The position numbers and the translations under genes are program-made. A stretch of 64,000 bases of DNA, taken from NCBI RefSeq assembly GCF_903970965.1, contig NZ_CAJCKW010000001.1, forward strand, positions 676,803 through 740,802. The letters run 5' to 3'. Positions within the stretch are counted from its first letter, which is position 1; each line of letters starts with the position of its first letter. Of this stretch, positions 1-64,000 are shown piece by piece. A model generated the notes under the pieces. The model had not been told where the DNA came from and searched no databases. It saw nothing but the letters and a program-made list of their open reading frames with translations. This stretch comes from Aureimonas sp. ME7 (GTDB lineage: Bacteria; Pseudomonadota; Alphaproteobacteria; Rhizobiales; Rhizobiaceae).

Positions 1-624
1 GAGGTAGGAGCGGGAAAGCGGCATGCCCCCGATCACGATCCGTCCGGCCTCGCCGGACTGCGCGTCGGCAAGATCCGCCTCGGCCTGGTCGAGCTCGACG
101 AAGGCGAGGCGGGCGGCCTGCGCAAGGGCCTGTGCCGTCCGTGTCGCGACCATGCCGTAGGAGGTCCGCTCCAGGAGTGGCCGGGCCGCCTCGTGCTCGA
201 GCTGGGAGACGGCTCGATGGACCGTCGGCTGGGCGAGGCCGAGACGCCGCGCGGCGAGGGTGAAGTTCTCCGCTTCTCGCACCGCGATCAGTGCCTGGAG
301 CTGCGCGGTCGTCGCCGTGATCAGGAGCCTCGGCGACAACGCGGACAGGACCGGGTCGAGATGCTCGAAGGCACGCCTCACCCGAAGGGCGAGGATGTCG
401 CCGAGCGGCGTCGCGAACAGGCCTTGCGGCGTGCGCCCGAAGAGAGGGGCGCCAGCGGTCCGTTCGAGTTTGGCGATCGCCTGCGTGACGGCAGGCTGCG
501 TGACATGGCAGCTCTCGGCTGCCCGGGTGACCGAGTGGGTGTCGACGACCGCCAGGAAGACGCGCAGGTGACGAAGGCTGTGCCCCGCTATCAGGGTCGG
601 CTCCCCCGCCTCTCCGCCGGTCAC
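1..624 (-). CDS. LysR-family regulator with two tandem HTH domains (partial)
   Basis: The gene runs off the left edge. Its GTG start overlaps the stop of the dehydrogenase before it (GTGA, 621-624), so the two should be translationally coupled. About 208 residues are visible. They hold two LysR-type winged-helix domains in a row, residues 17-76 (SVTRAAES...TQPAVTQAI) and 107-166 (FTLAARRL...AQPTVHRAV), followed by the first strand of the effector-binding domain (GRIVIGG, about residue 194). Ordinary LysR proteins have one such domain. From its place it is the likely regulator of the adjoining aromatic catabolic genes, answering to a pathway intermediate; that role is inferred from context. 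The missing C-terminus would carry the rest of the ligand-binding domain. Confidence 0.85.
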   Translation of the reverse strand, partial: MTGGEAGEPTLIAGHSLRHLRVFLAVVDTHSVTRAAESCHVTQPAVTQAIAKLERTAGAPLFGRTPQGLFATPLGDILALRVRRAFEHLDPVLSALSPRLLITATTAQLQALIAVREAENFTLAARRLGLAQPTVHRAVSQLEHEAARPLLERTSYGMVATRTAQALAQAARLAFVELDQAEADLADAQSGEAGRIVIGGMPLSRSYL

Positions 625-1523
625 CGGACCAAGCGCTCGATCACGCGGTCGGCCCGTTCGGCAAGCTCGTCGGAGCCCGGGGCCACCTTCAGCGTCGCCA
701 CCTCGTCCTGCCACTCGGCCGCCGCTTTCGTCATCCGGTCGGGTAGCCCGAGGTCGCGCAGCGTGGCGGCGACCTCCCGCATCTCCGCGGCACGGCGGGT
801 CCCGTGGACCATCATGCGCTCGAAATTGTAGGCGGAGCGCGCCCGCCAGTCGAAACCGGGGTCGGAGGCCTGGAGCGAGGCAAGGACGGCGTCCTCCACG
901 CCCGCTCGCCGGGCCGCAAGAACGCATTCGGCGGTAAGGGCCTCGAAGCCCTTGATCATCACGGAGCGAAGCATCTTCGTCGCCGAGGCCGCGCCGACCT
1001 CCGTTCCCGCCACATTGCCCTTCATGCCGAGACCCGAGAGGGCGCGAGCCGCCGCCTCGGCCCCCGCGCCCGACAGGAGGAGCGGCACCTTGTGGCGGGC
1101 CGGATGCACCGGGGACATCACCGCAACGTCGACGTAGGTTCCGCCCGCCCGCTCGATCAGCGCGGCGTTGCCCTGCTTTGTGGAGGGCGCGCATGAGTTG
1201 CAGTCGAGGAAGAGCGTGCCCGGCTCGATGTGGCGGGCAGCCTCCTCGGCGGCGTCCCGGGCGCGGTCGGCGGTCACAAGGCTGAACACGACGGACCGCC
1301 CGCGGGTCGCGGCGTCGGGGGCTGCCGCGCATTCTACGGCCAGGTCCTCGCAAGGACCTGTGATGCTGCTCCGCAGGGCGGGATCGAGCACCTTCTCGTC
1401 GAAGGCGGCGACCGAGATGCCGGCGGGCACGTCCGCCGCCGAGCGCCAGCCCGAGACGAAGGCGCGTGCCGCCTCGCCGAAGCCAATGAAGCCGATGTCA
1501 GGCACGTTCGTGATCGTGTCCAT
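621..1523 (-). CDS. NAD(P)-dependent oxidoreductase, 6-phosphogluconate-dehydrogenase-like with DUF1932 domain
   Basis: A 300-residue protein. It opens with a Rossmann nucleotide-binding motif (GFIGFGEAARAF, from about residue 10) and ends with a helical DUF1932-type domain carrying the lysine-containing stretch SATKMLRSVMIKG. This architecture belongs to the beta-hydroxyacid dehydrogenase superfamily. The start at 1523 is chosen because GGAGGAACGC precedes it; an upstream in-frame ATG at 1556 has no comparable site. It shares an operon with the LysR gene and diverges from the ring-cleavage pathway genes. A role in oxidising or reducing a pathway intermediate, such as a carboxymuconate semialdehyde or oxalomesaconate-related compound, is inference only. 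Substrate unknown. Confidence 0.8.
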   Translation of the reverse strand: MDTITNVPDIGFIGFGEAARAFVSGWRSAADVPAGISVAAFDEKVLDPALRSSITGPCEDLAVECAAAPDAATRGRSVVFSLVTADRARDAAEEAARHIEPGTLFLDCNSCAPSTKQGNAALIERAGGTYVDVAVMSPVHPARHKVPLLLSGAGAEAAARALSGLGMKGNVAGTEVGAASATKMLRSVMIKGFEALTAECVLAARRAGVEDAVLASLQASDPGFDWRARSAYNFERMMVHGTRRAAEMREVAATLRDLGLPDRMTKAAAEWQDEVATLKVAPGSDELAERADRVIERLVR

Positions 1524-1690
1524 GCGTTCCTCCGTCGGGCTGTCGCGCCGTTCCATGACGGCAAAAACTGGCAGAGGTCGATTGGCCTGAACAGGCGTTA
1601 TAGCTTTAACTTATGGGTGGCCCATCAATCCCAATTAGCGTTGCGGCGCGATCGGCGCGACACCTCCCGGCAACGCAGGAGGAGGGATTC
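1524..1690. promoter_or_regulatory. Divergent promoter/operator region of the aromatic cluster
   Basis: This 167-base space lies between the leftward dehydrogenase-LysR pair and the rightward pathway operon, so both promoters should be here. It is AT-richer than the flanks around 1598-1640. It holds a short palindrome, ATGGG-TGG-CCCAT (1613-1625), inside a wider imperfect dyad, the kind of place a LysR protein binds. A Shine-Dalgarno run GGAGGAGGG (about 1678-1688) serves the rightward gene. The operator assignment is inference. Confidence 0.45.
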
Positions 1691-2425
1691 ATGACCGATC
1701 GGAAAACGGCGCTCGTCGTCAGCGCCCACGCGGCGGACTTCGTGTGGCGATGCGGCGGGGCCATCGCGCTCCATGCCGACAAGGGTTACGAGGTCACCGT
1801 CGTCTGCCTGTCCTTCGGTGAGCGGGGCGAGTCCGCCAAGCTCTGGAAGCAGCCGGACATGACGCTCGACCGCGTCAAGGCGGCGCGCCGGGCGGAATCG
1901 GAGAAGGCCGCGAAGGCGCTGGGCGTCCACGACCTCGTCTGCTTCGACCTCGGCGACTACCCGCTCCGCCTCAATGACGGGGACAAGGATCGCTTGGTCG
2001 ACGTGATCCGCGACGTGCAGCCGTCCTTCATGCTGTGCCACTCCCAGTACGACCCCTACAACACCGACCACAGTTATGCGACGCAGGTCGCCCTCGAGTG
2101 CCGGATGATCGCGCAGGCCTGGGGCCACAAGCCCGGACAGAAGGTGCTCGGCGCCCCGCAGCTCTATCTCTTCGAGCCGCACCAGACCGAGCAGATGGGC
2201 TGGAAGCCGGACACGTTCCTCGACATCACCCCCGTCTGGGACAAGAAGCGGGCCGCCATCGAGTGCATGGAGGGGCAGGAGCACCTCTGGGAGTTCTACA
2301 CCCGTGTCGCCCAGAACCGGGCCAACCACTTCCAGCGCAACTCCGGCGGCCAGTCCGGCGGGCGGGCGTCGAAGTACGCGGAAGGCTTCCAGTCGGTCTT
2401 CCCGCGCACCGTCGACGAGCTCTGA
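1691..2425 (+). CDS. galB: PIG-L-family hydrolase, GalB-type 4-oxalomesaconate hydratase
   Basis: The 244-residue product has the LmbE/PIG-L fold signature. The metal-binding motif appears as AHAAD (H13, D16) near the N-terminus, with a second histidine in TDHSYA (H127). In Pseudomonas putida, GalB is a PIG-L-type protein that hydrates 4-oxalomesaconate to 4-carboxy-4-hydroxy-2-oxoadipate in gallate breakdown. Placement two genes upstream of a GalC/LigK-type aldolase makes that function likely here. ATG 1691 follows a strong GGAGGAGGG; an in-frame ATG at 1613 lies in the presumed operator and is not favoured. Cytoplasmic, probably Zn2+-dependent. It could in principle be another PIG-L deacetylase, but the neighbours argue against that. 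Confidence 0.8.
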   Translation: MTDRKTALVVSAHAADFVWRCGGAIALHADKGYEVTVVCLSFGERGESAKLWKQPDMTLDRVKAARRAESEKAAKALGVHDLVCFDLGDYPLRLNDGDKDRLVDVIRDVQPSFMLCHSQYDPYNTDHSYATQVALECRMIAQAWGHKPGQKVLGAPQLYLFEPHQTEQMGWKPDTFLDITPVWDKKRAAIECMEGQEHLWEFYTRVAQNRANHFQRNSGGQSGGRASKYAEGFQSVFPRTVDEL

Positions 2426-2468
2426 GGGCCAGGGCCGCGGGAGGCGGCCGCAAGGGAGGAACGACAGC

Positions 2469-3431
2469 ATGGACGAGCAAAGCTTCGACATCGCGCACCT
2501 CGCGCACGTGGAACTCTACACGGACCGCTTCGAGGAGAGCCTCGACTTCTTCGTCAACGTCTACGGGCTGACGCTGTCGGGGCAGGACGGGGAGTCGGCA
2601 TACCTTCGAGCCTGGGACGACTACGAGTTCCACTCGCTGAAGCTCACCCGGCACCACACGACGGGCATCGGGCACATCGCCTACCGCGCGTCGTCACAGG
2701 CTGCGCTCGAGCGCCGTGTGGCGGCGATCGAGGCCAGCGGCTTCGACGTGATCGGATGGGTCGACGGCGATCCCGGGCACGGCCGCGCCTTCCGCTTCAA
2801 GGACCCGTTCGACCACGTGTTCGAGATCTACTGGGACACGGTTCGCTACGCGGCTCCCGATCACGAGCGTCCGAAGCTGAAGAACGTCGCGCAGCGCTAC
2901 CACGCGCGCGGCGCCCATCCCCGGCGGATCGACCATCTCAACCTCCTCGCCGAGGACGTGACGGAGTTCCGCCGCTTCATGGAAACGTGCCTCGGCTCGC
3001 GCGTCACCGAGATGATCCGGCTCGACAACGGGCGGCTCGGCGGCGCCTGGTTCACGATCAACAACAAGACCTACGACCTTGCCTGCACCGAGGAGCGGGG
3101 CGGCGGCCACGGGCGGCTTCACCACGTCACCTACGCCACCGACACACGCGAGGACATCCTCCGGGCGGCCGACATCTTCCTCGAGAACGGCATCCACATC
3201 GAGACCGGGCCGCACAAGCACGCGATCCAGGGGACCTTCTTCCTCTACGTCTGGGAGCCTGCGGGAAACCGCGTCGAGCTCGCCAACTCCGGTGCCCGGC
3301 TGATCCTCGCCCCCGACTGGGAGCCTGTCGTCTGGACCGAGACGGAACGGAAGAAGGGGCAGGCCTGGGGCCTCAAGACCATCGAGACCTTCCACACCCA
3401 CGGCACCCCGCCGACCAAGAAAGGACACTGA
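2469..3431 (+). CDS. Type I extradiol ring-cleavage dioxygenase (VOC family)
   Basis: A 320-residue two-domain vicinal-oxygen-chelate protein. Both betaalphabetabetabeta modules are visible (about 8-125 and 152-285). The C-terminal module carries the Fe(II) triad: H156 (RIDHLNLL), one of H218/H219 (RLHHVTYA) and E270. Residues 251-270 fit the extradiol dioxygenase signature closely (H...[12 protein letters not shown]). It therefore probably cleaves a catecholic ring next to the diol using O2. Gallate and protocatechuate 4,5-dioxygenases usually belong to the unrelated LigAB family, so a VOC enzyme beside GalB/GalC-type genes is unusual. Start 2469 follows GGAGGAACGACAGC. It is one base upstream of the aldolase gene. 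Exact ring substrate unknown. Confidence 0.8.
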
Positions 3432-3432
3432 G

Positions 3433-4104
3433 ATGGGCATCGTCGTCCAGAACGTCATCCGCGCCGAGCAGGCCGTGATCGACGGCCTCGCGAAGGCGGG
3501 CGTCGCCACCGTGCACGAGGCGCAGGGGCGTCGCGGCATGCTGGCGAGCCACATGCGGCCGATCTACACCGGCGCGCAGGTCGCGGGGTCGGCCGTCACC
3601 ATCTCTGCCCCTCCGGGCGACAACTGGATGCTGCATGTCGCGATCGAGCAGGTGAAGCCGGGCGACATCCTCGTGCTCGCCCCGACGAGCCCTTGCGACA
3701 ACGGCTACTTCGGCGACCTCCTCGCCACGTCCGCCGTGGCGCGCGGTTGCCGCGGCCTCGTCATCGACGCCGGGGTCCGCGACGTGCGCGACCTGACCGC
3801 CATGGGCTTCCCCGTCTGGTCGAAGGCGGTGTCGGCGCAGGGGACGGTGAAGGCGACGGTCGGCTCGGTGAACGTGCCGGTCGTCTGCGCGGGCGCGGCG
3901 ATCGAGGCGGGGGACGTCATCGTCGCGGACGACGACGGCGTCTGCGTCGTCAAGCGCGCCGAGGCATCCGAGGTGCTCGCGGCCGCCGAGAAGCGGCTCG
4001 CCGCCGAGAAGGCCAAGCGCACCCGGCTCGCCGCCGGCGAACTCGGTCTCGACATCTACGGCATGCGGCCGGAACTGGAGGCCAAGGGCCTGCGCTACGT
4101 CTGA
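3433..4104 (+). CDS. galC: 4-carboxy-4-hydroxy-2-oxoadipate aldolase (RraA-like fold; GalC/LigK type)
   Basis: A 223-residue RraA/HMG-CHA aldolase-type protein. The conserved core is seen as [11 protein letters not shown] followed by [12 protein letters not shown] (R116, D117 and D120), the residues that in this class bind pyruvate and the divalent metal. The family splits 4-carboxy-4-hydroxy-2-oxoadipate into pyruvate and oxaloacetate, the last step of the gallate and protocatechuate 4,5-cleavage pathways. The gene starts one base after the dioxygenase stop, so both are on one transcript. RraA (RNase E inhibitor) shares the fold, but the catabolic context and the intact R-D motif favour an aldolase. 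Confidence 0.85.
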
Positions 4105-4144
4105 CGCGGACGGGGTGGAACACGCCTTTCCCGATACGGCTCGG

Positions 4145-4170
4145 CAGTCCAATTCTGGACTGGCGTCCAG
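4145..4170 (+). promoter_or_regulatory. Two overlapping, mutually exclusive hairpins after the aldolase gene
   Basis: About 40 bases after the aldolase stop, CAGTCCA-attc-TGGACTG (4145-4162) forms a perfect 7-bp stem. Its right arm is also part of a second perfect stem, CTGGAC-tggc-GTCCAG (4155-4170). Only one can form at a time. The pair lies in the 419-base gap before the transporter gene. It could act as a processing or termination signal or as a protein-binding dyad. No U-tract follows, so a simple intrinsic terminator is unlikely. Confidence 0.4.
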
Positions 4171-4523
4171 ATCATGTGGCGCCACGCGCGGAGCTACCGG
4201 ACAGCAGCGATCGAAGCTGCTTTCGACGTGGCCGGCGAGCTCGACATCCGAGGTGTCGCGGTCGCCGGATCCGCTTCGAGCACCGCTGTGGCACGCGTCT
4301 GGACCTGTCGGCGGCCAGTCGATGTCGCGCCCGGCGCTTCCATAGCAAGAACTTATCACGCGCACGTGATTTTGGAATGGGATGACGCGCTGAGCCGCCT
4401 AGGGTGCCACCCGGGACCAGGGAGGAAAAACGCCCGGGGAGGGTGGTCTCCCAAGGCGGCGGACGACGGAGAACTCTTCCGATGTCCGCCCGGACGCAAC
4501 CATGGCTCCCGGGAGGAAACGAC

Positions 4524-5873
4524 ATGCAGGCCACCGACGCGATCGAGATCCGGTCGTTCATCGACGAACGCAAGATGTCCCGCCAGCAGTGGTTGCTGGC
4601 CATCCTCTGCTTCGCGATCGTTCTCTGCGACGGCATGGACGTCGCGGTGATGGGCTTCCTCGCCCCCGCGATCATCGAGGGCTGGGGGATCTCGCGGCCC
4701 GAATTCGGCTTCGTCATGGGTGCGGCGCCGATCGGCCTCGCGGTCGGCGCAATCGTGGCGGGCTCCTCGTCCGACTGGTTCGGGCGCCGCAAGGTTCTTC
4801 TCGCCTCGGTCCTTGCCTTCGGCGTCCTGACTTTCCTGACCTCCTACGCCCAGACCACGACCCAGATGGCGCTCCTACGCTTCCTGACGGGGCTCGGCCT
4901 CGGCGCCGCGATGCCGAACACGACGACGCTCCTGTCGGAATACGTGCCGCAGCGCTCGCGCTCGTTCCTGCTCGCCACGATGTTCACGGGCTTCAACTTC
5001 GGCTCGGCCATCATCGGCTTCGTCGCCGCCTACATGCTCCCGCGCTACGGCTGGCAATCGGTGCTCCACTTCGGCGCCGTCATCCCGCTCGCGCTCTGCG
5101 CCGTCCTGTTCTTCCTCCTGCCGGAATCGGCGCGCTTCATGGTTGTGCGCGGCCACTCCGTCGACCGCATACGCAGGGTCCTGTCCCGCGTCAGCGGCGC
5201 CGACCTTTCGGGCGTGCGCGCCTTCACCCTCCACGAGGAGCCGGTTGCGGCCAAGCAGCCCGTAGCCGTCCTGTTCTCGCCCGCCTTCCGGGTCCGCACG
5301 TTCTCGCTCTGGGTCTGCTACTTCATGGGACTCCTGGTCATCTACCTGTCTACGAGCTGGCTTCCGACCATGATGAAGGACGCCAACATGTCGATCGACA
5401 GGGCGGCCAACGTCACTGCGATGTTCCAGCTCGGCGGCACTGTCGGCGCCATCGTGGTGGGCTTGGCCATGGACCGCTTCGGCGCTGCCCGCTCCATCGC
5501 CACCGCCTACCTCCTGGGTGGGATCTCCCTCATCCTGCTTGGCGTCGGCGGCATCGAGTCCCTCTGGCTTGCGGCGGTCGTCGCGGTCGTCGGCTTCTGC
5601 ATGAGCGGCGGACAGACGGGCCTCAACGCCTTCGCGCCTGGCTGCTACCCGACCTTCGCCCGCGCGACCGGCGTGAGCTGGATGCTCGGCGTCGGCCGCC
5701 TCGGCAGCATCCTCGGATCCTCGATCGGCGGCGTGCTCCTCAGCTTCGGCTGGGACTTCCGGACGATCTTCTGCGTGCTCGCCGTCCCCGCCGTGATCAG
5801 CGCGGTCGCCATCTTGGTCGGCAACATGCAGCGCGCGAGAGACGGATCGGTGACGGAACTACATCGCGTCTAG
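4524..5873 (+). CDS. MFS aromatic acid:H+ symporter (AAHS family, PcaK/GalT-like)
   Basis: A 449-residue, 12-helix major facilitator. TM1 holds the AAHS hallmark D-G-x-D (VLCDGMDVAVMGFL), and the cytoplasmic loop 2-3 motif appears as DWFGRRKVLL. Family members (PcaK, BenK, VanK, GalT) carry protocatechuate, benzoate, vanillate or gallate into the cell with protons. Here it is the probable importer of the ring substrate handled by the upstream enzymes. Start 4524 has GGGAGGAAACGAC just ahead; longer in-frame starts from 4404 run through non-coding-looking sequence. It is separated from the aldolase by 419 bases, so it may have its own promoter or be read through past the hairpins. Confidence 0.85.
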   Translation: MQATDAIEIRSFIDERKMSRQQWLLAILCFAIVLCDGMDVAVMGFLAPAIIEGWGISRPEFGFVMGAAPIGLAVGAIVAGSSSDWFGRRKVLLASVLAFGVLTFLTSYAQTTTQMALLRFLTGLGLGAAMPNTTTLLSEYVPQRSRSFLLATMFTGFNFGSAIIGFVAAYMLPRYGWQSVLHFGAVIPLALCAVLFFLLPESARFMVVRGHSVDRIRRVLSRVSGADLSGVRAFTLHEEPVAAKQPVAVLFSPAFRVRTFSLWVCYFMGLLVIYLSTSWLPTMMKDANMSIDRAANVTAMFQLGGTVGAIVVGLAMDRFGAARSIATAYLLGGISLILLGVGGIESLWLAAVVAVVGFCMSGGQTGLNAFAPGCYPTFARATGVSWMLGVGRLGSILGSSIGGVLLSFGWDFRTIFCVLAVPAVISAVAILVGNMQRARDGSVTELHRV

Positions 5874-6604
5874 TCGCCGCTGACCTCGACGTTGGTCTGC
5901 ATGGGGTCTCGTTTTCGAAGGGGCCCCTTCTTGTGTCGGCGGTCGGCGGCCCGGTCGACTCCGGGGCAGGGCGGGCTGCTCCGCCACGCCGGCTATTCAA
6001 GTGTCCATGGGAGACGAAATACAAGGACCCCGCCGCCTCCAAGGTAAGTCGAGCGGGATGGCAATGCGTCCCGCCGCGACGTCCCGTTCGATGAATCCGC
6101 TCGATCGCCAGGCTCAAATCGTCAGGCGTAGCGTTGTAGGCTGCTACGTCAGCCCTCGTGCAGACGGGGCGCCGCTCCGCCGCAGTCGCGACTGCTTCGA
6201 TGCCTTCGGTGAGGATCGATTCCGGTTCCCGCCCGTCTACGAAGACGTGGATCAACCGCTTTTGGTCTGCGCTTCCAGAACCAGCCTCCCAGACGCTGCG
6301 GGAACCGCATCGACCAATCGTCGACCAACACCTGCCGGAGCGTTTCGGCGCTACCCTGCGGTCGACCTCGAACAGCATGGTACGACCGGGATTTCGGCAC
6401 ATCCCAGGTCGATGGCAGGCGCGCAGGTCCCCAACGTCCGCCTGCCCGATGACCATCAACACCAACGAGCGATGTCCGGCTGGGGAGTTGCCACGGCAGG
6501 CAGTGGTTAAGCGGACTTGGAAAACCTGCCAGCGCATTTGCTATGCAGACACATGAGGCGGCTCCTCGTCCATCTCGCGACACGATCAGACGGCAGACGA
6601 TGGT
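5874..6604. other. 731-base region without a convincing gene
   Basis: Open frames exist on both strands, but none has a ribosome-binding site with a recognisable or compositionally convincing product. The leftward frame across 5797-6537 overlaps the transporter end and looks spurious. A perfect palindrome GAAGGGGCCCCTTC (5917-5930), followed by TTGTGT, lies 45 bases after the transporter stop and could be a weak terminator. The remainder holds the promoter of the two-component operon; no clear -35/-10 pair was identified. Confidence 0.5.
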
Positions 6605-7357
6605 ATGCGCATACTCGTTGTTGACGATGACGCGGACATCCGCGAGCTCCTTGGGCGCTATCTCGAGGGGCAAGGTTTCGACGTCATGCTGGCTTCCGGT
6701 GCACGCGAATGCGAGCGGGCCGCAGCGGGCGGGGGCATCGATCTCGTGGTGCTCGACGTGATGATGCCCGACGGGTCTGGTCTCGACGTATGCCGCCGGT
6801 TGCGCAACGAGAGGCCATCCCTGCCAGTGATCCTGCTGACGGCCCTGAAGGAGGACGTCGACCGGATCATCGGCCTGGAACTCGGGGCCGACGACTATCT
6901 CGGCAAGCCCTTCAACCCCCGCGAACTGGTCGCTCGGATCAGAGCGGTGCTGCGCCGGCAGGGCAGGCAGGACGTACAGGACGCGCCTGTCGTCGAGGCG
7001 TCGCCCGTCGATCGGGAGCCTACCGAAACATCGTATCGTTTCGAAGGCTACGTCGCCGACCCCGTTTCGCGCTCGGTTCACGATCCGGAGGGGCGGGAGG
7101 TGCCGCTCACGGGAAGCGAGTTCGACCTCCTGTGCATCTTCCTCGACCGACCCGGACGCCTCCTGTCGCGCGATGCCTTGGCGGAGCATCTCTACGGTCG
7201 AGCGCCCAACGATCCCCTGGATCGCACGGTGGACGTCGCGATGAGTCGCTTGCGTCGCAAGTTCGGCGACAACGGCGTCTTCAAGCTGTTCAAGACCGTG
7301 CGCAATGGTGGCTACCAGCTTACCGCGCGCGTCGTCCGGGACACCCGCACCCCATGA
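6605..7357 (+). CDS. OmpR/PhoB-family response regulator
   Basis: A 250-residue protein. The receiver domain (1-120) shows the acidic pocket VVDDDAD (D7-D9), phospho-acceptor D51 (LVVLDVMMPDGSG), T79 and K101 (GKPFNP). After an unusually acidic and proline-containing linker, a winged-helix OmpR domain occupies about 150-245 (GSEFDLLCIFLDRPGRLLSR, ending KLFKTVRNGGYQLTA). It should bind DNA as a phosphorylated dimer. Its stop overlaps the kinase start (ATGA), so the two form a coupled two-component pair. Target genes unknown; the closest candidates are its own operon and the two small convergent genes at 8.6-9.5 kb. Confidence 0.93.
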   Translation: MRILVVDDDADIRELLGRYLEGQGFDVMLASGARECERAAAGGGIDLVVLDVMMPDGSGLDVCRRLRNERPSLPVILLTALKEDVDRIIGLELGADDYLGKPFNPRELVARIRAVLRRQGRQDVQDAPVVEASPVDREPTETSYRFEGYVADPVSRSVHDPEGREVPLTGSEFDLLCIFLDRPGRLLSRDALAEHLYGRAPNDPLDRTVDVAMSRLRRKFGDNGVFKLFKTVRNGGYQLTARVVRDTRTP

Positions 7358-8598
7358 TGTCGCTGCGCACCCGCCTGATCGGCCTTCTCGTCGTCGCGAT
7401 CGTCGCAGTTGTGGTTCTGGCTGCCGGAGCGACCCTCCTTGTCATGGACGGACCCGACGACGGCGCGCGGGCCAGAAGCGCCGCCGAGCATGTCCGAGCC
7501 GTCAACTGGCTCGTCGACGGTTCGGTCCAGCGTGCACGGGCGGCCGGCCTCATCGTCGCGGCGCGGCCCTCGGCTGCCGCGATCGACGCCGACTACACCC
7601 AAGAATTGATCGACGCCCTCCGAGCAGCGGGAAGCACGCTGACCTTACTTGTTGAGGCGTCGGGCGGGCGGACACGGCAGGTCGCCTTCCCGGTGACGGA
7701 AACCGAATGGGCCCGCCTGAGCCTGCCGAGCGCGCCGCCCTCGCCGCTGTTGCCCCTCCTGAGCTACGGCCTGCTCGTGATACTCGGAGCGACGGCGATC
7801 GCCGTCCCGATCGCCGCGCGCATCCTGCGTCCCGTGAGGTTGATGGAGCGGATCATCGCCAGCGTGCGCGCCGACGGCACGCTGGCGCCCATCGACGATC
7901 GTGGGACGCCAGAGGAGCGTTCCATCGCCCGCTCGTTCAACGCCCTATCTGCACGCGTATCCGCCGCCTATGAAGGGCGGATACGCGTCATTGCGGCAGC
8001 CGGGCACGACCTGCGCACGCCGATGACGCGGCTTCGGCTGCGTGCCGAGTTCCTTCCCGAAAGCGACCGGATAGCTTGGCTGCGCGACCTTGCCGAACTC
8101 GACGCTATCGCAGACAGCGCCATCCGCCTCGTACGTGAGGAGACGGACCCCTCCGCCTTCGAGCGGGTGGCGTTGCGCGAGATGATCGAGACGATCGTCG
8201 GCGAGCTGGAAGACATCGGCCTTCCAGCCGTGACCGTCGACCCGATCGATTTCTTCGTCGAGGCGCAACCGCTCGCCCTCAAGCGGGCGTTGCGCAATGT
8301 CGTGGAGAACGCCGCCCGGCACGGCGGCGGTGCACGGGTTGCGGTGGAGGCGGAAGAGGGCATGGTTGCGATCGTGGTCGAGGACGACGGTCCCGGAATC
8401 CCCGCCCGTCTCATGGACCGCGTCTTCGAGCCCTTCTTCAGCGTCGACCAGGCACGGCAGAAGAAGACGGGCGGCGCTGGACTCGGGCTTGCGATCGCCA
8501 AGGAGATCGTTGAACGGCAGGGCGGGCGGATAGCACTGTCCAACCGGACTGCCGGCGGCCTGCGCCAGGAGGTTCGGCTACCAGCCTCCACCGCGTGA
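7354..8598 (+). CDS. Membrane sensor histidine kinase (HAMP-HisKA-HATPase)
   Basis: A 414-residue inner-membrane kinase. TM1 is at about residues 7-29. A periplasmic sensor of about 100 residues follows, then TM2 at about 130-150 leading into a HAMP linker. The dimerisation helix carries H218 (AGHDLRTPMTRL), the autophosphorylation site. The ATP-binding domain has the N box (N319, VVENAARHGG), D box (EDDGPGIP) and G box (GGAGLGLAIAKEI). The arrangement is EnvZ-like. The ATG overlaps the regulator stop by one base (ATGA). The periplasmic domain has no recognisable fold, so the signal is unknown. Confidence 0.92.
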   Translation: MMSLRTRLIGLLVVAIVAVVVLAAGATLLVMDGPDDGARARSAAEHVRAVNWLVDGSVQRARAAGLIVAARPSAAAIDADYTQELIDALRAAGSTLTLLVEASGGRTRQVAFPVTETEWARLSLPSAPPSPLLPLLSYGLLVILGATAIAVPIAARILRPVRLMERIIASVRADGTLAPIDDRGTPEERSIARSFNALSARVSAAYEGRIRVIAAAGHDLRTPMTRLRLRAEFLPESDRIAWLRDLAELDAIADSAIRLVREETDPSAFERVALREMIETIVGELEDIGLPAVTVDPIDFFVEAQPLALKRALRNVVENAARHGGGARVAVEAEEGMVAIVVEDDGPGIPARLMDRVFEPFFSVDQARQKKTGGAGLGLAIAKEIVERQGGRIALSNRTAGGLRQEVRLPASTA

Positions 8599-8602
8599 GG
8601 AC

Positions 8603-9220
8603 CTACCAGCCGACGACGTTGCCGGCCGTACCGACGATGCGTCGGGCCATGGACAGGCCGCCGCGTGTAGCGATCGAAACGAAGCCCGCCTGCGAAGGGG
8701 CGCTGTCGTCGTCTTCGATCTCGGACGGGCCGTTGACGATCGGCGCCGTGACCTCCATCACGGGATCGGCCATCCGTTGCACAGGTGCGGGAGGCACCGC
8801 AGCCCGCGGCTTGTTGAACGCAAGCAAGGGATCGCGGGACTCGCAGCCGGGCTGGCATCGGTCGAAGAGCATGACGTCGCTGAGACCATTGCTTTTCCCT
8901 TTGGACGCGAGCCGCTCGGGTGGGAGGACGGGAACTGGCGCTTCGCGTTGCCGCCAGACGGGAAAGCGACCGGCCTTCACGTCGGCATCCGTCCGATCCA
9001 ATGCGAAGGACCGCGAGGAAGGTGGTTCGGTGGTTGCGATGGGGCGACTCAAAGCCTCCTGGGTGCCGGACGGGCCGGAAGGGCCAACTTCGGCGATCAC
9101 TCGCTGCGAGGGGAGGAACTCCGGGCCGAAGCGTACGGCGACCTGAATCCCTGCCATGACTGTGCTGGAGACGATGGCCTGGACGAGAAGGCGGCGAAGG
9201 AAACTGCGCATGACGGTCAT
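8603..9220 (-). CDS. Hypothetical protein with N-terminal membrane anchor
   Basis: A 205-residue protein that I do not recognise. The N-terminus (MTVMRSFLRRLLVQAIVSST) looks like an uncleaved signal anchor or signal peptide. The rest is proline/serine-rich and probably disordered or periplasmic, with a cysteine pair in RCQPGCES. It ends four bases from the sensor kinase stop on the other strand and follows the 81-residue gene by three bases, so the two small genes are an operon convergent with the two-component system. They could be its partners or targets; that is only a positional inference. Confidence 0.6.
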   Translation of the reverse strand: MTVMRSFLRRLLVQAIVSSTVMAGIQVAVRFGPEFLPSQRVIAEVGPSGPSGTQEALSRPIATTEPPSSRSFALDRTDADVKAGRFPVWRQREAPVPVLPPERLASKGKSNGLSDVMLFDRCQPGCESRDPLLAFNKPRAAVPPAPVQRMADPVMEVTAPIVNGPSEIEDDDSAPSQAGFVSIATRGGLSMARRIVGTAGNVVGW

Positions 9221-9223
9221 GGC

Positions 9224-9469
9224 TCATTCTGCCTTGGACGCAACGTCGAGAAGGCCCCGCTCGTCACGTGCCGCGCATGTGTCGATGGTTTGCTCCGGCG
9301 CAGGCATCCGGAGCAACGTGTCGGCCTGGACTGACGAGGAAGCGGATTGATCCGCCGACCATCTCAGTTCTGGTGTGTAGTAGAGCGCAAGCGCGATCCC
9401 GGTGCAGGCGACGAAGCGGAAGGCGACTTCGCGCTTCGACGTCGGCGTGCAGGTTTTGGTCTGGTCCAT
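9224..9469 (-). CDS. Small membrane protein, unknown function
   Basis: An 81-residue product with one likely membrane helix (VAFRFVACTGIALALYY, about 15-31) and a polar C-terminus. The start at 9469 is the best internal ATG; a longer frame from 9532 adds an arginine/proline-rich stretch that looks non-coding. Three bases separate it from the next gene downstream. No family recognised. Confidence 0.5.
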   Translation of the reverse strand: MDQTKTCTPTSKREVAFRFVACTGIALALYYTPELRWSADQSASSSVQADTLLRMPAPEQTIDTCAARDERGLLDVASKAE

Positions 9470-10390
9470 GTCCCATGGGTCCCCGTTGATCGGGGCAAGG
9501 GGTAGGCGCTGCCTGCGGCCGAAGGGCGTCACCGACGTGACGAAACGTTACGTTTGGTATCCGATGCGTCCTGGCCACATGTCGTCCGCCGCCGATGAGC
9601 CGTCGTGCTGCCTTTGACCGTGAGTTCACGAAAGCCGCGCGTTCCGCCGTGCCAGCGGCAGACGCGATCGTGGGCTGCTGCCATGTCGGTTCAACGTTAT
9701 CAGACAGGTGCTGGTGCGAGTCGATGGCGGCCTGCGGCGTTGGGCACTCGTCTTGCGTCTGGTGTGACAAGACGGCTTCGACCCGCTCGTCTCTATGCGC
9801 TCGGCAGAAAACCGTCGTAGACAATTTCGCTCATCACATCGGAAGCGCTTCGTCGCCAACTGCAGTCTGACGGAAAGACCTGCAAAGGGCAGGTCCGCAA
9901 CGCGTCGATGACAGTGACTGTGAACCCGGTGTCAGCGACGATGGCGGGAAGGACACGCCGCCGATGCTCCCTGCATCGATGCAGTGACAATAAGGGCGCT
10001 GTCCTTGATCTCCTGACGGTCGACAGCCGACCCAGTTGGAACGACGGCCGAGAGCGAAAAGCGGCACGACGTCGCGACGATCCCCCAGGGAGCCAGCAAT
10101 AGCTCAGCCCAACTGCTTCAGTTGCGAGCCAAGCCAAGGACTCGCCGCAAGACACCCGCCAAGGGGGCACAATTGCAGGCATGTTTACGACCGCGGGACT
10201 TCCGTCATCCTTCACGGCAGGCTGGGATCGGCACTCTGGGCACGCAGGCGCCGGGGGCGGATCCGACTAAGTCGATCACGTTGGAATCGGGGTCATTCAT
10301 ATCGCTGTCCTATGACAACTAAGGGGCGAACTGGTACTGTTCGTTGGATTGACTGACTGGCTGTAGGCCGGTGATCGCGAGTTCGTTCTG
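9470..10390. other. About 920 bases with no convincing gene
   Basis: Several short frames are open on both strands, but none combines a start signal with protein-like composition. The region separates the small convergent operon from the DUF2188 pair and should hold promoters for both. Its composition is less extreme in GC than the flanks. No RNA gene, repeat or insertion sequence was recognised. Confidence 0.5.
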
Positions 10391-10777
10391 ATGGCGAAGA
10401 CTCCGAAGGGGAAGACGGCTGGATCCTATCGCACCGTGGGCCAGACCTACGACGGCGTTCGTGTCGTCGCACCGAAGACGAAGTCGAAGACCTTCACGGA
10501 GGCGGAAGTCCGCCGTGCCATCCGAAAGGCGTTGAACGAAGTCGGCTCCAGTCCTCGGCCGAAGCCGCTGGGACAGACCGACGCCGTGCGCGTGGAGCCG
10601 ACCGATGACGGTCGCTACAAAGTGAAGCGCAAGAACGCCAAGCGCGCCAGCGCCATCGTCGACACGCAGAAGGAAGGGATCGAAAGGGCCCGGGAACTGG
10701 AGCCGGGACAGGCGCCTATCGTCAAGCGGGTCCGTCGCTCGCCCGGGCAGAAGAAGGGCACATGGCGAAAGACGTGA
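10391..10777 (+). CDS. DUF2188-domain protein
   Basis: A strongly basic 128-residue protein. The C-terminal half fits the DUF2188 pattern: DDGRYKVKRKNAKRAS, then DTQKEGIERARELE, an alternating strand-helix module often found in small accessory genes. The N-terminal half (KTFTEAEVRRAIRKALNE) is a helical, lysine/arginine-rich segment that could touch nucleic acid. Its last 16 bases overlap the start of the next gene in another frame, so the two are almost certainly co-expressed. No Shine-Dalgarno sequence is obvious before the ATG. Function unknown. Confidence 0.7.
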   Translation: MAKTPKGKTAGSYRTVGQTYDGVRVVAPKTKSKTFTEAEVRRAIRKALNEVGSSPRPKPLGQTDAVRVEPTDDGRYKVKRKNAKRASAIVDTQKEGIERARELEPGQAPIVKRVRRSPGQKKGTWRKT

Positions 10778-11469
10778 AGCGCGCAGTCCGGCGCCAGCGA
10801 CGGGAGAAGCCAGTGGGTCTGAACGACCTCGACGTCTTCATCAACTGTCCCTTCGACGACACGTACAAGCCGATCTTCAACGCCATCGTCTACACGGTCG
10901 TGCGGTCCGGTTACCGTGCACGCTGCGCGCTTGAGACCGACGACGCGGCGGAGAATCGTCTCTTCAAGATCATCAAGATCGTTCGGGAGTGCCGCTTCGC
11001 GGTCCACGACATCTCGCGCACGGCAGCCGATGGCAACCCTCCGTTGCCTCGCTTCAACATGCCCCTCGAACTGGGTCTGTGGCTCGGGGCACGGCACCTC
11101 GGTGGCGCCGAACAGCAGGAGAAGCGCTGCATCGTCTTCGACGTTGAACAGTATCGCTTCCAAAGGTTCATTTCAGACATAGCGGGACAAGACATCCATG
11201 CGCATGGGTCGCGTATCGCGACCCTGATCTCCGAGCTGTCCGCTTGGTTGCGCCACCTTCCCGGTGGCGAACACCCGGGCGGCGGGGAAGCGATCATGCG
11301 CGAGTACGAGCAGTTCGAGGCTCTTCTGCCCGGCATGTGCGACGACATGAACATGACCGTCGGCGAGCTGAAATTTACCGACTTCAACCAGATCGTCTCC
11401 GAATACGTCATCTCCCTGAAACAGCCTCCAGAGCCGATCGCGGGCGATCCAGCCGCTGCACATGCTTGA
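10762..11469 (+). CDS. TIR / nucleoside deoxyribosyltransferase-like protein, possible defence effector
   Basis: A 235-residue protein with a flavodoxin-like alpha/beta pattern. Visible motifs are VFINCPFDDTY (25-35), VHDISR (81-86) and FNMPLELGLWLGA (98-110), with E103 where nucleoside 2-deoxyribosyltransferases and TIR domains keep their catalytic glutamate. I remember the same VFINCPFD...HDISR...PLELGL pattern from proteins in bacterial accessory islands, but not a confirmed name or activity. A nucleotide- or NAD-cleaving effector is plausible inference. The start at 10762 follows an AGAAGG site and lies inside the DUF2188 gene, implying a two-gene unit. The C-terminal third is helical and ends in a proline-rich tail. 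Confidence 0.65.
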   Translation: MAKDVKRAVRRQRREKPVGLNDLDVFINCPFDDTYKPIFNAIVYTVVRSGYRARCALETDDAAENRLFKIIKIVRECRFAVHDISRTAADGNPPLPRFNMPLELGLWLGARHLGGAEQQEKRCIVFDVEQYRFQRFISDIAGQDIHAHGSRIATLISELSAWLRHLPGGEHPGGGEAIMREYEQFEALLPGMCDDMNMTVGELKFTDFNQIVSEYVISLKQPPEPIAGDPAAAHA

Positions 11470-11868
11470 CGCCCTCATCGCGGCGGGGAGCGATTGCAGA
11501 ATGGCAACGCACAGTACGACATCGCTCTCGGGAAGCAATCGACTACTGTTCCTGGACGACTACCGACCGCCGCGTCGACTTCCGAACGCCGTCCCCTACT
11601 GGATAACGTCAGCTCGCTCGGATCCGAACCAAGCTTGAACTGAAGAAGGCACGGGGCGACCGTCCCCACGCTCGGTCCTTCGGTCATCGAGTGTCAAACG
11701 ACCTGCGAACCGGGGTCGGCCACGTTTCCGTTAACGACTAGGGCGCTTCGATGAGACGGGGTTCACGGTAGGGTTGACGGCGCTCGGGTCGACGAAGCCT
11801 CCGCGACATGAAGAGGACAAGGAGATCGCCTACGTTTCGCCGGGTCCGAAATTCGGAAGGTCGTCTCG
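11470..11868. other. 399-base region without a gene
   Basis: No frame on either strand looks coding. The DNA is locally less GC-rich around 11500-11760. It presumably carries the end of the DUF2188/TIR-like transcript and the promoter of the DUF433 gene. Confidence 0.5.
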
Positions 11869-12141
11869 ATGCAAACCTCACACCCTGTCTTCGGTGACCT
11901 CGTCACCGCCAACAGGCTCGTCCGTGGCGGCCGCTGGGTGTTCCGCGGGACGATCGTGACGCTCGACGACGTTTTCGCGGACCTCGATGCGGGAATGAGC
12001 GTGGAAGAGGTCTGGGAGAAACATGGAGCCCTTGAGTGGGCCGATTTGGAAGCGGTCGCAGCACACGCGCCCCGGCGCCATGTCTCCGCAACCGCTGTTA
12101 AGGTGGAGGGTCGACGTCGGTCGGCGTCAGGCCGGACATGA
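11869..12141 (+). CDS. DUF433-domain protein (VapB45-antitoxin-like), no partner seen
   Basis: A 90-residue protein whose core, IVTLDDVFADLDAGMSVEEVWEKH and then ADLEAVAAHA, fits the DUF433 pattern: a helix-turn-helix-like fold that in some loci is the antitoxin of a PIN-like toxin. GGAAGG precedes the ATG. No PIN-domain gene follows; the next 150 bases are only fragmentarily open. It is either an orphan, has lost its toxin, or acts alone as a DNA-binding protein. Confidence 0.6.
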   Translation: MQTSHPVFGDLVTANRLVRGGRWVFRGTIVTLDDVFADLDAGMSVEEVWEKHGALEWADLEAVAAHAPRRHVSATAVKVEGRRRSASGRT

Positions 12142-12305
12142 CATGGACGAAGCCGCTCCTCATGGCCTTGGCGTAGGCGAGGTCGTACCCGACGCCGTCG
12201 CTGAACTCGGCCTCGCGCCCCGAATGGCAGGCGATCCCCTTCTGCCGCGGGCAGGGTCGCGCGCCGGCGGGTCTATCCGGACGAAGCCCAGCACGTGCTC
12301 ACGGC

Positions 12306-12579
12306 ACTAGTCGGTGGAGTGCGACAAGAGGTTCTGGAACTCGGATCCGCCAGCTGGTGGTTCGCCGATGGGAAGCCGATGGCAGTGCCGCGGAGCCGAG
12401 GCTTCCTCGAGCGACTCCGGTCCTCGCAGCTCTTCCAGCGCGATTCCTGCATCTTGTAGATATCCTCCGGCTTAAAGCGGTGGCGGGCAGCCGTACACAT
12501 GGTCTCGCCGACCGCGAAGAGCCCGACCGCCATGACCACGACGTCGATGCCGTCGAGGAGTTCGGGGATGCGAGCGCGC
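12306..12579 (-). pseudogene. tctA fragment (tripartite tricarboxylate transporter large subunit), frameshifted
   Basis: Read leftwards, this stretch encodes a TctA-family segment: IPELLDGIDVVVMAVGLFAVGET, then CEDRSRSRKPRLRGTAIGFP. A one-base shift at TTCCCATCGG is then needed before the frame resumes as IGEPPAGGSEFQNLLSHSTD and a stop. The family has ...PxLRGTxIGFPxGxLPAGGAEIPTFLSY at this place. Only about 90 of roughly 500 residues remain, with no start and an internal frameshift, so it is a relic. It marks a past deletion or insertion between the DUF433 gene and the methyltransferase gene. Confidence 0.8.
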
Positions 12580-12732
12580 CTCCGGCGAGGCGACCGCAAG
12601 AACCTCGCGCTCGACAACTTCGGCGGACGACGGGAATTGACTGCCAGAGGGCAGGGTGAACAGACGGCTTGAAGGCTGGCAGACGTCCCTGGCGTCGGCC
12701 GCCGACAGGCGCACGAGGTTCTCGACGAGACG

Positions 12733-14742
12733 TCAACCTGTGGGGGGTGCGGAGTCCGCTCGGCGTGCGTTGGGTCCAGCCGAAACTGCGTGGGGCAGAT
12801 CCGATGCTGCACGGAGAGACTCGAGATCCAGGTGGATCCGCTTGGGTGCGCTTGCCAGCTGGATGGCCGCGTCGCGTCGCGTCGCTACTTCCTGCGACCG
12901 GCCGGTCGCCGCCACGTGGTTCCGGCGCATGGCCTCGTGGACGTGTTGCCGGATCGGGTCGAACGTCTCGCTTGTCAGCGCGGACGCGATCGCGCATCCG
13001 AGGTGCATGGCAACGGGTGCGGGGAACGCATTGGCGATCTGCCGGAAGATGTCCTTCTTCTCGCCGTGCCACGGCCAGTCGACGGGGAAGGCCTGGAGCC
13101 GCGCCAGCATCGCATTCGTGGCCTCGACGGGACCCTCATGGTCGGCCGCGGGCGGGTCGTCGCCGATCCTCGTTTGTACGAACCCCATCTGGCCCCAGAC
13201 GAGCGCGGACTTGCGCTGCCCGAAGTCGATGCCCTGCTTCTTGTCGCTGCCTCCCGTGATCGTCGGAGTCGCCCGGTCCATGCCCACCATGAACTCCTCG
13301 GTCGGCGTCCATCCCGCGGCAGTGAACTGGGTCAAGAGGGCGTCGGTCGCAGTCCGGGGCGTCACCTCGTGATTGAAGATCGGCGTCGGCCAGGAGAAGC
13401 GCGCCATCGCCTTCGGCTCCTTGAACGCCACGAGGACAGCCCGCCGGCGCTTCTGGGCGACACCGAAATGGGAGGCGTCGACCTTCCCCCATTCAGCGGT
13501 GTATCCAAGCTCCTCCAGACGGGCGAGGATGCGGAAGCGGTGCATGTCGTTGTCCGGTTCGAAGACGCCCATGACGTTCTCGAGCATGACGGCCCGGGGG
13601 CGGAGGCGCTCCACGAGGCGCAGGGCCTCAGGGAACAGGTCGCGGTCGTCGTCCGCGCCCTTCCGCTCGCCGGATTGGGAATATGGCTGGCAGGGTACGC
13701 CACCCGCGAGCAGGTCAACCGGACCGAGGTCGCCCGGGTCGTAGCCGACAAGGTCCGCCTCGACGACGTGGTCCGGCCCAAAGGCGGCGCGCAAGGTTGC
13801 GCAGGCGTGGGGGTTGCGCTCGACGAGGGCAACATGCCGGAAACCTGCCTTCGACAGACCTGCCGCTTGGCCGCCGCCTCCAGCGCAGATCTCGACCGCA
13901 GTCAGGCCGTGGCGGAACGCGGACGAGAGCGACCGCATGGTCGGGGCCGGGGTTGGGATCGGCGACGCTGGGACGGAGGCGCGAGTCGCCTCGGGGACGG
14001 GCGCCTCGGCGGACGGCGACATTGCGGCGGCGACCCTGGCGAGGCGCCGTGCGGTTTCGTAAATGCCCCGGGCGTCGGCGGCGGCTAGGTCGGCGACCGC
14101 GCGCGCAAGGGCATCCGGCTGGAGCGGCTCCCCGCCTACCGGCCGGAGGGCGAGCGCCTTCACGACCGGTGCGATCGCGCGGGCGCGCACCGCGACTTCG
14201 GCCAGCAGCGCCTCGTCCGTCGGATCGAGGTCTGCGGCGAGCCTGGCGATGCGGTCGACTTCCTCCACGAATGCAGCGGACAGGACGCGCATGCTGCGGC
14301 GCAGCGACGCCCTCGCCGACGGCGGTGCCGACGTCTGGGTGCCCCCGCGGACGATGGACTTGGCTTCCGCCACCGACAGGGCGCGACCGGACGCGATGGC
14401 AGCAAGGGCGCGCTCCCGCCCGGCCTCCGGGGCGCAAGCGACGGTCACGGCGACGCTCGGGCTGACGTTCCGCTTGGTCAGCCAGTCCTTCCGTGATCCG
14501 AGGACCAGAAAAGTCTTCCGGTACCCGAGCGCGGTCCTCGGCTCGATCCCGCACTGGGACTTCACCCAGGCGGAGAAGGTGCCGTCGCAAAGGGCGGCCG
14601 CCTCCTCGAGTGCTTCGCCGGCCGCGAACACGTCGGCCAGTCCCCGCTTGCCCATCGAACGCAGGCCTCCCCGGATCTGCCGCAGGCGGTCGGCCTTGAT
14701 GCGGTCAGCGGACGGCACGCGTTCGGTGCTGGGCTTGGTCAT
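12733..14742 (-). CDS. dcm: DNA (cytosine-5-)-methyltransferase with N-terminal helical domain
   Basis: A 669-residue protein. The C5-methyltransferase domain begins near residue 280: motif I VEICAGGGGQAAG, motif IV GGVPCQPYSQSG with catalytic C351, motif VI LENV (387-390), motif VIII QKRRR (430-434) and motif X NAFP (571-574). In front is a 270-residue extension whose first part (about 23-131, GLRSMGKRGLADVFAAGEAL ... ERALAAIASGRALSVAEA) resembles DUF3102-like regions seen on accessory methylases. An orphan copy of that part lies at 40.7-41.1 kb. It transfers methyl groups from SAM to cytosine, probably protecting host DNA from the two nuclease-bearing proteins encoded divergently. The 70-residue C-terminal tail past motif X is low-complexity. 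Confidence 0.9.
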   Translation of the reverse strand: MTKPSTERVPSADRIKADRLRQIRGGLRSMGKRGLADVFAAGEALEEAAALCDGTFSAWVKSQCGIEPRTALGYRKTFLVLGSRKDWLTKRNVSPSVAVTVACAPEAGRERALAAIASGRALSVAEAKSIVRGGTQTSAPPSARASLRRSMRVLSAAFVEEVDRIARLAADLDPTDEALLAEVAVRARAIAPVVKALALRPVGGEPLQPDALARAVADLAAADARGIYETARRLARVAAAMSPSAEAPVPEATRASVPASPIPTPAPTMRSLSSAFRHGLTAVEICAGGGGQAAGLSKAGFRHVALVERNPHACATLRAAFGPDHVVEADLVGYDPGDLGPVDLLAGGVPCQPYSQSGERKGADDDRDLFPEALRLVERLRPRAVMLENVMGVFEPDNDMHRFRILARLEELGYTAEWGKVDASHFGVAQKRRRAVLVAFKEPKAMARFSWPTPIFNHEVTPRTATDALLTQFTAAGWTPTEEFMVGMDRATPTITGGSDKKQGIDFGQRKSALVWGQMGFVQTRIGDDPPAADHEGPVEATNAMLARLQAFPVDWPWHGEKKDIFRQIANAFPAPVAMHLGCAIASALTSETFDPIRQHVHEAMRRNHVAATGRSQEVATRRDAAIQLASAPKRIHLDLESLRAASDLPHAVSAGPNARRADSAPPTG

Positions 14743-14986
14743 GGGGCGAATCCCGTCGTGGCTCTCGTCGCCATCCTGCGTCGCGGGACGTCAAGGTTCC
14801 GGGAACCGGATCGTTAGGATTGCAGCGATCGTCGTGTCGTAAAGCCTCGGCACCCGCCAGCTCTCCGAACGATGCTCGCGCCTCACCGACAGGTCGCCAC
14901 AAACGCGTGCAGTCGCCTCGCGTCCAGATTGCGCCCGCGAATCCGATGCGGTCTAGTCGGGGCCTTCCCTTGCGCAAGGCGATTCG
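14743..14986. promoter_or_regulatory. Divergent promoter region between methyltransferase and helicase-nuclease genes
   Basis: A 244-base non-coding space from which the methyltransferase reads left and the helicase-nuclease reads right. A shared region of this kind would allow modification and restriction activities to be balanced. No regulator gene is adjacent, and no clear dyad or promoter hexamers were identified. Confidence 0.4.
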
Positions 14987-17900
14987 ATGTCCGAAGCCGA
15001 GACTGCCTCAATCTACCAAAGCAGCCTGCCGATCGAGGAGAAGCTGGAGCGGGCGCGCACCGAGCTCCTCGACCTCTCCGCCCGCAACCGACTTCTGAAC
15101 GTCCCACGCATGTCGAAGGCGGCGAAGACAATCGATGTTGTCGACGAGCGGTCCGCCGAGGTCTACCGACTGCTGGCCAAGGACGCGAAGGCGTTCACCT
15201 TCGTGGCGGGCCGGCCCGACCGCGGCGCGTCCGGCGAGGGGAGCGAAACGGAGGAGGAGGATTTTGCCGCCGTCGACCTCGCCCTGCCGGAGGACGTCGA
15301 CGACGCGCTCGACGAGCAGGGCCGCGCCAAGCGCCACCTCGACACCAAGCTCCAGACGCGGATGACGCCCAAGGGCCTCCAGAAGCGGCTCCTCGACCTC
15401 TACCACGACGCCCGGACGCTGGAGGAGGAGCAGGGCGTGAACGTCCTCTTCCTTGCGCTCGGCATGCTCCGCTGGGTCGACCCGAACAACAAGGAGAACG
15501 TTCGGCACGCCCCGCTCGTCCTCGTGCCCGTGCGCCTCGAGCGCGGCGCGGCCGGCGAACGCTTCCGCCTGCGGGTGCGGCCCGAGGATCAGACGTCGAA
15601 CCTGTCGCTCGAGGCGTACCTTGACCGCGTCCACAAGCTCCGCCTTCCGTCCTTCGAGGGCGGCGACGAGTTCGATCCCGACGCCTACTTCCGCGAGGTC
15701 GCCGAGGCCGTCTCCACGAAGGACGACTGGTCGGTCCTGCCCGACGACATCGTCCTTGGCTTCTTCTCGTTCTCCAAGTTCCTCATGTACCGGGACCTCG
15801 ACCCCGAGAACTGGCCCGTCGACGGGCGCATCACCGACCAGTCCACGATCCGGTCGCTCCTGTCAGACGGATTCGACACGGGCGAGCCTTTGCTGTCGGA
15901 GGACGAGCGGATCGACCGCCATATCGACCCGGCCGACATGCTCCACATCGTCGACAGCGACGGGTCGCAGACGCTCGCCGTCCACGACGTCCGTCGCGGA
16001 CGCGACCTCGTCATCCAGGGGCCGCCCGGGACGGGCAAGTCGCAGACCATCGCCAACGTCATCGCATCGGCCGTCGCGGACGGGAAGACCGTCCTCTTCG
16101 TCGCCGAGAAGATGGCGGCGCTAGAGGTCGTGAAGCGCCGCCTCGACAACGCCGGGGTCGGCGACGCCTGCCTCGAGCTCCACAGCAACAAGGCCAACAA
16201 GCGGGGCCTCCTCGAGGAGCTGCGCCGGACGTGGGAGCTCGGCTCCCCGCGCGGCGAGTTCCCGTCGAGCCTCGCGGGCAAGCTGCGCGAGGCGCGCAAC
16301 GTCCTGAACCTCCACGCCGAACGCATGCACGTGCCGCACTCCGCGTCCGGCCTGACGCCCTACCAGGTGTTCGGCGCGTTGACCAAGCTCAGACAGGAAG
16401 GGCAGCGCCCGGTCGACCTGACGCTCGATGGCGCGACGCGCTGGTCGCCCGACGACCTGTCGGCGCGGCGGCGGCTCCTCGTCGAGTTGACCCAGCGCGT
16501 CGACGAGATCGGGCTGCCCGTCCGTCACCCCTGGCACGGCGTCGGGCTTGACCTCGTCCTGCCGACGACCCTCGAACGGCTGCTCCCTCGCATCGAGGCG
16601 CTCCAGTCGGCCGTCGCCGGGCTGGAGGCCGAGTACGCGGAACTGGCGGGAACGCTTAAGCTGGAGCCGAAGCCCGACACGTTCGCTGGGGCCGCCACCT
16701 TGCGCGAGCGCGCGGACATCCTGGCCCGTGCGCCCGAACTGTCGCCCGAGGCGCTCGGGGCCGCAGCCTGGGACGACCGGCGCGTGGCGATCGCCGACCT
16801 CGTGACGGCGGGTGCGGACTTCCGGCGGCAGGGTGAATCTCTGGGCGACGCCGTCCACCCTTCGGCGCTCGGCATCTCCATTGAAGGACTGGAGGCCCAG
16901 CTCGCCTGGCTGCCGCGCGACTTCCCCGCGGCGGCGTTCGACCGGGCCGCAGAGCTCGCGGACCTGCTTCCGCGCCTGCGTGCCGAGGCCGACCGGCTGG
17001 CCTCGGAACTCGGCGTCCCGGGCCCGGTCGACACGCTCGCCGCCGTCTCTCGCCTCGTCACGACGGGCGAGCGCGTCGCGGCCGCGCCCGACGCAAGCCC
17101 CGAGGCCTTCGCAGCCACCGTCTGGGACCAGGGCGTCGAGCAAGCGGGCGACCTCGCGGAGGCTGTCGAGACGCTCGAGCGCTCGCGCGCGGCCATGGGC
17201 GACCGCGTCCTCGACGTCGCGTGGACGACCGAGGTGTCGGCCGCTCGCCAGGCGCTGGCGACGAACACTGGGTTCCTAAAGTCTTTCAACGGCGACTACC
17301 GCAAGGCGAAGGCGCTGGTGCGCTCGATCCTGCGCAACCCGGACATGCCGACGCAGGAAGTCGTCGACCTTCTCGACACGCTGATGAAGGGGCAGGCCGC
17401 TGCCAAGCGGGTGCGCGACGACGACGCCTTCGGACGCTCGGCCTTTGGCGCTGACTGGCGCGGCGACCGCTCGGCGTCCGCGCCGCTCCTCGCCCTCGTC
17501 GCATGGATGCGCACGTTGCGCGGCCTCGGCGCCGAGCCGCGCCTGATCGCCGGGCGGCTCGCCGAACGGCAGGTCGTCGGCGAGCACGCCGCGCTGGTCC
17601 TTCGCCACGTCGACGCCGCCAAGCCGCTGCTCGAGGCGCTCTGGACGGATCTCGGCACGACGGCCGGCCCCGCGTTCGAGAACGCCGTGTCCGTCGACCG
17701 CGCGCCGCTCGACCTCGTCGAGGCCCGGGTCCGCAATCTCGCCTGGGCCGACGGCCTCTGCCGCGAGATCATGCGCACCGTCCCCGACGCTGTGTCCGAA
17801 CGGCTCGGTCTCGTCGCACGGGGTGCGGCGTGGCAGGCGGCCGCACGGTCGCTCGACGAGCGCGTAGACCTCGGTGGGGAGGCGTTCGGTCCCGCATGGC

Positions 17901-20710
17901 GCGGCAAGGATTCGGACTGGGACGCGCTGGCGGCGGCCGTGAAATGGATCGGGACGCACGGCGACCTCCGGCATCTCGCCGCGCGCCTCCCCAACCGAGC
18001 CGCGGTCGCCGAGCGGGCCGGCCGGGCCGTCGCCGCATCCGATTCGGCGCAGGGCACGCTGGCGGAGGTCGCCTCCTTCCTCATGGCCGACGCCCGGAGC
18101 CTGTTTGGCGTCGACGGCTACGGCGACGTCGCGCTCGCGCGTTGCCGCGAACGGATGGAAACCTGGCTCGCCAACACCGAGCAGCTCTCGAAGTGGGTCT
18201 CCTACCGCGACCGGGCGGACCGCGCGCGAACGGACGGCATGTCCGTGTTCGTCGACCACCTCGAGGACGGTCGCCTGTCGACGCCGGAGACGCTTCCCTC
18301 GTTTGAGATCGCCTACCACGAGGCGATCCTCGACGAGCTGATCCGGGCCAACCCCGAACTCGGCCGCTTCGACGGCAACCTCCACGGCCGGCAGGTGCGC
18401 GAGTTCGCCAACCTCGACCGCGAGCGCATCAAGGCGGCGAGCCTCGAGGTCGTGCGCGCCCACCATCGCCGCATCCCGCCGCGCGACGGTGGTGTCGGCC
18501 CGGTCGGTATCCTGCGCGGCGAGATGGCGAAGCGCAGCCGCCACATGCCGATCCGCCAGCTCATGCAAAGGGCGGGGCCCGCCGTCCAGGCGCTGAAGCC
18601 CGTCATGATGATGAGCCCTCTCTCGGTCGCCCAGTTCCTGACGCCGGGCAAGCTCGCGTTCGACCTCCTCGTCATGGACGAAGCCTCGCAGATCCAACCC
18701 GTCGACGCGCTGGGCGCCATCGCCCGTGCCCAGCAGGTCGTCGTGGTCGGCGACGAGCGCCAGCTCCCGCCGACCAAGTTCTTCTCGAAGATGACCGGCG
18801 GCGGCGACGAGGACGACGACGAGGACGGCGCGCGCGTCGGGGACATCGAGAGCATCCTCGGCCTGTTCACCGCCCGCGGCCTGCCCCAGCGCATGCTCCG
18901 CTGGCACTACCGCAGCCGCCACCAGTCGCTGATCGCGGTTTCTAACACGCAGTTCTATCAGAACAAGCTCTTCATCGTGCCGAGCCCCTACACGGCCGAG
19001 GCCGGGATGGGGCTGCGCTTCCACCACGTGCCCGACGGTGTCTTCGACTCCGGCGGCACGTCCGTGAACGCGGTCGAGGCGAGGGTCGTCGCCGAGGCTG
19101 TTATCCGGCATGCCAAGACGAACCCCGAGCAGTCGCTCGGCGTCGCGACCTTCTCGGTGTCCCAGCGGCGCGCGATCCAGGACGAGGTGGAGCTTCTCCG
19201 CCGCCTGAACCCCGACACCGAGGAGTTCTTCCACGCCCATTCGTCGGAGCCGTTTTTCGTCAAGAACCTCGAGAACGTGCAGGGCGACGAGCGCGACGTG
19301 ATCATGATCTCGGTCGGCTACGCCAAGAACGCGCAAGGGTACATGGCCATGCGGTTCGGGCCCCTCGGGGCGCAGGGCGGCGAGCGGCGCCTGAACGTCC
19401 TCATCTCCCGCGCCAAGCGGCGCTGCGAGGTCTACGCCTCGATCACCGACGAGGACATCGACCTCGAGCGTGGCAAGGGCGCGGGCATCCTCGCCTTCAA
19501 GCTGTTCCTCCACTATGCCCGGACGGGTCGGCTCTCGATCGCGCAGGCGACCGGCCGCGACATGGACAGTGTCTTCGAGGAGCAGGTTGCGACCGCGCTC
19601 GAGGCGAAGGGCTATCAGGTCCATCCGCAGGTCGGCATCGCCGGGTTCTTCATCGACCTCGCCGTGTCCGACCCCGAGCGGCCGGGACGCTACCTCATCG
19701 GCATCGAGTGCGACGGGGCGTCGTACCACTCGTCGCGGTCGGCCCGGGACCGCGACCGCCTGCGGCAGGCGGTGCTCGAGGACCACGGCTGGATCATCCA
19801 CCGCATCTGGAGCACCGACTGGTTCCAACGGCCGGAGGAGCAGCTCGAGCGGACGGTCGCCGCGATCGAGGCGGCGAAGGCGGAACTGGACGAGCGGATG
19901 GAGCGCGGCCTTGCCGCCCACCGCGCGGTGCCGATCGAGATCGTCACCGTCGACCGCGGCGAGGTGACCGAGGTCGGGCTCGGCGACGCCGTCCCCGAGG
20001 ACCGCACGGCCGCGACGGCCTATGTCGAGGCGACGCTGACCCGTCCGGGACCGTACGAGCTGCACGAAACACCCGTCGGGCGCATGGCCGACCTCGTGAC
20101 GCAGGTCGTGCAGGTCGAGTCCCCGGTCCACGTCGACGAGGTCGTTGCTCGCGTCCGCGAGGCGTTCGGGCTTCAACGCGCGGGCGCGCGGATCCAAGCC
20201 GCCGTCGAGCAGGGCGTCGAGCGTGCCGTCGCCCATCGCGGGATCGTGCGGGACGGGGACTTCCTGTCGCTCGCCGACGTGAGCGTAACGGTCCGTGACC
20301 GCCGCAACGCCTCGTCCGGCGGCCTCCGCAAGGTCGAGATGCTTCCCCCCTCGGAACTCGAGGCCGGGGTTCTCGCGATCGTGGTCGAGAACCTCGGCGC
20401 GACGGACGACGAGGTCGTCCGCATGCTGTCGCGGATGGTCGGACTTCGTTCGAGCAACTCGCAGCTCAAGACGACCATTGTCGCGGTAATCTCCGACCTG
20501 ATCGGGAGGAGCCTTCTCGAGAGGAAGGACGGGATGCTCGTAGCGGGCTTGTCGCCCGGCCCGGCCTCGGACGCTGCGTCGGAAAGGAAGGGCGCCGAGG
20601 GATCGACGGAAGCCCGCTCCGGACTGGTCGCGGGCCCTGGGACGTGGGACGTCCCGAATGCCGGCGACGTCCCGTCCGGTGCCGCCGCACATGAAACCGC
20701 GGAGACCTGA
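14987..20710 (+). CDS. DUF4011-SF1 helicase (COG1112)-Vsr/MTES_1575-type nuclease-DUF3320 protein
   Basis: A 1907-residue multidomain protein. A DUF4011-like domain (about 15-250) leads to an SF1 helicase: Walker A GPPGTGKS (about 345), Walker B VMDEASQIQP (about 1230), motif III VVVGDERQLPP (about 1250), WHYRSRH (about 1302), QGDERDVIMIS (about 1430) and LISRAKRR (about 1470). A very long helical insert of some 850 residues separates motifs I and II. After it comes a PD-(D/E)xK-type nuclease (FFIDLAV and GIECDGASYHSS, about 1550-1580, then W-I-I-H-R-I-W) and a C-terminal DUF3320 domain (about 1690-1770). The layout resembles the anti-phage DUF4011-helicase-Vsr protein Hhe. It is four bases from the GHKL gene and opposite the methyltransferase. 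Confidence 0.88.
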   Translation: MSEAETASIYQSSLPIEEKLERARTELLDLSARNRLLNVPRMSKAAKTIDVVDERSAEVYRLLAKDAKAFTFVAGRPDRGASGEGSETEEEDFAAVDLALPEDVDDALDEQGRAKRHLDTKLQTRMTPKGLQKRLLDLYHDARTLEEEQGVNVLFLALGMLRWVDPNNKENVRHAPLVLVPVRLERGAAGERFRLRVRPEDQTSNLSLEAYLDRVHKLRLPSFEGGDEFDPDAYFREVAEAVSTKDDWSVLPDDIVLGFFSFSKFLMYRDLDPENWPVDGRITDQSTIRSLLSDGFDTGEPLLSEDERIDRHIDPADMLHIVDSDGSQTLAVHDVRRGRDLVIQGPPGTGKSQTIANVIASAVADGKTVLFVAEKMAALEVVKRRLDNAGVGDACLELHSNKANKRGLLEELRRTWELGSPRGEFPSSLAGKLREARNVLNLHAERMHVPHSASGLTPYQVFGALTKLRQEGQRPVDLTLDGATRWSPDDLSARRRLLVELTQRVDEIGLPVRHPWHGVGLDLVLPTTLERLLPRIEALQSAVAGLEAEYAELAGTLKLEPKPDTFAGAATLRERADILARAPELSPEALGAAAWDDRRVAIADLVTAGADFRRQGESLGDAVHPSALGISIEGLEAQLAWLPRDFPAAAFDRAAELADLLPRLRAEADRLASELGVPGPVDTLAAVSRLVTTGERVAAAPDASPEAFAATVWDQGVEQAGDLAEAVETLERSRAAMGDRVLDVAWTTEVSAARQALATNTGFLKSFNGDYRKAKALVRSILRNPDMPTQEVVDLLDTLMKGQAAAKRVRDDDAFGRSAFGADWRGDRSASAPLLALVAWMRTLRGLGAEPRLIAGRLAERQVVGEHAALVLRHVDAAKPLLEALWTDLGTTAGPAFENAVSVDRAPLDLVEARVRNLAWADGLCREIMRTVPDAVSERLGLVARGAAWQAAARSLDERVDLGGEAFGPAWRGKDSDWDALAAAVKWIGTHGDLRHLAARLPNRAAVAERAGRAVAASDSAQGTLAEVASFLMADARSLFGVDGYGDVALARCRERMETWLANTEQLSKWVSYRDRADRARTDGMSVFVDHLEDGRLSTPETLPSFEIAYHEAILDELIRANPELGRFDGNLHGRQVREFANLDRERIKAASLEVVRAHHRRIPPRDGGVGPVGILRGEMAKRSRHMPIRQLMQRAGPAVQALKPVMMMSPLSVAQFLTPGKLAFDLLVMDEASQIQPVDALGAIARAQQVVVVGDERQLPPTKFFSKMTGGGDEDDDEDGARVGDIESILGLFTARGLPQRMLRWHYRSRHQSLIAVSNTQFYQNKLFIVPSPYTAEAGMGLRFHHVPDGVFDSGGTSVNAVEARVVAEAVIRHAKTNPEQSLGVATFSVSQRRAIQDEVELLRRLNPDTEEFFHAHSSEPFFVKNLENVQGDERDVIMISVGYAKNAQGYMAMRFGPLGAQGGERRLNVLISRAKRRCEVYASITDEDIDLERGKGAGILAFKLFLHYARTGRLSIAQATGRDMDSVFEEQVATALEAKGYQVHPQVGIAGFFIDLAVSDPERPGRYLIGIECDGASYHSSRSARDRDRLRQAVLEDHGWIIHRIWSTDWFQRPEEQLERTVAAIEAAKAELDERMERGLAAHRAVPIEIVTVDRGEVTEVGLGDAVPEDRTAATAYVEATLTRPGPYELHETPVGRMADLVTQVVQVESPVHVDEVVARVREAFGLQRAGARIQAAVEQGVERAVAHRGIVRDGDFLSLADVSVTVRDRRNASSGGLRKVEMLPPSELEAGVLAIVVENLGATDDEVVRMLSRMVGLRSSNSQLKTTIVAVISDLIGRSLLERKDGMLVAGLSPGPASDAASERKGAEGSTEARSGLVAGPGTWDVPNAGDVPSGAAAHETAET

Positions 20711-20713
20711 GCC

Positions 20714-22474
20714 TTGAGCGGTGCCAAGGCAAGGTTCCAGGTCGACACGCGCCTCGCCCGCCTGCTGGGCGAGGGCTACAGATCGAGCGAGCTTGCGCTG
20801 CGCGAGCTCGTCGACAACGCCTGGGACGCAGACGCGCCCAACGTCTGGGTTACGCTGCCGGAACCCCTGAGCGGGGATCCGGTCATCGTGCGGGACGACG
20901 GCGTCGGCATGACGGCGGCGGCCCTGCGCAACGAGTACCTGAAGATCGCCGGCGACCGACGCGTCAGGGCGGGAACGCTGACGCCCCGACGCAAGCGCAA
21001 GGTAAAGGGCCGGAAGGGCATCGGCAAGTTCGCCGGGCTCCTGCTCGCCCGCGAGATGCGGATCGACACCGTGGCTGACGGCGTGCGGAGCAGCGTCGTC
21101 ATCGACAAGCGAATCCTTCTCGAGACCGAGCGGGATCTCGAGACCGTCGACCTGCCGCTCGAGGAAACCTCGGCTGAGCCGGGCGAGATCGGAACCACGG
21201 TCACCCTGTCATCGCTCGAGCCCCGGTTCAACTTCCCGGTCGCGGACAAGCTGCGGGAGATCCTCGTGCGCGAGTACGCGCGGCAGGAGGATTTCTCCGT
21301 CACCGTCAACGGGAAGGTACTGACGACCGAGGACATACCGGGGACCAGCTCCCGTACGATGGGGGAACTGCCGTCGACCGGGGCGGTCGATCTCCGCTTC
21401 ACGGTGTCGGACGGCAAGGGCAAGCACGGGCGTCCCGGCATCGTCGTCCGTGTCGACGGGAAGAGCGTCGGCGAGCCGTCCATGTTCGGTCTCGACGAGG
21501 ACGAGGAGATCCCGGTCAAGCTGGCGCGTCGCGTTTTCGGCGAGATCGAGATCAACGGCAACGACGACTTCGTCGCCGCGGACTGGGGCGGGCTTATCGA
21601 GAGCAGCAAGGCCTACGCGGAGATTGCCGAGTTCGTCCGTCGGGTGGTCAAGGCGGCGCTGAAGGACGCGTACGCCATAGAAATGAACCTCCAAGAGGCG
21701 CGCCTTTCGAAGCGGATCAAGGAGCGCATCGCCCACCTGCCCGAGTTCAGGAGGAAGTACGCGCACGAGGCGATCCAACGCATTCTCCGGCGCTTCTACG
21801 AGGAGGGTACCGACCGCATCGAGGCCATCGTCGACGTCGCCCTCGACGCCCTCGAGCACGACGCCTACTGGGACGTCCTCCAGCGGATCAACGCCGCGAG
21901 CGAGGGCGAGGTGGGCGAATTCGCGGACTCGCTGGCCGAGTTCGGGATCCTGGAACTCTCGGCCATTGGCCGGCAGGCGTCCGTGCGCCTGCGCTTCCTC
22001 GACGGATTGGAGGAGTTGGCCTTGCGCAAGGAGACGCTTGAGGCCGACGTCCACAAGGCGATCGAGACGAACCTGTGGGTCCTGGGACGCGGCTTCTCCA
22101 CCATGTCGTCGAACCGGACCTTGCGGGACATCGTGCGGCGCTTCGGCAGCGGATTGCCCGAAGCGTCGCGGGAGACCAAGAGGCCCGACCTTCTCCTGTC
22201 CCAGGCCTTGGATGGCACCAGAACCCTCATCGAGTTCAAGCGGCCTTCCCACTTCATCGACCGCGCCGACGTCGCACAGGCGGAGGCGTATCGTGACGAT
22301 CTCAGCCGACTGCTTCCGTCGGGGGGTATCCGGATCCTGATGCTCGGCAAAGGGCTGTTTGCGACGCTCGATGCGACCAAGGTCGCCCCCGACGTCCAGA
22401 TCCAGTCCTACCTCGGCTTGATCTCGGCGGCCCGCGACGAACTGGAATGGATCATCAGGGATGTCCGTGACTGA
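20714..22474 (+). CDS. GHKL (MutL/MORC-like) ATPase with C-terminal PD-(D/E)xK nuclease
   Basis: A 586-residue protein with a TTG start (20714) four bases after the helicase stop; GGAGACC lies just ahead. The GHKL ATPase core shows the N box (E31, N35 in ELVDNAWDAD), DDGVGM (61-66) and a glycine-rich lid GRKGIGKFAG (99-108). A second alpha/beta domain follows to about residue 310. The C-terminus holds a DUF4263-like nuclease core, D492 (KRPDLLL) then E507-F-K509 (IEFKRPS). MutL/MORC-like ATPases joined to nuclease domains are known in restriction-type gene neighbourhoods with SF1/SF2 helicases and DNA methylases. It probably works with the helicase-nuclease as an ATP-driven clamp or cleavage module; that is inference. 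Confidence 0.85.
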   Translation: MSGAKARFQVDTRLARLLGEGYRSSELALRELVDNAWDADAPNVWVTLPEPLSGDPVIVRDDGVGMTAAALRNEYLKIAGDRRVRAGTLTPRRKRKVKGRKGIGKFAGLLLAREMRIDTVADGVRSSVVIDKRILLETERDLETVDLPLEETSAEPGEIGTTVTLSSLEPRFNFPVADKLREILVREYARQEDFSVTVNGKVLTTEDIPGTSSRTMGELPSTGAVDLRFTVSDGKGKHGRPGIVVRVDGKSVGEPSMFGLDEDEEIPVKLARRVFGEIEINGNDDFVAADWGGLIESSKAYAEIAEFVRRVVKAALKDAYAIEMNLQEARLSKRIKERIAHLPEFRRKYAHEAIQRILRRFYEEGTDRIEAIVDVALDALEHDAYWDVLQRINAASEGEVGEFADSLAEFGILELSAIGRQASVRLRFLDGLEELALRKETLEADVHKAIETNLWVLGRGFSTMSSNRTLRDIVRRFGSGLPEASRETKRPDLLLSQALDGTRTLIEFKRPSHFIDRADVAQAEAYRDDLSRLLPSGGIRILMLGKGLFATLDATKVAPDVQIQSYLGLISAARDELEWIIRDVRD

Positions 22475-22603
22475 CGCGGTCCAGCGTCGCTTGTGACCGT
22501 CAACGTCAGGTAACTTGCTTGAGGCGGCATTGGGCGGCTGGTTGCCGTACCTCAGCCGCGGTCCAAACGGCGCGGCCGCCGAGCGGCGATCGGGCTACTC
22601 GTT

Positions 22604-22617
22604 GTCTCGTACGAGAC
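22604..22617. promoter_or_regulatory. 14-bp perfect palindrome GTCTCGTACGAGAC
   Basis: It lies in the 211-base space between the GHKL gene stop and the convergent end of the inositol locus. A perfect dyad with no loop suits a dimeric DNA-binding protein better than an RNA hairpin. No neighbouring regulator is obviously its owner. The rest of the space (22475-22685) shows nothing else. Confidence 0.3.
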
Positions 22618-22685
22618 CATGAAGTCTCAGCAAAACCGACGACACGTGCAGGACGCCGCGAAAGCGTTCGTGCACGAACGTCCGG

Positions 22686-23723
22686 TCACGTGTGCGAGGA
22701 GAATTGGATCCCAGTCGCATCCCTGATCATGTCCATCGTTGCCATGGTGGCCAACGTGGCGTTCAGCGACCGGTAGCCCGTCTCGATCCGCCCCCCGTCG
22801 ATGCAACGCGCGACTTCCGCTGCCTCGTAGCAAAGTCCGTCGATATGCCGACCGGGAGGTTCGTCATGCAGCAGGCGACGCCGTCCGTCAGCGGAGATCA
22901 ACTCGAAAGGCCCCGGCAGGTTGAACTCGGTTCCGAACCGCAAGGTGGCTTCGGTCCCGACGACCGCGGCGTTCGTCGGCGTCAGGCCGTAAAGGGTGGT
23001 GGCCATGGTGGCGAGCGCGCCTGCCCTCGAGGCCAAAACGACCGCAAGCTGGCCGTGGACCCCGGAAGGATCGTCCTGCGCCATTCCGACGACGCGTTCC
23101 GGCACCCCCATCAGCTTGGCGATGAACGAGGCCGGGTAGGTGCCAAGGTCGAGGAGCGGACCGCCGGCGAGGGCGGGATCGAAAATGCGGTGGTCGCGCG
23201 TGAAGTGCTCGCCGTACTCGGTGTGCACCGACTTGATCTCGCCGAGGACGTCCGCATCCAGGAGCTGCTGGATGATGTCGAACTTCGGAAGGAAGTAGGT
23301 CCACAGCGCCTCGGCGAAGAAGACACGCTTCTGGCGGGCCAAGCCAACCAAACGCTCGGCCTCCTCGAGCGACAGGCCGATGGGCTTCTCCACCAGCACG
23401 TTGCAGCCGGCCTCGAGGGCCAGCGTCGCATGGTCGAGATGCATGTTGTGGGGCGTGGCGACATAGACGACGTCAAGCGAGCGGTCGGCGACGAGGGCCT
23501 CGTAGCTCGCGTGGGCGGTCGGCACGTCCCACGCGGACGCGAAAGCCTTCGCGGTCGGCGCGGCGCGCGATCCGACGGCGGCGATCTCCTGGTTCGTGTG
23601 CGCGCGGACCGACTCGATGAAGCGCTCGGCGATCCATCCCGTCCCGAGAATCCCCCAGCGAAGGCGCGGCGCTGTCCGCGGGTCGGGAACCCGGGAGACG
23701 GGGAGTACGGTGGGAAAGGTCAT
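22686..23723 (-). CDS. Gfo/Idh/MocA-family dehydrogenase (inositol locus, last gene)
   Basis: A 345-residue NAD(P)-dependent oxidoreductase. Rossmann motif GILGTGWIAERF starts at about residue 24. The family's catalytic-lysine motif is VEKPIG, with ALWTYFLPKF and DLGTYPASFIAKL in the substrate domain, a pattern close to dihydrodiol/xylose dehydrogenase-like members. Its ATG overlaps the stop of the upstream dehydrogenase (ATGA, 23720-23723). It is the final gene of the inositol operon. It likely oxidises an inositol isomer, inosose or a sugar that enters the pathway; substrate not readable. Confidence 0.83.
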   Translation of the reverse strand: MTFPTVLPVSRVPDPRTAPRLRWGILGTGWIAERFIESVRAHTNQEIAAVGSRAAPTAKAFASAWDVPTAHASYEALVADRSLDVVYVATPHNMHLDHATLALEAGCNVLVEKPIGLSLEEAERLVGLARQKRVFFAEALWTYFLPKFDIIQQLLDADVLGEIKSVHTEYGEHFTRDHRIFDPALAGGPLLDLGTYPASFIAKLMGVPERVVGMAQDDPSGVHGQLAVVLASRAGALATMATTLYGLTPTNAAVVGTEATLRFGTEFNLPGPFELISADGRRRLLHDEPPGRHIDGLCYEAAEVARCIDGGRIETGYRSLNATLATMATMDMIRDATGIQFSSHT

Positions 23724-24916
23724 GCCGTGGGACCCCGCTCGCCGGGGCCGGATACGCTCTCCCAGGACTGGGACACCAAGGAACGCTCCATGGCGTCGAG
23801 GATCCGCGCGTTCTCGAGGCCGAACTCGAAGTCCGGGAAGCAGTTGCCCTGGCCGGCGATGCCCTGGACGAGGTCGTGCGCCTCGATGACCTTCACATCG
23901 AAGTAGCCGAGGCCCCCGCCGCCGAAGTCGAAGCCAAAGAAGCCCTTGAACTGCGGCACCTGGCTTCCGGCCAGCACGGTCTTGAAGCCGCGGTCCGATT
24001 TCGGGTCAGTGAAACGCGAGACCTTGAGCTCGTTGAACCGCTCGCCGTCCATCAGGATCGTGCCCTCGGTGCCCGACACCTCCCAGTAGATGCCGAACAC
24101 CTTTCCGGCCGACACGCGCGAGGCTTCGATCGTCCCGCCGGCGCCGCTCGCAAAGCGGATCAGCGCCTGGATCTGGTCCTCGTTCTCGACCGTGCGACGC
24201 TCGGCCTCGGCGCCGGCCTTGGCGCCGTAGCCCATACCGCCCGAGGCGACGGGCCGGGTCGGGAAGAAGGTCTGGGCCTGCGCGATCGTGCTCTCGACGT
24301 CGCCCATGAGATACTGCGCGACGGACACGACGTGACTGCCGAGGTCGCCGAGGGCCCCGGATCCCGCTTCCCGGCGGGTGCAGCGCCAGGAGAAGGGCAG
24401 GTCGGGATCGTTGAAGAAGCCTTGGTCGAACCAGCCCCGAAAGCGGATCGGCGTCCCGATCTCGCCGCGCTCGATCATCGCCTTGGCGAGCATGGCGGCC
24501 GGCGTCTTGACGTTGTTGAAGGCGACCATGGTCTTCACGCCCGCCGCCTTCGCGGCCGCCGCCATCTCCTCGGCCTCGGCCAGGGTCACGGCCAGCGGCT
24601 TCTCGCAGAAGACGTGCTTGCCGGCGTCTATCGCCGCCAATGCCATCTCCCGGTGGAGGAGGTTGGGCGAAGTGATGTCCACGACGTCCACCTCGGGGTC
24701 CGCGACGAGCGTTCGCCAGTCGCCGGTATGGTTTGCGAACCCGAGCCGCTCGGCCGCCACCGCCGCCAGTTCGTCCGTCGCGTCGGCGATCCGGTGGAGG
24801 CGGGGCCTAGCCGGCAGGTCGGGATAGAGCATCGCGGTCCGATGGAAGGCATCGGCATGGGCTTGGCCCATGAAGCCGGAGCCGATCAGCCCGATGTTTA
24901 GGAACGGCTTGCTCAT
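23720..24916 (-). CDS. Gfo/Idh/MocA-family dehydrogenase
   Basis: A 398-residue oxidoreductase with NADH-binding motif GLIGSGFMGQAHADAF near the N-terminus, FCEKPLAVT as catalytic-lysine motif and GDLGSHVVSVAQYL in the substrate site. Longer than a standard inositol dehydrogenase (about 335), it resembles the family's MviM-type sugar/inositol dehydrogenases. ATGA overlaps on both sides (24913-24916 and 23720-23723) place it in one tightly coupled three-gene tail of the inositol operon. It probably handles another inositol stereoisomer or a methylated inositol; this is inferred from context. Confidence 0.83.
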   Translation of the reverse strand: MSKPFLNIGLIGSGFMGQAHADAFHRTAMLYPDLPARPRLHRIADATDELAAVAAERLGFANHTGDWRTLVADPEVDVVDITSPNLLHREMALAAIDAGKHVFCEKPLAVTLAEAEEMAAAAKAAGVKTMVAFNNVKTPAAMLAKAMIERGEIGTPIRFRGWFDQGFFNDPDLPFSWRCTRREAGSGALGDLGSHVVSVAQYLMGDVESTIAQAQTFFPTRPVASGGMGYGAKAGAEAERRTVENEDQIQALIRFASGAGGTIEASRVSAGKVFGIYWEVSGTEGTILMDGERFNELKVSRFTDPKSDRGFKTVLAGSQVPQFKGFFGFDFGGGGLGYFDVKVIEAHDLVQGIAGQGNCFPDFEFGLENARILDAMERSLVSQSWESVSGPGERGPTA

Positions 24917-25833
24917 GAGCGTCCTTTCGATGCGGCAAAGGTCTGAAGAACATGCGTGAAGGCGCGCTCGACGGCCGGGCGCGGCGGAGCGAGAGCGGGA
25001 TCCTGCTCGGCCTCCACCACCAGCCAGCCGCTATAGCCCGACCGCGTGACGAAATCGGCGAGCGGCGCGAAATCGACCTCGCCGTCTCCGGGCACGGTGA
25101 ACATGCCCGCGCGCACGCCGTCGTTGAAGCTCGCGTCCCGCGCCCGGACGTCGGCGAGCCGATCGGACCGCACGTCCTTCAGATGGATGTGGACGATGCG
25201 ATCGCCGTAGCCGTCGATCAGGTCGGCATAGCCGAAGCCGCCGGCCGTCGCATGGCCGGTGTCGAGCAGGAGGCCGACATCGCGCGCCGTCGCGTCGAAG
25301 AGCCGCCGCGTCTCGTCGAAGGTCTCGGCCACCATCATCAGGTGATGGTGATAGGCAAGCCGAAGGCCGTAGTCGCCATGGAGGCGGCGCGCGAACTCGC
25401 CGAGGCGCTGCCCGTAGGCAGCCACATTCGCCGCGGGCATGACGAGCCGCTGCGACATGGACGCATCGAGCGAGGCCATCATGGCGGTCTCGCCGTAGAC
25501 CATCACCGAGCAGCCCATCGAGGCCAAGAGTTCGGCATGGGCTGCGACCGCGTCGACCTCGGCGTCGACGTCGCCCTCGGCCAATCGACCCGAATGCCAT
25601 CCGGACACGAGATCGAGGCCGTGCCGTTCGAGAAGCGGCACGAGGACGGTCCGCTGCCGCGGGAACTTCCGGCCGAGCTCGATCCCCCGGTAGCCCACGG
25701 CGGCCGCGTCCGCGAGGCAAGTCTCGAGCGGGATGTCGGCGCCGAGATCCTCCAAGACGTCGTTGGCCCAACTCAACGGGTTGACGCCGAGCCGTACGCC
25801 GTCAGGCAGCACGGACAGGTCCCACAGGCTCAT
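24913..25833 (-). CDS. IolE-like TIM-barrel isomerase/dehydratase, second copy
   Basis: A 306-residue sugar-phosphate isomerase/epimerase-fold protein. It begins RLGVNPLSWANDV, with LGRKFPR, then HHHLMMVAETF, LLLDTGHATAGG and VHIHLKDVR, which supply the metal-binding E/D/H positions of the IolE/IolH/IolI superfamily. GTNP/GVNP-W-(S/T)-N-D and VPGDGEVDF are close to inosose dehydratase (IolE), and a separate, more typical iolE lies at 27.7 kb. The paralogue may dehydrate a different inosose or act as an isomerase. The ATG overlaps the previous gene's stop (ATGA, 25830-25833); a longer in-frame start at 26043 is inside that gene and not used. Confidence 0.78.
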   Translation of the reverse strand: MSLWDLSVLPDGVRLGVNPLSWANDVLEDLGADIPLETCLADAAAVGYRGIELGRKFPRQRTVLVPLLERHGLDLVSGWHSGRLAEGDVDAEVDAVAAHAELLASMGCSVMVYGETAMMASLDASMSQRLVMPAANVAAYGQRLGEFARRLHGDYGLRLAYHHHLMMVAETFDETRRLFDATARDVGLLLDTGHATAGGFGYADLIDGYGDRIVHIHLKDVRSDRLADVRARDASFNDGVRAGMFTVPGDGEVDFAPLADFVTRSGYSGWLVVEAEQDPALAPPRPAVERAFTHVLQTFAASKGRS

Positions 25834-26843
25834 TGCGGCCTCCAGTCCGGCGCGAACTCGATCGGCAGTCCGGTTCGATGCGACTCGATCGCGGCTTCCA
25901 CCAACCGCTGCGCTTCCAGGCCGTCGGTAAGGTCGGCCAGGGGGCGCGAGCCGGTCTCGACCATCTCGGCGAAGGCGTTCATCTCGTCGCGGTAGGCCTG
26001 CGCGAAGCGCTCGATGAAGTAGTTCATTGGCGCCGCTGCCCATGCGCCTTCCGGCCGCGCAGTACGCATGGTGGTCTGGGGCCGGTTCTCGACCCAGAGC
26101 ACCTCTTCGGAACAGAGCGCCTCCAACCGCTGGTCATAGCCCATCGGGCCGCGACGGCAGTTGGTCACCTGCGCCAGGCGCCCCGACCGCGTCTTCAGCA
26201 CGATCATAAGCGTGTCGATGTCGCCAGCCGCACCGATCTCCTTCGAGATGAGACAGGAGCCGACGGCATAGACGGAGGCGATCTCCTCGTCGAGCAGGAA
26301 ACGCGCCATGTCCATGTCGTGGATTGCCGTGTCGCGGAACATGCCGCCGGAAGTGCGGACATAGGAGGCCGGCGGGGGCGCGGGATCGCGCGACTGCATC
26401 ATCAAGTGCTCGAGGCGCCCGGCGGCCCCGCTGGCGATGCGGTCCCTCACCGCCCGGAACGAAGCGTCGTAGCGGCGCTGGAAGCCGAGCATGCAGGGAA
26501 TGCCCGCATTGCGCACACGCTCGGCGAGAGCCTCGGTCTTCGCGAAGTCCAGGCTGATCGGCTTCTCGCAGAACACCGCCTTGCCGGCGTCCGCCGCGCG
26601 GGCGACGAGGTCGGCATGGGTGTCGGTCGAACTGGCGACCACGACCCCGTCGATGCGATCGTCGGCGAAGGCGGCGTCGGCGTCTACGACGCGCGCGCCG
26701 ATCTCGGTCGCGAGCGTGTCGCGGCCCGGCGATGCGACGGGATCGACGAGGTAAGCCACCTCGACGGAAGGGTGGGCCGCCGCATTGCGGGCATGGACCT
26801 GCCCGATGCGACCGGCACCGAAGATGGCGAGACGAATGGGCAT
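25830..26843 (-). CDS. idhA: myo-Inositol 2-dehydrogenase-type oxidoreductase
   Basis: A 337-residue Gfo/Idh/MocA protein of inositol-dehydrogenase size. NAD motif AIFGAGRIGQVHARN, FCEKPIS with the catalytic lysine, and GGMFRDTAIHDMDMARFLL with the aspartate/histidine pair, as in IolG/IdhA. It oxidises myo-inositol (or scyllo-/chiro-inositol) to the inosose with NAD+. A second IolG-type gene is at 33.3 kb, so the locus carries at least two. It follows iolB by 25 bases. Confidence 0.82.
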   Translation of the reverse strand: MPIRLAIFGAGRIGQVHARNAAAHPSVEVAYLVDPVASPGRDTLATEIGARVVDADAAFADDRIDGVVVASSTDTHADLVARAADAGKAVFCEKPISLDFAKTEALAERVRNAGIPCMLGFQRRYDASFRAVRDRIASGAAGRLEHLMMQSRDPAPPPASYVRTSGGMFRDTAIHDMDMARFLLDEEIASVYAVGSCLISKEIGAAGDIDTLMIVLKTRSGRLAQVTNCRRGPMGYDQRLEALCSEEVLWVENRPQTTMRTARPEGAWAAAPMNYFIERFAQAYRDEMNAFAEMVETGSRPLADLTDGLEAQRLVEAAIESHRTGLPIEFAPDWRPQ

Positions 26844-26868
26844 GTGGTCAGTCCTTCACTTGGAAAGG

Positions 26869-27675
26869 TCAGGCGTCGCGCTTCATGATCCACTCGACCG
26901 CCGGATCGGGCACGAAGCGCCACTTGCGCAAGGGGCCCGCCATGACGTTGAGGTAGTACATCTCGAAGCCGTAGGGCGCGCCGCAGGGATGGTGGCCGCG
27001 CGGCACCAGCACGACGTCGCCGTCGGAGACCGCCATCGTCTCGTCGAGCCGCCCGTCGTCGGTGTAGACGCGCTGGACGCCGAACCCGTCCCTCGGGTTG
27101 AGGCGGTGGTAGTAGGTCTCCTCAAGGTAGGTGATGCGCGGGAAGTCGTCCTCGTCGTGGCGGTGCGAAGGGTAGCTCGACCAATGGCCGGCGGGCGTGA
27201 ACACCTCGGTGACGAGGAGACTGTCGCAGAAATCCTCGTTCTCCATCGCGATGTTGTTGATGTGGCGCGTGTTGGTGCCCTTGCCGCGCTCCGTCAGCGT
27301 GATGCCGTCAGGCCCGATGCGCCGCGCCTCATAGCCACTCTTCCCTGGTGCCGAGCAGACCGCGATCGTGCAGTCGGTCTCGGCGACCGCTTCCCAGTCC
27401 TCTCCGTTCGGAACGTAGAGGCAGTGCGGCGGCGTCTTCTCGAAGACGTCCATCCGCTCGCCGAGGGTGCCCCATTCGCGGCCCGCTGCCGTAATGGAGG
27501 CCTTGCCCTCGACCATGACTAGGATGACCTCGCTGGCGCCGGTCGGCTCGGCGGCCCGCTCGCCCGCCCGCAAGCGATAGAGCGAGAAGCCGACATAGCG
27601 CCAGCCCGCCGATTGCGGGGTGATCTCGTGCACCTTGCCGTGGGTGCCGAAGGGCTTGCGGAGCAGTGGCGACAT
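26869..27675 (-). CDS. iolB: 5-deoxy-glucuronate isomerase
   Basis: A 268-residue cupin-type isomerase: LLRKPFGTHGKVHEITPQSAGW at the start, a metal site HWSSYPSHRHDEDDFPR and a second cupin core VVLVPRGHHPCGAPYG. This is the IolB pattern across its full length (family about 265-270 residues). It converts 5-deoxy-D-glucuronate to 2-deoxy-5-keto-D-gluconate in inositol breakdown. ATG 27675 sits 23 bases after iolE; upstream in-frame starts lie inside iolE. Cytoplasmic. Confidence 0.95.
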   Translation of the reverse strand: MSPLLRKPFGTHGKVHEITPQSAGWRYVGFSLYRLRAGERAAEPTGASEVILVMVEGKASITAAGREWGTLGERMDVFEKTPPHCLYVPNGEDWEAVAETDCTIAVCSAPGKSGYEARRIGPDGITLTERGKGTNTRHINNIAMENEDFCDSLLVTEVFTPAGHWSSYPSHRHDEDDFPRITYLEETYYHRLNPRDGFGVQRVYTDDGRLDETMAVSDGDVVLVPRGHHPCGAPYGFEMYYLNVMAGPLRKWRFVPDPAVEWIMKRDA

Positions 27676-27698
27676 GACCTGACCTCTCCTTCGCGCGC

Positions 27699-28604
27699 CT
27701 AAGCCGCAGCCTTGTCCAGTCCGACCTTGCGCGCCAGATGCTTCAAGGCTTGGTAGCCCATGCTCTGGTACTGGAACGGCTTGCGCACGAGGCTGTCCTG
27801 CTCGGCCTCGATCACCAGCCAACCCTCGTAGCCATGCTTCGCCGCGATCGCGAGCACCGGCTCGAAGGCGACGCAACCCTCCGGATCGCCGGGCACCGTG
27901 AAGGCGCCGCGCCGGACGCCCTCGAGGAAGCTGAGGCCCTGTTCGCGCACCTCGGCCATGATGGCGGGGCGGACGTTCTTGGCATGGATGTGCGTCACGC
28001 GGTCCATGTAGCGCTCGGCGATCTCGGCCGGATCGGCGCCGCCGAACGTGCAGTGCCCGGTGTCGAGGAGCAGACGCGTATTAGGGCCGGCCATCGCCAT
28101 GAAGCGGTGGATGTCGTCGGCCGACTCGATGATCGTGCCCATGTGGTGGTGGTAGCCCATCTTCACCCCTTGGGCCGCAGCGTGGGCCGACAGGGCCTCG
28201 TAGCCCGTCGAGAAACGCTCCCACTCGGCGTCGGTCATGATCGGCCGGTCGTTTACCGCCGTGTCGTCGCGACCGTGGACGGTGTTGGAGCATTCGCAGG
28301 CGTTGATGTGGTCGCCGCCGGCGCCCCGCACCATGTCGATATAGCCCTGGAGCGCGGCCTTCTCGGTCTCGATGTCGTTCACGAGGAGGTTGGTCGAGTG
28401 CCAGCCGGCGGCGAAGCGGAGGCCGTAGGCGGCGAGCGCCGCCTTCAGCGCCGTGCCCTCGTCCGGCATCTTGTGCCCCTTCTCGATCCCGTCGAAGCCG
28501 ATCTGACGGCAGTCGGACAGGCAGTCGTCGAGGGTGAGATGCGCGCCGATGGTATGGTCGTCGTCGTTCGACCAGGCGATCGGGTTGGTGCCGTAGAGGA
28601 TCAT
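27699..28604 (-). CDS. iolE: myo-Inosose-2 dehydratase
   Basis: A 301-residue TIM-barrel protein that fits IolE from end to end: [62 protein letters not shown] and [14 protein letters not shown]. The barrel carries the Mn2+/Co2+ ligands of this class. It dehydrates scyllo-inosose to 3D-trihydroxycyclohexane-1,2-dione, the substrate of IolD. It is followed by iolB and preceded by iolD with a 73-base gap. Confidence 0.95.
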
Positions 28605-28677
28605 GTCGGATTCTTCCCTTCGGCCGGAGCGCCGGACCGAGTGCGATGACGTGATGGGACGGGACGCAGGCGGCGGG

Positions 28678-30513
28678 TCAGTTGAAGGTTCTCTGGAGGG
28701 CCGCGCTGGCGTCGTAGCGGCGGCGCGCTTCCTCCAGCCGCTCGGGACCGCCGGTCTGGGGCACGGCGACGTCCCACCAGTGGCCGCCCGCCCCGGTGCC
28801 CGGCACCGCGTCGGTGTCGATCAGGACGACGGTCGGCACGTCCCGGCCGCGCGCGGCTGCGATCTCGGCCTCGAGAGCCGCGAGATCGGCCACCTTGACG
28901 GCATGCGCCCCCATCGAGCGGGCATGCGAGACGAAGTTGATCTCCGGCTGCGTCTCGACGTTGGAGTCCTTGTACATGTTGTTGAACTCGGCCCCGCCGC
29001 ACTCGATCTGCAGGCGGTTAATGCAGCCGTAGCCGCGGTTGTCGGTGAGGACGACCGTGAAGGGGATCCTGCGCATCACGGCGGTCGCCAGCTCGGAGTT
29101 GGCCATCATGTAGGAGCCGTCGCCGACGAAGCAGACGACTTCCTTCTGCGGGCAGGCGATCTTGATGCCCATGGCGCCGGCGAGCTCGTAGCCCATGCAG
29201 GAGAAGCCGTATTCCATGTGGTAGCCGCCCCGGGCCGACTGCCACAGGACCTGGAGCGCTCCCGGCATCGTGCCGGCCGCGCACATGACGACGGTGTTCT
29301 CGCCTGCCGTGCGCTGGACGGCGCCGATCACCTGCGCGTCGGTCGGCAGCTGGTTGCCGCCGCCCAACGGCGCGTCGGTGACACGCTTGACCTCCGAGAG
29401 CCAAGCCTCCTTGGCGGCGGGATCGTGGGCGTCGAAGCGCAGGTCGCCAAGCGCGTCCGACAGCTTCTCCAGCGCCACCCGGGCGTCCGAAACGAGCGGC
29501 ACGGCCAAGTGTTTGCTCGCGTCGTAGGGGTGGAGATTGACCGACACGAGCCGGCGACCCGCGTTCTGGAACAGGGACCAAGAGCCGGTGGTGAAATCCT
29601 GGAACCGCGTTCCGACGCCGATCACCAGGTCGGCCGCACGGCAGATCTCGTTGGCGCAATCGGAGCCGGTCACACCCGGCGAGCCGAAGTTCAGGGAATG
29701 GTCGGCGGCAAGGCCCCCCTTGCCGGACTGGGTCTCCACGAAGGGGATGTTGTGCCGCTCGACGAAATTCGCCAGCGCATCCTCGGCCTGCGAGTAGAGG
29801 ACGCCGCCGCCCGAGACGATCACCGGGCGTGACGCCTGCGCGATCAGGGCAGCCACGTCCGCGACCTCGCGCATGTCCGGCTCCGGCCTCCGGATGCGCC
29901 AGGTGCGCGGTTCGAAGAAGTCGGCGGGGTAGTCGAACATCTCCGCCTGCACGTCCTGGCAGAAGGCGAGCACGACGGGCCCGGCGTTCTGCGGGTCGGT
30001 CATCACGCTGATCGCGCGCGGAAGCGCGGTCAGCAGGTGTTCGGGACGCGTGATGCGGTCGTAGTAGCGGCTGACGGGGCGGAAGCAGTCGTTGGCCGAA
30101 ACCGTCCCGTCGTCGAAATCCTCGACCTGCTGCAGAACGGGATCGGGGCGGCGGTTGGCGAAGACGTCGCCGGGGATCAGGAGGATGGGCAGCCTGTTCA
30201 CATGCGCGAGCGCCGCCGCCGTCACCATGTTGAGCGCGCCGGGACCGATCGACGAAGTGACGGCCATCGCGCGTCGGCGCTGCTTGGCCTTCGCGTAGGC
30301 GATAGCCGCGTGAGCCATGGTCTGCTCGTTCTGGCCACGCCAGGTCGGCAGCGCGTCGCCGATGCCGTGGAGCGCCTCGCCGATGCCCGCCACGTTTCCG
30401 TGGCCGAAGATCGCCCAGACGCCCTCGATGAAGCGTTCGCCGTCCTCGGTCATCTGCACCGAAAGCCAGCGCATCATGGCCTGCGCGGCGGTGAGCCGGA
30501 TGGTCTCGGTCAT
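28678..30513 (-). CDS. iolD: 3D-(3,5/4)-trihydroxycyclohexane-1,2-dione hydrolase
   Basis: A 611-residue thiamine-diphosphate enzyme. The N-terminal Pyr domain ([14 protein letters not shown]), a central domain and the C-terminal PP domain with the TPP-binding motif GDGSYMM...N ([17 protein letters not shown] ... TDNRGYGCI) are all present. It opens the ring of the dione to 5-deoxy-glucuronate. Its ATG (30513) overlaps the iolC stop by one base (ATGA), giving translational coupling. A much longer open frame to 31209 is only the shadow of iolC. Confidence 0.95.
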
Positions 30514-32423
30514 GCTTGTCTCCCATGCTGCGCGGCCTGTCGCGCCTCGTCCCAGATGCCGCACAGGCGCTCGAAGCGGCGGGTCATCTCGGCGACCGCC
30601 TCCTCGTCCCCGACCTCGCCCTTCATCCAGGCGCGCGCCGAGTCGCCGAAGATCGTACGGCCTACAGCGAAGCCCTTCACGAGGTCGTAGGAGGCGGCCA
30701 CGCGGAAGGACGCGGCGAGCTCCGCCTCCGGGGCGTCGAGGCCGAGGACCACGATGCCGCGCGTGTTCGCGTCGCCCGCCTCGATGGCGGCGATGACGTT
30801 CTCCCACGCCGCAGGCGTCTTCATCGGTTCTAGCTTCCACCAGTCGGGGTGAACGCCGATCTCGTAGAAGCGGCGGATGAGGGTGGCGTTCGTCTCGTCG
30901 TCGACGGGGCCGACCTTGGACGGAATGATCTCCAGGAGGAACTCGAGGCCGTTGCGGCGCGAGGCCTCGAACAGGCGCTTGACCGTCGCCTCCTGGCCGT
31001 CGCGCAACTCCGCCGTGTCGGTCGGATGGCAGAAGCAGAGGACCTTCACGACGTTGTCGCGTGCCCATTCCTCCAGCCCGCCGCAGTCGAGGCCGAGCTC
31101 GGGCTCCAGCGTCAGCGGGCGCGAGCCCGGCCACTCGCAAGGGCGGCCGATCCAGAGACCGGAGCCGGAGGCCGCATGGAGCGCCTTCCGGCCGATGCGG
31201 TTGTCGCAAAGGATGCCGTAGCCCTCCCGTCCGTCGCGCACGCGCAGCGCGGCCTGGAGGCAGAGCTCCTTGAAGGCTCCGCCCTTGGCGAGCGTGAAGC
31301 CCTCCATCTGCTCGAGCTGCATGCGATGGTCGAAGGCGAACACGTGCATCGACGACCAGTCGCCCTTGCGGTTCGTCGACCAGTGGAGCTGCTCGAGCTC
31401 AGCGTCGTTGCGCAGGTCCGGGCGGACCACGCCGCGCTTCAGGAAGAACTCGAGTTCCGCCAAGCTCGGGTAGGCGGGGGTGCAGCCGTGGCGCGACACG
31501 GCGAACGCGCCACAGGCGTTGGCGTACTCGAGCGCTTTCGGCCAGGTCTCGCCGTCGAGCCAGCCCTTCAGGAGACCGGCGAAGAAGCCGTCGCCGGCGC
31601 CGAGAACGTTGAAAACCTCGATCGGGAAGCCGGGGCCGGCCTGCCCCTCGTCGAGGCTCGACGAGATCTCGCCCTCGATGGCGACCGCGCCCTTGGCGCC
31701 GCGTTTGCAGACAAGCGTGGCGTTCGAGACCTTGCGCACGGCGCGCAGCGCCTCCAGCGTGTCGGTCGAGCCGCCGGCGATATGGAACTCCTCTTCCGTT
31801 CCGACGATCAGATCGAAGAGGTGGAGCGTCGACTGGAGCTTCTCTGTGACCTTCGCGCTTTCCACGAAGCGGCTCTCGCCCTCGCCGTGGCTCGCGACGC
31901 CCCAGAGGTTGGGGCGGTAGTCGATGTCGAGGGCGGTCTGCGCGCCGCCCGCCTTGGCAAGGCGCAGCGCCTTCATCACGGCGGCTTCCGTCCGGGGGTT
32001 CGACAGGTGCGTCCCCGTCACCACCAGTGAGCGGGCCTCGCCGAGGAAGGCCTCGTCGATGTCGTCCTCGGTGAGACCCATGTCCGCGCAGTTCTCGCGG
32101 TAGAAGATGAGCGGGAACGAATCCTCGTCACGGATGCCGAGGAGGACAAGGGCGGTAAGGCGCTCCTTGTCGGTCTTCACGCCACGCACGTCGACGCCCT
32201 CGCGGGACAGCTGCTCGCGGATGAAGCGGCCCATGTGCTCGTCGCCGACCGCGGTGATCACGGCGCTCTTCAGGCCGAGGCGTGCCGCGCCGCATGCGAT
32301 GTTGGTCGGGCTGCCGCCAATGTACTTGCGGAAGGACCCCATGTCCTCCAGCCGGCCGCCGACCTGCGCCCCGTAGAGGTCGACGCTAGAGCGGCCGATC
32401 GTGATGACGTCAAGGTTTCGCAT
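30510..32423 (-). CDS. iolC: 5-Dehydro-2-deoxygluconokinase fused to DUF2090 aldolase-like domain
   Basis: A 637-residue fusion. Residues 1-330 are a PfkB/ribokinase-type IolC: GGSPTNIACGAARLG (36-50) and the anion-hole/catalytic motif GAGDGFFAG (275-283, D278). Residues about 345-630 are a DUF2090 domain (FAFDHRMQLEQMEGF, EFLLEIIPSK, GVHPDWWKLEPM), a TIM-barrel related to class I aldolases. Kinase and aldolase steps (IolC, and the IolJ-type cleavage to DHAP and malonate semialdehyde) may therefore be on one chain. This fusion is usual in alphaproteobacterial inositol loci. No separate iolJ is in the window. Confidence 0.93.
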   Translation of the reverse strand: MRNLDVITIGRSSVDLYGAQVGGRLEDMGSFRKYIGGSPTNIACGAARLGLKSAVITAVGDEHMGRFIREQLSREGVDVRGVKTDKERLTALVLLGIRDEDSFPLIFYRENCADMGLTEDDIDEAFLGEARSLVVTGTHLSNPRTEAAVMKALRLAKAGGAQTALDIDYRPNLWGVASHGEGESRFVESAKVTEKLQSTLHLFDLIVGTEEEFHIAGGSTDTLEALRAVRKVSNATLVCKRGAKGAVAIEGEISSSLDEGQAGPGFPIEVFNVLGAGDGFFAGLLKGWLDGETWPKALEYANACGAFAVSRHGCTPAYPSLAELEFFLKRGVVRPDLRNDAELEQLHWSTNRKGDWSSMHVFAFDHRMQLEQMEGFTLAKGGAFKELCLQAALRVRDGREGYGILCDNRIGRKALHAASGSGLWIGRPCEWPGSRPLTLEPELGLDCGGLEEWARDNVVKVLCFCHPTDTAELRDGQEATVKRLFEASRRNGLEFLLEIIPSKVGPVDDETNATLIRRFYEIGVHPDWWKLEPMKTPAAWENVIAAIEAGDANTRGIVVLGLDAPEAELAASFRVAASYDLVKGFAVGRTIFGDSARAWMKGEVGDEEAVAEMTRRFERLCGIWDEARQAAQHGRQA

Positions 32424-32452
32424 GGCGGAGGCTCCGTTCTTTCGTTTTCAGG

Positions 32453-32479
32453 CATCCCGAACCAGCTCGGGCCGGGATG
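32453..32479 (-). terminator. Stem-loop between the iolI-like gene and iolC
   Basis: CATCCCG (32453-32459) pairs with CGGGATG (32473-32479) across a 13-base loop, 30-odd bases before iolC. No U-tract follows. It may reduce read-through or shield the transcript end between two parts of the locus. Low confidence as a true terminator. Confidence 0.3.
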
Positions 32480-32515
32480 ACGAGGCGCGACGGGGCGCCT
32501 CGCCGTCAGCCGTCT

Positions 32516-33304
32516 TCAGCTGGCGTTGGCGCGCACGAACGAGATGCTGTCACGCAGTGCCGCCTCGGGGTCGGCCAGCTCGTGGACCTCCTTCGAGAAC
32601 GGCTCGAAGGCGAAGGGGCCGCGATAGCCGGCCTTCACGAGGCTTTGGATCTGCGAGACGTTCTCAAGCCTGTCGCCGCCGTCCACCAGCACACGGTGGG
32701 CGTCCAGCATGTCGGCGACGGCCACGTCCGGCGCCGTCACGCCCGAGATGTGGACGAGATCCGTCCACTCCGGGAAGAACTCCGTTTCGCCCGCGAGATG
32801 GTGGTGGAACGTGTCGTGGAGCAGGCGGTAGACGCCTTTCCCTTCAGCGGCCTCTATCGCGGCGATCGCCTCGCGTTTGGTGCGAAGCGACGAAATCGGG
32901 AAGCCGAGAGGCTCCACGAGACCGGTCAGCGACCGCTCGCGGAGGATCGGCGCCATGGCCCGCAGGGCGGCGACGAGGTTGTCGAACGGCACCGTGGTTC
33001 CGTCGTTGAGCGGGCACATGACGAGCGCCTTGGCGCCGCAGGCCGCGGCGTAGTCCGCCATCGCCTCGGCCCGCGCCGGCAGGTCGCCCGACCAGACGTT
33101 GAACGGGTAGAGCGCGTTGATCGACAGGATCTCGACGCCCGCCCCTTCGGCCGCGGCCCGCACGTCGGCGGCCGGCACGGTGTTCACGACGTCCGGAATG
33201 TCGTTGCGGATCTCGATCTTGTCGACGCCGAGGCGGCCGACCATCGCGATGAAGTCGACGAGCGGCAGCTTGGGCGCGCAGATGTGGTTGATGGCGAAGT
33301 CCAT
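32516..33304 (-). CDS. IolI-like TIM-barrel inosose isomerase
   Basis: A 262-residue sugar-phosphate isomerase/epimerase-fold protein: AINHICAPKLPLVDFI at the start, then LVEPLGFPISSLRTK, HDTFHHHLAG, VHISGV and LVDGGDRLEN, which provide the E/D/H/E metal set. In size and barrel pattern it matches IolI/MocC-type 2-keto-myo-inositol isomerases that interconvert inososes. It lies between iolG and iolC. Exact isomer specificity cannot be read. Confidence 0.78.
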   Translation of the reverse strand: MDFAINHICAPKLPLVDFIAMVGRLGVDKIEIRNDIPDVVNTVPAADVRAAAEGAGVEILSINALYPFNVWSGDLPARAEAMADYAAACGAKALVMCPLNDGTTVPFDNLVAALRAMAPILRERSLTGLVEPLGFPISSLRTKREAIAAIEAAEGKGVYRLLHDTFHHHLAGETEFFPEWTDLVHISGVTAPDVAVADMLDAHRVLVDGGDRLENVSQIQSLVKAGYRGPFAFEPFSKEVHELADPEAALRDSISFVRANAS

Positions 33305-33328
33305 GATGCGGCCTTTCGGAACTCGGGA

Positions 33329-34339
33329 TCAGGCGTAGAGCGAGGGGCGCTGCGGTAGGGAGATCGGCACGATCCTGCCCTCCGCCTCCTGCGCTTCCAC
33401 GCAGGCGTCCGACGTGATGGCGGCGACATAGCCGTCCCAGGACGAGGGGCCCGACGCCGTGCCCTTTGCGGCGGCCTCGATGAAGTCCTGCAGCTCGACG
33501 TCGTAGCTGGCGACGAAGCGGTCCTTCCAGTCGGTCAGGATCGGCGTGGCGAGCTTGGCGTCCAGGCGACGGGTGACCGCCATCGGCTCGGGCAGCCGGG
33601 CAAGCCCTTCCTCGCCGACGATCTCGCACTGGATGTCGTAGCCATAGCGGCAGTTGACGAAGATCTCGACGTCGATGCGCACGCCCTTGGCCGTTTCCAG
33701 GAGGACGATCTGCGGATCGGCGAGCTTGGCGTGCGAGTGCTTCGACGCCTTGGGATAGACGACCTGGGCCGAGACGTAGTCGTCGTCCAGAAGCCAGCGC
33801 AGGACGTCGATCTCGTGGATCATCGTGTCGTGGATGGCCATCGGCGTGACGTAGCTTTCGGGCACCGACGGGTTGCGGTGCGCGGCGTGGACCATCAGCG
33901 GCGTGCCGATTTCCTCGTCCACCACGCGCTTGAGCATCCGGTAGCCCGCGTCGTAGCGGCGCATGAAGCCGACCTGGACGAGGCGCCTGCCGTCCGCGAC
34001 CTCGGCATCCACGATGCGCTTGGCCCCCTCGGCGGTGGTCGCGAGCGGCTTCTCGCAGAAGCAGGGCTTGCCGGCCGCGATCGCGGCCAGCACATAGGCC
34101 TCGTGCGTCGAGCCCGTGGAGCAGACGAGCACGGCGTCGACCTCGGAACTGGCGATCAGCTCTTCGCCGGTCGCGAAGACGGTGGCGCCCGGCGCGAAGT
34201 CCGCCTTCGCCTTCTCCGCCGCCTCGGGCGAGTAGTCCGAGAGGGCGACGATCTCGGCTCCCGCGAGAACCTGGGCGATGCGCCGCGTGTGGTCCCGCCC
34301 GATCATGCCGGTGCCGATGACCCCGATCCTGACAGTCAT
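33329..34339 (-). CDS. iolG: myo-Inositol 2-dehydrogenase
   Basis: A 336-residue enzyme with NAD motif [25 protein letters not shown] (catalytic lysine), FMRRYDAGY, and [19 protein letters not shown] with the D/H pair that binds the inositol hydroxyls. The length and these four motifs fit bacterial IolG/Idh closely. It performs the first step, myo-inositol to scyllo-inosose with NAD+. Start 34339 is five bases from the stop of the gene before it; an in-frame start at 34393 would overlap that gene. Confidence 0.9.
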
Positions 34340-34344
34340 GGATT

Positions 34345-35250
34345 TCAGTCCTTCTTGAAGTACGTATCGAGGTTGCGCTGGATTTCGGTGCACATGAACC
34401 GCCCGGACTGGTCGGCCTTATCCTCCCAGGCGAAGACGCAGGAGGTCATGATCCCGTCGAAGCCGATCTCGGCGAGCGTCCCGAAGAAGTCGTCCCAGGG
34501 TACCTCGCCCTGGCCGATGTTCAGGTGCTGGTGGACGCGCGCGTTGGTGCCGGGCGGGTTCAGGATGTAGCGAAGGCCGGACGAGGCACGGTGGTTGAAG
34601 GTGTCGCCGACGTGGACGTGGGCGAGGACGTCGGCGCTTTCCTTCAGCATCGCCTTGGTGTCGTCGCCGAAGTAGAAGGTGTGCGGCGCGCAGTAGAGGA
34701 ACTTGACCCGCTTCGAGTTGACCGTGCGGATGATGTCGAGCGCCGGCTGGAGCGTCTCGCACCAGTCCTCGGGATGGGGCTCGACGTGGAGGTTGATGCT
34801 CTCGCGCTCGAAGATCGGCACGAGTTCCTCCATGGACCGCCACCAGGCGTCCTCGCAGGCCTCGATCATCGAGCCCGTGTGGCAGCAGTAGCAGGAACCC
34901 TTGTCCGGGTGCGGCCCGCGGCCGAACTCGGAGTTCATCGTGTCGACCTCGAGCTCGACGCAGATCTCGATGGCCCGCTTCCAGTGCTTCACCGCCGCCT
35001 GGCGCTCGGTCTCGTCGTTGGAGGCCCAGCGATACATCGGCAGGAGCGACGCGATGCCGACGTCGGCGGACTTCAGCGCAGCCTTCAGCGAGCGGACCCG
35101 CTCGGGAAAGACGCGGGGCGCCTTGAACCACTCGAGAAAGTCGGCGCGCGGGCTGAGCTCGATCCAGTCGAAGCCGAGCTCCTTCACCTTGTGGGGAAGC
35201 TCCTCGAGGCTCAGGTGGCGGTGCATGAACGGGTCGATGGCGATCTTCAT
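34345..35250 (-). CDS. Sugar-phosphate isomerase/epimerase-fold protein (IolH-like)
   Basis: A 301-residue TIM barrel: [67 protein letters not shown] and the acidic tail motif [13 protein letters not shown]. Metal-ligand positions are present. It resembles IolH-type proteins of inositol loci, whose reaction is not firmly settled. The extra cysteines ([11 protein letters not shown]) are unusual. Start 35250 is used; upstream in-frame starts carry an arginine-rich stretch. Confidence 0.75.
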
Positions 35251-35367
35251 GGACGGGGACCTCTTGGGCGAACGGAAGGGGCACCGGCGCGAGGGCGCCA
35301 TGCGTCTCAAGGCTGGAAGGCGGATGGGGCTGTCGGCGGGGCGGGGGGCGCGGCGCGCGCCCGCCCG

Positions 35368-36405
35368 TTACCTGCGCTTCTTGTTGTTGCGGTAGACGTC
35401 GACCACGACGGCCGCCACGATGATGATGCCCTTCACGATTTCCTGGTAGAAGGCGTCGATCCGCAGGAAGGTGAAGCCGGACGTCATGGTGCCGAGGATG
35501 ATCGTGCCGATCACCGTGCCGGTGATGCGCCCGACGCCGCCGGCAAGGCTCACGCCGCCGATCACCGCCGCCGCGATGGCGTCGAGCTCGTAGCCGACGC
35601 CCATGCCAGCCTGAGCGGTCTGGGCCCGGGCGGCGGTGACGATCGCCGCCAGACCCGACAGGAGACCCGCGATGGCGTAGACCTTCACGAGATGGCGCTC
35701 GACGTTGATGCCGGACACGCGGGCTGCCTGGACGTTGGCCCCGATCGCGTAGGTGAACTTGCCGTAGCGGGTGTAGCGCAGCGCGATGTGGAAGATCACA
35801 GCGACGGCAAGGAACACGATCACCGGCCAGGCCTTCGTGCCGATGAAGGCGAACTGCTCGGACAGGCCGGAGACCGGCTGGCCGTTGGTGTACCACTTCG
35901 CCACGCCGCGGGCCGACACGAACATGCCGAGCGTCGCGATGAAGGGCGGGATCTTCGTGTACGCGATCAGGAGGCCGTTGATGGTTCCGGCTGCGAGGCC
36001 GACGCCGAGGCCGATGGCGATCGGCACGATCGCCGGCAGGTCGGTCAGCGACGGGTAGAGCGCGCGGGACCAGGCTGCCGACTGGGCGAAGCTGGCCGCG
36101 ATCATTGCCGTCATGCCGACGACCGATCCCGACGACAGGTCGATGCCCCCGGTGATAATGACCTGCGTCACGCCGATCGCGATGATGCCGACGACCGACA
36201 CCTGAAGGATCATGATGGTGAGGCGCTGCGGGTTCGCCAAGAAGCTCTGGCCGATGACGATCCAGCCCAGCGCCTCGATCAGGAGGGCGATGCCGACCAG
36301 CACCAGGAGGATGCTGACCTCCGGCGGGTAGCGCCGGTGCTTGCCCCTTTTGGTGGCAAGCGGGTGTGTCGCCTCCGCGGACGAATTCGGAGAGATGCTC
36401 CCCAT
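35368..36405 (-). CDS. Sugar/inositol ABC transporter permease (RbsC-like)
   Basis: A 345-residue membrane protein of the BPD_transp_2/RbsC family with about 9-10 hydrophobic helices. Hallmarks are [18 protein letters not shown] after the third helix, the central [14 protein letters not shown] loop that contacts the ATPase, and [18 protein letters not shown]. It forms the channel for the sugar released by the binding protein at 38.2-39.1 kb, powered by the adjoining ATPase. Context indicates inositol. Confidence 0.92.
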
Positions 36406-36445
36406 GTGTCATTTCCTCCCAGAAACGGTTTCGTCGGGACGAGGC

Positions 36446-37984
36446 TCAGAGGGCCGCAAGTTCCATCACCCTGACCTGGGTGGCTTCCGCGCGGTCGAGG
36501 AAGCCGGTGGCGCGTCCGGCGTGCATGACCATGATGCGATCGCTCATGCCGAGCACTTCCGGCAGTTCCGACGAGATCATGACCACGGCGACCCCTGACC
36601 GGGCGAGTTGGACCACCAGGCGGTGGATCTCGGCCTTTGCGCCGACGTCGATTCCCTTGGTCGGCTCGTCGAGGATGAGGATCCGCGGCTCGGTGAGCAG
36701 CCAGCGGCCGATGAGGACCTTCTGCTGGTTGCCGCCGGACAGGTTGACGATCTTCTCCGACAGGTTCGGCGTCTTGACGCGCAGCTTGGCGCTCATCTCC
36801 TCGCAGCGGCGCTCGAGTTCGCGTTGCTGCACGAAGCCGGCCTTCGAGAACCGTTCCTGGAGCACCGCGATCTGCATGTTCTCGAGGATGTCGAGGATCA
36901 GCAGGCAGCCGGTGTCCTTGCGGTCCTCCGTCAGGAACGCCATGCCGAGCTTGATCGCCTTGTTCGGCGTATCGACCTTCACCTCTTGGCCCTCGACGCT
37001 GATCGTCCCGGACGTCGCGGGCGTCACGCCGAAGATGGCTTCCGCCACGTTGGAGCGGCCCGAGCCGACGAGGCCCGCGATCCCCAGGATCTCGCCCGCA
37101 CGCACGTCGAAGGAGATGCCGGAGAACACGCCGTTCAGCGCGAGGTCGCGCACGGACAGCAGCACCTCGCCGATCGGGACCTCCTCCTTGGGGAACATCT
37201 GGGTGATCTCGCGACCGACCATCATGCGGATGATGTCGTCGCGCGTCACCGAGGAGGCCGGGTGCGTGCCGATGTACTTGCCGTCTCGGAACACCGAGAA
37301 CTCGTCGGCGATCTCGAACAGCTCGTTCATCTTGTGGGTGATGTAGACGATGCCGATGCCCTGTGCCCGCAGGCTGCGAATGATGTTGAAGAGATGCTCC
37401 ACCTCGCGGTCCGTCAGGGCCGAGGTCGGCTCGTCCATGATGAGGACGTCGGATTCGTAGGAAACAGCCTTCGCTATCTCGACCATCTGGCGGCTGGCGA
37501 CCGACAGGTCGCGCACCTCAGTCTCCGGGTCGATGTCGATGTTGAGCCGCTGGAGCAGTTCGGCCGTCATCGAGCGCATCTTGCCGTGGTCGACGAAACC
37601 GAGCCTCGTTTTCGGCTCGCGGCGGATCCAGATGTTCTCCGCCACCGTCATGAAGGGCATCAGGTTCAGTTCCTGATGGATCATGGCGATGCCGTTCTCG
37701 AGCGCGTCGAGGGGCGACTTGAGGCGAATTTCCTGATTCTTCAGCCGGAACCGCCCGGCGTCCGGCGTGTAGATGCCCGCGAGGATCTTCATGAGAGTGG
37801 ACTTGCCAGCGCCGTTCTCGCCCATCAGTGCGTGCACGGTCCCGCGCTTGAGGCGGAACTGCACGTCGTCGAGGGCGACGACGCCCGGGAACTCCTTGCG
37901 AACGTTCTCGACCTCGAGAAGGTAGTCGGCGCCCGGGACCGCTCCGCTCTTGCGCACGGCGGCCATCGTCGAGGGACTCAGCAT
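36446..37984 (-). CDS. Sugar/inositol ABC transporter ATPase (RbsA-like, two ATP-binding domains)
   Basis: A 512-residue double-cassette ATPase. The first half has Walker [10 protein letters not shown], signature [13 protein letters not shown] and Walker [12 protein letters not shown]; the second half has the degenerate GLVGSGRSN, signature LSGGNQQKV and [12 protein letters not shown]. This is the usual RbsA/MglA asymmetry. GAGGAGGAACGCATC precedes ATG 37984; the in-frame extension to 38269 is not coding in character. It works with the permease and binding protein of this operon. Confidence 0.94.
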
Positions 37985-38106
37985 GATGCGTTCCTCCTCG
38001 CAAAAGCGTTGATGGGGTGGTCGGCCGATCCGGCCGGGACATGTCCGGTAGCGGTGCGCCGTCCGTCGCGCCGGGTTGACCGACGCGGTCTGGGACGCCC
38101 CATGTG

Positions 38107-38139
38107 CCGACGCATCGCCTTGTCCGAGCAATGCGTCGG
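38107..38139 (-). promoter_or_regulatory. Intercistronic stem-loop after the binding-protein gene
   Basis: A perfect 9-bp inverted repeat, CCGACGCAT (38107-38115) and ATGCGTCGG (38131-38139), with a 15-base loop, 15 bases after the binding-protein stop and 120 bases before the ATPase start. Such hairpins commonly stabilise binding-protein mRNA and partly terminate, so that the binding protein is made in excess. That role is inferred from place. Confidence 0.5.
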
Positions 38140-38153
38140 GCGTGTTCGGAGGA

Positions 38154-39095
38154 TCAGTTCTTGGTCTGGAATTCTGCCAGGTTGGCAGGGGTGACGAGCT
38201 GGAAGGGCACGTAGTTCTTCCGCTCGACCGTCTCGCCCTTGGCGAGCTTGAGGGCGACGTCGAGGGCACCCTTCCCCTGGCCGGCCGCGTCCTGGAACAC
38301 GGTCACGTCGAGATCTCCCGCTTCCATGGCCGCCAGTGCGTCCTGCGTCGCGTCGATGCCGCTGACGATCACCGACTTCATGTCGGCGCCCGACGCCTTG
38401 AGCGCCTGGATCGCGCCGATGGCCATCTCGTCGTTGTTGGCGACCACGGCGTCGAACTGCGTACCCGAGGAGATCCAGTTGGTCATGAGATCGGCGCCTT
38501 GCTGGCGATCCCAGTTGGCGGTCTGGCGCTCGACGATCTTCATGAAGGCGCATTCGGGCGTCGCGACCACGTCGTCGATGTCCTGGGTGCGCTGCCGGGC
38601 GGCCTGGTTGGAGAGCTCGCCCATCATGATGACGATGTTCGCCTCCTGCTTGCCCGCCTCCTTCAACAGGCGGCAGACTTCCTGGGTCTGCAGCGTGCCC
38701 GACTCGCGCTCGTCGGAGGCGACGAAGGCTTGGGCTTCAGGCAGCGAGTCCACGTTCACGGGCTGGCGGTTGACGTAGACGAGCGGGATCTTGGCGTCGG
38801 CGGCGAGCTTGGACATCGCCTCGGTCGCGTCCGTGTCGACCGGATTGACGATGATGGCGTCGACGCCCGAGGCGATGAAGTTCTGGATCTGGCTCTGCTG
38901 CTTCTGGACGTCGTTCTGGGCGTCCTCGGCTTGCAGCGAGACTCCCGACAACGTGCTCGCGTAGTCCTGCATGCCGTTGCGCAGGACTGTCAGGAAATTG
39001 TCGTCGAACTTCGCCATGCTCACGCCGACCGTCTGGGCGGAGGCGGAAGTGACGAGCGCTGCCGTGAGGCCAGCGGCGACTAGGAAATGCTTCAC
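38154..39095 (-). CDS. Periplasmic sugar/inositol-binding protein of ABC transporter
   Basis: A 313-residue type I periplasmic binding protein (RbsB/IbpA group). A signal peptide ([19 protein letters not shown]) with cleavage near residue 20 precedes the mature start [36 protein letters not shown] and [15 protein letters not shown] are typical ligand-contact loops. The GTG at 39095 is preferred because TGGGAGGAAG sits just before it, while the in-frame ATG at 39122 would place that ribosome-binding site inside the coding region. First gene of the import-catabolism operon. Confidence 0.9.
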
Positions 39096-39330
39096 TTTGA
39101 CTTCCTCCCAATGTGTCCGCACTTTCGGCAGACAGCTCCTTGCAGAACCAGATCGAAACCGCTGCGCTCCTGGTCTACGCGCCTCCCGCGTCGGACTGGT
39201 GCGCCCTCCTCGTGTTCCGATTTCCTCCTGCCGCAGGTTTATGGACTGGCTAACCTCCGATCAACGCGCAAATCGCAAGGAAACCCTCATCCCTGATAGA
39301 ATCATTGTCTCGAAATGATGGGATCTATCA
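39096..39330 (-). promoter_or_regulatory. Probable promoter/operator region of the inositol operon
   Basis: A 232-base space between the LacI gene stop and the binding-protein start. At 39294-39330 it contains a nested dyad: TGATAGA-ATCATT then, after seven bases, AATGAT-(ggga)-TCTATCA. The outer arms are 7 bp and the inner 6 bp, all perfect. The dyad starts on the LacI stop codon. It may be the operator bound by the LacI protein or a hairpin ending its transcript; no U-tract is present, which favours the former. AT-richer sequence at 39240-39320 fits a promoter. Confidence 0.5.
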
Positions 39331-40359
39331 TCCAAGGGATTCCGGCGTGTAGATCGTAGCCGTGAAGAATCTCTGCCCAGGAGTTGCCGAGATCCCGCGC
39401 TCCATGATCCCGACGGTGTAGGAAAGGAGTTCGCTCACCATCTGTTGGACGGGGGTCGCCAAGACGATGGAAACGCTTCGGTTCTGAAGGCCCGCATATG
39501 AGTCCGGCGTCAGCTCGTTGACGAGCAAGGCACACCGATCCGCCGCTCCCGAGCGCTCGAAGGCGGCGATCGCACCTTCCATGCCCCCGCCCGCGACGTA
39601 GAGCCCGACAAGATCGTCGTGACGAGCCAGGAGGTCGCCCGTTGCCTCCTCGGTCAGCTTCCGCGTCTCAAGGTTGATCTGTCCGTCGAGCATCTGAAAC
39701 TGGGGGGCGTATTCACGGAAGTAGCTGCGCATGCCCATCTCACGCAACTCGTGCCCGTGGTAGCGGTAGGCGCCGACGAAGATGCCCACCTTTCCCGGAC
39801 GTTTGGCGATGTTCGCGATCAGCCAACCCGCCGTCCGTCCGACCCGTAAGTTGTTGAGCCCGAAATAGCTCTCGCGAACGCCTTGCGCGAAGTCCGACAG
39901 CAGCGAGAAGGTCGGAATGCCCGCCTGCCTGAGGTCCTGAACTGCCGCGGTCACCTCGGGATGGTCGACGCCGGTCGCCGCCACGGCGTCGAAATGGCCC
40001 TTGCAGCCCCGGAGGAGCGACGCGAGTTCGTCGGGGCTGGTGGATGTGGCGAACTTCACCACGAGACGGACGTTGCGCTCGGTGATGGTGCTCGCCCGTG
40101 CCTCGAACTCGCGTTTGAGCTCCTGGTAGAAGGGGTGACGCTCCTTTTGCAAAAGGATGGCCATGCGCATGCCCGGTCGCTCGGCGAGAAGGCGCTGCCG
40201 GATCATGTTCGTGCCGTGGTAGCCGACCGCGATCGCAGCTTCCTGAACTTTCCTGGCGGTCTCCTCGCGCACTCGCGCCCGCCCGCTGAGCACCCGGTCG
40301 ACGGTGGCGACGCTGAGTTCCGCTGCACGGGCGACATCGGCGATCGTCGAGCGTTTCAT
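39328..40359 (-). CDS. LacI-family transcriptional regulator of inositol locus
   Basis: A 343-residue regulator. The HTH and hinge are at the N-terminus (STIADVARAAELSVATVDRVLSGRARVREETARKV split as usual), followed by a periplasmic-binding-protein-like sensor domain with DDLVGLYVAGGGMEGAI and KVGIFVGAYRYHGHELREMGM. Alphaproteobacterial LacI proteins at this place usually repress import and catabolic genes until a sugar or inositol intermediate binds. It reads in the same direction as the operon it precedes. ATG 40359 or 40368 could start it. Confidence 0.88.
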   Translation of the reverse strand: MKRSTIADVARAAELSVATVDRVLSGRARVREETARKVQEAAIAVGYHGTNMIRQRLLAERPGMRMAILLQKERHPFYQELKREFEARASTITERNVRLVVKFATSTSPDELASLLRGCKGHFDAVAATGVDHPEVTAAVQDLRQAGIPTFSLLSDFAQGVRESYFGLNNLRVGRTAGWLIANIAKRPGKVGIFVGAYRYHGHELREMGMRSYFREYAPQFQMLDGQINLETRKLTEEATGDLLARHDDLVGLYVAGGGMEGAIAAFERSGAADRCALLVNELTPDSYAGLQNRSVSIVLATPVQQMVSELLSYTVGIMERGISATPGQRFFTATIYTPESLG

Positions 40360-40740
40360 GGTCCGCACTCGCTTGAAACCTGTCCGTTCGGGTCACCGGG
40401 TATGCGCCTCCGAAGGGCGGCAACCGGGGGCGGCGGGAGGTACGGCGCTCGCCCGTCACCCACTCGCGATTTCCTTAACCGTGTAGGCGCTTCTAACGCG
40501 CCCGTGAAGAAGGGGCATGCTTACATCACGCCAACAGGAATGGCCTCTTCCGTACCGTTGCCTCGTGAGCAACGCTGTTCCCCGGGGAAGAAGACGCGGC
40601 ATGCGAGCGGAAACTGCCGTCCCCGTCGCGCCCGTCGCCCGCTTGCCGATCCACGCCACCTCCGTGGCGATCCCATCGGACTGGACACGCACGAGACAGG
40701 CGAACGATTCGACGGCGGCCGACCTGGTTGCCGCATGTTC

Positions 40741-41105
40741 GCGACGGAGGTGAGAATCTGCTTGGCGTCCTTCTCCGAAAGGCTGCGGCCGGACAGGATG
40801 GCGGCCAGCGCGCGCTCGCGCGCCTCAGGCTGGGCGCAGGCCACCATGATGGTGACGTCGGCGGAGACGCCGTGCTCGAGCAGCGCTCCCCGTCGCTCGG
40901 TGAGGATGCGAAAAGTTTTCCGACATCCGAGCGCCGAGCGCGGCTCGGGACCGTACTCCGTCCGAACACATGACGAGTGGTCGCTACGCAACAGCACGCG
41001 GCGCTCCTCGAGCGCGGCGCCGGCCTTGAATGTCCCCGGCAAGCCCAGCTTCCCGATCGAGTGGATGCGGTCCTTCAAAACGCGGAGCCTGGCGCCCCTA
41101 ATCCG
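40741..41105 (-). pseudogene. Orphan remnant of a methyltransferase N-terminal domain
   Basis: Leftward frame with clear resemblance to residues 23-131 of the intact methyltransferase at 12.7-14.7 kb: IRG near the start, then G-K-x-GL-x-x-x-F-x-AG-x-AL-EE, EPR-ALG-RKTF, VACA-EARERALAAI-SGR-LS-x-x-A-K. No catalytic domain follows. Downstream the frame continues as unrelated low-quality sequence to 40521. It is therefore a truncated second gene or the leftover of a deletion or rearrangement. Most similar positions differ between the copies, so this is not a recent duplication. Confidence 0.7.
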
Positions 41106-41387
41106 TGTCTCTTAGGGCGTCTCTTGTTTCGGTAGTCCAGCGTCGTGCCCCCGGTCGTTCGATCAGTCGATGTGGGAAGCTACGATGCAGGTCCTAAGTG
41201 CCCGGATGCAGTGAACTCAGGTTTTGAGGCATCGGCGTCCGCCCGGGCGGCAGTTGCTCACGTACTAGGGCAGAAGTTGGTGGACGTGGCCGTCGACGTA
41301 CCATCTGAGGACGCTGGCAGTGACGCTCCGCAGTCCCTCGGGTACGTAGGGGGTTGCCGTAACTCGACCTTCGTGAGTCTTGACGCG

Positions 41388-44300
41388 ATGACGACCGATC
41401 TTGACCTAGCAAGGATCCATGCCGAAAACGGGGACCGCAGGGAGGGTTTCGAAGAGTTCTCAGCCCAAATCTTCCACCGACATGCGGTGCCAACGGGTTC
41501 CCGCTACGAACGGTATTCCGGAGTAGGGGGCGACGGCGGCGTGGAGGCGATCTGGCGGCTTCCGACTGGCAAGGTCATAGGCCTCCAGTCGAAGTTCTTC
41601 CTTCCTCTGAAAAGCGGTCACCTGGCCCAGTTGGAAAAGTCGCTCGACACCGCGCTCGACAACCATCCGGACCTCGAGACCTACGTCGTCACCCTGCCGT
41701 TCGATCCGACGCCTACGATCAAGGCCAGGAAAGGGGAGGGGCAGTCCGAAAAACTCGAGACGTGGCGGAAGTCCCTCATAGCCAGAGCCAGCGCGCGCGG
41801 CGTGAAGGTCGAAATCGAGTGGTGGTTCGCGAGTGAACTGAAGTCTCGCCTTCTCGGCATGGACAACCCTCAAGGTCGGATCCTCTACTGGTTCGGAACC
41901 GCTCACCTGAGCAAGGCGGCTCTTTCCGCCGCCGCGCGCGTATCAGAGGGGGTTGCCGGTCCGCGGTATTCGCCGAAACTCAAGTTGGGCACCGACGCCG
42001 GAGACACCTTGAAGGCGTTCGGTCTCGATCGCGACTGGACGGCGACCACGGCAGGTTGGACGGCAAGGTTGCAGTCGACGGTCGGCGTCTGGACGGACAG
42101 GCCCCCTCGTTCGCATCCGGCTCCCGCCGCCCTGATCCGGGCAGCCATGGAAGAGGCTGCGACCAGGTTTGCGGCAGTGGAGGACTTGAGCTTCGCGGAA
42201 CCCGACCGCGTCGCGTTGCTGGCACTTGCCGAGCGGACGCTTCCCGTTGCCCGATCCTTGGAGGCAGCACTCAAGGAGGAGTTCGACAGGACACATGGGC
42301 CGGGGAACGATACGGCCGGCTGGCGACAGTTTCAGGCCGCATACCAGGTGCGTTTCCCCGCTGCCGACCTCGACCACGCACGAGAGGCGTGTGCGCTGCT
42401 CGACGACATCGTCGCCTTTGCGGAAAGCTCGATGGCGAGGGCGGCCGGCGCAAACATTCTGTTGATGCGGGGTCCAGCTGGCATCGGCAAGACGCACACG
42501 ACCATCGACGCGGTGAAGGAGTGGGCGTCGGCTGGACGCGCCGCGCTGGCGTTACTCGGCCAGGAGATCGGGCTGGGCCAGGAACCTTGGGCCGTGATCG
42601 CAGATCGACTGGGTATCGGGGCCGCGACGACCAAGGCCGAGGTCATCGGCGCGTTGTCGGCATGTGCCGAAGGGACCGGCTCACCCTTCGTGATCATGAT
42701 CGACGCGGTCAACGAGACGCCCGAACGGAAACGCTGGCAACACTGGCTGCCCCAACTCAAGGTCGATCTCGCGGAAACGCCCATAAAGCTGCTTCTCACG
42801 TGCCGGGACATCTTCGTCGACGAAGCCCTTGGGGCAGCCGGCCTTGACCTCGTTTCCTTCACCCATGCGGGCTTCGCGGGACGGGAGTACGGCGCGGCCT
42901 ATGCGTTCGCGGCCTTCTACAAGGTCGGCCCCCCGGCCGAAGTGGTTGCCCAACCGGAGTTCGGCAATCCGCTTTTCCTGCATCTTGTCTGTCGCGCCGC
43001 GGTCAGCATGAACTGGGAGAGGGTTCCCGGGGGACGGGTCGGCTTGACCAAGCTGATCACGGCGATCCTGGAGGGCGCCAACGGCAGGGCAGCCGCATTG
43101 CTCGACTACGACGCACGCTTCGAGAACCCCGTACACGACGGCGCCTTGGCGCTCGCTCACGTCATGGGTCAGGAAAGCACTCGCGTCCTCCCGATCGCAC
43201 GGGCCCAAGAGATACTGAAGGGCGTTTGGCCCTCGGCCGCGGCGTCGCGTTCGCTCTTGCGCGCGATGGAGGAGGCCGACCTCGTCGCGCTCTCGCTCGA
43301 ACGTGGCGAACACGTGCTTCGGTTCGCGTTTGAGCGACTGGGCGACGTCCTGATCGCGCAAGCAAGCATCGATGGCCAGGACCGGGCGACCGTCGAGGCA
43401 CGATTCCTCTCCGGGGATCTGAGCCCGCTCTTTGCGACGTCCGGCAAGCTCGCCGAGCATGCGGGCCTCGTCCAGGCATACTCGATAGTTCTCCCGGAGA
43501 CCTTCGGCGTAGAGATTGCCGATCTTTTCGTTGCGTCGCCGGTCGATCGCGAGCTGACGTCCCTGGCGCTCGGAGTCCTGGCATGGCGAGACATCGACAG
43601 CTTCGGCGACACGACCTGGGTTTTGCGTCTCGGCTCGTTTGCCGATCTGGTCGAGACACTCGAACTCGTCCTGGCCGTCGCTGCCGTCCCGGACCACCCG
43701 TTGAACGCCGACTGGCTCGACGCGCAGTTGCGGGAATACCTGCCGATCGTCCGCGATGCGCTATGGACTTTGACCTTGAAGAAGGCTCGGGACCGCGGCG
43801 GGCCCGGCCACCAACTGGTCCGCATCGCACGGACGCAGGACCTCGAGGACATGTCGCAGGAATCGGCCGCGCTTCTGGGCGTCTTCCTGGCATGGTCCAC
43901 GGCAAGCGCGGACCTCCTCATCCGGGACGAGGCCTCGCATGCGCTGACGCGGCTGATGTCGGCGCAGGCCGTCGCCGCCCCGCTCCTTGATCGCTTCCTC
44001 GGCTACGACGACGATTTCATACGCGAACGATTGCTGAACAGCGTCTACGGGGTCGGACTTCTACGGAATGACGCGGCTTACTGGGGGGTGGTCGCCGACA
44101 TCGTGTTCGACCGCCTCTTCTCGTTGAGCAGGCCGCCCGAGAACGTGACGCTTCGGGATTTGGGAAGGCTCATTGTCAAGGAGGGCCTCGCGGCCGGCAC
44201 GATGTCGAGAGCGTTCGCTCCGGGCGTCGTCGACCCTCCCTACGCAAGCCCCTGGCCGCTGCGGCTGAAATTCTCCGATTGGAACGCGCTGATGGCGGCG

Positions 44301-45500
44301 CATCCCGATCTTCCTTTGAACCTTCAGCTTGGGGCGCGCCAGGCACCCGACTTCGCCCGCTACCGGGTCCAACGTGGCGCTGAGGCGTTCGACCTTGCCG
44401 CTGTCGGGCTGACCGTTGCGAACTTGAACCAATGGATCGTCGAGCAGATTCTCGCGATTGGCTACGACGGATCGCTCAAGCAAGCCTTGGGCTACGATGG
44501 GGAGCTCGTTCGGCAGCACGGACAGGAGCGCGGCGTGCCGAACAGGCACCGGCGTGTCAGCAAGAAGTACGAGTGGATCTTCCTGGCGCGCCTCCTTGGG
44601 TGGCTGCACGACAATGTCCCCCGAACGACCTCTTCATGGGACGCGCCCTCCGCCCCGACCGACCTCCAAGCCGTCGAACTCAGGACGCTTGACCCAACCG
44701 ACCTGCCGCAGGACGGCAGCGCTCCCATGTCGCACGAGGTGGTCGGCGGGTTCTTCGACTATGGTTCTCCGGGGAGCGGGGCATCAGATCCGAAGGGGTG
44801 GGTCGCGGGCCTTTCCGACAGCGACGACGTCGGGTTGATCGGGGAAGACTGGGTGCTGCTGGCCGGACAATCCAGAAAGCGGCACAGCCATCGGAAGACC
44901 GACCCGTCGCTGACCGAACGTCGTTTCGTGCGGGCCATGCTGGTTCCGGAACGCAGGATGACGGAGCTGAGAAAGGCGTATTCCCGATCCATTCCGATGC
45001 TGGACATCCCCGTCATGCACAAGCTGTACAAGGGGGAGTTTTCGGAGAGCGCAGCCTTCAGGGACCACGGTGGACAATGGCCGCTCGACTCTGGAGAGGC
45101 CGGCAGTTCCGCGTCGGTCATAGTCGACCGGTTCGACGGTCCGGAGATTCCGACGAGGCCGCTCTGGGCACCCGCGCCGGGGTTGGTCGCTTCCTGCGGT
45201 GCGCGGTGGGACGGCGCCCGCACCTGGATAGACGGCCGCTCCACGCCGATCGCTCATCACATGGGAGACGACGAGGACATCGCTCTCGTCTTCGACAGGT
45301 CGCGTCTCGTAGATTACCTGACCGCGACGAAGACCACGCTTGTCTGGATCGTATCGGAGAACCGACAGGCCTCGCTTGCGTCTGGCCTGTTGAGCACGGG
45401 CGACAGGCACGGGGCCTGGTCCTGGAAGGGGCGGAGACTGTCCAAGGTCGCGGAAGAGGCGGAGGTTCGTCATCTGGACGAGGAAGATGGCGCGTCATGA
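41388..45500 (+). CDS. Avs-like STAND NTPase with N-terminal PD-(D/E)xK nuclease domain
   Basis: About 1370 residues from ATG 41388 (an in-frame ATG at 41145 adds 81 residues of poor coding character). The N-terminus (about 10-160) looks like a Mrr/Cap4-type nuclease: FEEFSAQIF, then GVGGDGGVEAIW (D49, E53) and GLQSKFF (Q67, K69). A P-loop NTPase follows with Walker A GPAGIGKT (362-369, K368) and Walker B VIMIDAVNE (D439), then LLTCRD and a winged-helix-like region. The last 700 residues are helical, without recognised repeats, and probably the sensor. Nuclease-STAND-sensor architecture is that of AVAST (Avs) anti-phage proteins, which oligomerise on binding a phage protein and cut DNA. Assignment to a specific Avs type is not possible here. 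Confidence 0.78.
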   Translation: MTTDLDLARIHAENGDRREGFEEFSAQIFHRHAVPTGSRYERYSGVGGDGGVEAIWRLPTGKVIGLQSKFFLPLKSGHLAQLEKSLDTALDNHPDLETYVVTLPFDPTPTIKARKGEGQSEKLETWRKSLIARASARGVKVEIEWWFASELKSRLLGMDNPQGRILYWFGTAHLSKAALSAAARVSEGVAGPRYSPKLKLGTDAGDTLKAFGLDRDWTATTAGWTARLQSTVGVWTDRPPRSHPAPAALIRAAMEEAATRFAAVEDLSFAEPDRVALLALAERTLPVARSLEAALKEEFDRTHGPGNDTAGWRQFQAAYQVRFPAADLDHAREACALLDDIVAFAESSMARAAGANILLMRGPAGIGKTHTTIDAVKEWASAGRAALALLGQEIGLGQEPWAVIADRLGIGAATTKAEVIGALSACAEGTGSPFVIMIDAVNETPERKRWQHWLPQLKVDLAETPIKLLLTCRDIFVDEALGAAGLDLVSFTHAGFAGREYGAAYAFAAFYKVGPPAEVVAQPEFGNPLFLHLVCRAAVSMNWERVPGGRVGLTKLITAILEGANGRAAALLDYDARFENPVHDGALALAHVMGQESTRVLPIARAQEILKGVWPSAAASRSLLRAMEEADLVALSLERGEHVLRFAFERLGDVLIAQASIDGQDRATVEARFLSGDLSPLFATSGKLAEHAGLVQAYSIVLPETFGVEIADLFVASPVDRELTSLALGVLAWRDIDSFGDTTWVLRLGSFADLVETLELVLAVAAVPDHPLNADWLDAQLREYLPIVRDALWTLTLKKARDRGGPGHQLVRIARTQDLEDMSQESAALLGVFLAWSTASADLLIRDEASHALTRLMSAQAVAAPLLDRFLGYDDDFIRERLLNSVYGVGLLRNDAAYWGVVADIVFDRLFSLSRPPENVTLRDLGRLIVKEGLAAGTMSRAFAPGVVDPPYASPWPLRLKFSDWNALMAAHPDLPLNLQLGARQAPDFARYRVQRGAEAFDLAAVGLTVANLNQWIVEQILAIGYDGSLKQALGYDGELVRQHGQERGVPNRHRRVSKKYEWIFLARLLGWLHDNVPRTTSSWDAPSAPTDLQAVELRTLDPTDLPQDGSAPMSHEVVGGFFDYGSPGSGASDPKGWVAGLSDSDDVGLIGEDWVLLAGQSRKRHSHRKTDPSLTERRFVRAMLVPERRMTELRKAYSRSIPMLDIPVMHKLYKGEFSESAAFRDHGGQWPLDSGEAGSSASVIVDRFDGPEIPTRPLWAPAPGLVASCGARWDGARTWIDGRSTPIAHHMGDDEDIALVFDRSRLVDYLTATKTTLVWIVSENRQASLASGLLSTGDRHGAWSWKGRRLSKVAEEAEVRHLDEEDGAS

Positions 45501-45545
45501 CCAAGAAGACCGACGCGCGTTTCGGATCCGGGCGTCACATCGGTT

Positions 45546-45701
45546 ATGCAAGCGAAAGATTTGATGGCGGCAGGAAAAGACTCGCCTGCTTGGGCTTTGG
45601 ACGGCTGGGAACACGGCGTCGACCAGCTCCGCGACGTCGTTGACGGCATCCTCGTGAACCGAGGCGGCGTAGCCTCGGACGGGCTCCATCACCTTCAATG
45701 A
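45546..45701 (+). CDS. Possible small protein after the Avs-like gene
   Basis: A 51-residue frame (MQAKDLMAAGKDSPAWALD ... RDVVDGILVNRGGV) with better protein character than chance, 45 bases after the STAND gene. No ribosome-binding site is evident, and another short frame starting at 45497 (overlapping the STAND stop, ATGA) covers the same DNA. One of the two may be a real small partner gene; neither is recognised. Confidence 0.3.
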   Translation: MQAKDLMAAGKDSPAWALDGWEHGVDQLRDVVDGILVNRGGVASDGLHHLQ

Positions 45702-45707
45702 TGATGT

Positions 45708-46205
45708 ATGGGGGGTCAGACGCTCCAATCTGCCGAGCCAGCGATGACCGAACTCCACGGAAAGACGCCCGACGCTTTCGAGGCGCAACCCGCACTGTCC
45801 ATCGCGGACTTGTTGATGGGCGGAATGGTCCGATGCGACCAAATGGGCATGTATGCCGGTCTCGGTCACATGCTGCGCGTGCATGGTCACAGTTTCAAGC
45901 CGCCGCAACCTGGTGACGAAGAGGAGGGCCACCGCTTCGGCACGTTCTGCCACTTGCGATCGCGCTACCTCGAAGCCCGTGACACCGAGCTTCGCTTCGG
46001 CAAGGGCGCCTTGTTGAACCTCGACCATCCGGATGTCGCCACCCTGGTGCGGAACCATCAGCTCCTGTCCGATAGGGAGATCGAGGCCGCGAAGACGTTC
46101 AGCGAAGCGAACCCAGTGTTCTACGCAAGCTGGCGCGCCGAGGCAGCGACAATGCCCTCCGCGTCCGGGAAGGGGCCGGCGATCTGGGTGCCGCTCGGGT
46201 CGTAG
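45708..46205 (+). CDS. Hypothetical protein
   Basis: Up to 165 residues (ATG 45744 is an alternative start giving 153). The middle part (PALSIADLLMGGMVRCDQMGMYAGLGHMLR cut by turns, and LLNLDHPDVATLVRN) looks like a genuine soluble alpha-rich domain. The last 30 residues run antisense into the convergent gene and may mark loss of the original C-terminus. No family recognised. Confidence 0.45.
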   Translation: MGGQTLQSAEPAMTELHGKTPDAFEAQPALSIADLLMGGMVRCDQMGMYAGLGHMLRVHGHSFKPPQPGDEEEGHRFGTFCHLRSRYLEARDTELRFGKGALLNLDHPDVATLVRNHQLLSDREIEAAKTFSEANPVFYASWRAEAATMPSASGKGPAIWVPLGS

Positions 46206-46483
46206 AGATACAAGCCCGCGTCCTTCAGGGGCAGGCTGACCTCCATCACCACATACCCGTCCAGCAACCGGGCTTCAGGATCCGCGCCCAGCGCTTCAAG
46301 GAAGGGACGCATCCTCTTGGGCAGCGCATCGCTGCGGTAGCCATGCGACTCCCGACGCTTGCGCGCCAATTCGTGCAAGCGCTCGTAGCCCTCCAGGCCG
46401 ACGTCGGCGAACAACGCGGACCCGAAGTCATCCGTGCCGAAGACGACAGCTTGGCTGCCAAGGATTCGAAGTCCGACCTTCAT
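46121..46483 (-). CDS. Hypothetical protein
   Basis: A 120-residue protein, MKVGLRILGSQAVVFGTDD at the start, and EVSLPLKDAGLYLYDPSG near the end: an alternating beta pattern with a helical middle (LHELARKRRES). AGGATCGAG lies just before the ATG. It converges on and overlaps the preceding gene by 85 bases. Not recognised. Confidence 0.5.
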   Translation of the reverse strand: MKVGLRILGSQAVVFGTDDFGSALFADVGLEGYERLHELARKRRESHGYRSDALPKRMRPFLEALGADPEARLLDGYVVMEVSLPLKDAGLYLYDPSGTQIAGPFPDAEGIVAASARQLA

Positions 46484-46729
46484 CTCGATCCTGCCGTTGC
46501 GTTCGCGCGGCTGTACCCCGGTCTGCGAGCGGTTTGCAACCCGAGCCCGGGGTGGTCGCGGCGGGAGGCAGCCCCTCTTCCGCTCCATCGAGGCAAGCCG
46601 CTTGCGGATTGCCTCGATCTGCGGAACCCTCGTTCGAAGTCGCTTCCCTCACGTTGGACTTCGCCCACCGAGTGGTCGATCCAGCCGAGGTCGGTGATTG
46701 ACGGAGCGACACGGAAGGAGCGAGCGCTG

Positions 46730-47206
46730 ATGCAGACCACCCCCCGTGAGCTTCTCCATCCACAGGACGCAAGCATCGAGCGGATCGCCGCTTCCGGCGA
46801 CGTCGGCGCGCTGGCCGCCGCCCTGCAACTCCTAAAGCAGGCAACCCGCGCACAACATGCGGAAAGCATGGCAGTTAGATACGCCGACCGGCTGAGGTAC
46901 GCCGTATCCGACGACTGGAGCCACTACTTCTCCGATGTTGCGCCGGAGTTCGACACGCGCTGGGTGTTCGACAGGCATGAGTGGCGCGTGGCGGTGCTGC
47001 ACGTAAAGCGCAGGTCCGATGTCGATTGGTTCCTTGCTCTCCCGGACGAGACCGAAGACGTCACCGAGAGCCTGGTGGACGCGAACGCCGGCGCCCTCGA
47101 TCACGCTATGGACGAGTTCGGCGTCTACGAGGCGAACGCCCTGCCGAACTGGGTAAGCGAGGCGATCAAGGTCGAGCGTCGCGCGCTCGTCGAGGCTGCC
47201 GAGTGA
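46730..47206 (+). CDS. Hypothetical protein
   Basis: A 158-residue acidic protein with a good Shine-Dalgarno sequence (GGAAGGAG) before ATG 46730. The sequence shows an N-terminal helical half (IERIAASGDVGALAAALQLL) and a beta-rich half with WRVAVLHVKRRSDVDWFLAL and then a long acidic helix. No family recognised. It faces away from the convergent gene to its left and stands alone. Confidence 0.55.
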   Translation: MQTTPRELLHPQDASIERIAASGDVGALAAALQLLKQATRAQHAESMAVRYADRLRYAVSDDWSHYFSDVAPEFDTRWVFDRHEWRVAVLHVKRRSDVDWFLALPDETEDVTESLVDANAGALDHAMDEFGVYEANALPNWVSEAIKVERRALVEAAE

Positions 47207-47620
47207 GGACGGGCAGATCTCAGCCCGTCGTCCGGGACGGTTAGCGTCGATGAGCGACCGCTTAAGATGACCGACAAGGCCAAGCACGACTCGATCAACG
47301 GCTCGCGCCGTCGGGTCGGCTGAGGCCGCGTAATCGAAAGCCCCCGGATGGCGGCGGTTTCATTCGGCCATTGGCTGCGCGCCTGGGACTCAAGCCTCCA
47401 CGGGTGGGCGCGAACCCTCCGTTGTGCCGCCCTGTATCCGCGAAAATCTCGATGCGACCTGCTTCACCTTCCGTTGGTCCCTCGGATCGCAGGCCCGCCT
47501 TCCGGCTAGCCCGTGCCAGGCCCTGAGAGAGCGGACCGTACGGAGCCAAGTCTGGGAACGACAGTCAAACTGCTTGGCTGCGCGACAGAGAGCGCTCCCT
47601 GTTTCGACATATCGTTGCGA
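47207..47620. other. 414-base region without a gene
   Basis: No coding frame, repeat or RNA gene was recognised. It lies between two unrelated gene blocks, past the end of the leftward transposition-associated operon. A search here for the inverse of the repeats found at 63.2-63.4 kb gave nothing convincing by eye. Confidence 0.5.
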
Positions 47621-49573
47621 TCAGGTCAGGGTGACCCTTGCCGTTTCGGAGAGCATGCTCGCAAACCGCTCCACCTCGTCGCGACGGCGCTCGATGATGA
47701 GCTTCGCCTCCCTCAGGCAACGCGAGAGGACGAGTTCGATCCGTTCGCCGACAATCGGATCGCCCCCCGCGCGGGATGCCGCCTCCGTCGCCGTGGCCGT
47801 CGGAACGGAGTGCAGCCGTTCACCGAACCCCATCGCGAACTCCGACTGGGCGACTAGTTGCGTCGCGCGCACGAGGTCGGCGTCGGCGGTGCCACCGGAT
47901 CCCACGCCCCGCGAGCCGAGGATCGTTTCCTCGGCGGCGAGGCCGGCGAGGAGAACCACCACGTTCGCCTCGAAGCTCTCGCGCGTCGCGTCGAACCCCT
48001 CGACGATCCGGAACTCCGTCCGGTGCTCGTTGCCGTGACGCATCCGCCGCCGAACTGTCGCTCCTACGGGGACGATGCCCGCCAGGGTGGCGAGTTCCAT
48101 CCCGACGACGACGTGCCCCGCCTCGTGGAGGCACAGGCGACGGAACGCCTCCGTGGATAGGTGGACGCCCCTTGGAACGGCCGCCCAAAGGTCCGCCTCC
48201 GACAACGGCCGCCGTTCCCGCCTGGCGGCGGCGCGAGCCTCGCGAACGAGCTGCGCCAGCGCCGCTCCCGATACCTCGCCCACCTCATCGGCCAGCATCG
48301 TGAGGTCGGCCTTGGGCAGTTCGCCGCGCAGGTGATGCTTGAGGATGCCGACCCTTCCGCCGATGTCGGGAAGGCGAATCTCGATGTGGCGCCCGAGACG
48401 GCCGGGCCGGAGCACGGCCGGGTCGATGACGGCGGGCTTGTTGGTCGCGCCGATCACGACGACGCCATCGCGTTGGGCCGCGCCGTCCAAACATTCCAAC
48501 AGCCCGTTGACGACTTGCCTCTGATAGGAAGCGTGGTCGCCGAGCGGCTCGTCCCTCGAGCCGACGGAGTCGAGCTCGTCGACGAACAGGACACAGGGCG
48601 CTGTCTTCCCGGCCTCGGCGAAGGCGGCCCGCATGGCCTTCAGCAAGTCTCCCAAATGACCGCGGGACTGCCAAGCGGCGACGGAATGCGAGTGCAGGGG
48701 CACCCCGCAGGATCCGGCCAGCGCCTTCGCGAAGAGCGTCTTGCCCGTCCCCGGTGGGCCATGGAGTAGCATGCCGTTCTCGATGTCCGACCACGGCAGC
48801 GAGCCCGCGCGGTACTCGACAAGGTCTGCGGCCAGCGCCAGCCCCCACCGCTGGGCCTCGCCCATCCCGGGTAGGTCCTCCAGGCGCTCGGGGACAACAT
48901 TCTTGCTCGCTCCGATGGACAGGGTCGCAGGCTTCTCGGCGTTCGACACCGCCAGCTTGGCGGGACCGCGTCTGCGACCGTCCTCGGGAGGATGCCTTCT
49001 CAGCCGTCCGGCGATCCGCCACATGCGGTCCGCCGTCGTGCCGGGACGGATGGCGAGGTTCAGGTATGAGATCGGCAGTCGCTCGAGCCAGGACACGAGC
49101 CTGTCGTCCGGATGGAAGCCCGCGAGGTCCCTGACGACGGCGGCGATGGCCTCGCGGCGACCGGCGACGCGGAGCACGGCGTCGGCCACCGTCGCGACGA
49201 CGCCCGGCACCTCCGTCCGCCGATGGCACAGCACGACCATCGGGCGCGTCGAAACGCTCACGTCGACGAGCAGGCGCTCGACGTATCCAGTCCGCTGGTT
49301 GGACGGGTCGGTCCAGTCCCGCCCGGAGGCGTTGATCTGGACGACGGACTTCCCGGTGCAACCGACGAGGTCGCTAACCGCGTCGCAGAGGACAGGGCCG
49401 TCGATGGGCTTGATGCCGTGGATCACGGCGAGGCTCGCCTCTCCGCCGAGGAGCCGATCACAACCACCGTCCCCAAGCGTCTGGTGGAGGAGGGCATCGG
49501 CGACCCGCGCCGACGGCGTCAGCCGTCCGGCCAGCGACGTCGGCATGTCGGAGAAGTCGAGACGGTCACGCAT
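47621..49573 (-). CDS. Soluble AAA+ ATPase / M41-type (FtsH-like) metalloprotease
   Basis: A 650-residue protein. After a 225-residue N-terminal region without membrane helices come the AAA+ motifs: Walker A GPPGTGKT (272-279), Walker B LFVDELDS (D332, E333), GATNKP and arginine fingers near R389-R395 (LRPGRLGRH). The C-terminal part has the zinc protease motif HEAGH (H483, E484, H487) and the FtsH-like AGLAAEETILG, GSGGTADADLVRAT. FtsH itself is membrane-anchored; this one is not. ATG 49573 overlaps the DUF6634 gene's last codons by eight bases. As last gene of the operon it may remodel or degrade a protein made by its neighbours or by the transposon; that is inference. Confidence 0.85.
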   Translation of the reverse strand: MRDRLDFSDMPTSLAGRLTPSARVADALLHQTLGDGGCDRLLGGEASLAVIHGIKPIDGPVLCDAVSDLVGCTGKSVVQINASGRDWTDPSNQRTGYVERLLVDVSVSTRPMVVLCHRRTEVPGVVATVADAVLRVAGRREAIAAVVRDLAGFHPDDRLVSWLERLPISYLNLAIRPGTTADRMWRIAGRLRRHPPEDGRRRGPAKLAVSNAEKPATLSIGASKNVVPERLEDLPGMGEAQRWGLALAADLVEYRAGSLPWSDIENGMLLHGPPGTGKTLFAKALAGSCGVPLHSHSVAAWQSRGHLGDLLKAMRAAFAEAGKTAPCVLFVDELDSVGSRDEPLGDHASYQRQVVNGLLECLDGAAQRDGVVVIGATNKPAVIDPAVLRPGRLGRHIEIRLPDIGGRVGILKHHLRGELPKADLTMLADEVGEVSGAALAQLVREARAAARRERRPLSEADLWAAVPRGVHLSTEAFRRLCLHEAGHVVVGMELATLAGIVPVGATVRRRMRHGNEHRTEFRIVEGFDATRESFEANVVVLLAGLAAEETILGSRGVGSGGTADADLVRATQLVAQSEFAMGFGERLHSVPTATATEAASRAGGDPIVGERIELVLSRCLREAKLIIERRRDEVERFASMLSETARVTLT

Positions 49574-49901
49574 GGCCGCCCCCGATCTCGGGAGCGCCCA
49601 GGAGCCAGAATCGGTTCTCGGACCGCACGTAGCCGGCGTCGAGCGCGACGACGCGGAGCGGCGAGGTGATGGCGTCGCGCCCGTCGCGGACGACAGGGTG
49701 ACCGGCGGGTCGGCCGCGCAGGCACGGGACCATGCGCAGCGCCGACGACCAGCCGGTCAGGACAGGCGCACCCGCCAACATGGCGCCGGACGGAGCGCGA
49801 TGGTCGCGCAGGTAACGGAGATCGCGCAGGAGGGCGGCCGTGCTGTCGATCTCGCGGTCGAGCTCGCTCGTCCCTGAATGCGAGGTTAGGAAGATAGGCA
49901 T
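49566..49901 (-). CDS. DUF6634-family small protein
   Basis: A 111-residue protein. An N-terminal helix (LDREIDSTAALLRDLRYLR) is followed by APVLTGW, RMVPCLRGRPAGHPVV, and YVRSENRFWLLG. I recall this order from the DUF6634 family of Hyphomicrobiales accessory genes. Function unknown. Start 49901 is chosen over 49937, which adds a basic stretch without a ribosome-binding site. It is translationally coupled to the AAA+ protease gene. Confidence 0.6.
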   Translation of the reverse strand: MPIFLTSHSGTSELDREIDSTAALLRDLRYLRDHRAPSGAMLAGAPVLTGWSSALRMVPCLRGRPAGHPVVRDGRDAITSPLRVVALDAGYVRSENRFWLLGAPEIGGGHA

Positions 49902-49959
49902 GGTGGTGGCCTTCGCATGGCCGCGTTCGAGCGGCACGGTACTGACGGAAAGGGTGGTG

Positions 49960-50568
49960 TCAGTCGGGGCGGCGTATCACCCTGCTGCGGGATCCGAGGG
50001 GTGTGTCCAGGTCGAGGTCGACGACACGGGCAAGCGCCAGCGACGCGACCGCCGCGATGGGCCGGGTCGTGTTCCTGAAGATCGCGAGGCAATCGCCGAG
50101 CGTGACGCTTCCCTCCTCGTCGAGGGCCGCCAGCAGGCGGACGCGGTCGTCGATCGACACCCGCCACCGGGCGTAGGGGAGGATGAGCTTGGCGTTCTCG
50201 AGACGGATGGGGTCGATGTCGTCCTGCGTGACGACGCGGACACGCCCCGTGCCGCAGGCCGGCTGCCTATCCCGCGTGTCGCCGCCAGCGTCCGGATGCT
50301 CGGACGCCAGAAGGTGCTCCGTTTCCGTCGCCCTATGGACGTCGAAAACGACCCCGGGGCGATCGGAGACGCCCGTCGAGGCCTGACGGCACGACCACCG
50401 ATCGACGTCCTCGTCCACGTCTAGGAGACGGGCGAGGTCGACGGCCAGCGGGGTGGGCAGGACGGCCTCGCCGACGCACCGGAGCGGCCGATAGGCTGCC
50501 GCGGTTCCCGTACGGGAACGCCCAATGGCGGACGCGGCGGGCAGGGAAAAGACCGATGACATGCGCAT
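49960..50568 (-). CDS. TnsA-like protein lacking catalytic residues (C-terminal domain clear)
   Basis: About 202 residues. The second half aligns by eye with the C-terminal part of the intact TnsA at 54.5 kb: RVVT, then N-(A/I), a W, LL-ALA, G-x-(V/M)-T-(L/V)-G, and V-x-DLD-x-P-x-x-x-S-x-(V/I), the winged-helix TnsA_C pattern. In the first half FDVHR stands where active TnsA has E-V-K-P, so the essential lysine appears replaced by histidine. It is likely non-cleaving. It is one of three transposase-derived genes in this operon. A second possible start is at 50562. Confidence 0.6.
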   Translation of the reverse strand: MRMSSVFSLPAASAIGRSRTGTAAAYRPLRCVGEAVLPTPLAVDLARLLDVDEDVDRWSCRQASTGVSDRPGVVFDVHRATETEHLLASEHPDAGGDTRDRQPACGTGRVRVVTQDDIDPIRLENAKLILPYARWRVSIDDRVRLLAALDEEGSVTLGDCLAIFRNTTRPIAAVASLALARVVDLDLDTPLGSRSRVIRRPD

Positions 50569-50853
50569 GCCTCCTGGCGGACGCACCACGGTGCCGTCCG
50601 CAAACCTCAAAAAGGTCTTGGGTGGTCAGCGTATGAAGGAGCGGCGGATCGGGACGCAGCCGGAAGCGAGGCTCATGGGCCTCGTCGTCGCCGGGTTAAG
50701 GGTGCGCCTCTCGATCATGCCGTCAGCCTAGGATGGTGGCCGGCGGCGAGTCAACACGGCGTGGTCGGTGGCGGACTAGATAACCTCCGGCCTGGCAACC
50801 CGTGTTCGACCGACGGCTCGACTTGCCGATGCTGCCCACATACGCCCCTGCGA

Positions 50854-51246
50854 TCAGCCCTCGGGGGAGGGGCCGGTTTCGCCCAACTTCATGACGGCGT
50901 CCCGGACCGTCGGCGCCTCGACATCGGGGCAGTCGACCATCACCGTTCTCGCCATCCCGGGCAGCGGCCAGGCGTCCGCATTCCGTCGCGCGTGCTTTCT
51001 CTTCCGTGCGCGTTCGTGCGTGGCAACAGCCGCCGGCCGTGCCGTCGAGAGCCGATCGGGCAAAACCTCTAGCCCGAGGATGGTCTTGGTGATGGGGCAC
51101 ACGTCGACGCGCATCGTCGCGCGTTCGACGGCCCGCCCGCTGCGGTCTTCGACCACGAACATTCCGATTTCGGTCCGGTGAAGAGCGCCCCGCCCTTCGG
51201 TGCGAGGAAGGTCGAGGCGGACAGAGGTCCTGAGGATGGAATGCAT
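50854..51246 (-). CDS. Stand-alone RNase H-fold (rve/TnsB-like) domain, catalytic residue missing
   Basis: A 130-residue protein that aligns with the DDE catalytic core of TnsB/TniA transposases. HRTEIGMFVVEDRSGRAVERA matches the FDETP...YDR...GRP segment of TnsB, then D48-V...TILGLEVLP matches VDLFSGGIVGFYLGF, and LPGMARTVMVDCPD matches IPKLITFDN. D105 holds the place of the second catalytic aspartate (TnsB D372), but H23 stands where the first (TnsB D287) should be, and there is no third acidic residue. No TnsB DNA-binding or C-terminal regions are present. ATG 51246 follows GAAGGACACGACG. Probably a domesticated, inactive transposase core. Confidence 0.6.
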   Translation of the reverse strand: MHSILRTSVRLDLPRTEGRGALHRTEIGMFVVEDRSGRAVERATMRVDVCPITKTILGLEVLPDRLSTARPAAVATHERARKRKHARRNADAWPLPGMARTVMVDCPDVEAPTVRDAVMKLGETGPSPEG

Positions 51247-51350
51247 CGTCGTGTCCTTCGGGAGTGGCGCGTGTGGCCGTGTTCGGGAGGTGGCGGACGG
51301 TCGGCGGATCCTTCGAGATCGCCGACGCGCCGGGGGCGGGATGCCTCGGC

Positions 51351-52052
51351 TCAGGCTCCGCGGGGATCCGGTCGCCAGACCAGCAGTCCGGTGACCGGAT
51401 CTCGGTCGAGCTTGCACCGGAAAGCCATCAGGATGCCCGTCAGCATCGAACGGGCGAAGAAGGTGTCGCCGCCCTGCCAAGGTACCCAGAGGCCGAGCCT
51501 GTCGGCGATCCGGAGGACAATGCCCGGCACCGCGCTTGCCGATCCGTCGTCGGGGGAACGGGGCGGAAGTCCCGCCGCCACCGTCGCCTCGGCGGCCGAG
51601 GCGACGCGCAGGAGAGGCCAGCCGCACGTCGACTCCCTGATCTCCCGCTCCGTCCAGATCTCGAACGCGGCGCCCCTTGCCGCGCACTCCAGCTCAATCC
51701 TCGGACGCCTGCCGGAGAGTTCGGGATCGCGCAGAAGCAGCGCGTGCGGCCGGACGGAACGGTAGACCTTGGACCCGTCGGTCATGACGGCTAGGAGGTC
51801 GGGAGTGTACCTGCGGCGGCGTCCGTCCGTGCCGTCCCGCCAGACGAAGGTCTCCGGCTGCGCGCGTATCGAGGCGACGAACGGATCGGCGGCCATCTGG
51901 GCGAGGAGATCCGCCCCGAGAAGGCTTTCGAACGGCACGAGACCACCTCCCTTCGGGGTGGGAATGAAGCCGCACCGGGGACGGTCCCTTCGGCGGTCGA
52001 CGGACGCATGGTTGGTTGTCCTGACGGATGGGCGGGGCATGACCTTATGCAT
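51351..52052 (-). CDS. TnsA-like endonuclease-fold protein with altered active site
   Basis: A 233-residue protein. FESLLGADLLAQM, AQPETFVW, RRRYTPDLLAV follow the TnsA endonuclease order (E of FES and D of TPD retained), but the place of the catalytic E-V-K-P is taken by R-S-V-R-P, so lysine and its partner are lost. The second half (EIWTEREI ... ADRLGLWVP ... LTGILMAF) follows the TnsA C-terminal domain. AAAGGAACGCAC precedes ATG 52052. It differs from the intact TnsA at 54.5 kb in nearly all non-motif positions, so the copy is old or acquired separately. Confidence 0.65.
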   Translation of the reverse strand: MHKVMPRPSVRTTNHASVDRRRDRPRCGFIPTPKGGGLVPFESLLGADLLAQMAADPFVASIRAQPETFVWRDGTDGRRRRYTPDLLAVMTDGSKVYRSVRPHALLLRDPELSGRRPRIELECAARGAAFEIWTEREIRESTCGWPLLRVASAAEATVAAGLPPRSPDDGSASAVPGIVLRIADRLGLWVPWQGGDTFFARSMLTGILMAFRCKLDRDPVTGLLVWRPDPRGA

Positions 52053-52158
52053 GTGCGTTCCTTTCGCGGTGACAAAGGGGGAATGGTTGATGCGGACGCG
52101 CGGGATCGTTGCCCCGTCGGAGGCGGGACGCAGACGCGTTTCGACGTTGGGTAAATCC

Positions 52159-52386
52159 CTAGAGCGGAGTCGCTGGGGGCGGGTGCCTGCCACTGGCCGG
52201 AGGTGGCAGCACCTCGACGCTCAAGGTGTCCCCCCTCGCGACGACCCTGGCCCTGAGCCAATTCCAGATAGTGGGGGCGCAGGTGCACCGTCTGCTCGCC
52301 GCGCCTTTACGGCCGCGCGCCGCATGTCGGTCCGCGCGGCCGGGAACCGGGGACGAAGCGGTGGCCTTCGGTTCGCCCTTCTCCAT
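52159..52386 (-). CDS. Small basic hypothetical protein
   Basis: A 75-residue basic protein with ACAGGAGAACGCATC just before the ATG, a good start. One helix-turn region (TIWNWLRARVVARGDTLS) is visible; the ends are proline-rich. It is the second gene of the leftward block, between the hypothetical protein and the TnsA-like gene. Not recognised. Confidence 0.45.
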   Translation of the reverse strand: MEKGEPKATASSPVPGRADRHAARGRKGAASRRCTCAPTIWNWLRARVVARGDTLSVEVLPPPASGRHPPPATPL

Positions 52387-52460
52387 GATGCGTTCTCCTG
52401 TTGGAAATGCGGGGACGTTCTGGTCAGGCGGCCTCGGGCCAGCCGCGGGCGATGGCAACC

Positions 52461-53078
52461 TCAGCGGGCGCGGATATTTCCCGTCCGCCCTCGGACGGGT
52501 ACGCATCGACGCTCGTTAGTGGGCCACCGCAGGCTGTAGGCCTGCCTGCGGCCGTGCCCGACCCCCTCGACGACAAGTTCCGCAATCCGTGCGGCCAATG
52601 CGTGCACACGGGGGCCGGGGCGGCCCGTCTCGAGTGGAGCTTGCTCGGCGTCGTCAAGCTCGGGAAGCGTCAGGGTCGGCACGGGCGCATGCGTCGTCCA
52701 GCCCATATACGGATCGGCAGGTGCGTGATCCTGCAACCTCACGTGGAACGCGACACGTCCGGGCAGGTGGAAGCCGGGCATCGGGCTGCGCAACGCGACG
52801 ACCTCAAAGGCGTCCTCGGCCCATTGGCTCAAGGGGTCTCCGGCCTCGAGAGGGCGGTCGAGCTTAAGGCACAGCTTCCTCAACGTCGGGGCCGCGAAAG
52901 GACCGGCGTCGACGCCGCCCCAGGATTCAGGCATGCTGACATGGTAGGGAATCCCCCAGCGGCCCGGCGGAGAGCGGAACGTCCGCAACCCGTAGGCTTC
53001 GAGTCCATGGACGGCCAGTCGGTACGCGAGGTCGGCGCCCGGTGAGCCGGGAGGCGAGATGAAGGCTATCAAGGGCAT
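52461..53078 (-). CDS. Hypothetical protein, first gene of the leftward block
   Basis: A 205-residue protein (PLIAFISPPGSPGADLAYRLA at the start, then MPESWGG, LPGRVAFHVRLQDH) with no recognised domain. It appears well formed, with alternating strand and helix. It starts 95 bases from the divergent XRE gene, so both promoters share that space and the XRE protein is the natural candidate to control this operon. Confidence 0.5.
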   Translation of the reverse strand: MPLIAFISPPGSPGADLAYRLAVHGLEAYGLRTFRSPPGRWGIPYHVSMPESWGGVDAGPFAAPTLRKLCLKLDRPLEAGDPLSQWAEDAFEVVALRSPMPGFHLPGRVAFHVRLQDHAPADPYMGWTTHAPVPTLTLPELDDAEQAPLETGRPGPRVHALAARIAELVVEGVGHGRRQAYSLRWPTNERRCVPVRGRTGNIRAR

Positions 53079-53173
53079 GTTTGCGACGGATCCTACGAGG
53101 AACAAGAAGACCGACGACCCACCGCGCGGCGTCTGCCGCACGGCGCATTCTCATGTGGATTGGATGCTGCCCG

Positions 53174-53554
53174 ATGTTGACTAAGTCAGACATCAAGTCC
53201 GACTCAGAGTCAACTGTGATTCTACGACAGGTTGTCCCGGAGGAGGGCGACGACGCGTCGGCGGCCATCGACGGGATCGCTTGTCGGGGCGCCAGGGCCA
53301 TGCTTGGCGTCAGCCAGGCGGAGCTCTGCGAGCGCGCAGGATGCTCGCGAAGCTCCTTGAACGACTTCGAGAACGGCCTGCGCGTGCCACGCGCGGCGGG
53401 AGCCCGGCGGATCGCGGAGGCGCTCGTCGCGTTGGGAGCCGTCTTCATTCCGCACGACGGCAGGTTTGCCGTCGCGGTGCGTCCCGACTCCCACCGCGAG
53501 CGGACCGCGCGAGCGAGGTCCTTCGCGGGCAGGGACGGCGGAGGGGCGAAATGA
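53174..53554 (+). CDS. XRE/Cro-CI-type HTH regulator
   Basis: A 126-residue protein with one helix-turn-helix domain at about residues 38-95 (ARAMLGVSQAELCERAGCS, then RSSLNDFENGLRVPR and IAEALVALG). It is divergent from the leftward seven-gene block and likely represses it and itself. A dyad GTTGACT (53176-53182) / AGTCAAC (53208-53214) overlaps the first codons and could be its own operator. The stop overlaps an ATG (ATGA, 53551) of a 34-codon frame ending at 53655, too short to judge. Confidence 0.8.
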   Translation: MLTKSDIKSDSESTVILRQVVPEEGDDASAAIDGIACRGARAMLGVSQAELCERAGCSRSSLNDFENGLRVPRAAGARRIAEALVALGAVFIPHDGRFAVAVRPDSHRERTARARSFAGRDGGGAK

Positions 53555-53828
53555 CCGGCGATGACGCCACGCGGTGGCCGTCCCCCAGTTCGCCGATGCC
53601 CCGCATAGCCTGCAAGCCGGACCGGGTGGACGCGGGAGCGTCAAGGATTCGTTAACCATGTCCGCAGGTTGCTTGCGTCCGGCCGTTGACCCGGCGGCCG
53701 GCCGATGGTTGCCTTGCGTCGCTGGAAGGCGCACCGCCATTTGCCCGGTGCCAGGAGCGTCCGTTCCCGCATGAGGCGTTGACGACCCCAGCTCCCGACG
53801 GTCCCGGCGTCGTGCGTGAGGGGGCGGC

Positions 53829-54326
53829 TCACCGCCTCACGGCATAGCCCTCGCCCCTTACGTTCTCCAGACCGTCGTCCGCCGCCAGGATCTTGCTGAT
53901 CTTCTTGGACGCGTTGCGTTCGGGCAGCCCGATCCCGGCTTGGCTGACGGCCTCGAAGATCTTCGCGCGGTTGAGCGGACGGCCCGCCGCGCCGATCGCT
54001 TCCCTGGCGACGCGGCGTACGCCCGCGGCGAAGCTCTCGCTGTCCTGTCTCGGCTTGTGGGGACGGTCGGCCCCGGTCACGGGGGCTTTCCCCGCTGCCG
54101 GGGCGGGGGGGCGTTCCCTGGCCGGGTCAATGGTCGGATCCTCGGCCTCGGGCGCGGCTGCCCGAGCGTCGCGCCCATTGCCGGAGATGGCGGCAAGGTG
54201 GCGTTCCGCGGCGAGGAGCCCGTCGAGTTCGCGTTGCGCCGCATCCAAACGCCGCCGCGCTGCCGCGATCTCGGCACGCACGTCGGCGAGCAACTGCCCG
54301 TAGGCTCCCGTCCGGTCGTTCAGCAA
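53829..54326 (-). CDS. Coiled-coil protein with C-terminal winged-helix-like domain
   Basis: About 165 residues from a TTG (54326) that follows GGGGGAC. Residues 10-45 form a strong coiled coil (LLADVRAEIAAARRRLDAAQ). A proline/alanine-rich linker follows, then a compact C-terminal domain (GRPLNRAKIFEAVSQAGIG, KKISKIL, ENVRGEGYAVRR) that resembles HARE-HTH-type winged helices. It is divergent from tnsA. A role in DNA binding or in regulating transposition is possible but not shown. The start is uncertain because no ATG fits. Confidence 0.55.
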   Translation of the reverse strand: MLNDRTGAYGQLLADVRAEIAAARRRLDAAQRELDGLLAAERHLAAISGNGRDARAAAPEAEDPTIDPARERPPAPAAGKAPVTGADRPHKPRQDSESFAAGVRRVAREAIGAAGRPLNRAKIFEAVSQAGIGLPERNASKKISKILAADDGLENVRGEGYAVRR

Positions 54327-54491
54327 GGCGTCCCCCGTGCCCAACGCGGGCCGGGGGATCAGGCCACCGACGGGACCCTGCGTCAATCCCCCGGCCCGCT
54401 GCTTCCAAAGGAATCGCACGCCGGGTCCTTGACTGCCGTCGGACCCCTTCCACCTGGGGTCTTGGGAATCCAGACTCCCATGGAGGACATC

Positions 54492-55583
54492 ATGGACGAA
54501 TTCTTGGGTGAGTTCCTTTCGAGGGAGCTGGCCGCGCTGCCGGAAACGATGCGGAGGCGGCCCGAGGCCGTCGCGCCGCGGGAACCCGACAGGTTCTGGG
54601 AGGCCGCCCCCGGCGTTCCCTGCGTGGTCGAATGGGTGAGGCCGGAACTCGCGCGCGAGTTCCCCGGCGTGCCGACGCGGGTGCCGGGGCGCTCGTCCCG
54701 GTCCTGGACGCGCGGCTGGCAGACGAGGACGTTCCTCCAGAAGACGGGACGCGTCGCTCGCGGCGCCTCCCGCTGGGAAAGCCGTCACGCTCTGGACGTC
54801 GACTTCGACGTCGAAGCCGCCGCGATGTGCGAGCAGCCGATGGCCATCCGGATGCCCGACGGCAGCCGCCACCTGCCGGACGCGTTCGTTTGGATGCGTC
54901 GCGGGCCTCATGAGATCCGTGAGGTGAAGCCGGAAAGCGACGCGGTGGAGCAGGAAGGACGCTGGAGCGCCATCGGCGGTAGCGTCGCCGCGCTCGGCTA
55001 CGGTTACCGCGTCGTCACGGACACCCGGCTCGCGTATCCCCCGCGCGTCGCCAACATCGACGCATTCATGTCCCACCGCCACGCGGAGGTGCCCGGCGAC
55101 TGGGTGCTGAACGAGATGTGGCGGGCGCTCGCGTCGGGCCCGATGACGGTGGGCGCCTTCCGTGCCCGGTTCCCCGAACTCGCTACAAAGCAGCTTCACG
55201 CGCTCGTGCGGCTCGTCTTCATCGGCGTGACGGATCTCGACCGCCCCTTCGACGACGACTCGACGATCGTGCGCCAGCGCCGCGACATACGCAGGGTCGG
55301 GGCAGCCTTCCGGAGCGACTGCCGTCCTGCGGGTCCCGAGGGGGAGGGAGGCATGGGCGCCGAACGTTTCGTCGTCGGGCAGCCGCTTCTCGTGAACGGC
55401 GTGCCCGTCGTACTCCGGCGCGGGGCGGGCAACGATGCCACGAAGTGGGAAGTGCGGGACCGAAACGGGGACCGTGTCCGGTTGCTCTCGGGCCGCGACC
55501 TTTCCGAGGCATGGGAACGGGGCGAGCTCCTCTACGACCGCAACGGCGGAACACCCGTTCGCGGGGGGGAGGAAACACGATGA
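54492..55583 (+). CDS. tnsA: TnsA transposon endonuclease with extra C-terminal module
   Basis: A 363-residue protein. The TnsA nuclease site is complete: E96 (WESRHALDVDFD), D130 (LPDAFVW) and E144-V-K146 (REVKPES). The winged-helix C-terminal domain extends to about residue 270. Residues about 292-355 are extra and match the N-terminus of TnsB (GQ-x-LL, GVP, WEV-x-x-RN, GELL). A strong ribosome-binding site GGGGGAGGGAGGC precedes an internal in-frame ATG at 55353 that would make this module alone. In Tn7, TnsA cuts the 5' strand ends while TnsB cuts the 3' ends, giving cut-and-paste transposition. ATG 54492 has GGAGGACATC before it. The stop overlaps the tnsB start. Confidence 0.88.
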   Translation: MDEFLGEFLSRELAALPETMRRRPEAVAPREPDRFWEAAPGVPCVVEWVRPELAREFPGVPTRVPGRSSRSWTRGWQTRTFLQKTGRVARGASRWESRHALDVDFDVEAAAMCEQPMAIRMPDGSRHLPDAFVWMRRGPHEIREVKPESDAVEQEGRWSAIGGSVAALGYGYRVVTDTRLAYPPRVANIDAFMSHRHAEVPGDWVLNEMWRALASGPMTVGAFRARFPELATKQLHALVRLVFIGVTDLDRPFDDDSTIVRQRRDIRRVGAAFRSDCRPAGPEGEGGMGAERFVVGQPLLVNGVPVVLRRGAGNDATKWEVRDRNGDRVRLLSGRDLSEAWERGELLYDRNGGTPVRGGEETR

Positions 55584-57667
55584 GGAGAATCCAATTCAAG
55601 TCAGGTCAGCGCCTCCTGTTTCACGGCGTGCCAATAACGCTCAAGCGCAGGCTGGACCGAGATCCGGAGGAATGGGAGGTCGAGAACCGCAACAGGCGCG
55701 AGATCGAGGTCCGCTCCCGGCGGGTCCTCGACATCGCCCTCCACCAGGGCGAATTGCTCGACGACAGCGAGCTCCCGCCGTCCAAGAAGAAGTACCGGGG
55801 GACGCGTGCCATATCGGATCTGTCGCCGCGGATCCAGCGTCAGGTGCGCTACGAGAAGATGGTCATCCGGCTCGTCGCGGAACGCACGGGCGAGGGGTTC
55901 AAGACGTCGAAGGACGCCGACACGGGCGAGATGAGGCTGGCCGCCGTCCTAAAGGAGGTGGCGGCCGAGGCGGGGATGATCTGCTTCGGCAAGGAGAAGA
56001 AGCTCGGCAAGTCGCAATACTACGAATACTGCAACAAGCACGCCGAAGCGATAGACGCCGACGACTACGCTGGCGGATACAGCAAGCGCGGACGGCGGGA
56101 CCAGATGGGCCCCGGCGTCAGGACCCTCGTGGTCAGGACGATCGAGGAGACCGTCGAGGAGTTCAAGAACAAGCCGAAGGGGCGGGGGCATCAGTTGCTG
56201 ACCCGCCGCATACTCGACGACCGGATCGTCACGGCGGTGGAGGAGGAGAGGAGGCACAACCCCGGCGTCACGCTCCGGGTGCCGAGCGATGCGACCGTTT
56301 ACCGGATCGTGAGGGACGAGATTAACCAGCACGACTGGGACCTCGCCACGAAGGGGCGGACGCTCACCGACGCGGCCTACCGCAGGCCGGGCCGCCTCCC
56401 GAAGGTCCTGACGCATCCGCTGCAATGGTGCCACTTCGACGAGACGCCGTGTCCCATCTACCTGTACGACAGGTTTTCAAAGCTTCCCCTTGGACGACCG
56501 TACCTTGCTTGGATCGTCGACCTCTTCTCGGGCGGGATCGTCGGCTTTTATCTGGGTTTCACGCCGCCGGGCGACCTCGTCATCGCGCAGACGCTAAAAC
56601 ATGCCTGTCTGCCCAAGGCGTACATGGCCGATCTCTATCCAGGGATCGACACGCCTCTTCTGCTGGCCGGCATTCCAAAACTCATCACCTTCGACAACTC
56701 GTTGCAGGCACACGGCAACAGCATCCAGCAGATCTGCGGCGACTTGGACATCTTGTATGATTTTACCAAGCCCCGCGCACCATGGATGAAATCACTCGTG
56801 GAGCGGATGTTCAAGATGCTCGAGGAGGAGTTGCTTCGACACCAGCCGGGATATGTCTTCCCCGCGGCGTGGAAGATACCGAAGAAAGATTACGATCCCC
56901 AGACGACGGCGATGATGGACTTCAATGACTTCCTTTGCATCCTGCACAAGTGGATCGGAAGGCGCGTTAACGGCCTCTCCCGCCAGAGCAAGCCCAGCCC
57001 GAACGCGAAGTGGATCGAGGGTTGCGCGATCGCCGAACCCGAGTTCGTCGCGAATACCGCTGACTTGGAGGCGCTCTTCGGGATCGTCCGCGAGGGCAGG
57101 CGCCTCGACGAGAGCGGCGTGCAGTACGAGGGCCTCGCATATTACTCGGACGAAGTCGACCTCGAGCGGCATCTGCATGGCGCGAGGCAGAAGGTCGCCA
57201 TCAAGGCGAACCCTTTGAGCATCCGCCGCATTCATGTTCGCGGACGCGACAAAAGCTGGATCCCGGTCAAGACTGACGCGCATCCGGAGTGGCCGCGCCT
57301 CGACCTGCACGTTCTCAAGCTCCTGAACAAGCAGTCGCGCATGCGGTACGGCGTCGAGACGATGGAGACGCGGGTGCATTCCTTCCGCGCCATCCAACAG
57401 GACATGGCCATCGGCTACGACGACGGGATGTCGGCCGCCAACTCGGCACGGGCCGCCAGGGCGCTCGGCATCGGTACGCCGCTGCTCTTCCACGGCATCG
57501 GCCACGACGGCGCGATCCCGCCCGCGCCGTCCAGCCCGGTCCGGCTCCCCGCCCCGGCTCCGACGCCGCGACTCGCGGCGCCCCCTGCTTCCCTGGATGC
57601 GCACGTTACCGCCCTCCCGACGCCGCGTCGGGCGATCCCCACCTTTAAGACGGACAGCTCCCTGTGA
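55580..57667 (+). CDS. tnsB: TnsB DDE transposase
   Basis: A 695-residue Mu/Tn7-type transposase. The N-terminal module (6-64) resembles the end of TnsA. Helix-turn-helix DNA-binding segments occupy about 85-270. The integrase core carries D287 (CHFDETP), D372 (ITFDNSL) and E408 (KSLVERMF), and a Mu-C-like beta barrel follows (about 540-620). A proline-rich tail (610-690) is the likely TnsC contact. It binds the transposon ends and catalyses strand transfer. ATG 55580 overlaps the tnsA stop (ATGA). Confidence 0.93.
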   Translation: MRRIQFKSGQRLLFHGVPITLKRRLDRDPEEWEVENRNRREIEVRSRRVLDIALHQGELLDDSELPPSKKKYRGTRAISDLSPRIQRQVRYEKMVIRLVAERTGEGFKTSKDADTGEMRLAAVLKEVAAEAGMICFGKEKKLGKSQYYEYCNKHAEAIDADDYAGGYSKRGRRDQMGPGVRTLVVRTIEETVEEFKNKPKGRGHQLLTRRILDDRIVTAVEEERRHNPGVTLRVPSDATVYRIVRDEINQHDWDLATKGRTLTDAAYRRPGRLPKVLTHPLQWCHFDETPCPIYLYDRFSKLPLGRPYLAWIVDLFSGGIVGFYLGFTPPGDLVIAQTLKHACLPKAYMADLYPGIDTPLLLAGIPKLITFDNSLQAHGNSIQQICGDLDILYDFTKPRAPWMKSLVERMFKMLEEELLRHQPGYVFPAAWKIPKKDYDPQTTAMMDFNDFLCILHKWIGRRVNGLSRQSKPSPNAKWIEGCAIAEPEFVANTADLEALFGIVREGRRLDESGVQYEGLAYYSDEVDLERHLHGARQKVAIKANPLSIRRIHVRGRDKSWIPVKTDAHPEWPRLDLHVLKLLNKQSRMRYGVETMETRVHSFRAIQQDMAIGYDDGMSAANSARAARALGIGTPLLFHGIGHDGAIPPAPSSPVRLPAPAPTPRLAAPPASLDAHVTALPTPRRAIPTFKTDSSL

Positions 57668-58824
57668 TGCCCAAACCATCGCCGAAAATTGACCTCGCCG
57701 CGATCCCGAGGAACCGGATCCGCGCCGTCGTGGCGCGGCGCCCCGCCCGACCGGCGCCAAGGTCCCGCGACGCCTACTGGACGTCGCGGGACGCCCTCCG
57801 AAGGCTTTACGTCGCCCATACCCTCTTCGACGGGGTCCTCACGCGCGTCGTCGACCGCATCGAGGAGAACGAGGGTTACGGGCAGGGGTTGCCGGGCATG
57901 CTGGTCTGCGGCCAGCCCGGCGCCGGAAAGTCCACGATGGTCAAGAAGCTCCGGGAGCGATTCCTTCGTGTCGAAGACGGCGTCGAACTCAAGCTCGACG
58001 ACGGGACCGCGGCGGTCTGCGACCACGTTCCGGTTGTGTTCGTCGAGTGTCCGACCAAGCCGACCGAGCTTTCGGTCCTCACGACGATACTGAAGAGCCT
58101 CGGCGATCCACTTTGGAAAAACCGCAAGCGCGACGATGCGCTGGACGCCGTCAAAACCTTCCTGCACTACGCGGGAACGCTGGCGATCGTCGTGGACGAG
58201 GCGCAAAGACCCACCGACCGAAAGGGGAAGCTGACCCAAGGCGACATCGCAACCCTGTTCCAGACGCTCCACGACGAGGGCATCGTGGTGCTCCTTTTCG
58301 GCCTCGGCCGCGCACAGGCACTGATGGTCGAGGACTCGCAGGTCGAAAGGCGGTGGAGCGCTCCGATACGCCTGGCGGAGTACGCTTGGGGTGACGTTGC
58401 CCTTTCCGGCGACGACGCTCCGGAGTCCAGGGCAACCTTCATGGGGCTCCTGGACGCCATGGCCGGCGCGGTGACGCTCGAATGGGAAGACGGCATCGAC
58501 TTTCAATCGGAGGAGGTCGCCTTCCTGTTCTACTACGCGTCCCGCGGGGTGCCCGGCCTCTTGAAGAAGCTGCTGCTCGGCACGGTCGACATCGCGAAGG
58601 GCGACCGGGACCAAGTCATAACGCGATCGACGTTGGCAAGGGCGTTCGATGCCGAGTTCCTGCGCCGCAAGCCGGGTACCGCCCTTCAGAACCCCTTCGC
58701 CGCAAGCTTCCGGGTCGCGCAGCCGCCGGCGCTGCCGGACGACAACGAAGTGCTCTACAAGGCCCCGTCGCCAACCAAGAAGCAGAGGCAGGCGTCGCTG
58801 ACAGAAAGCCTGACAGTGTCATGA
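57667..58824 (+). CDS. tnsC: TnsC AAA+ transposition regulator
   Basis: A 385-residue AAA+ protein. Walker A GQPGAGKS (82-89, K88), Walker B AIVVDEAQRP (D177, E178) and a sensor motif LFGLGRAQ are present, and the length fits TnsC/TniB-type ATPases. It polymerises on target DNA and links the target selector (TniQ) to the transposase. GTG 57664 or ATG 57667 could start it; both overlap the tnsB stop. Its own stop overlaps the tniQ start (ATGA, 58821-58824). Confidence 0.92.
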   Translation: MPKPSPKIDLAAIPRNRIRAVVARRPARPAPRSRDAYWTSRDALRRLYVAHTLFDGVLTRVVDRIEENEGYGQGLPGMLVCGQPGAGKSTMVKKLRERFLRVEDGVELKLDDGTAAVCDHVPVVFVECPTKPTELSVLTTILKSLGDPLWKNRKRDDALDAVKTFLHYAGTLAIVVDEAQRPTDRKGKLTQGDIATLFQTLHDEGIVVLLFGLGRAQALMVEDSQVERRWSAPIRLAEYAWGDVALSGDDAPESRATFMGLLDAMAGAVTLEWEDGIDFQSEEVAFLFYYASRGVPGLLKKLLLGTVDIAKGDRDQVITRSTLARAFDAEFLRRKPGTALQNPFAASFRVAQPPALPDDNEVLYKAPSPTKKQRQASLTESLTVS

Positions 58825-60560
58825 GGCTATTCGTCCGACCTGCCCCCGTCGCGGGGGAGACGCTTGACCTTCTCCTCGTCCGGACCTGCGAGGCGAACCG
58901 CGCGGGTTCGCCCGTACGCCTCGTCCGAGCGCTCGGGCTTGCACCCGACTGCCGGACACGGCGAAGGAACCTGGCGGCGCTCGCCGACGCTCTCGGCTGC
59001 CCCCAGGGCCCAGCGTCTGTTGAGCGTTGCGCACGCTGGCTCGACCCTGCCAGCGGCCTCGTCACGGTCGGCGACCTTGCGTTGCCCTCCGCTGTGCTGG
59101 GGCCCTCCCTCGGTCGCGTCTGCCCGCGTTGCGTCGCGGAGGGAACCGTCTTCGACCGCGCTTGGGAAATGAAGGGGGTCGTGGCCTGCGTGCGTCACGC
59201 CACCTGGCTGGCGGACGCCTGTAATGGATGCGGACACGCCGTCGGCCGGAACCGGGCACGCGTCGGTGCATGCCGTTGCGGGCGCTCTTTTGCCGAGGGC
59301 GCTTGCCCAGCACCGGAGGCTGCGGTGTCGATGGTGCGCAGCGTTCTGGAAGGCCACGCGCTCGGGACCCATCCTCTTCCCGTCGGCGAGGCCGCGAGGC
59401 TGGTCTGGTTTGCGGGGGTGCGCTCGCACGGTGCCCTGCGCAGGGGCGCCACGATCGACAGGCCGGGCATCAGGGACACGTGGGACCTGCTCGAACCCGT
59501 CGCCGGGATCCTCGACGAATGGCCACTCCGGTTCGTCGAATGGGTCGTGGCAAGGGGTAGGAACGGCGCGCGGGGCGGCAGCCTCTACGAACACCACCCG
59601 CTTGCGCTGGACGTATTGCGCGAGTTCGGCGGAAGCTGTCCGGCGATCCCCGGCGCCCTTGCCGACGCGTTCGCCGCCGACGCCTCGGCGCCGCCGATCC
59701 GGACGAACTCGCGCTTCTACAGGGAGGGCGCCGCGACGCTCGACTCCTCCGGGGCGGCGAGGATACTCGGCGTCGCTCCGCCGACCGTCGCGCGAAGGAT
59801 CGGCGACGGGACGCTGCCGGGCCGGGTAGCCGGAGCGGGAAGGCGCAGGGCGGTCGCCGTCAGCCGCGAGCATGCAGTCCTCGCCTCGCGGGCCGCCGTC
59901 CCGCCCGACAATGTCGCCTCCGGGTTCGGCCTGTCGCGCGCACAGATGGCAGGCCTGCGAACGGAATCCGGCTCCTCGCCCAAGTCGAAGGACGACATGG
60001 AGCGGCTGGTCCGGCAACTGGACGGACGCGCCGGGAGCGGACCGCCGCCGAAGGACGCCATCGCGCTCGCCAACGTCTCCTCCTTGCGGGGGCCCACCCT
60101 CCTCACCGCGGTCGGCCTCGTGATGGAGGGCAGGCTGCGGTGCTGGTCGTCGGCCGCGCACAAACCCGCGTTCCGACGCCTCCTCGTTTCCCGATCCCAG
60201 CTCCTTCGGGAAGCGGGTGGCGGGTTGAGCGTCAGGGAAGTGGCCGGGTGCCTCCGCGTGCCGACCCGCCTTGTCCCCTTGCTCGTCGGGGCGGGCTGCC
60301 TCGAGGCTTCGGGACCGCCCGGCCGCCGCCCGATCACCCGCCTAGCCGTTGCGAGATGCGCGGAGCGGTATGCCACCGCGGGCGAGATTGCTGCGTCGGC
60401 GCGCACGAATACGCGGACGCTGCTCGCCCGGCTCGAGGAGGCGAAGGTCGAGCCCGTCATCCCCTCCGACCCAGCGTCCGGCATTTCCTCCGTGTGGCGG
60501 CGGGACGAGATCGAGGCCGTAGCTGGCAGACTTCGGCCGCGACGCCGGAGGTCCCGGTGA
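58821..60560 (+). CDS. tniQ: TniQ/TnsD-family target selector 1
   Basis: A 579-residue protein with the TniQ zinc-binding pattern in its first 155 residues: C101-x2-C104, C123-x2-H126, C134-x2-C137 and C151-x-C153. Three or more helix-turn-helix-like segments follow (GAARILGVAPPTVARRI, REVAGCLRVPTRLV, GEIAASARTNTRTLLARLEE), as in long TnsD proteins that read a specific attachment site. The N-terminus is shorter than in TniQ2. It directs TnsC to a chosen target. Fourth gene of the coupled tns operon. Confidence 0.88.
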   Translation: MRLFVRPAPVAGETLDLLLVRTCEANRAGSPVRLVRALGLAPDCRTRRRNLAALADALGCPQGPASVERCARWLDPASGLVTVGDLALPSAVLGPSLGRVCPRCVAEGTVFDRAWEMKGVVACVRHATWLADACNGCGHAVGRNRARVGACRCGRSFAEGACPAPEAAVSMVRSVLEGHALGTHPLPVGEAARLVWFAGVRSHGALRRGATIDRPGIRDTWDLLEPVAGILDEWPLRFVEWVVARGRNGARGGSLYEHHPLALDVLREFGGSCPAIPGALADAFAADASAPPIRTNSRFYREGAATLDSSGAARILGVAPPTVARRIGDGTLPGRVAGAGRRRAVAVSREHAVLASRAAVPPDNVASGFGLSRAQMAGLRTESGSSPKSKDDMERLVRQLDGRAGSGPPPKDAIALANVSSLRGPTLLTAVGLVMEGRLRCWSSAAHKPAFRRLLVSRSQLLREAGGGLSVREVAGCLRVPTRLVPLLVGAGCLEASGPPGRRPITRLAVARCAERYATAGEIAASARTNTRTLLARLEEAKVEPVIPSDPASGISSVWRRDEIEAVAGRLRPRRRRSR

Positions 60561-60745
60561 CCGCCCCGAAAGGTCCGGACATCGCCTACGATCTGATCGA
60601 AGAAGCAAGCTCGCCAGGCCGTCAACCGATGATGCCTGCCGGACACCAAGGGCGACCTCGGCTTACCCGCCGACGGATCCGGCATGCGGCCGCCGTCGCT
60701 CCGTCGATCGCAAGCGACCGACGACATTTCCCTCCTCAAACATGA
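60557..60745 (+). CDS. Possible small protein after tniQ
   Basis: A 62-residue frame whose GTG overlaps the tniQ stop (GTGA). The first part (APKGPDIAYDLIEEASSPG) looks coding, the rest is arginine-rich. The stop-start overlap is the same as in the rest of the operon. Otherwise there is little support. Confidence 0.3.
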   Translation: MTAPKGPDIAYDLIEEASSPGRQPMMPAGHQGRPRLTRRRIRHAAAVAPSIASDRRHFPPQT

Positions 60746-60755
60746 AGGTCTTCTC

Positions 60756-61151
60756 ATGCGTTTTCACGTCACCTCCAAGGAAGGTCCCGCGCGTCGGGCC
60801 AAGCAGCTCCACAAGTTTCTCGTCGCGGCTGGATACGAATCGAGACTAACCCGATGTCAAAGGCTGGTCGCGATGATGATGGGCTACCGCGACTGGACCG
60901 ACATGCACGCCTATATGGGGCTGGCGGATCCCTCTCTCGGAGACGCGTTCGTAAGCGAGCGTGAGTGTGAGACTCGCCGCGAGAGGCACGTTGCCGTCTT
61001 GGTGGAAGCCGGGATTGAGGTCGGCGACGCGGAAGCAGCCGTTGATGCCGTCGGCCCGACCAATTACGGCGAGGCACGCGAACGGGATGACGACGACGCG
61101 GACGCGGACTTCGTGGCGGAATGGGGCCTGCGGCCGACATCGCGTCGCTGA
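60756..61151 (+). CDS. Small protein with glyoxalase-related (GRP/PF20066-like) N-terminal motif
   Basis: A 131-residue acidic protein. The segment RAKQLHKFLVAAGYESRL, then RLVAMMMGYRDWTDM (about 12-48) fits the short helical domain found in 'glyoxalase superfamily' small proteins of mobile elements. The C-terminus is an acidic tail (ERDDDDADAD). GAAGG lies ahead of the ATG. Set between the two tniQ genes; function unknown. Confidence 0.55.
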   Translation: MRFHVTSKEGPARRAKQLHKFLVAAGYESRLTRCQRLVAMMMGYRDWTDMHAYMGLADPSLGDAFVSERECETRRERHVAVLVEAGIEVGDAEAAVDAVGPTNYGEARERDDDDADADFVAEWGLRPTSRR

Positions 61152-61316
61152 CCCGAGCGATCACGCGGAACCGACGGGGTTCCCCCGCGGGACCCGCGTG
61201 GCTCCGCCACCGGGGAAATCGAACTCTCGAGGGGCTTCCCTTTGGGGCTCCAGTCCTATTGCACCGTCCTTACCCTGCCCTAGTTCCCGCGCCAAGGAGC
61301 CAGTGGGAGGGAGCCG

Positions 61317-63191
61317 ATGCGACGAATGCTTCTCGAAGGGAGCCTGTTCGCCAGGTTCGATCCTCCCCCCGGCCGGAACTTCATGGGTTACTTGATAGCG
61401 CTGGCTGCGGCGAACCGGGTGTCTCCCCAGCAGTTGCTTTACAAGGCGAGCAAGGCGCTCGAACTTCCGGGTCCTCAGCTCGGGCAGGCCCTCAGCCGCC
61501 TCACGGGCTCCAGGGTCGAGGTTCTCGAGCCCCTTCTTTGCGTGGGAGCCAGGCGCGGCCGATGGAGCCTCGTTCCCGGCCACCAGGTCAAGCGGTCACT
61601 CGGGGCTGCGGGGATAAGGGTGTGCCCGGAGTGCGCCTCGACCGAATTCTCTCCTGAGGCGGCCGTTAGCCTCTCCCTCTACGTAGGGTGCTCACGGCAC
61701 CGCACCGCCCTGGTCTCGAGGTGCGGGGATTGCGGGCGGCGCCTCCTGTTCGCCCGCCCGAGCTGGCGCAGGTGCGTGTGCGGTGCGGACCTCGCGGGAC
61801 TGGCTGCCGAATCCCTCGACGCCGACGTCGCGAAGCTGATGACGTGGATTCGCGAAGCTTGCGTGCCGGGGCACGGTGCCCGGTCCCGTGCCGCGAGTCC
61901 CGGCGAGTTGGCGTTGCCCGAACTCCTCCGCCTGATCCTTCTGGTCGGCGGATCGGACGACGACCGATGGAGGGGAAACTCCGCGACGGTGGGGCCGAAC
62001 CGTCCGGAGCTTGTGGTGGCCCGTGCCGCACCGCTCCTCGCCGACTGGCCAAGGTCCTTCGCAGCCTTCGTCAGGGCGCTCGTCGTCGACGGTGCGCACA
62101 GCGAGGGGAGCGAGGGCTTTGGACGGCGCCTCATGAAGTCGATCAACGTCATCGACGCGAGTCGGCCATCGCCGATGGAGGGAATGGTACTGGACGCCGT
62201 CCTGGATGCGGTGAACGGGGAGCGGTATTCACGGCTCGATCCCCGCGTCGTTCATGCCGCGCCTTCGTCGTCGACTCGCTTCGTTCCGGCATACGAGGCT
62301 GCCCGAATCCTTGGCGTCGCCGATAACGCGCTCGTTCGCGCTTCCCGGTTCTACGCCGTTCCGACTCAACCCGTCACCCGTGGGACCAGGAACGTGGAGG
62401 CGTACAACGTTGCCGCCTTGCGCGTGGCAGCGGAACGAAGGAGGGCTGATCTCGAAAGGCTGCCCTTCTTCGCTCCGGCCCCGGCCATGGCGAGGACATT
62501 GGGCGTCGGTCGTGCGTCGGTCGCTGAACTCGCCGAACTCGGCTGCCTCGAAACGCTGCGTCTGCCCGAGTGCGTTCTCTACTCCCTGGCCGATGGGCGG
62601 AGCTTGATCGAGGGTTTCGAGGCTAGGTCGGTGGGGAACCAGACCTCTGTGGGAGACCTTCGGATCGCCGTCTGCGCAACGCGCTGGCGTCACCTTACGG
62701 TAGGGCGGATCGTGCGGGCGGTGATCGACGGCAAGGTGCCCGTCTCCAAGCCCTTGGTACCTGTCGGCATGCATCGTGGTAGGGACGTGCCCAAGGGCCT
62801 CAACGAGTTCGCCCTGGACGCCGTTGCGGTGAGGGCACTCGCGCGACTGTCTTGCCCCTACCTTCTCCCGAAGGATGTCGCCGAGGAACTGGGCGTGCCG
62901 TATGAGCTCGTCGGCGCGATGGTCGAGCAGGGCTACCTTGACGCGGGGCCGACGAAGCCGTTCGGTAGGAAGGTCATGAATACGGTGACCGTCGCATCCG
63001 CGGACGCGTTCGCCCGGAAATTCACCCACACGCTGGAAGTACGTGCCTCACTCGACGGAGAGGGAAGGGTGGGGAAGATGCTGCGTGCGCTTGGCGTCCC
63101 CGAGGCGGGCCGGCTTTCCAAGTTGGTCGCGGTCTACGAGCGCACGGCGGTCGCTCGGGTCCTCGGATGGGACGCATCTGCTACGGGTTGA
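61317..63191 (+). CDS. TniQ/TnsD-family target selector 2
   Basis: A 624-residue protein. The TniQ domain has the full N-terminus (NFMGYLIALAAANRVSPQQLLYKAS interrupted by turns) and the zinc pattern C103-x2-C106, C125-x2-H128, C136-x2-C139, C153-x-C155. Downstream helix-turn-helix segments are seen (YEAARILGVADNALVRAS, AMARTLGVGRASVAELAELGC, KDVAEELGVPYELVGAM). GGAGGGAG precedes ATG 61317. Two TniQ proteins in one Tn7-like element usually serve different target choices: one a fixed chromosomal site, the other mobile elements or a different site. Which is which cannot be read here. Confidence 0.87.
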   Translation: MRRMLLEGSLFARFDPPPGRNFMGYLIALAAANRVSPQQLLYKASKALELPGPQLGQALSRLTGSRVEVLEPLLCVGARRGRWSLVPGHQVKRSLGAAGIRVCPECASTEFSPEAAVSLSLYVGCSRHRTALVSRCGDCGRRLLFARPSWRRCVCGADLAGLAAESLDADVAKLMTWIREACVPGHGARSRAASPGELALPELLRLILLVGGSDDDRWRGNSATVGPNRPELVVARAAPLLADWPRSFAAFVRALVVDGAHSEGSEGFGRRLMKSINVIDASRPSPMEGMVLDAVLDAVNGERYSRLDPRVVHAAPSSSTRFVPAYEAARILGVADNALVRASRFYAVPTQPVTRGTRNVEAYNVAALRVAAERRRADLERLPFFAPAPAMARTLGVGRASVAELAELGCLETLRLPECVLYSLADGRSLIEGFEARSVGNQTSVGDLRIAVCATRWRHLTVGRIVRAVIDGKVPVSKPLVPVGMHRGRDVPKGLNEFALDAVAVRALARLSCPYLLPKDVAEELGVPYELVGAMVEQGYLDAGPTKPFGRKVMNTVTVASADAFARKFTHTLEVRASLDGEGRVGKMLRALGVPEAGRLSKLVAVYERTAVARVLGWDASATG

Positions 63192-63241
63192 GGGGGCCGG
63201 CTTGGTGACGGGCAAGCTGCATGTTGCGGTTCTCCGAAAAG

Positions 63242-63375
63242 CAGTTTCCGGTCTTATGCGAGAAAAAGGCCCCAGTTTCCGATCTTCGGTGATCAGATTT
63301 CCGGAATCCCAGTGACAGGAAATCTGCTATCCCGTTGATTCAGCTGTATCGGGTTTCCGGCTTTTTGTGAGAATC
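63242..63375 (+). repeat. Putative TnsB-binding repeats near the transposon end
   Basis: Three similar direct repeats of about 22 bases lie 50-185 bases after tniQ2: starts at 63243, 63274 and 63353. The shared pattern is RGTTTCCGRNCTT followed by G-Y-GA, and a partial fourth (ATTTCCGG) starts at 63297. Arrays of roughly 22-bp TnsB sites mark Tn7-like ends. The AT-rich stretch around 63330-63440 also fits a terminal region. The exact end (TGT/ACA) and target duplication were not identified, nor was a matching inverted array further left. Confidence 0.45.
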
Positions 63376-63821
63376 CGCATTAGAGCCTGTTTTGTTGTTG
63401 CGCACTTCGCCAAATGCCGTCACCGGCACATCAAATATTGTCACCATGCTTCCACCAATTGAAGTCACGGTCGCAGACCTGATCTGTCCTGTGCCTATGC
63501 CCATGTAGACCCCCGGTTAGCCCATATACATCGGTCCGATGCCCATATGCGCCGAAGCGGCGTCGGACCAAGCAACCGCGATCGTGATGTTGGTCGGTAG
63601 TTGCCGACGCAACCACCGAGTTGGCTTCTAGGTCGATGGTTCTCTTCGAGCCGCAGCATGGTCGGGGTTGCGTCAACTACCAGCAGGTTTCCTCAACGCA
63701 TCGCCGCCCGACCGGAACGTACGGCAACCAAGCGAGACCGGTTCACATGCTGCATCCGAGGGATCGCATCGTCGGCTACGTCCTGGCAGCGATCGAACTG
63801 CTTGACCGGGACCCGTTGAAC
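63376..63821. other. Non-coding and fragmentary sequence between the tns region and the IS
   Basis: No intact gene. 63376-63560 is AT-rich for this window and has short repeats of ATGCCCAT. A rightward frame ending HPRDRIVGYVLAAIELLDRDP (about 63740-63820) stops a few codons into the insertion sequence, so it may be the truncated end of a gene interrupted by that element; it is too short to identify. Confidence 0.4.
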
Positions 63822-64000
63822 TGGTCTGCCCCCTGAAAAGTGGCCCTCCTTGAAGTAGGCTTTTGAGCCTTTGGAGGATGCCCAGATGGGACAGAAGAAG
63901 CACAAGCCCGAAGAGATCGTCGCCAAGCTTCGGCAGGTGGACGTGTTGCGCTCGCAGGGCCGCCCGGTGGCGGAGGCGATCCGCACGATCAGCGTGACGG
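63822..64000 (+). mobile_element. IS3-family insertion sequence, left end (continues past the window)
   Basis: The element appears to begin at TGGTCTGCCCCCTGAAAAGTGG (63822), a TG-starting terminal inverted repeat, and leads after 64 bases to an OrfA gene. The other end is outside the window, so the boundary and target duplication cannot be checked. It inserted into sequence just beyond the Tn7-like region. Confidence 0.7.
63886..64000 (+). CDS. IS3-family transposase OrfA (partial)
   Basis: The first 38 residues are visible: GQKKHKPEEIVAKLRQVDVL, then SQGRPVAEAIRTISVT, the N-terminal helix-turn-helix of IS3-family OrfA proteins. TTGGAGGATG precedes ATG 63886. In this family OrfB is made by programmed -1 frameshifting from OrfA; that part lies outside the window. 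Confidence 0.85.
   Translation, partial: MGQKKHKPEEIVAKLRQVDVLRSQGRPVAEAIRTISVT

Follow-up and report, generated by a model that had tools for sequence, protein, structure and literature searches.

Tn7 TnsA combines an N-terminal domain of the PD-(D/E)xK type with a C-terminal winged helix, and in Mu the transpososome is disassembled by ClpX, a host protein which acts without a transposase-derived adaptor and whose partner protease, ClpP, is separate. To our knowledge, the clearing of stable post-integration complexes and the low copy number of Tn7-like elements are largely open questions. In the sections of PMC12326709 considered here, host ClpX is hypothesised to disassemble the post-transposition complex of type I-F CASTs, deletion of clpX cut phage propagation approximately 200-fold in a selection that used an evolved PseCAST TnsB, and ClpX raised insertion by wild-type TnsB in human cells 4-fold on average. 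Small DNA-binding regulators beside Tn7-like elements are typified by CvkR and the Arc-type regulators of the V-K CASTs, as seen in the main-text portions of PMC9938897.

Organization of the locus

The window, that is, the whole stretch of DNA analysed here, comprises 64,000 nt of Aureimonas sp. ME7 (GCF_903970965.1, NZ_CAJCKW010000001.1, positions 676,803-740,802, forward), and its contig stops at the window edge. As originally predicted, it contains a tns operon, with tnsA (54480-55583), tnsB (55580-57667), tnsC (57667-58824) and tniQ (58821-60560) following each other in canonical order on the forward strand. Only the tnsC and tniQ products score over their Pfam cut-offs (TniB and TniQ, respectively). 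The tnsB product matches the rve and Mu-transpos_C models, both below cut-off, and aligns with tnsB from other loci in tblastn searches. The tnsA product keeps the E-V-K-P motif and reaches 40.7 bits against a cut-off of 110 for NCBIfam TnsA_like; it was recognized additionally by alignment of its N-terminal part, and its start is uncertain, with the frame open to 55583. Transposon ends were looked for and not found. Arrays of TnsB-site repeats upstream of tnsA showed no excess over shuffled sequence in 13 of 14 regions, the L021 region having one copy above its shuffles with a GC-only motif.

The original prediction placed seven leftward genes, divergent from an XRE gene, in a single system. 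A simple codon-usage caller picks six open leftward frames (M41, DUF6634-like, TnsA2, RNH, TnsA1* and S7) together with XRE, although its support for M41 is circular as this gene was among the six window genes used for training. The seventh candidate, S6 (52159-52506), is passed over by the caller, and A. phyllosphaerae has no space for it before TnsA1*. Comparison across genomes divides the remaining genes into two modules, namely TnsA2-(DUF6634)-M41 (47621-50568) and XRE-S7-TnsA1*-RNH (50854-53554). TnsA1* or RNH occurs in none of the stretches fetched for 40 other TnsA2 loci, the XRE lineage of the window is seen in 3 of these 40, and the loci L021, L022 and L042 carry an XRE and a TnsA1-like gene without an adjoining TnsA2-M41 pair; the notion of a single seven-gene system was thus abandoned.

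The TnsA2-M41 module

TnsA2 (49960-50568, reverse strand; 202 aa) was anticipated to be a TnsA fold devoid of the catalytic lysine. Its AlphaFold model indeed matches Tn7 TnsA over its full length, covering both domains including the C-terminal winged helix (PF08722; PDB: 1F1Z, 1T0F, 9BW1), and the relationship is also recovered by profile alignment. The Foldseek E-values of these matches (0.011 and 0.064, none at or below 0.001) are not significant by themselves, and a search of PDB sequences with TnsA2 gave no match up to E 1. In contrast to Tn7 TnsA, the catalytic Glu is absent in all 23 aligned TnsA2 sequences with a residue at this position (24 aligned, one gapped), and none of the 24 has a Lys in the column paired with the catalytic Lys. 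The catalytic Asp is present in 19 of the 24 and absent in the window protein. The expected loss of the lysine therefore stands, but in the profile alignment its column falls in the motif L-L-A-S-E-H rather than in F-D-V-H-R as had been proposed.

The M41 protein (47621-49573, reverse strand; 650 aa) is an FtsH-like AAA+ zinc protease, in which both the AAA and Peptidase_M41 domains score over their Pfam cut-offs and whose model matches FtsH with a Foldseek E-value of 5.9e-27. No variation is seen among the 20 aligned relatives in the Walker A, Walker B, H-E-x-G-H or D566 columns, which agrees with the intact Walker and HEAGH motifs noted at the outset. It thus shares the Walker-motif AAA+ module and HExGH zinc protease domain of FtsH and other M41 AAA+ proteases (PDB: 2CE7, 3KDS), but differs in having no predicted membrane anchor, in the place of which the model shows a distinct N-terminal α/β domain, and in scoring far under the FtsH equivalog cut-off (201 against 600 bits). 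The maximal 19-residue hydropathy within the first 220 residues is 1.14 in the window protein, which is accordingly predicted to be soluble, and up to 1.87 in one relative.

Between these two genes lies a frame for a small 123-aa protein (49566-49937, reverse strand) that overlaps the start of M41 by 8 nt. Against the DUF6634 model (PF20339; cut-off 27 bits) it reaches 17.4 bits and the L041 relative 23.1 bits, both too low; a relative in Bosea passes with 49.9 bits. A DUF6634 HMM match is seen downstream in 14 of 40 TnsA2 loci, and literature searches on this domain returned nothing.

In 32 of 40 loci the gene directly downstream of TnsA2, in the same orientation, encodes an intact AAA+/M41 protease, and M41 directly follows TnsA2 in 29 of the 34 loci with more than 3 kb of downstream DNA. 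The dN/dS values of TnsA2 (0.34-0.41), M41 (0.22-0.27) and DUF6634 (0.29), like that of TnsA1* (0.24), bear out the expectation of purifying selection; those of RNH and S7 are higher (0.62). Nearly all homologues are intact, with a stop codon in 2 of 72 TnsA2 rows, a set which reaches down to an E-value of 5.8e-4 such that a few may be ordinary TnsA. Neither ground originally named for rejecting the prediction, a model unlike TnsA or visibly decaying homologues lacking a shared gene order, is therefore borne out.

Association with Tn7-like elements

A search of 394 genomes of the family Rhizobiaceae located TnsA2 in 57. TniQ is present in 49 of these 57 as against 7 of 50 other genomes (Fisher p 1.6e-14), and TniQ frames of at least 500 aa in 42 of 57 as against 1 of 50. 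When the comparison is restricted to genomes of 4.5 Mb or more, the corresponding figures are 40/48 versus 5/21 for any TniQ and 35/48 versus 0/21 for the long version. This association extends to physical proximity: a TniQ gene is found within 10, 15 and 30 kb of TnsA2 at 19, 25 and 35 of the 72 loci, where uniform placement predicts 0.45, 0.67 and 1.34, the general clustering of mobile genes being controlled by HsdR only (0/33). Among the 32 loci with a verified M41 gene, 10 are within 10 kb and 20 within 30 kb of TniQ.

The predicted companionship with Tn7-like elements hence extends beyond the window, but it is not invariable. There is no TniQ on the contig of 31 of the 72 TnsA2 loci, including one contig of 5.2 Mb (G105 C1), and of the eight plasmid records with M41, four have TniQ at a distance of 42-100 kb and two lack it. 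The module is thus not strictly tied to tns genes. The side and orientation of the module relative to tns also differ among loci, and L020 and L032 have M41 genes near tns without TnsA2. Among 205 class-level genomes, of which only 5 contain TniQ, the two non-self TnsA2 matches are probably ordinary TnsA, given that they lie approximately 1 kb from TniQ and overlap matches of the TnsA1 alignment, and they were not counted. The A2 alignment searches of the order and class scored 7 candidates per genome, a scope from which rarity of TnsA1* is not inferable.

The XRE-linked module

The regulator (53174-53554, forward strand) scores over the Pfam HTH_3 cut-off, is divergent from S7 and faces the tns operon. 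It shows 50-61% local identity to XRE genes at five other loci with a catalytically dead TnsA1. A conserved operator was sought and rejected, as the best 16-mers shared upstream of six XRE genes barely beat shuffled sequence. While comparable to CvkR and the Arc-type regulators in its placement, it differs from them in type, the latter being MerR or RHH proteins; in the portions of PMC9938897 covered, the whole word 'Xre' is absent from the main text and a dead transposase subunit was not found. The adjoining uncharacterised S7 (52461-53141, reverse strand; start at 53141 or 53078) has no Pfam match, and, when the two sequences are compared directly, the protein in the same position in L040 is 30% identical to it across 76 residues (E 1.2e-5 for this pair alone).

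TnsA1* (51351-52052, reverse strand; 233 aa) passes the Pfam TnsA cut-off (PF08722, 28.2 against 26.5 bits). It retains the catalytic E and D, but reads Y-R-S-V-R-P, with S-V-R where its intact relatives have E-V-K, and thus S-x-R for the E-x-K of Tn7 TnsA, in line with the originally predicted loss of the lysine. A search recovered 25 such proteins, one of them encoded in the window. The tree of the TnsA1 lineage requires two changes to the dead state, a single dead clade being disfavored (AU p 0.028). TnsA1* thus belongs to a separate TnsA lineage in which the catalytic site appears to have been lost on two occasions, both of them near a conserved XRE gene and tns genes. Alignment shows only a distant relationship with the resident tnsA, and neither TnsA1* nor TnsA2 is the tnsA product of the adjacent operon.

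The partner of TnsA1* in the window is RNH (50854-51246, reverse strand; 130 aa), a fragment of a TnsB RNase-H core (hhalign probability 94.0, E 1.3e-7). This supports the predicted homology and catalytic loss; the first catalytic Asp, however, aligns with Gly28 and not with H23 as had been suggested, the relatives reading EID or EFD where the window protein has EIG (alignment of four). The second catalytic Asp is kept in the window protein and replaced by Asn in P0027, and RNH lacks the stretch that would hold the catalytic Glu, so that it is not a full TnsB/DDE transposase, having neither an intact DDE triad nor the DNA-binding domains. Elsewhere in the TnsA1 lineage the partner is a PIN-domain gene, which follows the dead TnsA in L021, L022, L041 and L042, with a 4-nt frame overlap in three of the four. 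Pfam PIN is over cut-off in three of them and just below it in L041. Literature joining TnsA, the PIN domain and Tn7-like elements was not found.

Functional and evolutionary implications

The roles originally proposed for the dead subunits and the protease were a matter of inference, and no account of a gene set composed in this way emerged from the literature searches. A search joining Tn7-like and FtsH gave nothing related in the portions of the sources covered, and nothing relevant on soluble FtsH and mobile elements was among the matches listed. In the parts of the cargo survey PMC8649781 covered, the whole words 'protease' and 'FtsH' are absent; in PMC10293859 'protease' occurs 5 times, with no such module in the 12 of 17 term places shown.

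We tentatively prefer, with somewhat less than even confidence, to view TnsA2-(DUF6634)-M41 as a conserved set that clusters with Tn7-like transposons, with TnsA2 predicted to be an adaptor bringing M41 to the transposition complex. On this analysis the most likely mechanism would be the targeting of an AAA+ protease to the Tn7-like transpososome by an adaptor. TnsA2 may retain the surfaces by which TnsA docks to TnsC and TnsB (Tn7 TnsA was solved in complex with TnsC 504-555; PDB: 1T0F), and M41 would then unfold or degrade TnsB or TnsC, thereby resetting the post-integration complex and capping transposase levels. Like ClpX in Mu and, in the covered sections of PMC12326709, the I-F CASTs, M41 is an AAA+ protein proposed to clear the post-transposition complex. 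In the second module, the dead TnsA and dead TnsB fragment could compete with their active counterparts, thereby damping transposition.

The main rival to the adaptor model is a doubtful but substantial possibility, namely that TnsA2-DUF6634-M41 is an anti-phage or abortive-infection cargo of Tn7-like elements and plasmid islands, with the TnsA fold as sensor and the protease as effector. An Avs2 gene lies approximately 2 kb away in the window, plasmid copies occur near CBASS as well as Kiwa-like, CHAT and S8 peptidase genes, and the covered parts of PMC8649781 describe Tn7-like elements as rich in defence genes and list PIN as cargo. PIN genes near 12 of 40 TnsA2 loci also fit this explanation, and are left unexplained by the adaptor model. 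The AAA domain of M41 additionally scores against IetA (PADLOC), but the match is confined to that domain and IetS was not found in the 10 window proteins scanned, placing the module outside IetAS. Furthermore, one would not expect to see ordinary cargo in the majority of genomes with a long TniQ (42/57 against 1/50), and a sensor derived from a transposase subunit is more readily explained if it recognizes transposition proteins.

It is unlikely that the modules block rival Tn7-like elements, with the dead TnsA proteins joining foreign transpososomes, poisoning end cleavage and directing the protease. Dead paralogues of a needed subunit would be expected to be dominant-negative, and since the resident tnsA is distant from TnsA1*, the dead copy does not have to be compatible with the resident element; yet several TnsA2-positive genomes have more than one TniQ gene, and therefore rivals are not kept out in practice. 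Quite improbable is a toxin-antitoxin or addiction pair with the dead TnsA as antitoxin of PIN, which would account for their mostly overlapping frames and would require RNH to have replaced PIN in the window and A. phyllosphaerae: no PIN was found among the scanned window genes, which are thus not VapBC-like, and RNH is a TnsB fragment rather than a PIN fold. Least probable of all is decay of older elements, which the weak constraint on RNH and S7, the differing catalytic losses among RNH relatives and the rare stops in TnsA2 might suggest, but which is disfavored by the low dN/dS of TnsA2, DUF6634, M41 and TnsA1*, the intact frames, the invariant protease motifs and the conserved gene order.

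Three lineages of dead TnsA near Tn7-like elements, TnsA2 (distinguished by profile), TnsA1* with RNH and the TnsA1-like version with PIN (both by tree), point to repeated domestication of this transposase subunit. Extending the adaptor model, it is possible, though rather doubtful, that Tn7-like transposons carry their own reset-or-destroy machine, in which a dead domesticated TnsA hands TnsB or TnsC to a dedicated cytosolic FtsH-type protease, and the repeatedly evolved XRE-linked dead TnsA acts as a brake. If true, such a machine would be the first counterpart of ClpX linked to an element. How Tn7-like elements clear their complexes and keep their copy number low also matters for genome editing with CASTs, since ClpX helps the wild-type activity of these tools, and an adaptor and protease linked to the element would open this clearance to direct testing.

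Organization of the gene array and selection on its products

Six leftward genes, starting from 47621, are divergent from an XRE regulator gene. They encode M41 (47621-49573; an FtsH-like AAA+ zinc protease predicted to be soluble), a small DUF6634-like protein, TnsA2 (49960-50568; a TnsA-fold protein without the catalytic Glu/Lys), RNH (50854-51246; a TnsB RNase-H core fragment), TnsA1* (51351-52052; another dead TnsA lineage) and the uncharacterised S7. The original prediction counted seven such genes; the remaining one, S6 (52159-52506), was not picked by the codon-usage caller. The XRE gene (53174-53554, forward strand) is followed by tnsA-tnsB-tnsC-tniQ and, downstream of this operon, by a second tniQ (61326-63191, forward strand). 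As the window is the final 64 kb of its contig in a 4.38 Mb assembly, the right side of the Tn7-like element may be cut off.

Pairwise NG86 dN/dS values were 0.22-0.27 for M41, 0.24 for TnsA1*, 0.29 for DUF6634 and 0.34-0.41 for TnsA2 (pairs 57-76% identical), and 0.36 for XRE (pair 50% identical). The value of 0.62 for RNH and S7 comes from pairs only 31-34% identical, with synonymous sites near saturation.

The TnsA2-M41 module and its association with TniQ

Within the family, 57 of the 394 genomes searched contain a TnsA2 match. A same-strand M41 gene lies downstream of TnsA2 in 32 of 40 fetched loci and a DUF6634 match in 14, and the XRE lineage of the window is present in three; no TnsA1* or RNH was found at any of the 40. 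On four Rhizobium plasmids (L026, L028, L029, L030) a metallophosphoesterase gene lies 3' of TnsA2-M41, and CBASS or Kiwa-like genes also occur at L028 and L030. M41 is encoded near tns genes at L020, L032 and L140, with TnsA2 not recognised alongside, and L079 and L080 (the latter cut by the contig start) have the TnsA2-DUF6634 pair with M41 not recognised downstream.

The Tn7 target selector TniQ is present in 49 of the 57 TnsA2-positive genomes, as against 7 of 50 other genomes of the family searched (Fisher p 1.6e-14), six of these seven having only frames <500 aa; the contrast persists when only genomes of 4.5 Mb or more are compared. TnsA2 lies within 30 kb of TniQ at 35 of 72 loci against 1.34 expected (20,000 simulations; maximum 8), and none of 33 loci of the control gene HsdR shares a contig with TniQ. 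The link is statistically strong but not absolute, since 31 of the 72 loci are without TniQ on their contig, and TniQ is on six of eight M41-bearing plasmid records, 8 to 100 kb distant.

The XRE and dead TnsA1 module

A. phyllosphaerae shows the mirrored order tniQ-tnsC-tnsB-tnsA, XRE, S7, TnsA1*, RNH, its TnsA1* being 74% identical to that of the window. This species also encodes an M41 of the TnsA2-linked kind (P0031), whose contig equals in length one that carries a TnsA1* (P0007). At four further loci, namely L021 (13636-15017), L022 (15130-16562), L041 (9111-10520) and L042 (3936-5137), a TnsA1-like gene whose product has lost an intact catalytic site lies between a conserved XRE gene (7.7 kb away at L022) and the tns genes. 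A PIN gene directly follows it, the two frames overlapping by 4 nt in three of the four. This arrangement resembles a toxin-antitoxin pair in which one partner derives from a transposase subunit. XRE sits between dead TnsA and the tns operon in the RNH lineage, and in the PIN lineage it is dead TnsA that lies nearer the tns genes. At the five other dead-TnsA1 loci the XRE proteins align with that of the window over 62-122 residues at 50-61% identity. On the TnsA1 tree the dead state has to arise twice, a single dead clade being rejected at p 0.028, with long branches that call for caution. Both modules lie within 16 kb at L041, as in the window.

A related PIN gene occurs in the fetched stretch of 12 of the 40 TnsA2 loci, such as L087, L103 and L105 (four-seed profile, E 3.6e-63 in L087 and between 6.6e-49 and 7.7e-24 at the remaining 11). 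At L087 it is adjoined by an XRE gene of the window's lineage.

Separately, E-x-K is changed to Q-V-R or E-A-M in the TnsA relatives P0022, P0023, P0025 and that of Sphingobium pTB1 (L019 11926-12606; Q-V-R, directly before tnsB), and these alterations suggest that such elements have an inactive TnsA of their own.

Functional implications

The main rival explanation is that the TnsA2-M41 module is defence cargo, and an Avs2-type defence gene is also in the window (41388-45500, forward strand, ~2 kb from M41; PADLOC E 3.8e-190). Given its dead TnsA-like fold, its place directly before an AAA+ protease and its clustering with Tn7-like elements, TnsA2 is best read as a predicted adaptor for the transposition complex, paired with M41. 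According to the passages on ClpX in PMC12326709, clpX deletion lowered propagation about 200-fold in an evolved PseCAST TnsB selection, and in human cells wild-type TnsB gave on average 4-fold more insertion with ClpX, so AAA+ unfolding already matters for Tn7-like systems; the hypothesis cited there is that ClpX disassembles the post-transposition complex.

Our literature searches found no description of the dead-TnsA/protease composition. Its components, TnsA, an FtsH-like protease and an XRE regulator, are each of a known kind; what is new is that they come together as a dead-TnsA/protease pair linked to a transposon.
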